Positions 1 through 64,000 of a DNA stretch of 64,000 nt are shown here, piece after piece; the stretch's first letter is position 1, and the number at the start of each line of letters is the position of its first letter. The translations under genes were made by a program, and so were the position numbers. The notes beneath the pieces were generated by a model, which was given only the letters and a program-made list of their open reading frames with translations, ran no database searches and was not told the DNA's origin. Source of the stretch: Protonemura montana (Eukaryota > Arthropoda > Insecta > Plecoptera > Nemouridae); contig OX387606.1 in the NCBI GenBank assembly GCA_947568835.1, positions 4,774,001-4,838,000 of the forward strand, in the 5' to 3' direction.

Positions 1-200
1 CGCTGTAAAAATCCATTATGAGTGGATTTATAATGAATACAGAGTATGCCTGATTGCGACATTGCCACAAAGAGATTAATAAACTAAATTACTGCTAGAC
101 GGGTGCAATATACAGTGGAGTACTAGATGTCTTCAGCCAGGTTTGCTGTACTGGGCCATGAAGCATGAGCATAAAACGACGGGCTTTACCGATATTGCAG

Positions 201-357
201 AGCGACTCCGGAGGACCACTGCTGTGGCCAGACCCAGCTTCGGGGCGCCTTTTCGTGGTCGGCGTCGTCAGCTACGGCGTCGGATGTGCCAGCGATGTCC
301 CCGGCGTAAATACTAGAGTCGACGTCTACCTCGACTGGATACAGCAAGTGACGCAAG
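201..357 (+). CDS. Trypsin-like serine protease, catalytic-Ser exon (partial gene A)
   Basis: This exon encodes the active-site serine region of an S1-family protease whose earlier exons lie left of the window. It starts after the acceptor ...gatattgcag and ends at the donor acgcaag|gtaact. It is 157 nt long, the same length and phase as the matching exon of the two complete paralogues at 7228 and 10258. The serine loop reads SDSGGP, followed by SYGVGC and PGVNTRV, which carry the 216 and 226 glycines of the S1 pocket. The usual first glycine of GDSGGP (chymotrypsin residue 193, part of the oxyanion hole) is replaced by Ser (AGC instead of GGC). A short terminal exon may follow at 853-874 (acceptor gtttcag, then stop), with AATAAA near 1110, but that is only a guess. 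The gene could be functional or a decaying copy. Confidence 0.8.
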
Positions 358-1682
358 GTAACTGTCAATGCTCGATACTCGGAGAAAACTCTCGGTATTT
401 CACAGAAAACTGGATCCCAGTACGAAACGATGTGCCTCACCCTATAACCGGGCGTAAACCTTGGTTACAAAAAAAAATGTTTTTTTTAATATGTGGAAAG
501 CCCATCTGAGTTATTCTCTTATGTTTCATTAACCATTGTGGGATATAGAACTATATTTCTATCGGTCAGTACGAAACATGTATCTTGTGAATGTTTTTCT
601 TTGAGTTGACATTACTTTTATACTAAGTTTTACGAGAACCTGTGTAATTTCCCTGGTAAACTACAGCAAACCTTCTTCCATGGCGTACAAATGCAAATTC
701 TTGAAGCAGAGAGTCCTGAATTCGGTATTAAAGAGAATAAACCAATTAATGCCATATTTAGAAACTATTCGTTACTCATCTTTATTCAGGATTGTTTTAT
801 GGGCTCGTTCGTAAATTGATCCTCGGGAGTCCATGCATTCACTTGCCCACTGTTGTTTCAGCTGATTTCTGCATCAAATAGGATGGACCACATGACGGAG
901 TGTAGCCTGCAATTGCCTACTCTTGTCGACAATAGTGGTTGGCATCCACATTATGGTGCGGGAAGACAACCGACTTGCTACTTCGATTCTAGCCCGACTT
1001 GCTGCGATAAACTGGCTTCTGACATTATTGTTTTACGCATGCAAAATATGAAATTTTATTTCCTTCGCCCTCTCAATTGCCTGTCCTGAAATCAGGTCAG
1101 TCGTTTGTCAATAAAAACCAACATAAAACACCAACGAAGATTTTCAGATATTTTTTTATTTTATTTCGTTGAAATATCTCTACCTCATGGACATACCCGT
1201 AAGGATGAAACCGGAAAACACATCATAAAATCAAACCATGGCTCTAAAAACATCCACTCAACCCATGGTACTCAACCATAGTGCATGCACCTACCCAGAT
1301 GAGGCAGACGTATACATATGAGTTGCGTCTAAAATACTGATTTACTTGAATTTATAATCGATTATGCCCCTTATCCATTGCCGACGCTATGTACACGGAG
1401 TCATACGATCCTCTCTGTCTCGCTTGAAAACACAGGTGCAGGATATACGATTTCCTTGGGGTTTGAACACCTTGCAGATTCCCCGATGAGCAAGAGATTA
1501 GTGTTTTATGGGTTTTTACAAATCTTATTTCTGTTCAAAGAAATTTAATTATACCGTTTGCAGGAATTCGATATTTTCACCACTTTTTTGACCTCATCAC
1601 TTGGCGTCCGAACCACTTATTCTCAGATTCACTTGTTTTGTGATTCACTTAGCTTCCTAATCACTTAGCCTTCACTTATCCT
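358..1682. other. Intergenic/3' flank of protease gene A
   Basis: AT-rich sequence between the last recognised exon of gene A and the receptor gene. It holds a possible short terminal exon near 855-874 and an AATAAA near 1110. I see no other supported gene. Confidence 0.5.
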
Positions 1683-2879
1683 TCACTTGGCCGTGTGCAG
1701 CACCACAATATAAGTGGCGACAGTCGCCGCGGCACTACCCAGCAACGAGGCGTCCAAGGTGCAGAAGCCATGCGCCGAGAACGCCATCTTGCAGGCAAGC
1801 AGCTGAACGGTAAAGTTCTGCAGCGCCTCCTGGATGTTTGGCTCCAGCCGCCTGGAGAGCGCGCAAGTTTGCACCAGCGACAGCGTGCGGTTAGACTCTG
1901 CGCTGGCACTGTGCGCGGACAGCGCAATGGCGAGCAAGGCCGCAATTTTCTGGACGCTCCAGAGTAAAATGGCCACGTAGCCGAAAATACCGACTCGGCT
2001 CATTTCAAAAACCAGAGATGACAGCACGTACATGCTGCAGATAAGCTCGATCAGAATTGACACTAGGGTGCCCAGTATTTTCAACCCAAACTCTTGGTTT
2101 ATCAAGTCGGCCACTTGCTGGCAAGTTCGGTGAGCCTTACGAAGAGAGTGAATTTCATCCACAACGGTTCTTTTAGAGTCTCTTCTACGTACCGTAAAAA
2201 CGATTACTTTCTTGTGTACCCAGCGTTCTTCAGAGTCAAACGTTACCTCTTCTGAGTGGCTCAAGTCAAAAACGTCGACAATGAAGCAGTTGATTTTTGC
2301 GGAACGCACTTTCAGGGCGAGCACCAAGTTGACAAACTGCATACAGTTCACGGTTTGCAAGACATAAGTGAAATGCATTACGAGCACAAACCTGAGTGAG
2401 AGATCCATTGCTTGGTATTGTATCACGTCAGCTGTTAATATGATTGACTGGGCAATAGCCGTTACCAGCATCGCCAGTGAGACCTTTGTTTGCAAATTTA
2501 CTCTTGCTTGTGTACAAAAACGGGGAATAAATTTGTCGAGTTTCTCTAGTTGACCGTAAATTCTACGCATCACTCTTCCTGCATGTGTCAGTGAAGTTGT
2601 CAGTAAAATGATTGTACTCGTTACGTTTGCTGCCATCGTCAGCACTAAAGACACGTACCATGTCTGCGTTATCCAAGGTGCACTTTTGGAAGAAAATTGG
2701 TAAGTGAAGGCAATTAAGAATGCAACGTACTGAGACACGGCCAACGTGAGAAGCAGCAAGGTGTAGAAGACCATCGCTCGCGAATGGCTGAAGTCGGTTT
2801 TGAAGGGTGCCAAGCCTAAAATCCTGCTGGCAAAGTCCAGTGGGCGGAGTGCTGCTGAGAAGTCGCGTTGGCTCCCCAT
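1683..2879 (-). CDS. Insect-type gustatory receptor, intronless, 398 aa
   Basis: This encodes a seven-transmembrane gustatory receptor (insect chemoreceptor superfamily), a ligand-gated cation channel of chemosensory neurons with intracellular N-terminus. The 398-residue length is typical. Hydrophobic segments lie near residues 36-59, 73-96, 132-153, 161-189, 265-292, 300-325 and 375-394. The conserved end of the last helix reads GSAAATVATYIVVL, close to the family TYhhhhhQF signature, but QF is replaced (HTAK, then stop). The long loop between TM4 and TM5 is basic and charged. There is no intron, whereas many Gr genes split near the C-terminus, so the copy may be intronless by descent or a retrocopy. 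The start ATG at 2879 is the first in frame with a normal-length N-terminus. The frame has no defects. The ligand cannot be inferred. Confidence 0.85.
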   Translation of the reverse strand: MGSQRDFSAALRPLDFASRILGLAPFKTDFSHSRAMVFYTLLLLTLAVSQYVAFLIAFTYQFSSKSAPWITQTWYVSLVLTMAANVTSTIILLTTSLTHAGRVMRRIYGQLEKLDKFIPRFCTQARVNLQTKVSLAMLVTAIAQSIILTADVIQYQAMDLSLRFVLVMHFTYVLQTVNCMQFVNLVLALKVRSAKINCFIVDVFDLSHSEEVTFDSEERWVHKKVIVFTVRRRDSKRTVVDEIHSLRKAHRTCQQVADLINQEFGLKILGTLVSILIELICSMYVLSSLVFEMSRVGIFGYVAILLWSVQKIAALLAIALSAHSASAESNRTLSLVQTCALSRRLEPNIQEALQNFTVQLLACKMAFSAHGFCTLDASLLGSAAATVATYIVVLHTAK

Positions 2880-4666
2880 GCCGCAAGGAAAAGTGAAGGG
2901 CGAATGAACTATACGACATTATAAGGTCAAAGTAATCCATAAGGCGAAAGTCCTCTGAATTGAGTTCTTTGTTTGCGCTGTAGTGCATTATCCCACAATA
3001 GTGTTTGTTTAGTAGCTAATAGCATAAAATAAATATAATTTTGATGGGTTTGCGTGACGACAAATTCAATTAAAACGTGAATTATATATCAAGTTGCTTT
3101 AATTTAATGAAATTTGTAAAATGAACTGGTAAATACACACAAGGTCATTTTAAATGTGAATATTGATTCCAAGTAGGTACATATTATAAGAAAAGCAACT
3201 TAAATGATTTCATTTTTTGTCAAGTCTCGATCCATTACAACAGAATAACGTGTAATGCACGTATACACGCGCCCCATTTTCATGAATATTTTAGAAACGC
3301 ATCAAACAAGTGAGACTGCATTTTACAATTAAACGCTGTGGTTTCGTAGAGGTGGACACCACAACATGTGCCATTATGTAAATTGTTTAAGCCATCTTGT
3401 TCTAAAATATATTTCCATTTTTCCCCTCACAGAATCAACTTTACAGACCTCACCTGACCTGACCTTTCCTCACAGACTTGCAACGACTTGACTTGCTCAG
3501 CTAGTTCGCAGCCAAGGACTGCGTCGCTGAACGTGCAAACGTCGCAAAACCGCGACGAAAAGCAGCGAGGTTGATGACAGTTTTACCTTCGCTAAAATGA
3601 AGAAGTGAGCTGAGCTGAGCCTGAACATGCAATGTAAAATACGCTTATGCCGAGAGAGCAGAATAACAGAGAACATTTTTAAAAGATAATTAATGCTAAA
3701 CATACATTTTATTTGGCAAAAGGAAATAATGGAAGCAGGGGAGATATTGACGGACTTTGGTTTAGTCTAGATAGGACCAAGGCTTCAAATTAGGTAGATG
3801 GCTGATATACCTGCAGCTTCAACTGTGATTGAATATTAACTCATTTTGGAAAATAGTATTGCAAAGGAATCAGAACATGAGCTCAAAAAATATTTGAGAT
3901 CGCAGCTACGCCTTGCGTCACACGCATGCTATTAGTTCGCTATAAATTGCAGCGCGTCGGTGGTGTAACCGCAATAACTATAATCTACATAAGTATCAAA
4001 TCAATCCGAAAAAAATCACGCAATCTTGCCTATTGCCATTTATTATTTTACGGTGATTGTTTTTTAGTATTAACTGGAACCGTTGAGTGTGTGATAACCT
4101 ACAAACTGCGCTGGCTAGAACACATAAAACATCGAGTTCAATTATTTACCTGCTGTAAAATGGTGTGATTGTTCCAATAAACTGGTTTTATCTGCGAGGA
4201 GCACCCTTTAAAAGCAAGCAAACTTGGTTGTTTCCAGATAGTACATTTTATTTGCTTTTGACTGTTGGATAGTCGGAAGAAATATACTCATTTAAATCTT
4301 GTGGAACGCGGGGTCGAGGTATTTTAAAAAATGCATTACATTCTTCTGTTTGTTGCAGGTTTGTTTTATTGACTTTTAACCCAAAATTATTTCTAGAGTT
4401 GCATATTACAGTCTTTCAAATTATAAAATCACATTTGCTCTTGACTAAATTATAACGTTTTTGTCTATTGCACTAAATCCTTGGAATAGTTTAACGTTTG
4501 TGTGCAACAAAGCCCCTGGGTTGGTAGACATGACACACATGTACGCAATGGTTCCAACTGTAGTTGCCCCTTCAATTATTTCATACAGTTTGGTCGGTTC
4601 CACTGGTAACCTTCCACACCCTTCGACAGAGGCTGCCCTCTCGACCTCGACCTTGACCTGTTTTAG
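2880..4666. other. 5' flank and unlocated first exon of protease gene B; outer part of left palindrome arm
   Basis: From about 3230 on this stretch is homologous, inverted, to about 13060-14930, but more diverged than the gene-proximal part. A TATA-like ctataaatt lies at 3940. The first coding exon of gene B (holding the initiator Met) should be here but I could not locate it. Confidence 0.5.
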
Positions 4667-7600
4667 TGTTATTGCTGGCTGTTGTCAGCATACCATGCGC
4701 TTCGTTACCTGCACAGAAATCTGTGGATGAGAGAGTCCTCCGGTTCACCAAAAACAACAAAATCCAGGTAACAAACCTTCAGCTACATCGGACACTTACG
4801 GTGGAAGCAGTTAGACTCTGATTGGACTGTTTAATCTGTTTCATGAGCATTTTAATTCGATAAAAGTCACTTCGCAAAAACGATTGATAGCTGTAAAATC
4901 GCTGGTATATGGGTTAATAACCTTGCAATACATTTCTAATATCCCTACGCACCACGTGGAGTAGCCGTACATCGTGAACGGCACCGAGACCGGGGTCAAC
5001 GAGTTCCCCATGATGGCAGGATTGGTCAACAAACTCTCCTACCAGCTCTTCTGCGGCGCCACCCTCGTGTCGGCTGAGTTCGTCGTCACTGCCGCCCACT
5101 GTCTGCTAAGATGGAAACCCAGCGAGGTGGCTGTGCTTGTCGGTGATCACGATATTTCCACGGGTAATAAGGCGAACTTATATACAGTGAAATTGGAAAG
5201 GTTCATACAGAAATGTACTGATTTGTGTTTATTTTTAAGGGCTAAAGAATCATTAGAATCATTCCATATGCTGTTCGAACGACAAAGATGGATTTAATTA
5301 CTACATACAAAATATAAGGTAGCACCATAAATGCAACAATAAAAATACCAAAGCTGTCAACTCAAATAAACGATAAAATTGCAGTAGTATCAAAATATCA
5401 TTCAAATCAACGATTTAATAGTTATATCATTGAATTCACATGTACCTAGTCATAAATCTGTGATAATAACAATTGTTAGAATAATGCTGGAGTGGTCAAA
5501 GCATCAGTGGACACAAAATAAATTAAATTAAATTAAATATACAATTTTTTGATTGATTTAAATGCATTGGGGGCATTTTACTGTAGGAATCCTCTTCACC
5601 GTGTTTTAATTAACGTGTATCTCTCTTGTTGACTAACTTTTACATCGGCAGGTATCGACACCGACGCTACTGACCTTATTCCATCAAACAAGATAATCGT
5701 TCATCCGCAGTACAACTTGCGAACGAATGTAGGTTATGTAACAAATTATTTCAGTTTGAAAGTATGTTTACATATTAAATTATACCTGATACCATAGAAA
5801 AAGAGTTAATTCAATGCCATACGTATAAACTCTACTTCAACTGTGGGTAAGGAAATTGGTAAAACTGGAAGTTGCCATATTCCAATTTATTTTGATTTGG
5901 TATTCCCAACGTCTCAGTACGTGGATTACAATAGAAACACCTCCGTTAATGTCATCCTTCAAAAACACGAGCTACTCAGTGTTTGTGGTGCATGTCATAG
6001 TACTTTGACGTGTTGCCTTAGGTAAACGACATTGGCTTAGTCCGGCTCTCCAGACCGGCAGTCTTCTCCTACAAGGTGCACCCCGCGTGTCTGCCCTTCT
6101 TCATCCGGGGCTGGGTGCTCTCCGGTATTGAGGTCGTTGTTCTAGGTACAGAATTATTTTCTATCATTGAGCCGTTGCCGTAATAAGCCGGGGTAAAGTG
6201 TCCGTCTTAATTCCAGTAACCAAAAATCAGATAAAAGGACACTCAGGTTGTCAAGGTATTTTTGCAAGATATTTTCCCACCCTTGCAATACATGTCTGTT
6301 GGAGCAATGGCAAATGTACTTCGGCCTGATTGAACTGAAACTTAGGCTCCTAGTTGATGAGGAAGTTCGAAAAAATGTTCATCGATATTTTTTACGACGT
6401 GTAGGAAAATTCAGATGTTTCTGTGAGTTTGCAACTCAATTTGTAGCTGTAGAATTTGATAAAATCAGTTCGACTAGTTTAACAATGTCCTTAAAAGACA
6501 TAACACTGCCAGTTAAAGAGTTGTGTCCATGGTGACAGATAATTAACATCCACATTTAGCTTAACCAGAAGATGTGGATCTGGAACTAATAGCCCGAGTT
6601 TCTGGTAACCGAAGCTAAAGATGCAAAAGAGATTCTTAACATACCCACGTTTCTTCTTCTAGGTTGGGGAGCTACCGAATTCGGTGGTCCAAGTGCCAAC
6701 CGACTTCAGAAGACGCTGCTGACGGTGCAGGATCACGCTAAGTGTCGCGACATCTTCTCTCACCAGCTCATTACCGACGAGCAGCTCTGCACTTCCGCCG
6801 ACGGCACTGACGCTTGCACGGTATACTCAGGGTCGGTTAAGCCCGGCATAGCCTAGGTCATCTTGCCCAGATCACATAAAACAAGCCACATGCATTTCTC
6901 TTACTTGACTTTATGCATACGTATTTATTTATATGTTAATTGTTACAAGGTCAACAACTGGACCCATGCACTAGTGTAAGTACCTCTAAAGGCAGGTTTT
7001 GTATCGAAAAAACTACCTTATTTGTGAGATGTTAGTGAGTGAAGAGTTTTCATTTAAGCTATACGTTTAGCAGTTCGCCCCGAGATGGAACGATATTTTA
7101 ATAGAAAGAAACGTCGTAACGAACTACCGTTTGCTGGAAACCTGATTCTAACTTAAAGATTTCCCGTATGAATGTTCTGTGCGCTGCACCAGAAAATAAT
7201 AATGACCGGTCACTTCCGCGGTTGCAGGGCGACTCCGGAGGACCGCTGCTATGGCTGGACCCCTACACGGGTAGACATATCTTGGTCGGCGTCATCAGCT
7301 ACGGCGTGGGGTGCGCTTGGGGCTGGCCCGGCGTCAACACCAGGGTTGACGCCTTCCTCGATTGGATGCAGAAGGAGACCCGAGGTAAGTCGGGTCGTCA
7401 CAAGATATTATCACCCTTGATGACTATGGGTTCTTGAGAAGAAGCTTGATCCGCACGTGACGGTAATTCTAAAAATGTCTGGGATTTCCCTGTTTAAGAT
7501 TTCTCCCGGTACGCATGGCGACATGATCAATGGGAAAGTAACAAAGAAATTTGTTCAATAAACAAACATTGCTTCTGTTAACATTATGCTGTTACCAGCA

Positions 7601-7976
7601 GCCGCACAGAGGTGGCCGCGTGGGCCTAACCTCATCCAAATGTAGCTCTTCAACTCGAGGTAAACCGTCCAAATTACGCTTGTTTCAGCCTCGTTCTGCA
7701 CTTAGACTACGCCGTCCGCCGATGACGACTACCACGTGAATCTATGACCGAGACCAGTCCAGCCAACGGACCACTACGACGAATCTCACCAATAAAATCC
7801 ACCTTATCGTCAATAAACCGACTGCAAGCAATTTTATTGTAGAAATTAACACTCACTCTTGTTTTTCACTTTCCCTTAATCTATTGTCCGGTTTCCTTAA
7901 GTATCAATCCTGGGTCCCACAGCAAAAGTTGGAACAGCGTAGGATATATAGGGACAAGAGTAGGGAGAAGAGCAAG
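3230..7976 (+). repeat. Left arm of a ~5 kb inverted duplication
   Basis: The reverse complement of this segment matches 9510 to about 14930. The inner ends are sharp: agcaag at 7971-7976 pairs with cttgct at 9510-9515. The innermost ~200 bp are virtually identical. The coding exons differ at a modest number of sites. The outer kilobase (for example 3370-3430 against 14710-14770) is visibly more diverged. Paired exon starts 7228 and 10258 give the same centre (8743) as the inner edges. Confidence 0.9.
4667..7645 (+). CDS. Secreted trypsin-like serine protease B (exons 2-8)
   Basis: S1-family endopeptidase. Exons: 4667-4767, 4965-5163, 5652-5728, 6022-6124, 6663-6820, 7228-7384 and 7599-7645. 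All joins are GT-AG and phase-consistent, and the stop is TAG at 7643. The first exon, which would supply the Met, was not found; the 4667 exon opens with two bases of a split codon and then the signal-peptide core LLLAVVSIPCASLPA. The protease domain begins at IVNGTE. The triad is His in TAAHC, Asp in NDIGLVRL and Ser in GDSGGP. Residue 189 (six before the Ser) is Asp in DACTGDS, with pocket glycines in SYGVGC and PGVNT, so cleavage after Arg/Lys is expected. The zymogen lacks the common Arg-IVGG junction (PYIVNG is read), so the activating protease is unclear. The terminal exon has a NAGNAG acceptor. Poly(A) signals lie near 7791. No CLIP domain is visible. Confidence 0.85.
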
Positions 7977-9509
7977 AAAAACAAATACTCAGGTGTATTG
8001 GTTTTTGGAGTTTTCAAGTGGGATTTACAAGTGTTCAAATTTCAATCCGTTTTGACTCGACCATCTAAGCTGAGTTGCCACCGTACAACACTATCATCAC
8101 CTTTTCACTTCAGTTAAATACCCGAAATATAATTGCAACCAATGAAATAAATTCCACAACGAAGCCCAAATCAATCAATTCTGATAGTGTACACATTTCA
8201 AAGGTAAATATTTTCCTCGATAAATTGCGTGAACAAAGAACCAATTTTAGAACTCGATGTACTACATGCACTTTTGGGAAACACTACACACTATATAATT
8301 ATTTATATCCAATGCAATAACATTGGAATCAAAGCTGCTGAAATACCAAACGGTTTGGCATATTGGAAACACTGGTTCAAATGAGACCACCGAAGTTAAG
8401 CAATATTTCACTGGGTCGGGTCTTGTATGGGTAACCATCATACACCTGACCAGTTCTGTTCGGGAGAGAGGTTGGAAGGATAAAAGCTAATACAGCAACT
8501 TCACTCGCCTTGCTTATCAACCGCTCGACACCATGGATTTGTGGTTCGCGTTTTACCGTGCTTCGGAAGGGACGTTAAGCCGGTGGTCCCCTTGGTGCTC
8601 TTCGACAGGAGTAGGCTAAGTGCCTGCATCGGATTTCCCCTCCTCCCATCTAGGCTAGATTAGGTTCATCATCATCCTCATCGTTATCCGCTCATTCACC
8701 AACGCCATTAGCCCAATGCCACATGGCCAGCTATCTAAACAGTGCGTCGTTAAACCCCAATAATCAACCAATCAAAGCAGCTCGTAGATTGAGTAAAGGC
8801 ATCGCAATCCCTCGGAAACATCCCTATTCACCTGGGGGTTGCGTTGAAACGCTGATATATGTTGGATGAGATGCATCCAGAGCGATAGCAAGACTCGCAT
8901 AATAGATAATAGGCAGTAAGTTAAAGAGGATTTCTCCAGGGATACCAAGGCGTCTTGCCGCTTTAGTATCGGTATCGCGGCAGCTGCGGCTGACCACAGC
9001 GCTCGGGAAACTGAGCGATTAGCCATGTTTAACGACGCATTGTTTTGTGTTTTAACAACAGAGCGAGCCCTGGCTCTATTAGGGTTAATTAAAGACACAC
9101 AGTCGACGATCAACCTTATCTTGACTAGAGTATAGAAGGGAGGAGGTAACACCATGTGGCAACATATACGAAGCGTACTGACGAAGACCAGCAAGGAGAC
9201 CTCTGTTAGGACCATATCAGAGTTGCTAGAAAGATGGAAGTATGGGAGGTGCTGCCCCCATGTTTTATGGTCTGTGGTGACCGTTGACAAAAACCACATG
9301 GGGGCGTCTTTCGCCTTCTTGTAGACTAGGTAAGGATTCCCTCGCAGATTAGTTGCAAGAAGACCATGCGTATATCAGACGATTTTGTAAAGATTATTTG
9401 TAAAGCTGATTAGCAGTCACTAAAGAAACTGATTTTATAAATTCGCCCTAAAGTGTGCAAGCAGTCGCTCGTTTATCGAAATAATGGAGTTGTGGGATCT
9501 TACCCAGCT
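7977..9509. other. Spacer between the palindrome arms
   Basis: 1,533 bp of non-duplicated sequence. It contains a 5S-derived SINE (8347-8762) and then about 750 bp with no recognisable gene. One reverse frame at 8772-9299 stays open for 175 codons but shows no domain, and I do not call it. Confidence 0.6.
8347..8762 (+). mobile_element. 5S rRNA-derived SINE, copy 1
   Basis: The first ~110 bp resemble 5S rRNA: aacggtttggcat at the 5' end, caccgaagttaagcaa (box A region) and gtatgggtaacc (internal control region C). A ~300 bp body follows, ending in acagtgcgtcgttaaac. Three more copies in this window share the same order of blocks, so this is an interspersed family transcribed by RNA polymerase III rather than a real 5S gene. 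It lies in the spacer of the protease palindrome. No clear target-site duplication was seen. Confidence 0.85.
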
Positions 9510-9840
9510 CTTGCTCTACTCCCTACTCTTGTCCCTATATATCCTACGCTGTTCCAACTTTTGCTGTGGGACCCAGGATTGATACTTAAGGAAACCGGAC
9601 AATAGATTAAGGGAAAGTGAAAAACAAGAGTGAGTGTTAATTTCTACAATAAAATTGCTTGCAGTCGGTTTATTGACGATAAGGTGGATTTTATTGGTGA
9701 GATTCGTCGTAGTGGTCCGTTGGCTGGACTGGTCTCGGTCATAGATTCACGTGGAAGTCGTCATCGGCAGACGGCGTAGTCTAAGTGCAGAACGAGGCTG
9801 AAACAAGCGTAATTTGGACGGTTTACCTCGAGTTGAGGAG

Positions 9841-12800
9841 CTACATTTGGATGAGGCTAGGCCCACGCGGCCACCTGTGTGCGGCTGCTGGTAACAGCAT
9901 AGTGTTAACAGAAGCAATGTTTGTTTATTGAACAAATTTCTTTGTTACTTTCCCATTGATCATGTCGCCATGCGTACCGGGAGAAATCTTAAACAGGGAA
10001 ATCCCAGAAATTGTTAAAATTACCGTCACGTGCGAGTCAAGCATCTTCTCAAGAATCCATAGTCATCAAGGATGATAATTTCTCATGACGACCCGACTTA
10101 CCTTGGGTCTCCTTCCGCAACCAATCGAGGAAGGCGTCGACCCTGGTGTTGACCCCGGGCCAGCCCCAAGCGCACCCCACGCCGTAGCTGACGACGCCGA
10201 CCAAAATGTGGCTGCCCGTGTCGGGGTCCAGCCATAGCAGCGGCCCTCCGGAATCGCCCTGTAACCGCGGAAGTGACCGGTAATTATTCTTTTCTCGTGC
10301 AGCGCACAGAACATTCATTGGGTAAATCGTTGAGTAAAGAGAATGTTCATTAGCGAACGGTATTACGTCCCGACGGCCACGTTGGGGCAAACTGCTGTAC
10401 GTGTTGCAAGTATAGAAACCTCGTAATCCCGTAATTTCCCACAAAATCAGGGTAATTATTTCGATGCATACATAACCTGTCACTAATGTTCCATTGGTTT
10501 AGTTTCAAAACTCCCGATAACACTTTCATATTATTTGCTGGTGTGGGAGGATTGGGGGGGGGGGGGGGGGGGAAGGCAGACGTTCTCTCGATGTACGCAT
10601 GTTGAAAAGGACGCTGGTTATGGAAGGGGTGCGGGTGAAAAGGTATTGCTTTTAATTATTTCAATTCTTTTTTTATCCAGCAATGTTCTGAGAAACCTTT
10701 AGAAGAGACATCGTTGACTGCGTAACCGTGTTTTGCCGTAGCTTAAGAAAAGGATCACGAACTATATTATCTACCAGTAAATATTTCCATAGAGGAGTTT
10801 TCTTTCTTTGGTTCCGATTAATTTCGGTGCTTGTTTTGCCTTCTTCTGAGCTTAAGAGTTTTACAGCTATGCGATTGATCTACCAATATAAATTTTTTAT
10901 CGAAGATTAGGTACGTAGAAGAAGATTTTGTCAGAGCGTCATTAGGCCCTGTGCATACCTCGCATGGACCAGTTCCGTCAGAGTACGTGCAGAGCTGCTC
11001 GTCGGTAATGAACATGTCAGAGAGGATGTCGCGACACTTAGCGTGATCCTGCACCGTCAGCAGGGTCTTCTGAAGTCGGTTGGCACCCGGACCATCGACT
11101 TCGGTAGCTCCCCATCCTAGAGAAAGAAACATGGGTATGTTAAGAATCCCTTTTGCATCTTTCGCTTCGGTTACCAGAAACTCGGGCCATCAGTTCCAGA
11201 TCCACATCTTCTAGTTAAGCTAAATGGGAATGTCTGATTATCTGTCACCATGGACACAACACTTCAAGTGGCCTTTTTTAATTTTTAATTTTTAAGACCG
11301 ACCGAACTGAGTTTACTAAATTCTGGAGATATGAATTGTGATGAATACTCGCAGAAACATCTGCATTTTTGCGCACGTAGTTGATAATTACGATACTATT
11401 TTTTCGCCTTCCACATCAACTAGGAGCCTATTTTTCAGTTAAGTGGATGCATGGATGCATAATGAGTCTGGATGCATGCACAATTGCTCCAAAATCCAAA
11501 AGACATGCAGGGTGGGAAAGGTATCTTGCAAAAATGCCTTGACAACCTGTGCCCTTTTATCTGATCTTTGGTTACTGGAATTAAGACGGACACTTTACTC
11601 CGACTTATTACGGCAACGGCTCAATGATAGGAAATAATTCTGTACCTAGAACAACGACCTCAATACCGGAGAGCACCCAGCCCCGGATGAAGAAGGGCAG
11701 ACACGCGGGGTGCACCTTGTAGGAGAAGACTGCCGGCCTGGAGAGCCGGACTAAGCCAATGTCGTTTACCTAAAGCAACACGTCAAAGTACTATGACATG
11801 CACCACAAGCACTGGGTAGCTCGTGCTTTCGAAGGATGACATTAGAGGAGGTGTTTCTATTGTAATCCACGCATTGAGACGTTGTGAATACCGAATCAAA
11901 ATAAATTTGAATTTCTACTCTTTCTACCAGTATTAAACCATCGATAAAGGACCTCAATGCTCCTTTATCAATGATACAACTTCCTTTACCCAAAGTGTAA
12001 GTAGAGTTTATTGTTATGGTATTGCATTAACCTTTGTTTTATGATATTTGGTATGTTCAAATAAGGCAACATATTTTTAAATTGATGTAATATGTTACAT
12101 AACATACCTTTGCTTTCGAGTTGTACTGCGGATGAACGACTATCTTGCTAGATGGGATAAGTTCAGTTGCGTCGGAGTCAATATCTGCCGATGTAAAAGT
12201 GAGGCAACAAAAGAGATGCACGCTAATTAAAACATGGTGAAGAGGATTGAAATTTTGTTGTGACCACTTACCTATACCTGACTACAAGATAATGTTTCGG
12301 CATAATTATCGTTGATATTTTGTTTTATAAATCAAGATACATTTAATTGTTAAAATGGAGTGACAGCTTCGTTTCTTTTGGCATTTATGGAGCCACCTTA
12401 CCTTTTATTGGTAATAAAATCTACCTTGGTAGTTTCAACTATCTAGGGAATGATAATTTAAATTTGTAAATCGAATAAAAATCAGTGGATTTATGTTTGA
12501 ACCTGCTAAATGTCTCTGACTACGGGTGGTTTGAGCCTAGTTATGAGTTCGCCGCATTACCCGTGGAAATATCGTGGGCTCCAACGAGCACAGCCACCTC
12601 GTTCGGTTTCCATCTTAGCAGACAGTGGGCGGCAGTGACGACGAACTCAGCCGACACGAGGGTGGCACCGCAGAAGAGCCGGTAGGAGAGTTTGTTGACC
12701 AATCCCGCAATCATGGGGAACTCGTTGACCCCGGTCTCGGTGCCGTTCACGATGTACGGCTACTCCACGTGGTGCGTAGGGATGCGAGGAAAGTGTTGTA

Positions 12801-13057
12801 AGGTTATTAACCCATATACCAGCGATTTTACAGCTATCAATCGTTTTTGCGAAGTGCCTTTTATCGAATTACAATGCTCATGAAACAGATTAAACAGTCC
12901 AATCAGAGTCTAACTGCTTCCACCGTAAGTGTCCGATGTAGCTGAAGAGTTATTACCTGGATTTTGTTGTTTTTGGTGAACCGAAGGACACTCTCATCCA
13001 CAGATTTCTGTGCAGGTAACGAAGCGCATGGTATGCTGACAACAGCCAGCAATAACA
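9841..13057 (-). CDS. Secreted chymotrypsin-fold serine protease C, altered S1 pocket (exons 2-8)
   Basis: Inverted paralogue of protease B. Exons in coding order: 12957-13057, 12561-12759, 12108-12184, 11667-11769, 10959-11116, 10102-10258 and 9841-9887. Exon lengths (101, 199, 77, 103, 158, 157, 47) equal those of gene B. The triad is intact: TAAHC, NDIGL and GDSGGP. The decisive difference is residue 189: the segment before the catalytic loop reads TGPCE|GDSGG, so Gly replaces the Asp that gives trypsin its Arg/Lys preference, and 190 and 192 also differ (Pro, Glu). A chymotrypsin- or elastase-like preference is therefore expected, not trypsin-like. As in B, the first exon with the initiator Met was not located and should lie between 13058 and about 14930. 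Genes B and C converge tail to tail. Confidence 0.85.
10554..10572 (+). repeat. Poly(G) tract, 19 nt
   Basis: Uninterrupted G19 in an intron of protease C, absent from the matching place in the other palindrome arm. One of seven poly(C)/poly(G) tracts of 14 nt or more in the window. Confidence 0.95.
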
Positions 13058-15492
13058 CTAAAACAGGTCAAGGTCGAGGTCGAGAGGGCAGCCTCTGTCG
13101 AAGGGTGTGGAAGGTTACCAGTGGAACCGACCAAACTGTATGAAATAATTAAAAGGGGCAACTACAGTTGGTACCATTGCGTACATGTGTGTCATGTCTA
13201 CCAACCCAGGGGCTTTGTTGCACACAAAGGTTAAACTATTCCAAGGATTTAGTGCAATAGACAAAAACGTTATAATTTAGTCAAGAGCAAATGTGATTTT
13301 TTAATTTGAAAGACTGTAATACGCAACTCTAGAAATAATTTTGGGTTAAAAGTCAATAAAACAAACCTGCAACAAACAGAAGAATGTCATGCATTTTTGA
13401 AAACACCTCGACCTCGTTCCTCAAAATTTAAATATGTATACTTCTTCCGACTATCCAGCAGGCAAGAGCAAACAAAATGTACTATCTGGAAACAACCAAG
13501 TTTGCTTGCTTTTAAATGGAGCTTCTTACAGATAAAATACCGTTTATTTGAGCAATCATACCATTTTACAGCTGTTAAATAATTGACCCCAATGGTTTAT
13601 GTGTTCCAGCGTTGAGTTTATAGGTCATTTATATGTTTCGGATATTATTACACACTCAACGGTTCCTGGTATTACGCAAAAACAATAACCGTAAATTATA
13701 AGTAGCATTAAGAAAGATAAAGTGATTTTTTTTCAAGTTGATTTGATACTATTATAGATTATAGTTTTATTATCGTCACGCGTGAAGTGATAGCCAATAG
13801 TGATGACTAATAGCAGGCGCAGGTGCTATCTCACATTTGACACTTCTTAAATGACGTTATACATTTAATTCGGGTTAGGTTTTTTAAGTTTGTTAAGGTT
13901 AGGTTAAGTTAGTCGGGGGATAGCGCTGAGAATGGACATTCAAATTTTTAATTTTCTTTGAGCTCATAATGAAAACGTATTTCAGGCTCAACGTGGATGG
14001 GTTTATGTCCACAACTCTTTGCCCTTTTATAAAATGAGTTTCAAGATCCATCGTTTACGGAAATATTAGAGCACGGTTCACCTAATCAGTAGACGTGATC
14101 ATATTTGGACGAAACTAAATGCTGCCATTTACTTTTTAGCCGCCAGTATTTCAATTTCATAAAGATTTTGTGACTCCCTCGGCCCAAGCACATTTGACAT
14201 TCTAAGTTCCGGCTCAGTTCACCTCGCTTCTTAATATTAGCTACCGCTGCGAAGTGTAGGGAATGTTCTGCAAACTGAAATCAGCCTCGTTGATTTTGAC
14301 AAAAACTATTTGAACTAGACTTTGTATGCTAAGTGGGGAACAACTAAATTTCCCAACGCTTCGTAACTTTTACCTGTTACTTTATCAAGGGTTAAAGCAG
14401 TCCTGATAATTTTCCGATAAAAAAGAACCACAAAAAAAATGTCACACTAACCTAAACCACACCAGTTCAAATAGTTTTTGTAAAAACTAGTGCTAAGATT
14501 AGACAAAGTAGACATGAGTCTAAAAACTATCATAACCTCGCTGCTTTTCGTTGAGGTTTTGCGACGTGGCCGTTGGCTGAACTTGGACCGTGCACGTTCA
14601 GCGGTGTTCAACTTGGCTGCGATCAAGCTAGTCAAGTCGTTGCAAGTCTGTGAGGAAAGGTGAGGTCAGGTGAGGTCTGTGGAGTCGAGTCTGTGAGAGG
14701 AATAAAGGAAATGCATTTAAGCAATTTACGTAGTGGCACATGATGTGGCTTCCACATACACGAAATCACAGCGAGTGCTTGTAAGGTCTAGACTCGCTTG
14801 TTTGAGAATGTTCTAAAATGTACTTTAACATGACAATAGGGGCGCGTGAGCCCTGTCCTCCTCAGTGAATACACCTATATCAAACGGCAATGGAACTAGT
14901 ACTTTATTCCGTTGTGAAGGATTGACAATTGACAGTAAAATTAAAGTAGTAAAGCTGCACTTTTGACATGGGCACCCAAATGTCGTCTTATAACGGCAAT
15001 GCATTAGACTAATCTAAAATTGTAAGTACTTGTATGAAAAGTGTAGAAACAATTAAACTCTGCAAAGACAAGCAAAGACCTGCTAAATACGTCTTTTGGA
15101 AGATTTTGACTAGTAGTTTCTAGCCTGATGTTAAACTGGGTCCATGGGTTGTAAAAATTTCTTCTTTGCAGTTCTAGGTTCATTTTGACTTTGTGGTCTG
15201 AAAAATTGTCGATTCGGAAAACAGTGAACAAGAATGAACAAACGTGGTACGGTGTGATGGGAAATGTAAAAAAAAACTACAGTTATAACTTTTTATTAAA
15301 AAAGTATAAGTGTTTTCACCTCAATGACGACCAATCAAGACTACTGGTATCTTTCCTGTCGTTCAGAAATTTAGAAGGAAGTACGGCGAAATAAAATAAA
15401 TTATTGAGAAACTTTAAGTGGCGTATCAAACTACAAAAGAAGACAGCTGTAACTTCGGCCTCCTTTAGAGCAAATACCAAATTAAACCCGAC
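13058..15492. other. 5' flank of protease C and intergenic DNA
   Basis: The outer part of the right palindrome arm runs to about 14930, then AT-rich intergenic sequence follows to the peritrophin gene. It should contain the unlocated first exon of gene C. It also holds an inverted pair of a dispersed motif (14298-14480). No other gene was recognised. Confidence 0.5.
14298..14480. repeat. Short inverted-repeat element, possible MITE remnant
   Basis: The motif gacaaaaactatttgaact at 14298-14316 recurs inverted at 14464-14480. A second copy of the left end with about 80 bp of similar flank lies at 43069-43145. This suggests a small non-autonomous inverted-repeat element, but I could not define its ends or target duplication. 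Confidence 0.4.
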
Positions 15493-17393
15493 TTAAGGCA
15501 TTTGCGGCACGACGAATAAGCCACCGTGAACGGATATGTCGTCGTTCGAGTCTCGGACAGGATCACACGAGACGGAAGTCTCGTTGAAAGCACCACCGTG
15601 CTTGCAGACAAAAAGCACTGGATAGAGATTGCCCTCGCGACGTTTGCAGATGTAGTAGATGCTCGTGTTTTCTGGAAGAGCACCGACCGCGCCCACCTCG
15701 GTGCACTCCGGCACAGGGCCTTGAACGCACGTCGGGTGGTCCAGCGGCAGGTTGCAGAACCCACGAGATGAGTTGTACGCGTACCTGTCAAAGTTGTCAT
15801 GATGTTATGATCCAACGCATCGCATCGCCGCGCACTTGCCACACTGTCTTCAAAAGCAGATCACAAAAGGTTCTGTTCCCACTCCTAACAGAAACTATTT
15901 GACAGAACTTCGACGCTCAAATAGTTTCCTGGCTTTAAAACTAGCCCACGCCTGCACAGAATATGTTTTCGCTTCGTTCACTTAGTTTCCTACTCACATG
16001 GGTAGAATAAACGAGATCAAGGGTAGAATATTTGTGGTATCATGGGTAGAATTATTTTGCCAATGATAAAATATGAACCCATGCACGGGTTATTGAGATA
16101 GAAATGGAAATATCAAAGGTGAACTCACCCTTCTTCGCAATACGACAAGTGTCTGGAAAACTTGTCGGGTTCGGTGCCTGGTGCGCAGACGTAGAACGTT
16201 GTACAGTCGATGGGGTTTGGGAACTGTCCTACGTTCGTGCATTCGAACGGATACGCTATCAGACCATCGCAAGAATTTCGTGTCTCGCAGCGACGCGCCG
16301 CCGCGTAGCAGTGCGTGTCAACAGCACACGTTTCCACCTGTAGGGCCCAGGGGTCAAAATTGTAGTCAAAATCTTTAATTTTCTCTAATTAATTAGTCTC
16401 ATGTCAAATCTCTTACATTCACTCACGAACATTCTTTTATAGTAATTGGTAATATTTTACCTGCTATATCATACGGATACCTTCTTATGGGCACTTACTA
16501 ATTGAGTGAGCTGACATAATAAAAAAATAACGTTTAATATCTTGGGCTTTTTGTGTCCACAGAAGTAAGTGTACTAACAACTAGGACCCAGGACTCATCT
16601 CCCATGGTCACAGCCAATCTGTTTGTTTAATCGTCTTAACTCTAGATGCAAGACTGTTCCGAAATCAGGTTATTTCTCACCGATTCTGTCTTGAACCCGC
16701 CCGCGCCGTCGCCCAGGCAGACGACCAGATTGCCGCAGGTTTCATCACAGGTGAGAGTTCCTGGCCCCGTGCACTCAAATGCCGACTGGCAGTTCTGCAA
16801 GCAACGGGTGGACCAAACAATGGTGCATAAGTATAATGCGCTGGGTGAAAGCCGTCAGAAAATTGGCAGACTGGCTTGTGACACGAAGATTCATTTCCAG
16901 GCGATTATGAATACTACCTTTATATGTTTTGTATTAACAGTTTATTTCTGCAAATTCTTCTTTATGCGAACTAGATCGATTTAATGTTAATAACATTTTT
17001 TTTGTATGTCAATTGCTTGTCAAGTAGCGCGTGTTTTCTCTTTTCATTTATCTACCCGCTATATGACTGCTACCGCTGTTTTTAGAAATGAATTATTTCC
17101 TTGTATCTTTGTAACTGCAAAATAATGTTGGTTTATCAGGCCGATCGTAATTAAAGAGCTCTTAAATCGCTACAAAAATATCTGTCTACCCCCGAAGTGG
17201 TGGGCAAATTTCTCCCATACGGGCGCCCATGATCAAAAACAAAACAGGTACAATCATCATTGGCGATTGATCGATGATTGTAATTATGTTTTCAGTTGGA
17301 ATATTTGATAAATAATTTAAATAGCACACAAAATAACATTGTACTTACAACCACCGCCAAACATAGAACGACGAGAATGGTCAAGCTCTGCAT
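15493..17393 (-). CDS. Secreted peritrophin-like chitin-binding protein, 219 aa
   Basis: Four exons join in frame: 17349-17393, 16681-16794, 16129-16337 and 15493-15784 (660 nt including stop). Exon 1 encodes the signal peptide MQSLTILVVLCLAVV. The mature chain is rich in cysteine, with repeats of the Peritrophin-A (CBM14) type. The clearest has an aromatic core, NPIDCTTFYVCAPGTE, followed by YCEEGYAYNSSRGFC. The next contains TSIYYICKRREG and FVCKHGGAFNETSVSC. The first block (CQSAFECTGPGTLTC) is a more degenerate repeat. Such proteins bind chitin in cuticle or peritrophic matrix through conserved disulfides and aromatic residues. Residues after the last Cys are acidic then hydrophobic, ending GGLFVVPQMP. 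I cannot assign gut or cuticle from sequence alone. The model is complete with consensus splice sites. Confidence 0.85.
15891..15928. repeat. Perfect 12-bp inverted repeat (hairpin) in peritrophin intron
   Basis: gaaactatttga at 15891-15902 and tcaaatagtttc at 15917-15928 are exact reverse complements with a 14-nt loop. The core AAACTATTTGA matches the ends of the short inverted-repeat family at 14298 and 43069. Confidence 0.7.
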
Positions 17394-17917
17394 GGTGTCG
17401 GTCAGTGTTCCTTCTCGACTGTCCCACTTATTGCGTTCACAATTGGTGTAGGGTGTGATCTAATAAAAAGGGTCCCGGCTTATCGATGGCGCCTTTATCT
17501 TGGTGATAACACAGCTTTGCGGCACTCATGTCACGGCTATTTCAAACTGGTCCAACAACAACATTGATATCGGTGAGACATACTCTTTTAACAATTGCGC
17601 TATCGTTGGAAAGGATTAAGCTTACGAAAATTGTTGACACATCTCCAAAATACATTAATCAATTTTTTAAGACCCAGGTAGGTATTTAGATTGATTAATT
17701 ACTCTTCGATTTCACATACAATCGTCAAAGCTCACAGCACAGGCTTAATTTGAATGCTTGCCTTTAACAAACAAGCGTTAGAAAATTGTTTGTTTCGAAG
17801 AATTGGCAAACGTTGTTTCCCAGGATTCCTGTCAGTTCATTTGACAGGTCGAGTCTCGAATTAATATTTAAAAATTTAGAAGTGTAAATTGATTTGAGCA
17901 GACATTTGGCAATCACG
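17394..17917. other. Divergent intergenic region, peritrophin / CFAP97-cyclophilin
   Basis: About 520 bp separate the two start codons, which face away from each other, so both promoters must lie here or in unseen 5' exons. I see no convincing TATA box. Confidence 0.4.
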
Positions 17918-20900
17918 ATGACTTCTACCAAAGAACCTAACGTTTTCGACGAGCGTCGAGTTGACAAAGGATACCTGGCACACAAGCACAGAGTATGCCC
18001 CTCTACCTTAATCGTTCTCACCGACGCAGGCACATTTCTTGCTACAGAAAAATATCTATTCAGTGTTATTTTGGAGCGAATCTATGTGTTTTGGAAAAAT
18101 TCTGCTCGGTTCAATAATAATGTAATGTGAAAAGTACAAGTACTACAGATATTTACAAGTATAAGTCAAGTCGTGAGGTCAAGCAATCAAGCTCGGGGGC
18201 AATTCGAATGCAGCGTATTCTTTTATGCACTTTCATGCCTAAAATAAATTTAAAATTCTGACTATTACCCCCTGAATTTTAGGTCAAAAGTCTTTTCTTC
18301 CCTCCTAATAAATAGAAAATATGTAATGAGCACCACCGGGCCTTCCCCACACATGAACGCCGCTCGGACTGTGAACATGCCTGAATATGCAACGTCTTGC
18401 GAAGAGCAAGCGCAATTTCTTATAATTCCTAGTGCAAATCATGACAGTACAAGAGTATTCGCTTAATTTCAGCTATCCATGACCAAGTCTATGGTCGACC
18501 ACTACCCCCCGTGGCTGCAGACCGGCTTCTATCTCAAGGTCACCAATCTGACCGAGGGCACGCAGCGTCTGCGCAGGATCACAAAGGACAACAAGGTCCT
18601 TGTGCAGGCCATCAACATCACCAACAGGACCAAGGTCAGTGAAGACATTCCTACAATGTCCGGGTATGGAATAAGCTTCGCGGATTGGTTGGCTTGCCAT
18701 GCTCTTTTCTAACCGCCGTTGCCGTTCAGGGCAAGACCGACACACACCTGCGACCCTACGTGCGCTACCCGAAGTTCGACTCGGCTACGCTCCCCGTGAT
18801 GCTAAAGCAAGAAAAGTACAACAAGCAAATCCATGAAAGGATCAAGAAGACGGTGAGTACCAAAACCAGAAAATCTAGACTCGAGGTGGGCTGCTGAAGT
18901 TACCACAGAGAGAGAGAGAGAGTTGAGTTGAGTTGAGTTTAATGATCAGTAGAGATCAGTTTTGTTTTTACAACACAAAATGGTTACAATATGTTTTCAC
19001 CTAAAGTTGTGAATTATACAGTGTAGAGATAGATAAAGAGAGTATGGATTTAGGATAAAATGGCCTTTATAACAAGCGGCGCGGCTCACGTTTCTGGTAA
19101 ACAAGTTGTGTCTTAACGTCTTTTAAAATGATAAAACAAAACTTTAATCCATTCTTGAAGCTTCTCACTGTCATATCAAAGCGATCTTCAGTATTATTAG
19201 GAAAGCACTCGACGTGTAGGTATTTATCAAAGACGGATAATACTGCGATTAGTCTGTAATTTTGCGCTTCATTGCTTCATCCAATCTCATTTGATGGAGA
19301 TTTTTTTGGATGAAGGGAACGATCCCCGAAGAAGCTAAATGATTAGCAAGTGTGATGACTTGAATCGATGTGAATCCACTGTCTGACATGCATTGATGTC
19401 CGTTCTTATGTAACCCTAACAACCACGCTAGATAATTATGCAGTTTTCGAGCGTAATTTCTCGGATTGGAGGTCGATTAAGAAATCAGTTACTTAAGAAC
19501 AGACATCAATGTCATTGGAGAGACAATTGGAATTGTTATCTACCACAGAAAAGGTCCAAAGAGGAGTCTGTGTGTAATCACAGCTTAGAATAATAATTAA
19601 ACCAGTAGATGCGATACATTGTTGAACAAGACCGTCCATTTCGTTCAGAATCACGTGCCACTTCACCTGGTAGGCAGTATGAGAATAAACAGTATAAGAT
19701 TGTACCTACCCAGCCGGCCGTGTACGGGTTTTGGGACCTGCACCACGACTGGCAACGCAACAAGCGCGTGTTGCGTGCGCAGTGCCGTTATCCGTGGGAC
19801 GAGTCACGCCTGGGGCTGCTGCGCCTCGGGAGGCGTTGGACTATAGAACGCATGCCCACCGCTTCGCAGGACTTGGAGCGCGTGAGCCAGATGCGTCCCA
19901 GGTGGGGAGCACGGGAAATAGTTCACTGCAGTACTTTTACTAATAAGCAACCGAATAAAATGTCTGTAAGCTCAACTTTGCTTTTGTGGAATATTGGTGT
20001 CAGCAGCTTCGATTTATGAAATTTTTATTTTGGTTCGAAAAGTGGAAATGAAGAAGAGACGTAAATGCATATGAGTGTAAACTCAAGCTAAAAATATGCC
20101 GGCCACCTGCTAATGGCACTTCAAACAAATGCGGTTGAATAGAGAAACCATGTTGACTCCAGACACCATTGGTCGGTTACTGTTAAATTTCCTGAGTAAA
20201 GTAAAAACTATTCTGAATTATCCCAATCGCTTTTTAGAGGTTTGCACCGTTCTTCCGCCAGTTGCATTCTTACAATTTTCTCTCAACCTCTCGGCGAATC
20301 ATCGGCGAGTCTGGTACCAATATTAAAAAGGAAATCGATAAGTATTCCAGAAACTAATTTGACTCCGTGAATTCATGTCTGATAAGCTTTTATTGCCAGA
20401 GTGTTCTTCGAGTTCGCTACTTCCGAACGTTCCCTGGGCCGCATCGAGGTGATCCTGTACAGAGACGTGGTACCCAATACAGTCGACAACTTCCTGTCGC
20501 TGATCAGAGGGGACGGCGCCGAGGGTCTCTGCTACCGCAACACCCCCTTTTTCCGAGTCAACCCCCGGCTGTATGCACAGGGAGGCGACGTTGTCAGCCG
20601 CACGGGCGTTACCAACCGCTCCGCCAGCGGGTACTCATTCGCAGATGAAAAAAACTTTGAACTGCAGCACAACGGCCCAGGTAAATACTATTTTCGACTG
20701 TTATTTATAAAGTTTCTTGTGTTTTCGATTGCATGTGGTGGTAAGGGGAATCACTGGGGCACCATAACATGGAGATTCAGACAATTTAGTCAGTTACTAA
20801 GATTAACTGAAATTTTCCTGATATCAATTATCTGGAAATGTCCAGATAAAACAGTAGGATATCATATATCGAATTTGCGCACACCATCCGTGATAACACT

Positions 20901-22368
20901 GCTTTAAGACCGTGTGATGATACCACAGATAAAATGTAGACTTCGCTTAAGTGCGTAGGTTTATAACATGATGATAATATGACAGTTCTGATGCGCCAGA
21001 TAACCTTGCTTCAGTTCTTCAGATCTATCAGTCCCTTCCTCACACATTCTCAATTCCTAAATGAAAAAACCTACCCGGGCCAGACAGTAACTTCAGCCCA
21101 GATGTCAGGCCAGCCCAGACTCAACCCTGACATGCCATGTCTTGAGCGCAGGTGTGCTCTCCATGTGCAACACTCCCTGGTGCAGCCACGCCTCTGAGCT
21201 CTGCGTGGGCTCGCAGTTCCTGATCACTTTCCGCGCCCTTCGCGCGCTTGACGGCAAGAACGTCGCCTTTGGCAAGATGGTGCGCGGCGAGCAGACGCTG
21301 TACAACGTGAGAAACCAAAGTCTTTGCTCAAAAATACCGATAACTAAATGGTAATCCTGTAAGTTCATTCTCGAATCAATTGAGTAATACAAAAGCCGCC
21401 AATGCGTAGTTACAATAATATAGCGATCAGTTTTCTAGGACTGAAAACCTGGTCTTAAATTCGAAACAGCAATATGCATTACCCAATTATTAGGTAATTC
21501 GTCTATCTTATCGCTGAAAAATACCAATTCCTCATATTAGACTTATTCATTCTGATCCAGTGAATTAATCTTACCTTACATTGCAAGGTCATCGCAGAAC
21601 CATCTCGTATTTTTCCTGCTGAGTTATACTGTAGTCCCAGCACCAATGTTAAGCCAACTTTGGCCACACCTGATAATGGTAGCTAAAGCCCGGTTTACAT
21701 GGGAGTATTTTTCTCGGCAGTAGACTGGCGCTTCTCGGCGGTAGACTCTCAGCGCCAGTCTACTGCCGAGTTTGCTGCTCTAGAGTGCTGGCACAATATT
21801 GCGTGCGTAGCTGTTTCCACATTACAGCATAGGCAAAAGTTCTCTTCGGAGACGTCAGTTGCAACTAGGCACGCCCCGTCAGCTTCGGACACGCTCGCGG
21901 GAACGTTTCTGATTGGTTGGTTTCAACGTAGATCTCTGTTCAAATAGAACATGCGCTAATCGAAAATCTCGGCGGCAGATATCTACTACGTCTCTTGTGC
22001 CGACTTGTGGTAGCACATGTTTGGCAATAGTTTCCGTCTACACGGGTATAGTTTTCTCGTGTGGTAGACTGCGGAGGCAGAGAGCCGAGAAAAATACTCC
22101 CATGTAAACCGGGCTTAACAGTGACTTCACCCAGTAGCTACTTCTATTTCAGTCGGTATATTTTGATAGGTCTTTAGTTTTGATAATTCAGTTAAATATT
22201 AGCAATGGGACTCTGACTAAACCTGCAATGCCAGCTGTGCTAACTTTAAGTGCTCTTCTCCGTGCTTGTGCGCAGATTGAGAACCTGGGCACGCGCAGCG
22301 GCAAGCCCATAAAGGAGATCGTCGTCAGGAGCTGCGGAGAGGTCGCGCGTGACCATACTAAGCACTGA
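17918..22368 (+). CDS. CFAP97-domain / cyclophilin fusion protein, 358 aa
   Basis: Seven exons close in frame (1077 nt): 17918-17992, 18473-18634, 18730-18852, 19714-19901, 20400-20680, 21152-21306 and 22276-22368. Residues 1-205 resemble the CFAP97/Hemingway family of sperm-flagellum proteins, nearest the CFAP97D1 layout: YLAHKHR, MVDHYPP, an RLRRITKDNKVL helix, then DWQRNKRV and CRYPW. The rest is a cyclophilin-type PPIase fold: VFFEFATSERSLGRIEVILY, FFRVNPRLYAQGGD, GPGVLSMCN, GSQFLITF and LDGKNVAFGK. Against CypA, Arg55 and Gln63 are kept, but His54, Phe60, Trp121 and His126 are replaced, and an insertion (PWCSHASELCV) precedes GSQF. Weak or no isomerase activity and cyclosporin insensitivity are therefore likely. 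No signal peptide. I infer an axonemal or sperm-tail role. An exon-4 misjoin is unlikely because all phases match. Confidence 0.8.
21687..22115. mobile_element. Harbinger-like MITE with 32-bp terminal inverted repeats
   Basis: The ends agcccggtttacatgggag... and ...ctcccatgtaaaccgggct are near-perfect inverted repeats of about 32 bp, extending through tatttttctcggc. The element is flanked by TAA on both sides (21684-21686 and 22116-22118). A 3-bp TWA target duplication is typical of PIF/Harbinger. It is 429 bp with no coding capacity, and sits in the last intron of the CFAP97-cyclophilin gene. Confidence 0.85.
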
Positions 22369-22871
22369 CCGCACGCCGCTGTCGGCGACCAATAAACAAT
22401 GCCACGTGGCTGACATCCAAACCAATTTATGGTGCTGGTTTCACTTTTTCGCGGTGATTTGCTCGATGCAAGCTAAAGCATCTTATCATATTTTACCTTA
22501 ACTGTCATGGTGATACCGCCCTAGTCAGAGTTGTTGGCATCCCCGTATGACAATGGAAAAAGAATCTTAGAAAAATAGGAAGGAATCTTGTGGGCCGATC
22601 ACACACCCGGTTTAACCGTCTTCTCAACTCCTTGACGAAGTAGTAGTTGAAACTACCACATCACATCGGCGGCCATCACACCGGTGGCTTGGTAGGTCCC
22701 TAAATAGTATTTCTAGCTTTTAAACATTGGATTCGATATCCAGCAGAGCCGGTGTTGTTAATTTACTTTAAAACTTTAATGGTTTCATGTTGTGGTTAAT
22801 AAAATCACTGATAAAATCCGCAACTTTTTGTTTAAAGTACCCTACAAGAGCGGCTATACCATTTACACTGT
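22369..22871. other. Intergenic between convergent CFAP97-cyclophilin and carboxylesterase genes
   Basis: Both genes end here. AATAAA at about 22391 (gaccaataaacaatg) fits the plus-strand gene. I see no further gene. Confidence 0.6.
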
Positions 22872-25800
22872 CTATGGCTGTTCATTCTCGGCCAGAGGTG
22901 CTTGGTCCCAGAAGGACATGCGCCGATCGTAGAAAGCAGTGTCCATGCGGAACTCGATGGTGGAAGCTTCCTGGTCGTGGAAAACGTCGAGCACTGCCAG
23001 CTGGTTGGCTGGCACTGGGTTCCACGCCAACGATTCCAGATCGCTGCATCGATCGTCACTGGTAACACTCTCGGCGTCGCATGAAAAGCCTGGGGACGTC
23101 CCACCTGGCGTCGGATTCCTACGACACAGTTTAGAGTTACTAGCAAACGTCTTTAGCGAATAGACTTGTCGGAAACGTAAAGGCGAACGTTCTTTGCGTG
23201 GTGAGGATACGATATTAGCAGCCATCACAAGTTTGATAAACTGAATTATCTCGCTCCTTCTGGAGAATCTTCTCCCTACACGATGGTTGCCTAGTCTGCT
23301 CGAGTACAACAGGACCAAAGTTGTCTCCACTGCATTAGTTCTGGCCGTTTGACTGCCAGAGAATGACACTGAAAATAAGGCCAGTAAATCCTTGCCCGCT
23401 TTTGTCCCTTATTTGACTATTTCCCATGGCCTATCGACTGATATAAAAAAAAAATTACTGCACGAACCCGAAGGTCGCGAAGTTGGTCCAGAGCGTGACG
23501 AGGCTGTCGACCATCTTGAGGTCACGGTGGTGTTCGGGCCAAGGGGGCAGCACCCCAGCAATGGGCAGCAGGTAGATGAGCTCGTCGCCGTGTGCAATAC
23601 CTGCAAAGGATACGTTCAGCTTGGACCAACATGATGTATTTATGGCCAAGATTTAAAGAGGAAAAAGTTGAGTTTCCTTTTATAAGCCTGCCCTAAAGAA
23701 CACGTGTCTTACCGTAGTCAGCTACAGGATTCGCAGCATACAGGCCGCCGTAGCTGTAGAGACCCTTGTACCGGAAGTTGTACAGAAAGATGGAGTCGTG
23801 GCCACGACTTGCTTGCATCTGCGCAGACTTGTGTGCGCCGTGCAAGAACAGCCGGTCCGTATATAACTGAGGATACTAGATATTACTGGACAGATCTTCG
23901 ACGCGACACCAGCACAATTCCACCTTTTAATAGACGGACCGTGTGCCGGCTCGCAGCACGCTCTTGTCCAAAGACACCAAAGATCACATTAGGTAACAGG
24001 AGTTGTTGAGTCTGGGATGGCACGAGATAGTTTATCTTGTTAACCATGTGCCCTATGGAGCTGAAATTATACCTACTGGTGGCCAAAAAACACCTAAAAC
24101 AAAGCGGTTTGGTTTGGTTTGGTTTGGTTTGGTTTGGTTTGGTTTGGTTTTGTTTGGTGGGTAAACGGTTAGGTTTAGGCGGACGGAGCCTGCCTAGTAC
24201 GCGAATAAGACTTGGGCACTCACGTCGACGAGATGAATGCCATTTTCAGGCGTGACAGGCAAAAGGTCTTCGAAGTAGAAGGAGGTAATGTTTCGCCAGA
24301 GCTCATCGACGACGCCGGGGTCGGTCACACTGCGTTCCAGCTGGAAGATTTTCGGTCCCAGTGTGTTCCAGTCTGCGTTCAGTTCGCCGAGCAAGACGGG
24401 GTCGCTGACTATCGCTGTAACAAGCACCTCCAAACGGTACAGACACAGGCTACTTTGACGTAGTGTTCGTTTCTTTTGCAAACATGTGAGTGACATGATT
24501 CTTAAGGTGTGCGCCCGTCTAAAAAAGTATGGAAACTCTCCCCCACTGAAGCAATGTTTCGCAGAGGTTAAGTCAGAAATGACCTTTACTGGACCATAAT
24601 GTCACGGCTACTTTCTTTTCTTTTGTTTCTTAACGTGGTCTAAACAAAATAAAGATAAGATGGTAGATTGCGTTAGTGTGGTGACCATGGATGCGTTTTG
24701 GTCAAGCCGTGTTGAGTCAGTCAGTGTCAAGCGTTTGGTGTATGTCTACGCAAGACTCACGCAGCGCGCGCAGAATTCCCTCCTGTTCCGTCACACCAGT
24801 CATCCAGGGCTTGCGTTGGAAGCGTCCTTCTCGCACCAGGTCCAGGGGGCGAGCTGTAAGGAACGGTTCCTCGCCCTGGCCGTCCCAGGACGCTTCCACC
24901 GCTGGCAGGTACACCGTTATCGGATCCAGCGACCAGTACTGGTAACACACAGAAACATTTTGCAGGGGGGGGGGGGGGTCTCAATTCGAAATCAATCACT
25001 TTAAAAGGTGTTTTCCTATTACATCTGTGATTAATGATTGATTGATGATTGATTGACCGTGGTATCGTCAAAGTTAAGTTAGGTTTGCACACAGACAAAA
25101 GTGACCAACCAGGGATGCACAATAGTCGTTAAGGATTCTGAAATAATTTACTGAAACTAAACTATGAGTTTTATCCTTTCGCAGCAAAAGCACTCGGCGT
25201 CAAAGTCGCATGCTGCTGCACAAGAACTAACGGACAACGCTCTCACGTGGAAACTTTCGGCGGTTTGTGCCAACTCGTACGCATCCACTCCGCGCAAACA
25301 ATCGATGAGCGCAGCACTGTCATTTTTTGCGCAGCCGACTGCCACGCCCTGTTTTTGTGCATGTCCCAACGGGTCCTCTTCTGTCCACGCCCAAGAGTCG
25401 AGCGCAGTGCCGCTCTGGCTGATCACGCGATGGAAAAGACCTGCGTGCGGTGCATCATATTTGCATTAGGGACAACTCTTAACTGGCCAGTGCGTACTAG
25501 GAATCGTGGGTGAAATTAGGACGCAATTTTCATTTGCGGGTGAAATTAGGACGCATGCGTACCGTCGGACAGGTCTGAGAACATGTGGAGATGGACGCTG
25601 CCTGCGCCTGCGCTCTGACCAAACAGGGTGACACTGCCCGGGTCGCCACCGAACGCAGCAATGTTATCGCGTACCCAGCGCAGCGCAGCCACCTGGTCCT
25701 TGAACCCGTAGTTCCCACGCGCAGACGCGTCACCCGTTGATAGGAAGCCTGCGCAGTGGAGTGAAACTCGTGTTAGCTCAAAGCGGATTGAGTTGTACAC

Positions 25801-27064
25801 AACATCGACCATTATTGAGCGAGTCTTTGTTTTTATATGTGGAATAGTGCCCCACGTTGGGCGCCACTGCGTACCGAATGCACCCAGCAGGTAGTTGAAG
25901 GTTACCAGCACGATGTCTCGGTCGAGCAAGTTGTCCGGTCGGGCAGAAACGCTGACTCCTGCACCGACAAGCCAGCCGCCTCCATGCACGTACACCATCA
26001 CCGGCAGCGGTGAACCACCGGAAACCTGACACAATCACGTCCATAAAGTGTCGAAGTCAACACGCAAGACAATGGAGGCTACGTGCATTTATAATCAAAA
26101 CGTTCACCTAATAGATAGAACAGGAGAAGAAATTCTGAACGCTATTAATCGACTGTTTCCCATTTGATTAACTACGGTTTAATGTAAGATACCTGTGGCG
26201 TGTAGACGTTGATGGTGAGACAGTCCTCGACGCCCCCGACGGGTGGCGATTGTACGCAGTACGGACCGTCGCCAGTCGCGTCCACGACGTCCTCCCCTGC
26301 TTCCACAGGTTCCGGCGCCTGTGCACATAGACCATGCCCGGCATATATGGGTTAGTTTGTCATGTTTAAAGACACAGTGAATGTCCATGGGTCTAAGCTG
26401 TTTGTAGCACGAACAAGCTAAAGAACAAATGGCTATCTGTTCGAATCAGATATCTATCATATATGGATGCCTATGATATTTAAGATGTCTATGTCTATCA
26501 TATATAGACTCTGGATCAAATCGACACGCCTGCAAACTTTAAATCTTTATACCCCAGTTACTCCCGTACGATTTTTATTTTAAGTCCTAGTTCGCCCTCA
26601 CCTTGTATGCCTTGAAAAGTCATGAAGTGTCCATTTGCTTTTGCCTGATTTTACCAACATTTCGACTTCTAGTTGAAGTGTTAGCTGTCAGAAACTCAAA
26701 TCACATACAGTGAAATTCTGGTTTTCAAATAAAATTGGAAGAATTTTGCTCAGCCAGCTGTAATATTTCGGTGAGAATCACGGTCAAAGTCACCAATGTC
26801 AAGGCCACAAATTCGTCTGCTTGGATCGAGTTTTCTTTTTTCAAACGTGAATCTCACCTTGAACCGCAGATCCCCTATTGGCGGCTTGGCGTAAGGGATA
26901 CCACGATATGCCGCAATCTCCCTGCCTCGCAGTGACGTCATCGCTGCGCCTACCACCAGGCCCTGGCTGAGCGTCACGTTGGGCACTGCGCCGGAGCAGA
27001 ATGAAACGCACGCAGCCATCAATACGCACAAACGCAACATACCAGACATGCTTGCAAGGCGCAT
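22872..27064 (-). CDS. Secreted carboxylesterase (type-B esterase), 588 aa
   Basis: Ten exons join in frame (1767 nt): 26858-27064, 26193-26318, 25875-26025, 25563-25748, 25247-25440, 24761-24938, 24224-24414, 23713-23866, 23468-23600 and 22872-23118. An alpha/beta-hydrolase that hydrolyses carboxylic esters. Residues 1-25 form a signal peptide (MLRLCVLMAACVSFCSGA). Family marks in order: YRGIPYAKPPIGDLRFK, VEDCLTINVYTP, oxyanion loop VYVHGGGW, nucleophile elbow GQSAGAGS (Ser ~207), acid TEQEGI (Glu ~341) and GIAHGDEL (His ~466). The triad is complete, so it should be active. Length is normal. The join 23468/23118 uses a weak donor (GG|gttcgt) but restores the usual TFGNPTP segment. Reading through that donor meets a stop four codons later. 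Detoxification, hormone or pheromone esterase roles cannot be separated by sequence alone. Confidence 0.88.
24106..24155 (+). repeat. (GGTTT)n microsatellite
   Basis: About nine tandem ggttt units in a carboxylesterase intron. Confidence 0.9.
24965..24978 (+). repeat. Poly(G) tract, 14 nt
   Basis: G14 in the intron just upstream (gene sense) of carboxylesterase exon 6. Confidence 0.9.
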
Positions 27065-27725
27065 CTAGAACACATTTCGTTTTGAATCAGTATGGATCTC
27101 CTGAAGTGCAAAAACGTAATCTTTTGTGACTGATTATATGACTTCATATCCAAGTCTAATTATCTAACTAAAAATCTCTGATAAGTGATGACCCCCTGGT
27201 ACTGCACCCATTGGCGTAACTAGGTATTCCTGAGCCCGGGGGGAAGATTTGAGTCGTCGGCGCGAGTAAGGCACGCTTCCACGTTTTACCTGCCTGACGG
27301 GGCCCACTAGCCTTCGCTCGAATAAACCCTGGGCCCGGGGACCCAGCATGCCCCGCCGGTAGTTATCCCACTAACTACACCCCCTTTTATACTGGCGATA
27401 CAGCCTAGTCTAGAAGAGATCCTGGCACGCTGAATGCAAGCAGCTAGCCTGTTTTAGTGCTCATCCAAACATCAAACTCGCACATCTCGTTTGCTTCACC
27501 GATCCGCGCTGAAGTCGCGCCAATTGGAACGCTGGGCCACTACTAGATTGGTTCTCACCCTGAAGATCATACAGCGAGCACAGGTGTTACCTCAATGACA
27601 GCTAGTGCTGAGGTTGCTGTCCTGAAATATCTTTGACGCCTTGGAATCTTTCGCGGTGCTATCTCCTCTCAGCAGCGAAGATACAAATATCTTGTCAAAT
27701 TAGCTAGATTAATGTTAGCTTTAAC

Positions 27726-28482
27726 CAGTGGCGGCTCGTGACTGTTTTTCTTGGAGGGGCGGCAGTAAAATTTCTCCCCCCCCCCCCCCCTCCTCACCAC
27801 CAGCACCATAAGTAATGAACACTGTAGTAGGATTTCAATATTGTAACATTAAAATCCAACATGTGATATTTAAAAAAAAGTTATCATTGAATTCTAGCTG
27901 TCAAGTCACACATTAGATTGATTTTCATTGGTCAAAAACGTACGCAGTATGTGAAACTAGGTGGGACAGAAATTCAGGCTAGTAAACGGTAGTACTATTA
28001 TTTTGAAACTATTAAAATATGTGCGATCGTGTGCATCGTTATGTCTCACTCGCTCTCGCTGCTAGCTCAGCCCGGCGACTGGCCGAGGCTGGCCGAGGCT
28101 GGCCGAGGGCGGGTTTTCTGCTGCCCTCGCTGGGCTTGCGAGCGACGACAGGCGACACACGTTCAAGGCCATTTCCACGCACTCATAGCTGAGCAGGGCA
28201 GCGCTCGCTGCCCCAAAGAGAGCAAGAGGTGGCGTTCATGCTCTATAGGCAGCGGACAACCGCCTACTGGATCGCAGCTCGTGCTGTCGGCGCGACGCAA
28301 ATAGCGCGTTTTTTCGCATTTCGAAAGTAGCACCCATTTTAAAACACAGAACAAGCGTAGAACAATAATAATAATAGTAATAACACTTCTAATTATAATA
28401 ATAATAACAATTATACTTTTATTCTGTCGAAAATGCTAGGGAGGGCAGCCGCCCCGCAGCCCTCCCTCACGAGCCGCCCCTG
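27726..28482. mobile_element. hAT-type MITE with 8-bp target-site duplication
   Basis: Left end cagtggcggctcgtga and right end tcacgagccgcccctg are inverted repeats with one mismatch. The exact octamer gctttaac flanks both sides (27718-27725 and 28483-28490). CAG-starting ends with an 8-bp duplication are diagnostic of hAT elements. It is 757 bp, holds a C15 tract near its left end, and shows no transposase, so it is non-autonomous. Confidence 0.92.
27776..27790 (+). repeat. Poly(C) tract, 15 nt
   Basis: C15 inside the hAT-type MITE. Confidence 0.9.
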
Positions 28483-29063
28483 GCTTTAACCATTAAGCCT
28501 GCAGATGTATGTTCATATCGGTTGATAAAGATGCATGAACGTTATGTCATGCCATTTGCTTGTTGCAAGCTCATCTTACATAAGCCATAAGGCTAAACAC
28601 ATGAGCAAAGAACAAGTAATAACCTTGTTGATGTCTGGGTTTTCTCCATTTACTCTTTTATCCAGCTCCGCGATAGCACGGGCAACACGTCCAGTGGGTG
28701 TCTGATTTTCAGTAATCTATCCTGCAGCCCTCAAATATTCGCTCACAAAAGTGGTAGATCGCCTGGCGGCGGCTAGCGGAACTCGCTCGAGAGTTGCTCG
28801 AGAGTACTGACAGCAACAGCTGATCGCGCCAAAACATGCGACGCCGTATTTGGCGCCGTATGACTTCATTACGTCGCACGAGTCCAGTTCACATTAGCTG
28901 CAAGCAAAAATCGGTGTACTTTGTTGAAAAGTAATGAAGGACACCTTTACGGGGTACGATGAACCAATCTCATATTTTAAACTCAACTAGCTTAAGGTGC
29001 TTAGTTACTTTTTACCCTGTCAGTCCATGGACTGGTTTGGGGACTTGCGGCAGGGTTTGAGAA

Positions 29064-30833
29064 ATGATTCCATTCTCTAGGTCTGAATTGTACCGGCGCC
29101 TGGTGAGCCGCCTACCAGCAAGCGGACGAGTGTCGCTCGAAGGCAACGTGGGAAGCGGAAAAAGCACTCTGCTTGAAGCATTACGCTCTAGGCCTGGAAT
29201 TACAGTGACCCCAGAACCTCTGGCTCGATGGCGAGGATCCAACCTCCTAGCTCGGCTCTATGCAGACCCTCAACGCTGGAGTTTTGCGTTTCAGTCTGAG
29301 GTACAGCGAGCAAGGCTTGCTGTACAGACTAAAACATGCGCAGAACCGCTGCACATATTTGAACGTTCGCTGCAGAACAATCGGTAGGCACTTTTACGCT
29401 CCCTTGATTCCATTTTAAATTAAAATAAGCATCACATTTTTTATGGTAAGGTACAGTTTACAGGTTTATTTATTGAAAGGTATGGAGTTAACTTAACTTA
29501 AACAGTTATCTTAATGTTTGTGTTATGGCTCTGTGGCTTAGCAATCTAGACATAGTAACCTTTCGATAAAGTTTGGGTACTAACTTAGATTCATTGCAAG
29601 CTCAGTTTGCAAACTTCAAGCTTTTATTACTGTAACTGTTAGAAAAAATGAACCAATCAGATAGGAATAATGATTTGTGCCAAGTATGCACAACTTTCCA
29701 GTATTCTATTTTGTATTTTGATTATTTTGGAACACCTTCCAAAGTAAATGATATGATTGTGTTTTGTGTTTACAGGGAAGTGTTCATGGAGATGGGGCGA
29801 GCTCGAGGGGATCTGAATGACGCTGAATATCACGTGCTGTGCTGTTGGTACGACTGGATGCAGCGGCATGCAGAAATTAAACTGGACCTCATCGGTAAGT
29901 CTCTATGTTACTGGCTCTGCCTAACCATTTCAACAGAGAAGCCAACTCATTAAACATTTTCACATTAGTATGCTGCATGCATAAAATCTTAAGTGCATCT
30001 ATCTATCTTCTGATATTAATACACCTGTTCGTAACTCGTCAGTATATTTTATGCAAAAAAAAATACTCTATGCATTTCTGCAGATAAAATGCATGATTTG
30101 AAACTTTGGCTACCTAGATTTGGACAGAGGGGGCAAAGCCCCCTAGCCAAGTTGGCGTCTGAAGGGCACAGTACCCCTAGTACTCATCCATGTAATAATA
30201 AAATAATAATGTATGATAAATAAATATAGAAATCCCAACGGAGGCTAATTGTGGCCATATTATAGTATTGAAATTAAATCAAATAATAAATGTTAGATGG
30301 GCCTAACCAAGAAATTTCAGAGCTTTTCCTATTAAGGCACAACTATAATTGATTACAGAAACCAGATCCAGTAGTATCTGGGATGACGCTGCTTGTAGAC
30401 AATCACAGGGTTCTCGGCTAAATATCCAATATTTACGTTAAGAAAAATTCGCCACCAACTCAACCTTAACCGATATCAATAGCAACTAGAGATTATTCTC
30501 ATTTCGGTCCCGTTCACAGTACTCAATCCCAACAATACTCAAACAGTTCATGTTCTCAGCCTAAACCTCTGGATTTCAGTGTACTTACGCTGTCAACCCG
30601 AGACTGCCCTGGCTCGTGTAAAGAAACGCCAGCGTTCGGAAGAGGCGGAAATTTCCCTGGACTTCCTGCGCGAACTTCACGACAGGCACGACCGTTGGCT
30701 GCTTCCGGCCTCCCAATGGACAGATGCCCCCCTGCCAATGAGTGATTGGCCAGATGCAGCCCAGCTGAAATCCTATTGGCCAGAAACACCTGTACTGGTC
30801 TTGGATGCTGACCAAGATTTGGCAGCCAGCTGA
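29064..30833 (+). CDS. Deoxynucleoside kinase (dNK/TK2-like), 230 aa
   Basis: Three exons, 29064-29383, 29776-29894 and 30580-30833, join in frame (693 nt). It transfers phosphate from NTP to deoxynucleosides in the salvage pathway. The P-loop is SLEGNVGSGKST (residues ~24-35). Next come VTPEPLARWR, carrying the catalytic Glu of the EPVxxW region, RWSFAFQSEV for substrate and base contacts, and FERSLQNNR (DRS-like motif). The last exon holds VYLRCQPETALARVKKRQR with the Arg-rich lid, then LRELHDRHDRWL. Length and order fit arthropod dNK, human TK2 being the closest vertebrate relative. The C-terminal ~50 residues are Pro/Trp-rich and unlike the core. No clear mitochondrial targeting peptide, so cytosol or nucleus is likely. 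An attaaa near 30924 may be the poly(A) signal. Confidence 0.9.
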
Positions 30834-31882
30834 CTGCTGGGCCCAACCAACGAGGACACTCGCTAAAAGACTGACGAAGCGTAGAGCTGCTAAATACTAC
30901 CCTACTTGTATCTTGTGACCAATGATCATTAAATGATAATCCATTCACACACTGCACTATCTATAATTATTATTTATTGCATAATTTTGTTTCTTTTCTT
31001 TGATGTCTCTCTATCGCATTTATTGCAAACAGCTTTCTCAACTTTTAAAAGATGTGTTCCCTCTTTTCTCTTCTGCATTAGTCATTTTGCATTTCGTTTT
31101 TCATATCGTCTCAAAAATGTTTTGTCAATTACCAGTGCTAATCGGAGTAATGGCAAATCGAAGTCTGGTATCGTTGGCATTTCTTGCGGTTGAAATGAAA
31201 GCTTAAATCTGACATCAAGCTACAAGCATAGAATAATCTTTATTCTATGCTACAAGCCTTTACAATGAGCCTCGTTGGAAAGGATGAATGAATGGAATGA
31301 CAACATGTTTTCCTGGTAGATTGCTTCATAGAGAAGGGGATTGAAATTGGTTTACCATTTAAGTAATCTTTTTTTTATAAAACATCTGAAAACAGCAACA
31401 TAACTAGAACAGACTTATCTTTCACGACTTATAAGTTAGGTTTAAAGCAAATGCTCCTTCACTGGCTACACTGGTCCTTCTTGCTCGTTTAGTCCAAGTC
31501 ACTGTCCAACCCTAGGCAATTGCACTGGCTGTCTTAGCAATGTTTTCACTCACGAGTCACACGGAGAGTTTGCAATCGGCCATACCAGCATGGCTTTGTC
31601 ATCATCACATCAATTGCTGCAATCACAATTGAACCCAGTCTTGACAATTTGAATGCAAATCCCTTGCAGAATATCGACATAATTGCAAGGAAATTAAACA
31701 CTTTCCACCCAAACAGTGCATGTACTATCCCTGTTTCTTGCTCCAACGTCTTCCCACTGACGACATATGTGGATCCTTGACGCACGTGGATCCTGGATAT
31801 CCAAACAGCTTTCAGAACTCCTGGGGTAATTTTGAAATCACCAACGTTACATCCAACGGAAAGTATTACCCCGTGGCTAGAT
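30834..31882. other. Convergent 3' flanks of dNK and the downstream minus-strand unit
   Basis: AT-rich. On the minus strand an AATAAA (tttatt at ~31234) could end transcripts from the 31.9-33.1 kb frame or from otopetrin. No gene recognised. Confidence 0.5.
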
Positions 31883-33115
31883 CTAGAAAGGCGGCATTGG
31901 AGGTGGCGGTGGTGGGGGTATGAAACTTGACTCCAAACACGGTCCGGCCAAGGTTGCAATAACTGTGCTCAAGTCCAATGACTCGTGGCTGTCTGCCTTG
32001 CGGTCAAGACCATCACTTGAATTTGTACTAGCCGAGCTCAAATCAGGTGTGGTTGAACTGGAGGTGGAACTTGTTGAGTCTGATTCTGGCTTAGGTAACA
32101 ATTCACAGATTGGTGTGAACAATGCTGAAGCAGAGACGTAGATATTTGCAGTAGAAGCAAATGACTGAGAGCTGTCAGCTATTGGCTGGACAACAGGCTC
32201 CTTCTGGTTCCTATCGGTATCATCAAATTTCTGCGTTGTAATTTCTGCTGCTTCCAGAGTCGACTTTTTGGAAAACAGATCTGAATATGTTCCTTGAAAT
32301 CCAGAATCTTTTGAACTCGGTTGTGAACTTCGAGAGCCTTGAGTCGTTTCACTTGAAAATTGAGCTAGAACCACGTTTTCTATCTCAATTAAATGAGTGT
32401 TCCTCCCGTCAGTCAATTGAGCATTTGTTTCAAGTCCTGTGTTGATCTCCTGGCCACTGCTTTGCATTGGAAGTTCAGGCACTGCAACATAGTCGTTTGT
32501 CTCTACAAAAGACCAGACATTGGAAGCTGGATCTTCCGGAATCAATGGTTGGACTTGAATCCCTGCTGTTGTCTTAATTGCAGGTAATTTGATGCCAGTA
32601 CGTTCAGGCTCGATTCCTGGGAATATGTTAACTTCAGAAACTTTTGAGTCCATTGCTGTTGTTTTGGTAGGTAACAACTTGATTTTCACATCCAATTCCA
32701 AGCATTTTTCTCCTAATGTCAATCGCATTTGGGTGTCTTCTGTCGCTTTCTTTGACTGCAGTTTATCGCCGCTCGCCGTAACGCCAGCTTTTCCCCGAGA
32801 TATTGGCAACCCGTCTAGAAGAGCGTGTCCCGACTCTTCATGAGGTGCATCTGTGGATGCCAGGGCACCTTCCGAAAGGTGTCCGTCCCGGTATGCCCAT
32901 GATTCTGCATGCGTTCCATGTGCAGGAATGAGGCGTTCCGTGGAGCGTAGGTCCATGCATGGCGTTCGCACGTGGGGCGAACAGGTGAGCGGGGACGGAT
33001 CGGCGAGATGCCCTTGGGGGGTCGGCGGCCCCTCGGTGGGGGCGGTGGAGAGGGCCAGTGAGAGGGCGCGGTGGTAGACGCGGCCGAGGCGGAGGCGCGC
33101 CCACGTGGCGGACAT
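31883..33115 (-). CDS. Long open frame of unknown function, 410 codons
   Basis: An uninterrupted frame of 410 codons that I do not recognise. The N-terminal ~60 residues are basic and GC-rich. The middle is Ser/Thr/Asp/Glu-rich and looks disordered (SSTSSSTTPDLSSASTNSS, QGSRSSQPSSKDSGF). The C-terminus ends in a proline run, FIPPPPPPPMPPF, then TAG. No membrane segment or known domain is seen. It begins 26 nt after the proposed otopetrin stop on the same strand. The frame stays open upstream without ATG as far as the otopetrin exon-12 acceptor at 33226 (37 more codons), so it may be an alternatively spliced exon, an independent gene, or a chance frame in a 3' UTR. Composition favours a coding or formerly coding stretch. 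Confidence 0.35.
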   Translation of the reverse strand: MSATWARLRLGRVYHRALSLALSTAPTEGPPTPQGHLADPSPLTCSPHVRTPCMDLRSTERLIPAHGTHAESWAYRDGHLSEGALASTDAPHEESGHALLDGLPISRGKAGVTASGDKLQSKKATEDTQMRLTLGEKCLELDVKIKLLPTKTTAMDSKVSEVNIFPGIEPERTGIKLPAIKTTAGIQVQPLIPEDPASNVWSFVETNDYVAVPELPMQSSGQEINTGLETNAQLTDGRNTHLIEIENVVLAQFSSETTQGSRSSQPSSKDSGFQGTYSDLFSKKSTLEAAEITTQKFDDTDRNQKEPVVQPIADSSQSFASTANIYVSASALFTPICELLPKPESDSTSSTSSSTTPDLSSASTNSSDGLDRKADSHESLDLSTVIATLAGPCLESSFIPPPPPPPMPPF

Positions 33116-33141
33116 GTTCCCGCCCCGAGCCGCCTCGGCCG

Positions 33142-36100
33142 TCAGTTTCCCGCCCCAACCCCTGGGCCGCCCCCACCGCCCCCCGCACCAAGGGAGTGAC
33201 CGTCGGGCATGCGCGTGCGGTATGACCTGTAACAGACGACAAAGCGCTAGGTGCTGATCTCTTCACATAATTATGAGTAGAAAATTTTGTTGCCTTTTTG
33301 GTATGTGACTCACAAATAGTGAGGATATTGGATCATTGAGAAAAATAGAGGCATCAAATATTGGCATTTTTCTCTGGGTAAAAACTAGAAGCTAGGAGGC
33401 CCTGAAAGTTTTGAAATTCAGATTGCAATGATAAGCTATGAAATGATCTCTCATGCTTGGGAACAAGATGTCCTTCGATTTAAAAAAAACAAACGAATGT
33501 CTGATTGAAGACATCTTCTACTGCATTTGGTAGATTGAGCTATAAAGTCAATTTATAATAACACCTAGAACATTAGCTGAAAAATCGTGCTAGCACGCTA
33601 TCAAAGTTGCATGATTAGCTCACAGGTCAGTTAGCTAAGAGCAAGTAGGCTCAGAGAGAGAGAGAGAGAGTGAGAGAGAGAGGGTGCAATAGCGAGCATA
33701 CCGCTTCCAAACTTCCAGCAACAGCACGCAGGAGTGGAAGCGAAAGAAAACGAGCAGCGGGAGCCCAATTCTCGACACAACGCCCCAGGCGAGCACTCCA
33801 TAGAACCGCAGCTGCAGCTCCTGCGAGAGCCACGACTGCGTGACAAATGTGTCAAACGCCCAGAGCACTGCGTTGGCGCACAGCAGGAACGTCACTGCCT
33901 GTCTACCAGGCTTGGACAGCATCTGCTGCCGAGTCAGGCAAGCACGTCTAGAACATATTATGGCCGCGTTAGGTTAGGTGGGGACAAGTCTTGCCCTATT
34001 CTCGGACTTGCGTGGAACTTTTTGACCTGGCCTCTTCCAATAACTTAGCATATTGTAGTTTCACAGTGTACACAGTTTTCTTACAATCAATCCAACCGTT
34101 TGACCACTACAGAGAAAAAAAACCGACACCGTCACCCACATTATTCAACACTTGTTTCTAGGAAGTTTGATTTTGGAATTAGATGATTCCTATGAAGTCT
34201 TCTCTGCAATCCCCTTGCTACCTTTCCCTGCAGCCTATCCTATCTCTGTTCCAAGCCCTGAAAGGCAGCTATCTTGGCCTAACTCCAAGGACATTTTTGC
34301 TATAGAGCAATATTGCCAATGCAACTCCGCAAATCAACGTTCCAGCAATGTTGAAAAGTAAAGAATATACGGCAATCTTAGAAATCTGCAAATAATTTTT
34401 ACCTGAGTGCCTCCGCTACAAGTGTGGCTTGTGCAGCCGCTTGCGCCAGTTGCAGTGCGCTGGCTGCCAACAGCACGGCATGCTTGCGTCGCGATGTCGT
34501 GAAGCCTTCACCATCGCCTAGAGCAAGACCAGCGCCACCGACCACCAGCCCGAACACAGCGTACAGTGCCACTCCTGCTGACGTCGCCGTCGAGAGCAGC
34601 GTGTCGAGGGCACTTGGGTCACGGCCTGTCATGGACAGTCTGCAACAAGGTTTTAATAAAACTTGAGTCTTTGTTTTGCATCTGATTGCCTTTTTTCCTA
34701 TTCCCAGCAACTAGAATAGCAGAATTCAGGTATTCTGTGATTTATTTCATTCATCCCCATTGGTGTCAACATTTAATTACCGTCAATGTGCTTCAATGTT
34801 TGATCATTTAATGATAAGTTTGGCCTTACGCTGACTTTGGTTGATTGCCCAATTTGGGTGGTTTAGTCCTATTGAACCAATTATACATTTTCTTTCTCAC
34901 TCAGTCAACTACTATAGGTTTTCAATCCATTATTTGCTAAATTCACTTTTTGTTCATTTTCAAGGTTAATGCAGATGGCCCACTTCTGGAAATTGCTGAC
35001 ATTTCTCTCATGACTTCCTTAATGGAAAAAATTAGCTACACCACGCACCTCCTAATCTGTGCCAGGCCCACCATAGCCACCACCAGCGCCATCGCCAGGA
35101 TGACTACCACCGAGCCGGAGGTCAGCCAGAAGATGGTGTCTGCCGGAAAGTCCATGTCCTCCTTCACTACCAGGAAGATGATGATGACCACAGTGCCAGC
35201 AACCTGTAATCATACAATGGTGGAAAATAAGCGAAAGCATTCTTCTCTTAGTCCACGACTAGGAAATCTAACTTAACTAAGATTTAGAATTTATTTACTA
35301 TTAAGAAAATTAAATCCACAGAAAATTTGAAACTGTCTAAATACAAAGTACCTGTGATAGTATTATGTCAAACCAAAAATATTCCCAAACCAAATATTAA
35401 TACCACCTTTATATTACACGGCAAATAGATAATATAACTACACAACACATGATGCCATGGTTTGCTCATAGAATTCAGCTCAAACCCAGATTTATACCAA
35501 CTCCAACAACTGTATCTAGAATCTTTTACATCTACCGATGTATTTAAGAAGCCGAGTCTATACTGACATCGAATTAACCTTTCATCTCCCTACTTTATAC
35601 ACTTACTATGACCATGCACTATCACTGTCGAAAATGTGTAGGTTGGCACTCACCAAAGCCAGCAACCCAAGGAATAGCCCCTTGCTGGCACCTCCACAGT
35701 CAACGGTGAACCCGGCTCGATGCATTGATTCCTGTTTCACGGACGACAGGTAGCGGTGGGCACGAGATGCCAGCCGCTGACGCCCAACGTTCTGGCCCAT
35801 GATGTAAGTAACAGCCGCGGCGATCAGGCTAAAAGAAGGCACGTTCTCATTAAAAAATGTAGATGTATTGCAACAGGACAATTTATAACTACTTAGATTT
35901 ACTCTGATCAACTATCAGTGATCATTTGTGATAACATTGCTTAAAAAATTATATTGGATTTATTATTAATCAATAATAATTAAACACCGAGAATATCCAT
36001 GAACCTAAAAGTGACACAATAAGACACCCACTTAGCAGGAAGATTCCATACATCAAATAAATGTTTGTCAAGAAAAATGTATAATAGTTTAACCATTATT

Positions 36101-39100
36101 CAGATTACTTAAAAGTCACAAGTTACAGTACTGTACTTTCTTCTGAGCTGAACTCTGCAGTGTCAAAATTAATAGAAACATCCAGAGAATAGGAAACATA
36201 ACTAATATCTGTACCCACCTGAACTGCACTATGAAGGGGTACAGGAAGGGCATGCTAGCCGTCCAAAGCTGTCCCAGCGAATTTGTGTTGAGACATTCGT
36301 GCAGCGCGACCACCTGCGCAATGTGTGCGTCTGACACAACGCGGTACGATGTGTTGCTTAGTGATCGCGTGGCGCGAGACAGGGTCATGGACCGTGGGAA
36401 TCCTCGCAGCTGCAGCGGAGTAGGGATCGAAAGTGCAGCACCGCCCTGAAAAGAGTTTTATGAAACAACAACTGGACATATTTTCTTTTCATTTTATTCT
36501 ATTTTAATCTTGTGGTTTTAACAGGGCTGAATTGGATTGACAGTTTGGCTTTGGTATAAAGAATTTCTAAATAGGCCAGATTACCAAAATAGAGATTTTT
36601 TCGTTTGACGATTAATGCAGATCCTTCAGCCACTCTAAAAAATGTAAATGCCCCATCAAGGATGTTGTATGACTGCCTTGGAGTAAACTGGCTATGAAAT
36701 TATTGGACTGACATCCTGAGAGCTTTGTTTGACGAGACTGACCTGTGATAGGTGTACGAAGTAGGTCCACTCGTTGCCGGACTCCCAGACGACGAGTCGA
36801 GCCCACAGAGCCAAATTGGTGGCTGCAAGGTGCATGAAGCCGAATCGTGCTGCCAGCCCGAACCGCTCCACCAACACCTGTGCAAGACCAGGGCTTGGAG
36901 AAAAGTTCACTACCGAGTTGCCTTCATATCAATATGATTGCATAAAAAGTTCATAAATCTCATAACACTCATAAATACCGGTTCTGGTGAGATTAGCAAA
37001 GTTCATGAAAACTGCACTGGGTCAGGTATTAGATGGGTAGCCATCAAACACATGATCAGTTTAGCTTGGAAAAGAGGTTGGACTTCACTCGCCTTGCTTA
37101 CGGATTTGTGGAAGAATCCTGATTGGGTTATACTGACCTTCGGAAGGGACCTTGAGCCTATGGTCTCGTTGGTCTCGTTGGATTACAGCTAAGTGCTGAC
37201 AACAGGTTTTCCCTCCTCACTTCTAGTTAGGGTCACGTTCATCATTATCCTCATCATCGCATACTCCTTCCCTGACGCCATTAGGCTCTTGTCACATGAC
37301 CAGTTTTCAAAACAGTGTGTCGTTAAACCATGGCAACCGCTATCCAGGTTATTTGAGATCAGTGCGTTAAACCCACCAAGGAAGGTGGTTAAGCTTTGGT
37401 TGAGCTATATACCTGTGAGTTGACGAAGAGGAAGTGCATCTGCAGAAAGGTGAAGAGTCCGTGGAGCACCGGATGCACGAAGATGACGTCGTTGAGGCAG
37501 GACCCCTCCATCATCGAGTGCATTGCCACCTCCAGCCCATTGAACACCAGCGTGCCCAGCCCAAACGCTGCAACCACAATACAAATTCCAAACATAATTA
37601 GCCTTAGACACTTTGAATTTACCAATCAGCATGCATCAGCAAAAAGTATTCGAAAATATTTTCACCAAATAAGGTTTTGGCAATCTACTTTCTGACCTTA
37701 TTCCCTCAGCTTGAAAAACGACATGTTATAACTTTTTTGATTTTCACTTCTGTATTTGAATCGAACTTTGTTATCTCACGTTTGAATATTTTGGGATGTT
37801 TTTTAATTTTCATGCGCCCAGCCCTGCGTCTAGCTCATCAGTCAAGGTGGACCAAACGGATTGATATGTTGAAATGGAGACGTCGGGAAAGCCAGCGATC
37901 ATAATGTACTATTTCTCTGTAGAGAGCAAGCTGACCTAGAGCGCCAATACGGAGGTAGAAGCTGGTCCCGGCGCTCTTGCCCCTGCCAAGGTGCGCACGC
38001 TTGAGCGATCCAAACCGAGAGAGCGACATCTCAGCCATCTCGGCGTCGGCGTCGGCGCCGCCGACCACAGCCGTCGTCACGTTGGCAGGCGTTGGGCGTC
38101 GCGACGCAGTCAATGAGGCGCAGCTGTCCACCAAAACCCAGCCGTAAATGCAGATGATGACTGCGATGCTACCCACGTACAGGTACATGAGGAAGATGCC
38201 CTGAGGAAAGACGAAGAGCGATGTAACGTTTGAGATTGATAGCAAGGACAATTCAAGGTCAAATATTATCGTTTATTAAGGAGCAGATTACATGCACCAG
38301 AAGAGCTCTCAGTTAATTTTGGCCCCAAGGTTAGGTACAACCAAAACTACGTCCCTCATCAGTGAGATGCGATGGTATCTCCCATTCTGTCAATGCAGAC
38401 ATTGGAACATTGACTGGATCCTAAAGCTCACCACTAAGGTAGATTAAAATTTGAAATTAATATGATCTCAATGTAAAAGTATCACACAAATGACACAAAA
38501 TGACGCAGGAAAAATGCATTTCCAGTAAAAACTCGTGACGATAAATCAATCAGCATTTCCCAGGGTTTACAAGAATACATACGCCAGGATCTGGTGGAAC
38601 TAAACGGTGCTCTGGAAAGTGTCTGGAGAGTGATGGTTGGCATAGCATCTTTAGTAAACTTGTAGCAGTAAGCTGTCAGCGAGATTGATACCAGGGCTTT
38701 GGCCAGAGTGCCTATTCTCGAAACTTTACCAAGGTTTGTAAATCGGATTTTAACGTCGCGGTCACATTTCGAGAATAAGTACCCGGCAGGTCCAGGAAAG
38801 GCTTGATAGGTACGTCGATGACCTTATAGTGTGTATTTGGCTCAGTGTGACCCCTCAGCATTAAGTTCAGGCAGTAATAGCCTAGGAACCGAACAAGGAG
38901 ACAGGATCAATGTGCAGTTGTGTCTTCGTATGGCTCTGTCATTGTTCCACTAGGCTGTATTTTTTCACATCTTTTTCCAACACAATTCTACCGAAGAAAA
39001 GAAGCGTTAGATAAGGAAAAAATTGCCATCGTGAACCGAATGCCAGCTTGTAGACAGATCCAGAATGGTGAAAAAGAAAACGGTTTTCCATTCGATTAGC

Positions 39101-42100
39101 AAAAAAAATAACAAGCTCTCTTAAAGACGGCGTAAGCAGGCGCGGACGCCAGCTTGCATACAGCCAAACACGCGTGCGTGAAGTCTTATTCTCGCTGCTC
39201 ATGTGCGTCGTACAACGGCGCTCTTGTGCTGTGTCATCGACGTGTGATTAACGGCGCCACCGGTGGCCAGATGGCGCTGCGATTCGTGACTCGCCAAAAC
39301 TCACGGGACCCGGGGAAAACTCTCACATCGGATCCACAAACTCTCTTTTTTCCTCCGTGAAACGTCAGCTATGCGACAGCTGGTTGGCTATAAATTGCAC
39401 ATTTCTTTTTGAAATTATTTACAAGTGCTATATTCCAATCAGGGTCAATCGGTGGAAGATAGCCTCCTCTACTTCCATGTACTCGAGGATTATATAACTC
39501 TTCTGGCAGTCACACGTATTGGTCGTTCCATGGAAATTTCCCTGCACACATCACAAAATGGGTGGAGGGTTGTGATCAGGGTCAGACTGGTCGGTTGACC
39601 GCTTGAACAGTGGGGTTTAACGTCGCTCTGTTTGGAAAATGGGCCCTGCGGCACTGGTCTAATGAGGGTAATGGAAGAGTGTATGATGGTGATGAGGATG
39701 GGATGGTGTTGGGAGAAGGAGAAACCCGGTGCTGACACGTAACCTACACTTGTCGAAGTTGGAAGGGGACCACCAGATTAATGTCTTTGCCGAATGACGA
39801 TAACGCGAACAACAGGATTCCTCCACGAATCCTGTCAAGGCGAATGAAATTGCTGTTGTACTAACTTCTATCCCTATAGTTTCAAACCTCTCTCCCGAAC
39901 AGAACTGATCTTGTATATTATGGTCACCCATCCAATAGCTGACCCAACGCAGTGTTGCTTAACTTCTGTGATCTCACAAGAACCAGAGTTTAGAACACGC
40001 CAAACCGTTCGGTGGTCGGACTGGCACTAAAGGACCCGCGGCGTGAAGAAATGTTGACTAAGAATGTCTTCGGAAATGATGTGAAAATGACTCGCGATGA
40101 GTATAGGTACGTACTTTCCGTTTTTGGAGCTTTTTGGCATCGCCACAAAATGTGGGCCACTATTCCTCCAAAAGGGTGGAGAATGTCGAAAGAGTATACC
40201 TGGAGCGAGAGCATCTTGACGGCGTTGTCCATGACCTCGGTGAGGCAGAAGGCGACCATCAGCACCACGATCAGCTGGCCGTATAGCGAGCTGAGCGACA
40301 CCCACAACTGGGAGCTGCAACAGACAGACCGTCTCATCACGATTATTACTGTCATACACGAATCTTCGATCAGTTAGCACTAGTTTTAGAAGTTTTGGAA
40401 AATGAATATTTACAATTCAGAATTCACATTGAATCTTGCCTATGCTTTGCCGATTAGACCCACGGGGAAAGCTACACTTTTACTTTAAAGTTTTGTATAA
40501 TAACATTAGATATACAACATATTTTTAAGTCCTTGCCACCAAAATTTAAAATTAAAATACTTGCAATGCATCATTAAATATGTGATGAAATCACTCGCAT
40601 GGGTTTCAAAGCTTTAAGGGAAAAAGCTAAATGGCAAAGAAGCGCCAATGTAACTTTTGGACCCTGTGTCCGTCCGTGAAAATAATTTTGTTCATCGTCC
40701 AATGTTATCGCACCCCCCCCCCCCCCCCCCTCTCCTCTGACGCACGCAAGAGCCAAGAAACCCAATGTTTGCTTTCTCCCCCGCGCGTTCACGCGCGTCG
40801 CGATGGACGTTGGCGTCGATGACCGGCGTCGTCCGACCGCGACGCTTTCGCTCTCGATCTGGACGCTTGCTGGACCTCACCAGTCCAGTGGATAGGATCC
40901 TCAATCCGCATTTCCACACTTGCATTTCTTACTGACTTGCGGCAATCACGGAAAGACGAATTGCAACGCGACAACCCAATCCACGAACTGGTTCACTTGC
41001 CATCCGTCGTGCGTACTCATACTGCTTTGCGTATCAAGTTGGGATGGACTTCTTCCCAAATGATGTAATTTCAGCTAACAGTCAAATGCTTTTGACGCCA
41101 AAGGGGCTGGGCTCCAGGTCATATAAAAGGCTTATAAATATGTGACCTGTTGTAGTTCAAAGAGGTTACGACGGTGATTTTCGGTGCAAACGTTTTAACT
41201 TGTAAGTGCGGCATGGTAGTTTTAGTTGAATCCTCAAAATCCCCCTTCCACAAAAAAATAACACACCACCACAGCACTGTAAGGTTGTGTTGTGGTTGTC
41301 TTTGAGTCTTGCAGTTTCTAACCAAGGATTATACCGTTCAAGCTTCCAAGGTCACCAGTTGTCCCCATAAAGCCACCCATAAAATGTTCATAGCAGAGCA
41401 GATTGATGCTTCAGATGGTTTGGTCCATTGCCTTCGACCATTTCCACATATTTTCTTCCCTTCACTTACCACGACGAGACGATCAGATCAGTGAATTTCT
41501 TTGCCCTATGGTTAATAAAACCCACAAGATGACGACCTTTCTGCTTCGATTTCGTCCAACTTGGTTGTATCTGATTAAGAGGTTTGGCCAGAGGCCCATC
41601 GCACTCACAAGGGCTCGGGCGCGTCTAGCCCGACGTGGTCTCGGTGCGAGAACGTAGAGGCGGCCATCATGAGCGTCTTGCGCATGTGTGCGGCACCGCG
41701 TTCTTCGGAGTCCTGCGCCGACGCAGACGAGCGCGAGTCGTGGGCGCGTGCGCGGGCGTGCGCCGACTCGTTCAGGCTATCCGCATCGTGCGCCTGCTGC
41801 TCATTGTACACTGCAAACAAAACATGGGCTAGTGTCGTGGAACTCCTTCGGGTGGCGGGTCAAGGCTCAGGGGAAGTGTTAAAACGAACGTTTACAACCC
41901 TCTTCTAAACAAATCCTACGGTCTACTGTTATTTTTTATGACTATTTTAATCCTTGATTCCAGAAAAATGTTGATGATAGTGCACCTATCATATTTGAAT
42001 CTATGTGATGACAATTCTGTAAAAAAAATTGTGTCAGCGGTATTTTGTTAGAACCCTTTTCCCTCTCTATGTCTGTTGAAAATTTTATTTGCGTATCTTT

Positions 42101-45100
42101 CACATTTTTTACAGATAGAATGAGCGAATACAGTGTAGGCTAGGCAGCAAAGATCGAAAGTGCGTGACGGGCTGGAAGTACAATTGGCCGTGCCTAAGTG
42201 AGAACAAAGATAATCACTCGGACAAAAACAGGCGTATAGAGGTGCAGAGAGTAGCAACTGTCTCCATAAATCAGCCCAATCAGTTCCGGTTCCCATTTCG
42301 TTTGCCTAATCGCCCTATCAACATAGGAGTTGTGAATTGTACCGCCGAAAGATGCCAGTCCCGTGCTCTAATGGGGGCGGCCCCTACGAATACAATGGAA
42401 CAATGAAGCGATAGTTTTCTTTAGCGCGCAAGACATAGAAGCTCAAAGAGAGAAGGCGTTAATCGAGACCAAGATCCCAGCGGCGTCGAGATGACGGCGA
42501 TGTCGCGAGGGGTCCAATCAGGAGCAGAGGTCCCCATCGGCGAAGTTCGTGATTCGGTCGGCCGAGAAACCGATCGGACACCGGGGGCCAAGACAAGACA
42601 TCGCATCAGTCCACACACGAGCACCGAAGAAATCGCCAAAGAAAAGGGAAAACTCCCGCGGCGAGATACAATTTATTAATTGCATTATTTACTAGCGTGA
42701 GCTTAGCGGTCATTTATAACTCAACGCACGATGATTTCACCCAGTTTGCATTAATTGTCGAACCAGTTGTTTGAATTATTTCACGCGCTGGGACCCCCGC
42801 GTAGCTCTTTCACTTCGCTGCGTCTCCTCCTGCCGACGTCAAAGCCGACGTCGAAGCCAGCGACGGTAAGGCTAATTTGGCAAGAGGAATGCCGCCACCA
42901 ACGTCCCCGCTAAATGGAAATAAGTTGATCATGCTGCTGCCACTGAAGACAACCCTACTTCTTCGTGGGACGATATCGACCAACCGAAAGTCGACAATAA
43001 ATTTCACGGGATACTACTGGTTTATAGAATAATGTTTACTTAATCTAGCTTTAACACTCTATAGTTTTGACAAAAACTATTTGAACTGGGGTTTGAATAC
43101 TGAGTGAATAACAACTTAATTTCCCAGCGCTTCGTAGCTTGTTTCGTAACAGGATTCTTCTATTTGATATTTGACCTAACAATTGTCAACAACAATAATT
43201 GTCAGACCTGCACAGTGTTAAGCTTGCAGCTTCCAAGCTTTGAAAGCTTCCAACTAACTTCCAAGGCACTGGAAATTCTCGTCACTGATCGTCACCGTCC
43301 GTCAGGGCGGGTGCAATGCGTCGCTACACAGCGACCTACCGACGGCGTGTGCCGATTGCCGTTGCGGTCGCCGACAAAGACAGTCTGACACATGTAAGCG
43401 GCGTGTGCGACGAAGACAGAGGCAGGACAGCGACGACGCGTGCCAGAGTGTGCCGGGGAGGTGTTGTCACGCAGCGGTGACAGCGCCGTTAGGTTACGCT
43501 CGGCGAGAACGGCCCGGTCCTAGGACAACGTCGATGAGATGACAGCTACCGGAGAGCCCGGCTTAGCGAGGCGATTTGCCAGCTTGGTGCAGCAAGGTTG
43601 CATTTGTCCGACGTGTGCAACGGGGTGGTAAGATCCAGTTTTAGCCCAATTTAATAGCCCAATATATGATTTTTATACCAAAAGTCAAGCCATATGAGAA
43701 AAATTAAAGACTGTTGCCATTCCTTGGTATCATGTAGAATGAATCATACCTTGGTTGTAACTTTTTTAGCGATATCTTGGACGAAATTGCATTTTGTATG
43801 TAATTTTTAGTGCAATCTCTCGACCACAGCCCTAAACCTCTATCGCTTTATAAATCTATAGACGTAATGATACTAGAACTTTTCTTAAACTAATTTCTAT
43901 AGTCAACAGTACTAGCTTAGGTACTAGTGCTTGGGTGGCGAAACCCATGACAAAGACACCCCCCAAGCTGGAGTGCTCCGCTAATTCAAGCTGTCTCACT
44001 AGTGAACTCTAGAGGAACGGAAGGCCATAGACCAGAGAGCAAGTAAGGCTGTGCCAGAGTTAATTTTTAGAGCTCTCTCCAAGAAACAGTTAAAAATACT
44101 AGCCACCCTGCGTATCAATTTACAAAGCTGTTGACAATAACAACAGTTTTGCATGTCAGCTATGAATATAGGCAGTCAGTATATGCAGACATTAGACGCA
44201 AGTCCAATGTCAGATGTCACGCAAACATGCACCCTTCAGTTATCTTTGGAGTTTATTTGCCGGTACCCATGACAGAAAAAATCTCGGCTCGGCCCTGCGA
44301 CTTGCCCCCTCTAGCTTTTCACTATGCACGAAGCTCGGAGAGTCCGTGAAAGCCAGTTCACAAGGGCGTTCAAACGCCCTCCTGCCAGTGGCGACGCCGT
44401 ATTATGCAGATCGTCTTAGGATGACACAGATCTGAGCGCTGGCAGGGCGGTCGAGGGGCCTCGGGCTCTGGCACACTTCGCGGAAAGCGGTCTCTTTGTG
44501 CGCGTGGTCAGCACGTCGGCCCCCAATTAGCGCGACACAATGTCCCATTGTGAGTCAAGAAGACGTGAGCATCGCGTCGAGAAAATGGATGTGCAGTCGC
44601 GCTAATAAGGGCCGACCGCTCGGACCTACGAGTTCGCTTTCAGCCGACGGCGTGGGATTCTCGACGGGATGCACCATATAGTTACCTTAAGCAGCAGTTT
44701 TAAAAGTAATTTGAAAATGCATTTTTGATTGACAACTGTTTTTATTCGGTGAAAGAAATTTTACCTACCAGACCAATGTTGATCTACTGATTAGAGGGTG
44801 TATGTTAAATAAGAATAAATAAGAATAATAATAATAATTATTATTATTAAGCATTAGCTATGTCTTGCGTAAGTGAAATTACGCGGGAAACACTAGAGGG
44901 TGCTGAACATGTCGATTGAGAATAAGTTGACCAAAAAGATTTTTAAGTACTCGAGTTTCCAAGGAGGCCGGCAACTAATAATCATCACCGCGCAGAATCT
45001 ATGCACATTAAAAACGAATGACATGATTCATGAACACAACACCAGATGTAAGAAAGATATTAGATTTAAATGCGCCAAGTCTAAGACATAGCAAAACCCA

Positions 45101-48100
45101 CTGGTTCTTGGAGCCAAACTATTCAACACCCTACCAAAGGATTTTAAAACCATGAAAATAGAGGTCTTGCAACAGAAACTAAAAGAGTATCTAATAAAGA
45201 AATGTTTTTATTCAATAGACGAATACCTTGATTCTGTATGATGTACTTATTTATAGGTATTTATTATATTTCTATTTGTATATCTGTTTTTTGTATTTTA
45301 CTGACGTATTCACATCCATGATCAATCGAATAAAAACAGAAATTATTATTATTATTATTATTATTATTAACAAGAACGCACGCGACATGGATAATATGAG
45401 GAGCATGTGCGCCGTCAATCAGCGGCGCTGGTAGGTCCCTAGCGGAGTCGGGTTCGTCGATCTAAGTGCGGAATGTAAACAAGTTGGCGGAAGCTAGGCA
45501 GCCTCGGCGAGTGCTGAAGGCCGCGGAAAGCGCGACTGACTCCCACGGAGAGGCAAATCAGTCGACCCCTTCGACCAATTCCTTGTAGCAAACACGACAA
45601 GCCATGGAAGATTACTGCCGCTGCTCACCCTCTCCCTGTTCAGAGCAGAGTAGGGATTGAACCACGAGGTGAAACAATTAAGCGACAAGTAGATACCGAC
45701 CCCGTCATGTATGTGCCAGACAAAATCAAGCGGCACCTGCAACATGTCCAACCGTGGTGTACTAGACTAGACAGTTATACCCTATGGAATGTGGACTCAG
45801 CGCAAAATTCCAGGGATCAGCGCACCAGCGACCAGTCCACCGTCAAAGGCGTTTTGCCACTTTCCAGCTCACTGTCAACAACGCGTACCTTCCTCGTAGT
45901 CGCTCTCGAAACAAACGATTTGTCCTCTGGAGGCCGTCGTGCCTCCGCGGGGACGCCGTCGACGTCGACGTCGCCGACCTCGGAGGCGTTATGCAGACAC
46001 CGATCACACGCTTCACTCTAAAGTCAGTAGTCAACCGACCCTTACTGATTCACGAACACGACCGGAACACTTCTGGCTTGTTATTCACTTGTCAGCAATC
46101 AGACTCAGCAACGCACAGGCCTAGATAGAAAATCTCACAAGTAATCCAGGAAAATGCCTTCGTTGAGGGTGGCCCAAACACTTGGCAAACGATCCCGTCG
46201 ACGCTGGCTGAAGAGAGCGCGACGCGGCCGTCCAGACTGAGCGTAAAAGCGGCTTCGACTCTTGGGCAAGGAGAGACTCGACGTTGGCTTGCGGCCGGCC
46301 AGCGAGTGACTGAAGAGGGAGCTCGTCGAGGAGTGGACCACTTCGCTTGACCGACGATCGCCGTCGAGATCTCGCTGGCGGTGAAAGCCGGCGCCCCCCC
46401 CCCCCCCCCCCCCCCCACCAATGAACGCAGCGACGCCGTGGACTCATATGTTTGCGGTGCTGTAGCGTACAAAGGATTTGATTTTTAATTTTCCCGGAAA
46501 ACTCACCAATTTTCTGGCACTTATTTTTCCTTGTCATTAACATAATACAAACACCATATACCCGTTTGAGACCCATTTTTAACGATTTTACGCGCGGGAA
46601 TGATGGGCCTTAAGCAGAACTGCGCCGGGTGTCCTACTCAACACTCAAACACCCTTCCACTGTGTCTCTATTCTGGAGATGTTTGGACGTAGCGGCTCGT
46701 GGTACCTCTTTCTGGTGGAGAACCGTACTATTCGAGGGCAGTATTCCAGATCTAAATAAAGTCACGTGGCTAATAGCCCCGGCTCCGGTTTTTGAAAATG
46801 CACTTAAAAAACCAATTTGGCTTTGCCTTGGGTTTCCTGAATGTCCAGAAGTTATACTTGATATCGAACCATTTACCGCCTCCGAACGACCGATGAAGCA
46901 AAACAATGACATAAATACCTAACACTGATTTCCTGAACCTTTTAAGGAAGTGTTTTCTTGACGAGGCTAAGAAGCGATCTTATAGCAGTGACTTAAGTGT
47001 TCAGTAGCTACGAGCAGATGCAACCGCCCAGGGCTAAGAGCTACACAAGCGGGCAACGATCCTGCGAGACTGCAGTGGTCAACAACAGTGCACACAACTG
47101 CATGACAGGGACATGTTGCATTGGTACATCGAAATCACGGACATCGAAACTGAAAGGAAGAACGGGATCCTCTGTGGCAGTTTCACGTGGGCGATTACAC
47201 AATATGGACCCACGAGGAGTGGTTTTTGTAAGGTTGGGACACCAAGAAGCAATCATTGACCGTCACAAAACCTCAGCCGAAGAGATTACGCGAATTCAAT
47301 TCCGACATGTCGGTCTTGAGTTTCACGGAGATGTAAAGGAAAACTATTTCTTATCAGCTAAATTTTTTTCGAAATGAAAAAAAGCAATCGTAAACGGAAT
47401 TGCAACAAATATCTTACATCCAAAAATTTCACAGTTAACTTTGATGAGAGTTAAACAGAAAATTAAAATTGAACCCCTTCGCTTGGTTGGGATACCGAGA
47501 AGTCACGGGCTCATTTTACTTTCGGCTTACCAGTTACCACACATCTGTTGTGGTGCGAAATTTTGATAACGTAGAAAAGAATACATCCGCATTACATTAC
47601 TAATGTGGTTTATCATCGAAAGGGATTTGCTCCAGCTGGCACACAATTCCCTTCCGATAAAAAACGGGTTACTATGTGTTGTGGGAAAGCAGCCACTTCA
47701 CGTCCAATGGGGTCCTCCGAGGCACGGGCCAACACCAAGACACCCGATACCGGGACATGCACTTGTGGTTGTAATGCTCAGTGAGCCGCGCGAGAAAGTG
47801 CAACTGCATATGAGGTTACCAGTGCATCGCCGGAGGTCAATGCAGCTGGTGACCTGGCAAGTTATTGTTCTTGACAGTGGTTAAGATGATGATAATATGA
47901 GTTGATGATGATGATGATGATGATGGGCTGATGACGCTGATTACGGGGCCTGCATGCTTGCCTGCCAGCTGTGATTGGTAATGAAAAAAGCACGAGTGTT
48001 CGAGGAGAGTTGAACGCGCGTCGGCACGGGTTTCCCGGTTCGAAGTTGTAGGGAAGTCGATGTCTCTTGGTGGCGAATGGATCTACGTGAAACGGCACTT

Positions 48101-49580
48101 GTTCCTCGGGGGAAGAGTTTTTCTCTGGGAGCATAGACGAAGACTCTTCACACATGCACTCTAGTTTGTGTTCCTCCAAGGGCAATGAAAGAGAGATGAA
48201 AGAACGAAAGTTGACTTCAGTAATACCGTGATAGATATATTAAACAGTGTTTATAATTTAATCTATAAATAAAGGATGGATGGGTGACTGTCATAATTAA
48301 CCAGGTGTATGTGCAGTAGAGAGAGAAATGCTTGCAGCTATCACAACAACTTCGTTCGCCTTTCGATTATTAATGTCGAAATAATTTTGGTTGATAAATA
48401 AGCCCACAGAACCCTTAATCCAAATCTCGTATTCAGTTAACACATGATTTTTCCTGGACCGTTGCAAGGGCTTCCAGTGTATCGCATTGTGAATAGAGTA
48501 TACCAAAACCTCTAACATATCTTTGTTGTGCACTGACACCAATTTATCGCGGAAAATGCAGCGCCTGGTCATCAACGTCACCGTGCACGATAACCGCACT
48601 TCCTGGCGTCCACGCACGCTTGAACCTGACATAAGGGCAAGCTCGCGCACGCATGTTCACTAATTGGTGCTACAGGCCATGCCCCAAGCGATTGGACCGC
48701 GGGCCAGACCAGGGGGCCACGGTTTGGCGAGCGGCTAACGGCGTCGTCGAAGTAACGTTTCGCCTGCTCGGCCCGCTTTGTTACCTATCCGACGCTCCGC
48801 TGCCTCCGCCGAACTTCGCGTCGCAGAGTGTAGAACCACGACTTGTCGGGAAACGCCGAGCAAACTCTGCCGCCAAATATCAACTCTAAGCCTGCTTTAA
48901 CCGGGCCCTGGGTTCATCCTGTTCGTCCTGGCCATCCCTCTCTTTAGCAACTTTGGAATGACGCCTGTAAGATTTTGTTTCAACTCAACGAGATCCCGGA
49001 AGTCTTGTAAGATAGATCTACGCTTCCAAGTTTACTACTTGGAAGGAAAGAAAGGATCTCGATGTTCTCTTTTGCAACACCTATATCTTCAGGAACGGGA
49101 TGCAAAGATGCTGTGAAAGAAACCGGCGAATGCTGTGTTCCGCCATCCACCAACGTCCGTGTACCCATCAAAACAATGAAATACAGCATAGCGCCAGCGG
49201 CAGAGTGATCAAAACAATGGGCCACAATCATAGAATAGATCGAATCAGTGAAGAAAACGCTTGGTTACCAAACGTGCATCACAACGGCGTTCCCTGCGCG
49301 GCAGACATACCGGTAACAATAACAGGGTGTACTCACTCCCCCAGTCCTTTGGCCAGAGCTCGGTCATGGTCATCACCCTCTTGACGGGCTCCCCCTCGCT
49401 CTGAAGCCGCCAATTCTCCCGTCCTGGCGTCGGTGAAGGGTCCTCCTCCTCGCTGGTCGTCACCCTCGCCTGTTCAGCGTCAGTGTCGATGTTGACATCG
49501 GCGTCACGGAAGGGTCCGACTAGTCCAACCGCCGGCCGAGTCAGAAGGCCGGCGGGGTCGACGCCAGACGTCGAGTACAT
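33142..49580 (-). CDS. Otopetrin-like proton channel, 746 aa
   Basis: Twelve exons join in frame (2241 nt): 49337-49580, 41609-41810, 40200-40314, 37936-38200, 37413-37567, 36743-36877, 36219-36445, 35654-35828, 35049-35203, 34403-34639, 33702-33947 and 33142-33226. Otopetrins are proton-selective channels; in insects they serve acid taste. The N-terminal ~150 residues are hydrophilic and cytosolic. About 12 membrane segments follow, the first in YGQLIVVLMVAFCLTEV and MYLYVGSIAVIICIYGW. Family landmarks: RIGALAFGLGTLVFNGLE, FTFLQMHFLFVNSQ, RFGFMHLAATNLALW, LYPFIVQFS and, near the end, LPLLVFFRFHSCVLLLEVWK. Intron 1 is 7.5 kb and other introns hold two 5S-SINEs. Exons 2-11 are secure. Exon 1 rests on a phase-matched join that rebuilds a Met codon (A|TG). 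Exon 12 (KRSYRTRMPDG...) rests on one GT-AG join. Confidence 0.85.
33655..33682 (+). repeat. (GA)n microsatellite
   Basis: A run of ga dinucleotides just beyond the donor of otopetrin exon 11. Confidence 0.9.
36965..37330 (+). mobile_element. 5S rRNA-derived SINE, copy 2 (diverged)
   Basis: Lies in the otopetrin intron between exons 5 and 6, antisense to the gene. The 5S-like head is decayed (ataccggttctggtgagat, attagatgggtagccatc). The body (acttcactcgccttgctta, ggaagggac) and tail (acagtgtgtcgttaaac) match the other copies. Confidence 0.75.
39613..40009 (-). mobile_element. 5S rRNA-derived SINE, copy 3
   Basis: Inverted copy in the otopetrin intron between exons 3 and 4, in gene sense. 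Read on the minus strand it begins aacggtttggcgtgtt, has gaagttaagcaacactg and ggatgggtgacc, and ends at gagcgacgttaaac. Confidence 0.8.
40713..40730 (+). repeat. Poly(C) tract, 18 nt
   Basis: C18 within otopetrin intron 2. Confidence 0.9.
43069..43145 (+). repeat. Dispersed repeat copy (AAACTATTTGA family)
   Basis: gacaaaaactatttgaact followed by ...aatttcccagcgcttcgta matches 14298-14370 with moderate divergence. Confidence 0.6.
44893..45372 (+). pseudogene. 3' end of a non-LTR retrotransposon reverse transcriptase, broken
   Basis: The translation holds HEHNTRCKKDIRFK, then after one in-frame TAG (45089-45091) continues LGAKLFNTLPKDFKTMK and KEYLIKKCFYSIDEYL. This series (HxxNTRxK ... G.KLFN.LP ... 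L..FL....YS..E.L) is the conserved C-terminal end of reverse transcriptases from jockey/CR1-type LINEs. An (ATT)n microsatellite tail follows at about 45340-45370, the usual 3' end of such elements. The copy is 5'-truncated and carries a premature stop, so it is inactive. It sits in otopetrin intron 1 on the opposite strand. Confidence 0.75.
46394..46416 (+). repeat. Poly(C) tract, 23 nt
   Basis: C23, the longest homopolymer of this kind in the window, in otopetrin intron 1. Confidence 0.92.
47886..47925 (+). repeat. (GAT)n microsatellite
   Basis: Imperfect then perfect gat trinucleotide repeats in otopetrin intron 1. Confidence 0.85.
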
Positions 49581-50033
49581 CGGTGCAGGGGCGCTTTGCT
49601 AGTCGTGTTTAGACGCAGCATCCGACGCTTGGCGTCTTCAAGGCAGGAATGACACTCAACTCCTTTCTGTCACTTTCAACCGCTGGACGACGTCAACGAT
49701 TACACTAAGACACTCTACGACACTTGATCGTCTCACTGCTGCATATACGCTTGTAAAAATCCGTTTACAAGATGGCTATTGGCTGTCATGCCATGTAATA
49801 GTTATTTAGCCGGTACGTCCTTACTTCCATGCATAAGACACAGCACTGTCTTCAGTACAGCACTCGCTCTGTAATGCACTCGATCGACGTTTGCGGTCGC
49901 ACACAAGACGTTATCCACACAAGCTCGCGTCTTGGCGTGCGAACGCTGAGGCCGGTGGAGTGCGTGTGCTGGGAGGCGAGCAGAGTCGGCCCGATGACTG
50001 CTGTTATGACGCCGTCACGCCGCAGCTTTGTTC

Positions 50034-50205
50034 GCCGGCGTCCATCGTGTCGGAACGCGACCAACACCAACATGGGCAAACGTCTCCATAACGTGCCATC
50101 GATTGGGATCGACGTCGCTGCGTTCGCCGGCGTCCAACGCATTGAGTGCCCGTGCAGGAACGCGACCACGCCAAAATGGACAAACGCCCTCCATAACGTC
50201 CCGGC
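50034..50205 (+). repeat. Imperfect tandem duplication, two ~90-bp units
   Basis: Unit 1 (gccggcgtccatcg ... ggaacgcgaccaacacc ... tccataacgtgcc) and unit 2 (gccggcgtccaacgc ... ggaacgcgaccacgcc ... tccataacgtccc) share order and spacing with scattered substitutions. Confidence 0.65.
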
Positions 50206-50239
50206 GATTAACATGGTAGCTTAGGTCAAGTCTACGACA

Positions 50240-50443
50240 GTGGCGACATTGATTACTAAGCAGCTCACGGTGTGTGCGTTCCTAAGTTTGTTTGTTGACG
50301 TGATGGCTTGTGGAAATTGGTGCCCGACTCCAATAATGTTTTGCTCTAAATGGTGCCAAGTAAACAAGACTTTGCTTTGCAGCAAGTACTGTCCGTGTCC
50401 TGCCAGTGAAATCATAACTGAAATTTCATTCACGAGTTGGTAG
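50240..50443 (+). CDS. Candidate exon of a small secreted Cys-rich peptide (unconfirmed)
   Basis: The frame reads a hydrophobic stretch TVCAFLSLFVDVMA followed by ACGNWC, MFCSKWC and LLCSKYCPCP: seven cysteines in a CX3C-X6-CX3C-X7-CX3CXC pattern, then a stop. This resembles a signal peptide plus a disulfide-rich mature peptide. There is no ATG ahead of the hydrophobic part in this frame. An AG at 50238-50239 could be an acceptor, which would put the start in an upstream exon I cannot find. No family is recognised, and it may be chance. Confidence 0.22.
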   Translation: MATLITKQLTVCAFLSLFVDVMACGNWCPTPIMFCSKWCQVNKTLLCSKYCPCPASEIITEISFTSW

Positions 50444-50714
50444 ACATTCTAGGATGCAGTCCATGGGCTGCTATCTTCTCTCAGGGGCTAGACTGTGGTC
50501 TATTTGGTGTGCGTTTCCAGACCCCAAGATCTTTGTCTTTATAGCATAACCACTAACCAGGGCATACAACGCAACCTAAGCCACGAGCGTAACCAAAACG
50601 TGTGATAGATGCATCTATCTATTACCTAACAACATTTGGAATTAATTTTTTGAGTTCTGACGACTGCTAAGTAAGCGGACACTTTACTTCACTAACTCTA
50701 CATTTAATTTCCAG

Positions 50715-50924
50715 GCCCCACGACCTGCTTCCATGAAGCACACATACCACAGACCTGTGCTTGTAGCTTATACAGAAAGCTCCTTGCTCTTTTATAACCA
50801 AGAGGATATTTGGTTGCGACGAATTTTTCTTTCAACGATTGGAATTAATATTTCTGACATTATGTCCATGACTATAAGCAAATGGATGCCATATTTTGGT
50901 TCTATTGAGTCTTTTGTGTGTGTA
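50715..50924 (+). CDS. Possible internal exon, unknown gene
   Basis: Open frame between a good acceptor (taatttccag, ending ~50714) and a strong donor (gtgtgt|gtaagg). It encodes about 70 residues with hydrophobic and aromatic content (VAYTESSLLFYNQEDIWL, ISKWMPYFGSIE). No family recognised and no neighbouring exon confirmed. Confidence 0.2.
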
Positions 50925-52003
50925 AGGTCAGTCTTATGCCTGCCGGCCAGCTCCAATTACATACCTTAGCCACGTAGTTTACTTTTAGGTTGTTTAAATA
51001 ATACAAAATAGTTGTTAGGAAAGTGGTGTACCATTATGTCAATAGTATGCCACTATTATACACAGAGAGGAAATCTCTGTGCTATGATGCTGTGTGTTCT
51101 CCTCGTGCAATGTCCGCTTTATAGAAGAAGAGGGTCAAGCCAGCCCGTGGGACATGGCCGGCCATTGGATGTTCCCGCCCGCGGCCAGTCGCTTGACAAA
51201 CAATGCCTGATTAATCAGCACTTAGTACATATGGTTTTCCATTCAAAGCTACTAGTGTGCGACCACCTGAGTCTCAGACAATAATTCGTTTTCAGCTCGG
51301 CTTGTGCAATGAAGGCTGACAATGGTCCAGCCTGAAGCTTCGTATACTCTTTGCAGAGATCGACCATACTCCATTTACATCTTGAGAAGTACAGTGATAG
51401 TTTCGATGCCATAAGGGTGCCCTCCACTGCTTAACGCGATCCTAAAATAAACATATAAATAAAACAAACAGCTAGTAACTAGAGCTCAGGGGTTGTTAGT
51501 TTTTAAACTTTTTGGCTCACGCCTATATTACGATTCATAGCACCTCTCTGAGCATGCATCGCTTTCGTTCGCAAGATGAAATGGAGATTAGTGAATTCTC
51601 GGCACCGCGACAGATTGACGGTGACGGACGGCTTCTGATGGCCTATTCATTGCCGAACGAAGGGCAACGAACGAAAGGACGCCTGGGCGAAGGCAGGTAG
51701 CTATCGCTACTTCTTGCAGCCGGGTCGGTGAGATGGTAATGAGCCCATCGGTCTCCCATCTGGCCAAATCGTGGAGACAACATCTGCCGGGCAATGGCGA
51801 CTTGCACTTTATTCCCATACCGAGTCGGCAGAGGAATGTTTTCGGCCCAACTTGGTCCGGGCTTTCTTCGCTCGATGGACGCTTGGTACCGTGGCCCGAT
51901 GGTCGACGGAGATACAATGATCATAGCGTTACCGATAGAACCTGTGAACCTGGCGTTGAGAATTGAGCTTGATGAGAGTGGTGTGTATCGCTGGTTGATT
52001 ACG

Positions 52004-52159
52004 CATGGCGCTGCAATTCGTTTCAGAGAATCTGCAAACAAGACTTCCTGTCGAGAAGCTCCTGACGCTGGCACCACACGAACTAACCGACCAAATTGCA
52101 GACCTCTTAATTGAAGCCGTCGCACCAGCTACTACAGAAAATTGTTTGATTGAGACGTG
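52004..52159 (+). CDS. Small open frame, 51 codons, unknown
   Basis: ATG-started frame MALQFVSENLQTRLPVEKLL followed by TLAPHELTDQIADLLIEAV and a stop. The composition is that of an amphipathic helical protein fragment. An alternative acceptor (tcgtttcag) lies inside it, so it might be a terminal exon. No homologue recognised. Confidence 0.2.
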
Positions 52160-52634
52160 AATGACCATGTTCATCTTGAATCAAGTCCATGCGACTTCTG
52201 CCTCTGTCCGGCATAATCTGTGTTGGCCGAAAACAACACTTTTACATTTTTAGATTTGCCCCTTCCAGGCTACAACGGAGTCCAAATTGTAGTTAACATT
52301 AAATGCACATCAAAATGCATAAAAACCACTCAGTTGACCGATTCAAGATGAGAGTTCTGCATTTTTCTCTCGACGGTTGCTATTTCGGCAGCGGCATTAG
52401 GATTGGTGAAGTTCTCATTTAAGACCTCATCGTTACATCCTTATAAATACACGGATTCAATCCCTGATAGTAGGTACTCTAGGAGAGAAACTTTACATGA
52501 ACGAAGGTTAAGTTTGAATCTTAAATAATTACGTTTTCGGTTACATCAAAAGGTAATGTCAGGCCAAGCGCAAACTCTTCCACCAACAGCTTGCCAAATG
52601 CCGCTGCATTCTTCGACGCTTGGTTTTACCCCCT

Positions 52635-52651
52635 CCCCCCCCCCCCCCCCC
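52635..52651 (+). repeat. Poly(C) tract, 17 nt
   Basis: C17 in gene-poor DNA, preceded by cccct. Confidence 0.9.
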
Positions 52652-53190
52652 ATCAACCGTGCTTTATGGTGCAGAAAGATGCAGATTTCTCACTACCGAA
52701 GAAATCGCGAGAACTTTCGATCGAGATAGTAAAGAATGTAATAAACGTAATGTATGTAACTCATTTAATGACTAGCATCACCGCAAACTACGTCGATAGC
52801 GATCCTACGAACTGAGCGATAGCTACATTGGCTGCAGAGCGTGAGCGGTGGCTGCTTGTGAATGCATCATCACCCTGATCAAGGTGCATCAAATAGATAC
52901 ATGGGAGAGAGCAGTTGCCAAAGACAGAGTGCGTACTTGATATGCCGTTACCATTAGTTTATCATTTTTCAAACCCAAGTGAGATCCAAGTTCAATTTCA
53001 TTTCATTGGGTGTGGCCTTCGGCTAGTGAAGAAAATAGAAACAACAGATTGAATGGAATTGTAGAATCTGGCACGTTGGCCAATGTGACAATAGACGAAA
53101 TAGGGAAAACCATGCATTTTAAAAACGCAAAAATCAAAACACATTTAGAATTTAGTCCGAAGCTAAAAGCACCAGACTTTGCGAACATCT

Positions 53191-53212
53191 CCCCCCCCCC
53201 CCCCCCCCCCCC
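53191..53212 (+). repeat. Poly(C) tract, 22 nt
   Basis: C22 in gene-poor DNA. Confidence 0.92.
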
Positions 53213-55209
53213 TTAACGGTCACAGCAGCTGCCATCGGTCACTATAGGAGAAAGTGCACCATATTCAAGCTCTGGACATGCGAAGTCGATGGCATCTTCT
53301 CACAGCCTACTGCCCACTGGACACGGTCCCAGCGGCGGAAAGTGAAGCCACAGCAATGACCACTTAGCCGTCGAGCTCGCGGAGTGCAGATCTACTGACG
53401 CATGGATGCGTGCGAAGATGGCCCACCGACCGCGACGCCACCGACGTCACATTACTGCGTCGGCGTCGTAACCAACGCAAAGTTTACATTGTATTCCACA
53501 TGCGCGGACTATGATTCGAGCACAGATTTCGAGAAAGTCTTCTGATTGAGTCGCAGAAATTGGCGGGCAATCAAATGATAATCCTCTTGACCCAATCGTG
53601 TCCACTTATCCATACCCACTTATCCGAGTAAAACGGCGTTGTGTGTGAAATGACAGATTGCCACCTAATAGCATGATGGACTTAAGCGTTACAGTCGAAG
53701 AGCGACTCAGCAATCATCTTCTAATGGCATCGATCTTGTACTACGGCAAGTGAATTAGACCAGTTTGCTGAAAGCGATGAATGCAGCCGCAGCCTAGATA
53801 AACGCCCTGTACGCCCTCGTTGATGGGATCGCTCACTTTTCCTATCTGCCCTACAACGCCCAGGGGTAAAACAGACTCACCCACACACTACTAGAGTATA
53901 TGGCTTTTCACGGACGGCTTAAACCGGGCGCGGTCAGTTCTTTAATGGATGACCGTTTGCCGGAGAACTGGTGTCGTAGAACCGTATAGAACCATTCAAT
54001 TTATAGGTGAAGTCAGAGGTCCAGAGTTAATGTGGCAACGCGTGGTAATGGAAGGTGCCACCCGATGTCAATTGCGGCCGAACTTTTTAACAAACCTCTG
54101 CAATTAAATAATTACTTCTCAAACCATCGATGCATGTACTACATTAATTTTAGCGTAACCCGGTCTTAAATGCGAGTCTTAAATGCGGTCTCAATCTGGG
54201 AGCATAAACGAAATGAAATTTTGCAACACTCGAAACAATTGAGACTCCACCAAGATGTATCTTCAATTTTTTTTCGGTGAAGTAGTCAATTGGCGGCGAT
54301 TTTTCGCGAAGACGGTTAAACATTAGCGTTGGTTCTCTGACGATACCTATTAGCTCAATGACAGGACTTCGTCACGAAGTGTCCTAAACTCACAGCCTAC
54401 TCCTTTGCGGGATCGACTTTCAAACCTATAGGGATGAGCAGTGCTACGCACACTACGCATGCCGCAGCGTGCGTGATATTCCGCGTGCCTGCGTCGTGAC
54501 TCGTGACAGGATGTCACGGAGGTATAAGAGCTCGGGGTTAATGGGCCAGTTGACAGTTTGGGACGGGGCTAAAGAAGTCCTCGTTTTGTATTGGCAACGG
54601 GATCCCCTACCTAGACGTGACAGTAAGAACTTAGGTGGAATGTAATCACGTGAATGCCTAGAAGGGAATTGAGGATGAACGCCAACGATGTTTAGGTGGC
54701 AAGACTGCTCCATTCCAAAAGCTCCAGGAGCATACGATCCTAGAGCTCCTATACCGTGCTGCCTAGCACGAAAAAAAGAATACGAAAAGAGCATTCGCTC
54801 ACCCACAAACCCTTGTTTACTTTTTTAACCATAGGATTGAGGAGGAAAAGATCAGTGACATCTTAAAAATCAGTCACAGACTCCATAGACCAATCAAGTT
54901 GGTATTTTCTGGTTACAGCAGGGAATGGTTGATGTGTGTATCTTTTTTTTTGCTTAAATAATCAACTTTGCATGGTATAATTTAAGGAGCAGACACAATT
55001 TTGCAGACAAAACCTGGCCGTGCCGTTACAGTAAGAAACTAGCAATTGAGTATGTTGCGGACTTTGTTTAAACAATGCAATTTTTTTTATAATCTATTTA
55101 TTTTATATCGTACGTTGTCTTGATCTAGGCTGAAAATTTGCACATTTAATAACCGTTTGGCAAGTAGGGAAAAAATCGAAAACAAAGTTCAAAAATTTTT
55201 TTTTTTTAC

Positions 55210-55633
55210 TAAACGGTTTGGCATGTTGAAAACACCGGTTTTCGTTAGATCACCGAAGCAATTCTGCGCTGAGTCTAGTATCGGATGGGTGACCATCATA
55301 CACATGACCAGTTCTGTTCGGGAGAGAGGTTGGAGGGATGAAAGTTGGTACAGCAACTTCACTCGCCTTGTTTATCAACCTCTCGATAGCATGGATTTGT
55401 GGAGGAATCCTGTTGTTTGAGTTGTACCGTCCTTTGGAAGGGACGTTAAGTCGGTGGTCGTCTTGGTGCTGTGCGACAGGAGTAGGCTACGTGCCGACAC
55501 CGGGTTTCCCCTCCTCCCTTCTAGGCTAGGTTAGGTTCATCATTTTAATCCTCATCATCACACACTCATTCACCGACGCCATTAGACCAATGCCGCATGG
55601 CCAGATGTCAAAACAGTGCGTCGTTAAACACCA
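55210..55633 (+). mobile_element. 5S rRNA-derived SINE, copy 4
   Basis: The head is the most 5S-like at its start: aacggtttggcatgttgaaaacaccggttttcgttagatcaccgaag, then ggatgggtgacc. The box-A half is altered (gcaattctgcgctg). Body and tail (acagtgcgtcgttaaac) match copy 1 closely. It is preceded by a T-rich run. Confidence 0.85.
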
Positions 55634-58600
55634 CAAAATAAAAATAACATTTAATTTTTGTTTTGTTAACAACGTACACTATTTCTGGCATTTTTACTTA
55701 AACAGCACGACAAGAAACAGGTAGGTTGCACCAGGGGATCTTTCCTCGAGAAAGAGGAAGCCAGTTTTCTTATTTAATTTCCAGTTTCCAGCACAGAACG
55801 TACATAGGACAGTCACCCAAACCTTGGAGTCCATCTAAATGCCTCTTTGGCCACGGGCATGCGCTGGTTCGCCGTGTGTGACAACCGAGTCACGAACTCA
55901 GGCTTCCGATTGCTCCAGATCCTGGCGACCCAGAGACAACCCGGCCTATCAATTCGATGGTCGTCATTGCTCGCCAAAACAGCTGTCTAGTTTGCATACC
56001 AACCTACCGTGAGCATTCCGCGACGTAGCGATCGTTAAACATCTCGACCGCTCTATATTTAATACAGAGTCACTATCGGTCAAGCACAGATCTCTGCACT
56101 TGCAGATGCTGGGACTAAACGCAAAAAGGTCGTGTAGCTTGATGGCTGTTATCAAATGCTAGGAAGGGAGATTTCTGTCCCCAAAAACTCAACCACGATG
56201 TAATCCATCATCCCCACAAGTCGCGACGTCCTAAAACCAGGAGATATGTTTGTTTTGAAAGCATTTAATTAGCTTTTTAGTATTTAGCCAGCCAAAAATA
56301 ATGATACAAATTTACTTACTCACGCTATTTATTCCTGATTTATTTTTGTTTAAAAAATGTTATTCTTAAACCTAGATATTGTTTTTGTATTCCTTATTAT
56401 GCTCCCCAATTTATTATGTACGCGAACTCCCTTCGTCTTAACACTATCAAATTGTACAACTTAACAAAGATATTTTTTATTTTTAGTATCATATTCATGA
56501 GCCAGGAATTTAGGAAATAAATAAAGGTTTACATGATTAATACCTAAGTATGACTACAGTAAGCACAATCAAGGTTAGGGCGACATGTTTGTACCTGTTG
56601 TTTATCAAATTTGTTTGACAACGTGTATGTTTCATCATTTCATACTAAATACTAAATACATTTCATACTATATCAGTATTTTGGGCCTTTCGTCGCCCAC
56701 AAACACGTGATATCAGGTGAGAAAGCAGCCCTCATAGAAACTTGTTCAGTAGTACGTCCATTAATGTGCCTGTTGAAGTGGTGGAGGGGATTCAAAGGAA
56801 TTTCATTGTTAGGAACAATACTATCCCGTTCGGGCATCCATTTTTGAGAGGGTAGCAGTAATCCTAATTACAAAATTGCAAAATTGCGCATTGCAAGCGT
56901 TTGCAATTTAAATCAGATTTTATATTGGATGAAAAGCTCTTGCTCCTGAATATCCCATCAGTTCGTAGACAGAAATTCCAAAAAAGACACCCTCTCAGCT
57001 CACCAAACATCCCACCTGACAGAAAGGCGAACAGAGAAAGTCCCGCTGGGATACCCATGCCGACCGCGAGCACTCGAAATCGAATCGTTTCAAAGTAGAG
57101 GTTGGAACTGTGTCGTCGAAAGCGTGCTGCGATGGATTCGGGATGGACGTTCTTGTGGAGGCGGACACGGTCGCCGCGAGGAGGGCGATCAATTGCCTCG
57201 GATGCGACCGAGGCGTAGAAAAATCCTCATTGACCTGCTCAAACAATCTGGCCAATCTACGTGAGATTTGGGATGGACGGGTTGCCGTTGTGATTCGACA
57301 GAATTTGGACGCTGGCAAGACTTAAACAAAGTCTTAACCAAAGGTAAGATTGTAAAGGTAAGATCCTACTATATACGCCCCCGCTGGGTAGGCAGCCGGC
57401 GTGCCTCGATAGTGTTACCTGTTGCTTTGTGCGATCCACGCATGTTCCCGTCACGGCCTCGCGGGACGCTGGCCGATGATCTGGATGTAATCCAGCCAGC
57501 CTTGTGCGTTCAAACGGGATGCCACCACGATGCCACAGATTTTTGAATTGCAAGTGGTGACTTATGAGAGAAATGTTGGAGCGAGCACGGCCACTGCACG
57601 ACTGCTCTGTCCACCCATAAGCCTTGTGGTGGATTCACCAAAGCAGCTGCTGTTATTCACGATTTCAGTCTTCTCGTCTTCACGCCCATCGCAATTTAAT
57701 GACGTTACTTCCTCGATTCCTTATTATCTCGAATTACCTCGACTTTACTTCCCCAATCTCTGTAGACGTAGCCAACGAAGGCCACTAAAACACCATCTAG
57801 GGTTGCCCGAGTAGGACAAACAATCCAATGCAATTTGCTTTTTACCAGGGGTGGGGGGATGTTAAGAGTGTCATAGACCGCAAGCTTTTAAAAAATTATC
57901 TTAAACGCATTTCTTGACGCCCATGAAAAAGAATAAACACAATATATCATCAATGCATCTTTTAGCCAATTTACTAAAATTTCTGGATTTTAGGACAGTC
58001 TTAAAGCTGCTCAGGATGCAGGAATCCAAATGTTCAACCGGGTTGAACACTAATATAATATAGGGCTAGATAACCTGAAACAAGCAAAGTGAGAAGGACA
58101 ATGCTTGTCCATCAGATAACAGAAACCTTAACGAAACCCCAGCGAAAAGCACAACTGAAAGCTAGATATTTCGGAGACCAGCGTAACGCTATCCAACCAA
58201 TCGTCTACATCAATGCAGGGGCAGCTCGAGCTATCTTGCATGCTGCAATACCATCTCTACACTCGGGACTGGGCATTTTCTAATAATCTTGCATTTTTCA
58301 GTATCGGAATCATCAAAAAAATCATCCGAATGGCAATGCTTTTTATTCAAACGTGAGCGACTGACTGAACGCAACCTACACGACCATTTTGCTGGCTGAA
58401 TGTTCGATTTTGCGCTGTCCGCCGATTGGTAATGTAGCGATGGAACATGAACTCTGGTGTAATCTGCACTTCTTTCGCTGCAGCTCAAGCCCATGCCTGC
58501 CCAATACTCAGAAAGCAGCAAAGTGTGTTTGTATGCACAGGTCACCAGCTAGCGAGCTCAGAAACAAGCAGTCACAACTTTTTTTAACATTTAGTGAGCT

Positions 58601-59012
58601 TAGTTTAATTAACTAGCTCACTTAATTTGCAACTCTCATTGACTAGAGGTAACTGACAAGAGAGAATTGCATATTGTAGATCTGTTTATATTGGGTTAAT
58701 ATTCTTTTTGCATTTCTCAGTAATTAGCACGTACAATGGAAAAAGCCCACTTAAAATCTGGCGACAGCAGATGCCTACAGCACAGAATGAAAAAGGTAGA
58801 ATTTTCAGAAGTAACATGTTGAAGGCTCGTGAGCTGCATAGTGTGAAAAACATAGCGTGATAGCAACATTAATCATCTGCTAAATGGGTTTCCATCAATC
58901 AGAAATTAGGCTTGCACCACTTACAGAAATACTGCTTTGAAGGAAAATATCAACTAAGGAGGCATCTTTGAGGGTTGAAAAAAAAACATGGTGTAATTTA
59001 GATGTAGATTTT

Positions 59013-59018
59013 TATTGC
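59013..59018 (-). terminator. Poly(A) signal of RpL27A
   Basis: AATAAA on the minus strand only a few bases after the TAA stop, which fits the very short 3' UTRs of ribosomal protein mRNAs. Confidence 0.75.
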
Positions 59019-59023
59019 GACGG

Positions 59024-61263
<2,240 letters not shown>

Positions 61264-61699
61264 GTTGGATTAACGTAAATGTGGCCGAACTGAGATCGAA
61301 GGCAAACTCCCCTGCTCGCCGGCGTTAGTGAATTTAGTGATGTTATGTTGGCTAAACTGACTGCAACTAGTTGCATTGCCTGCCACCGTGAAATCGCGCA
61401 CTGACACAAATAATGACAGCTTGTACTAAAATTTGTAAAATTAATTAATCGCGCGAGATTTATAGTAATGACGCACTAACTGCGTGTTCCGCTCAACAAA
61501 CGGCTACTTCGACCTACAGGTTCACGAGTTCAGGGGCCGTTACGTTGTATTCACGACTGTTTACTGGTATGTTGTTTACGTAGTGGGTGGATGGGGTGGG
61601 CGAAACCTTTCAAATCCACTTTTCTCACTTAAGGAACCAAGGCGACCTAGATTCCCAAGTGGTGGTTCAAAGCATGCTTTTGTTTTGTTTTGCAGCGAG
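61264..61699. promoter_or_regulatory. Shared divergent promoter region, RpL27A / CRAL-TRIO gene
   Basis: 436 bp separate the two start codons. The plus-strand gene has an acceptor (ttgttttgcag) four bases before its ATG, so it has a non-coding first exon somewhere in this interval. Core promoter elements were not identified. Confidence 0.5.
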
Positions 61700-62899
61700 A
61701 TGGCTGACCTGACAGTGAAACCTGTATCGGAAGCGGACTTGAAAGATCTGAAGGATCGAATGGCACTGATTTCGGAGGCAGACCCTTCACAGTACCACAA
61801 CGAGCTTTCACTGAAACGCTACCTGCGTGCATTTGCCAGTGTGGATGCTGCGTTTCAGGTAGCCGTTAGTCTTATAGTCCCTTTTTAACGACAAATTATG
61901 ACTGTCTGTCGTAAACTAATTGAAATAAAAGGCTACCTCGAGGTACATAATCTATTTTAAAGTAGCAAGCAACTACGCAAAAACCTTTACAAAACAAAAT
62001 GTATAGTCAACTTTACATTTTAGGAATCCTACTGTAACCGAAAAATTAGTTTACACCGCCTGCTTTATGTTCCTTCCGGCATGATTCTGTGCTGCCCTTT
62101 AGCGATTTCAACTTAACACGCAATCGGTCGTAACTAAATTTAGTTCCATTGGCGTGAAGGTGCCCGTGTGGAATATTGTTACCGCCTCTACAGTTTTTGG
62201 TAAAACATGCTAGTTATTCATGAATACGCTAAGTTCTTGTTCTTGTATTTGACACATTTTGGAAGCCTATTTAATGTGGTTTGTTCCTTTGTGAACGAGG
62301 GCGGCAGTGACAGAATATTTCCAAACTATCGTTCGCCTAAAGACTGCGCACGGAGTGGTAACGACATACAGCAGGCTGTGGTTGTCACCTACAAGTATTA
62401 AATAACAAATATTTCAGCTACACTGACAGAGAAAAGTTTGAGAAAAACAAAAATATTACAAAAAATGCAGGTACAGCTGGATCATCAACCCAATGATACA
62501 ATGCTACACCATTTTCTGGTGCTTGATTAGAATTTTTTGACCTATCTTTGCCTACCTCGAAGGTGAGGTGTAGAACTTCTTGACGAAACGCACACCTCAA
62601 CAACGGGCACTGGGGCAGAGATATAAAATTGGTTGATATGTAAAAAAACACTTCACCCGTTTCTTACTTAACAACTCCCTCAGGCGATCCTGAAGACCAA
62701 CAAGTGGCGGCAGGAGTACGGAGTGGCGAGCCTGACTGTGGATCATCCAGCTGTCAAGGCTAATCTCGAGAGCAACAAGGCCCGCGTACTGCGGCACCGA
62801 GACTTGGCTGGCAGACCTGTCATCTACATCCCCGCCAAGAACCATGGATCGGCTGACCGAGACATCGAACAGCTCACACAATTCATCGTCTACACGCTG
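61700..62899 (+). CDS. CRAL-TRIO (SEC14-like) lipid-binding protein, N-terminal part
   Basis: Two coding exons, 61700-61858 and 62684-62899 (53 and 72 codons, phase 0), then a donor CTG|gtacgt leading past the right edge. These proteins carry hydrophobic ligands such as phospholipids, tocopherol or retinoids in the cytosol. Exon 1 starts at MADLTVKPVSEADLKDLKDR and holds the CRAL-TRIO N-terminal helical motif LKRYLRAFASVDAAFQAILK. Exon 2 continues TNKWRQEYGV and enters the lipid-binding domain at KARVLRHRDLAGRPVIYIPA. No signal peptide. The ATG at 61700 was chosen because it lies four bases after a strong acceptor; the in-frame upstream extension is intronic. About 125 residues are visible and the gene is incomplete at the window end. 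Confidence 0.88.
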
Positions 62900-64000
62900 G
62901 TACGTAGCACTGTCTAGCACACATTACCAGTCCAAATTTTGGAAGCAATTGGTGCGTTCGGTAACTAATGAAGGGAAAATGAACCAAAAAGACTCCATAG
63001 ACCAGATCACATAACCTAGGAAACAGCATGGTTAATCTACATGGATAGAATTTGTTTTCAAACTCATGGGTCTTCTCTCAGTTTTCACTAAAAAATTAAG
63101 GTTTGTAGGTATATTGTCACTAGAGCCTTGTCTGTACGTTCTCTTTGAAAAAACAGAAATGGTTTTTTCTGCATTAATCCGTTTGTATTTAACAACACAA
63201 ATCAATTAATGGAAATCATTCAGGGAAACTAACTTCTTTAGCGCAGCACTGAACCAGGAGCTATTGTGCTGGACTATAAACTGACATTGCTATTTATATC
63301 TCAGATATTACAAGTACAAAAATACTCTACACCATTGGCGGCTGGTGATATATTTTGGTGCCGGGGCAAAGATAAAAACCACTATGGTAAAGGGCGGCCG
63401 AAGAAAAAGGGGATTTGGTGGGCGTAGCCACTCACCCAAAAAAAATTTCTCAGGATATTTTAGAAGAAAATATATGCTCGTTATGAATATTTTAGACCAT
63501 GAAACACATCTAGAAAACTCAATTTTACACCTGATTTTTTTAATGCGAAGGAACTTTCTCCCAGCAAATCAGGCCCCAAATCCTGAGTTAAGAAACTGTC
63601 CATAAATTCAAGTTTGATTTGTCTAACATTACCAACGATAAATTATGTTAAGCTTTTTTAAATTTTCTAAAACTATTTACTGAAAATATTCATTCGAGTT
63701 CAAATACTATAATCGTATTATAATTGAATAAATGCAACAAGCAAGGGTGGCATTGCCCTTGCCGTTTAATATAGGCACAAGGCCTGCTGCTTGACTGCAT
63801 GGGAGACGGAAGACGTACACCCAGCTGTGGAAATTGAATATCTCTGCTATGATATTCACGTTTTTGTAATTTTAGATCTACAGTATTTTAGCTAATACTT
63901 CAAGCTTCTATCAAATAAAATATATTTGGCTCATAGTTAAGCAGGTATTTGGAGCATGGATGTTAATTCAGTTCTTCAAATACTTTGGGAGATTTCTTTA
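62900..64000. other. Intron of the CRAL-TRIO gene to window edge
   Basis: AT-rich, no exon recognised. Around 63335-63360 ccattggcggctggtgat resembles the end of the hAT-type MITE seen at 27726, but no second end was found. Confidence 0.4.

Follow-up and report, generated by a model that had tools for sequence, protein, structure and literature searches.

Inverted trypsin-family protease genes of Protonemura montana form a mosaic of near-identical and diverged segments, probably patched by gene conversion

We analysed a window of 64,000 nucleotides from Protonemura montana (assembly GCA_947568835.1, contig OX387606.1, positions 4,774,001 to 4,838,000), in which two serine protease genes, P2 on the forward and P3 on the reverse strand, lie tail to tail, one in each arm of an inverted duplication (Table 1). 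The arms were linked by four collinear inverted matches in a BLASTN self-comparison of the window. The inverted protease pair around a 1.5 kb spacer, as noted in a preliminary description of the sequence, is thus real, and P2 and P3 are linked paralogues on opposite strands.

Table 1. Positions of the genes, arms and identity blocks in the window; percentages are identities between the two arms unless stated otherwise
Feature	Position	Strand	Partner in P3 arm	Observation
P1, exon of a third paralogue	195-361	+		73-75% identical to exon 7 of P2/P3; most of the gene beyond the window
P2 protease gene, exons 2-8	4667-4767, 4965-5163, 5652-5728, 6022-6145, 6663-6820, 7228-7384, 7689-7705 (stop)	+		splice borders, open frame
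P3 protease gene, exons 2-8	13057-12957, 12759-12561, 12184-12108, 11769-11646, 11116-10959, 10258-10102, 9797-9781 (stop)	-		splice borders, open frame
Left arm of inverted duplication	3266-7976	+		BLASTN and alignment
Right arm of inverted duplication	9509-14848	-		BLASTN and alignment
Spacer separating the arms	7977-9508			1.5 kb, with 5S-derived SINE-like repeat
Arm match 1, innermost	7112-7977	inverted	10375-9509	BLASTN 93.7%, E 0
Arm match 2	5588-6832	inverted	12248-10947	BLASTN 80.7%, E 0
Arm match 3	3976-5182	inverted	13766-12542	BLASTN 90.5%, E 0
Arm match 4, outermost	3266-3584	inverted	14848-14523	BLASTN 70.7%, E 2e-47
Outermost block	3266-3584			82% over aligned columns; 71% in BLAST counting gaps
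Next block	3590-3975			50% in MAFFT, alignment there unreliable
Next block	3976-4208			noncoding 78%
Patch with exon 2	4323-4923	+	13402-12801	HMM near-identical patch, 97.7%; noncoding 97.6%; upstream of exon 2, exon 2, most of intron 2
Upstream of exon 2	4323-4666			98.0% over 344 noncoding columns
Intron 2				noncoding 94%
Mostly exon 3	4943-5129			high identity resumes
Rest of intron 3	5164-5588	+		diverged block, 65% over aligned columns
Intron 3 end	5589-5651			noncoding 90%
Intron 4				noncoding 74% at start, 92% at end
Patch around exon 5	5909-6271	+	11882-11522	HMM near-identical patch, 95.6%; noncoding 93.7%
Intron 5 start				noncoding 95%
Intron 5 middle	6272-6522	+		diverged block, 67%
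Intron 5 end				noncoding 92%
Last 28 bp of exon 6	6793-6820	+		11/28 bases differ; codes residues up to 192
Intron 6	6821-7171			noncoding 59%
Patch at 3′ end	7172-7976			HMM patch, 95.7% overall; contains near-identical inner part 7501-7976
Start of 3′ patch	7172-7227			noncoding 93%
Middle of 3′ patch	7385-7500			noncoding 90.5%
Inner part of 3′ patch	7501-7976	+	~9985-9510	noncoding 98.5%, 7 differences/459 columns; intron 7 end, exon 8, 3′ UTR, sequence past last AATAAA (7812)

Each gene was modelled with seven exons, of equal length between partners and 833 nt when joined; the splice borders are AG acceptors and GT donors, and no stop interrupts the frame from exon 2 onward. The modelled exons were numbered 2-8, and "intron 1" denotes whatever precedes exon 2, presumed to be an intron; in the model an intron interrupts the opening codon of exon 2, and the 5′ end and activation site of both genes are provisional. 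The two genes had been described as complete, which holds for the frames open from exon 2 and for the catalytic triad, but exon 1 and the start codon are not established. P2 matched the Pfam Trypsin family (PF00089) with E 1e-49, both proteins matched solved trypsin-family PDB chains, and both carry His57, Asp102 and Ser195. P2 and P3 are accordingly classed, as a sequence-based prediction, as ordinary trypsin-family (S1A) peptidases, sharing the trypsin domain, the triad and GDSGGP with that chymotrypsin/trypsin family (best PDB match, crayfish trypsin 2f91); they differ from it in the Gly that replaces Asp at residue 189 of P3 and in the residue preceding IVNG, for which the gene model gives Tyr instead of Arg/Lys. 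They presumably resemble insect "venom serine protease 34"-type proteins, and their mature forms differ from each other at 31 of 241 positions. Of the pattern matches to possible relatives, 40 in prokaryote and 16 in viral contigs, none was confirmed by tblastn. With P1 as outgroup, the 13 differences between P2 and P3 in exon 7 fell 7 on P3 and 5 on P2, with 1 unresolved; given these balanced changes and the open frames, neither gene shows any sign suggestive of pseudogene decay. The P1 exon itself, at a putative splice site, begins with Ser at the position of Gly193 in P2 and P3 (SDSGGP versus GDSGGP), and Ser for Gly193 is unusual for an oxyanion hole.

We then profiled the identity along the arms in 100-bp windows; four MAFFT modes and the BLAST columns gave concordant results, and block identities agreed within ~0.03 across the MAFFT modes. 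The arm identity is a mosaic, far from uniform drift. The innermost ~200 bp, reported earlier as practically identical, are indeed so, within ~475 bp at 98.5% that include a mismatch-free run of 236 bp (7732-7967), and beyond the last AATAAA at 7812 only 1 of 140 positions (7837-7976, 99.3%) differs. The identical centre gave no sign of structured RNA: 9510-9740 folds no better than its shuffles (z -0.66; 53/200 at least as good). The outermost kilobase had likewise been rightly called clearly diverged (3266-3584 in Table 1); part of the unreliably aligned block next to it is homologous to another place in the P3 arm, as seen from a 68-bp match at 3591-3658 (78%). The remaining long mismatch-free runs were of 160 (4574-4733), 106 (7478-7583) and 105 bp (6055-6159), and all four exceeded the maximum of 67 over 1000 shuffles (all aligned columns, gaps skipped). 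Blocks of intermediate identity, about 90-93%, lie at 5589-5651, 6523-6754 and 7172-7500; they may owe their likeness to older conversion or to constraint close to exons. The coding exons are slightly diverged on average, as had been stated, but this hides a range in exons 2 to 7 from 1/124 bases in exon 5 to 15/77 in exon 4, the most diverged whole exon, followed by exon 6 with 22/158.

A single duplication followed by uniform drift, already doubted in the preliminary description, was rejected by over-dispersion, by the mismatch-free runs and by an HMM. The dispersion of noncoding windows was 7.4 (p 2e-30, 30 windows of 100) or 4.5 (p 8e-29, 61 windows of 50), in fixed windows over 3092 noncoding columns of four of the five BLAST matches, the omitted one being the 68 bp at 3591-3658. 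Three HMM states were preferred over two and one (BIC 3900, 3929 and 4580, respectively), and a chi-square over 15 blocks gave p 1.6e-48, which is descriptive only, since the block borders are partly HMM-derived. Patchy silent near-identity beyond uniform drift was thereby found on noncoding columns; the uniform identity that the preliminary description had named as the outcome contrary to its reading is ruled out by the windowed alignment. We infer, from two sequences only, one of each copy, that an old inverted duplication was later patched by several separate gene-conversion events, and give this reading a probability of roughly 0.78. An S1A gene in a local cluster would have been duplicated long ago, inverted and tail to tail, and the copies would then have drifted, to a silent divergence of ~0.2-0.5 in the most diverged alignable blocks. 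Separate interlocus conversion events would have overwritten patches of ~360-800 bp at exons 2-3, at exon 5 and at the 3′ end common to both genes, where silent divergence is now ~0.01-0.08, while the diverged end of exon 6 would have escaped owing to the largely non-homologous intron, selection, or both.

The strongest alternative, though an unlikely one, dispenses with conversion: purifying selection would hold the exons, splice flanks, 3′ UTR and regulatory elements, while intron interiors decay and gain insertions. The patches do centre on exons, and the troughs are mostly intron interiors with indels. Furthermore, dS for exons 2 to 7 was 0.04, 0.16, 0.43, 0.06, 0.22 and 0.21, and the synonymous counts alone showed no significant heterogeneity among exons (p 0.095). 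However, the 344 noncoding columns that precede exon 2 and the 140 past the last AATAAA exceed, as point estimates, the synonymous likeness of exons 4, 6 and 7. In comparisons chosen after the profile had been seen, the synonymous sites of exon 4 had diverged further than noncoding 4323-4964 (p 4e-4), and those of exon 7 further than noncoding 7501-7976 (7/39 versus 7/459, p 2e-5). Noncoding patches thus surpass synonymous sites in likeness, which rules out protein constraint as the cause; regulatory constraint acting on ~340 bp before exon 2 and on 140 bp past the last AATAAA could produce this, but is less likely. Silent change per exon also followed the divergence of the 100 bp on each side by rank (Spearman 0.89, p 0.019, n=6; Pearson 0.65, p 0.16). 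Exon 3, whose 5′ side lies inside a patch and yet has a dS of 0.16, counts against the conversion reading, and exon 4 (dS 0.43) is a second diverged, apparently unconverted segment in addition to the end of exon 6.

Of the two processes proposed in the preliminary description, gene conversion is thus retained as the best explanation, but it is very improbable that the palindrome was shaped solely by conversion that spread from its centre or solely by stepwise growth. The innermost block is the most alike, the outermost kilobase is among the least alike, and identity correlated negatively with distance from the centre over the whole arm, at Spearman -0.28 for all MAFFT columns (p 0.064, 45 windows), -0.28 for noncoding MAFFT columns (p 0.097, 36 windows), and -0.19 (p 0.32, 30 windows of 100) or -0.24 (p 0.067, 61 windows of 50) for BLAST-aligned noncoding columns. 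The claimed centre-out gradient therefore has the expected sign but is weak and falls short of significance at 0.05, and it vanishes within 4200-7976 (0.03, p 0.87, 36 windows). Indeed, the BLASTN blocks run 93.7, 80.7, 90.5 and 70.7% from the centre outward, and the profile rises and falls repeatedly. The patches 4323-4923 and 5909-6271 lie farther out than the diverged blocks 6272-6522 and 6821-7171, and the former also lies farther out than 5164-5588, so that a patch of ~98% is found 3.05-3.65 kb from the inner end, outside blocks of 59-67%. Centre-out spread and stepwise growth are unsupported as sole processes because under either of them identity should fall monotonically or in steps, yet the profile alternates; each may still have had a part in forming the innermost patch. 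Also unlikely is an assembly or polishing artefact, by which haplotypes were joined head to head or short-read polishing homogenised the paralogues: unlike alleles, the arms differ in their insertions, have an intron 6 that is largely non-homologous, and contain blocks of 65-82% and homologous blocks differing by up to 35%, both frames are open, and polishing would be unlikely to create long patches from sequence 20-30% apart.

We also examined the diverged end of exon 6. Differences in this exon numbered 11/130 before and 11/28 after base 6792 (change point p 0.002 in 5000 permutations, the exon having been chosen after inspection), and these last 28 bp are the densest 28-bp window of the 833-nt CDS, the highest count outside exon 6 being 7. 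By counting back from Ser195 and by 2f91 alignments, P2 has Asp189, Ala190 and Thr192, and P3 has Gly189, Pro190 and Glu192; at residue 172, located by counting from Cys168, P2 has Phe and P3 has Leu, and Gly216 and Gly226 are common to both. These numbers come from counting, in what we take to be the usual convention. Residues 190 and 192 take part in specificity. Four of six specificity sites differ (p 0.003, the set having been picked afterwards), as against one of three in the standard triplet 189/216/226 (p 0.34). P2 carries Asp189, Gly216 and Gly226, the combination for cleavage after Arg/Lys, and P3 departs from it at 189, so P2 should be tryptic and P3 should not. Residues 189, 216 and 226 are given as key S1 residues in the sections of PMC8537139 drawn on here, where prediction from them is said to fail at times in distant relatives, and a portion of PMC2723916 discusses loops L1-L3 and positions 172 and 189. 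Positive selection was considered from dN/dS and set aside, the ratio in the second half of exon 6 being below 1 (dN 0.206, dS 0.378); what the data show at the exon 6 end is a segment that has diverged, apparently without conversion, and that carries functional sites; they do not show positive selection.

The diverged end of exon 6 directly adjoins intron 6, which is largely non-homologous: for its bulk (6821-7111), the P3 partner is unmatched until ~7112/10375 with stricter BLAST settings, and permissive BLAST reaches ~6993. Intron 6 itself may stop conversion tracts. The position of the difference cluster suggests, without proving it, that an altered substrate specificity was shielded from conversion. 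The earlier proposal that selection maintains part of the coding difference is hence plausible, as residues 172, 189, 190 and 192 differ, but unproven, with dN/dS below 1 in that half-exon. A possible, though rather doubtful, extension is that conversion homogenises most of both proteases while the largely non-homologous intron 6 and selection protect ~66 bases (6755-6820). If this is true, the protected block would hold residue 172, loop L1 and residues 189, 190 and 192, with a trypsin-type pocket in one copy and no charge at 189 in the other, and intron 6, acting as a barrier, would have allowed a new specificity to emerge within a homogenising pair. Such a pair would make a compact natural test of how duplicates gain different functions under ongoing conversion between copies. 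The specificity stretch is pinned to the residue, which makes the functional prediction (P2 cuts after Arg/Lys, P3 does not) directly testable, as is the conversion prediction of shared variants in the patches and fixed differences at the exon 6 end. As a separate matter, conversion from P1 into intron 6 of P3 was considered and not borne out: within the first 700 bp of the window, where P1 is cut by the window edge, the P3 match comprised 180-361 (the exon with adjoining bases) plus 27 bp (E 0.42).

The locus would join two known ideas, conversion within palindromes and selection against conversion, in one protease pair. In the excerpts of PMC3924832 used here, the palindromic Hsp70Aa/Ab and Hsp70Ba/Bb pairs of Drosophila are linked inverted paralogues with ectopic gene conversion; as far as those excerpts describe them, they are like P2 and P3 in arrangement and conversion and differ in gene family, conversion being read here from sequence alone. 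The same excerpts present Amy-p/Amy-d of Drosophila as inverted enzyme genes with homogenisation confined to coding sequence; these too are partly homogenised while other sequence evolves apart, but in P2/P3 intron and 3′ flank patches are alike as well, and some exons are not homogenised. Under the Innan model, as outlined in part of PMC3966226, selection prevents conversion at functional exons, with exon 7 of human RHCE/RHD as the example. On that partial account, P2/P3 may resemble RHCE/RHD in that differences cluster within one exon, which contains functional sites, while conversion acts around it; here there is one sequence per gene, so that fixed differences are inseparable from shared polymorphisms. 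A narrow literature search for inverted duplication, gene conversion, serine protease and insect together found nothing, and we make no claim of absence.

Between P1 and P2, a 411 aa open frame at 1683-2918 (-) matched a 7tm chemosensory receptor (PF08395, E 4.5e-26). On the other side of the protease pair, a chitin-binding peritrophin-A domain lies at 15493-15804 (-). In the spacer, an open frame of 200 aa (8772-9374, -) had no Pfam match up to E 0.1. The 5S-derived SINE-like repeat occurs in four copies of ~360-430 bp, at 8344-8775, 36973-37329, 39595-40013 (-) and 55207-55633; for the copy in the spacer, 8327/8770 may be a 9-bp target duplication, and the repeat head at 39893-40013 (-) passes the Rfam 5S threshold (41.7 versus 38 bits). 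Finally, the P3 insert upstream of exon 2 (14266-14520), which has no P2 counterpart in the alignment, contains 23-bp inverted repeats and looks like a small MITE-type element, and related sequence was found at 43032-43140.
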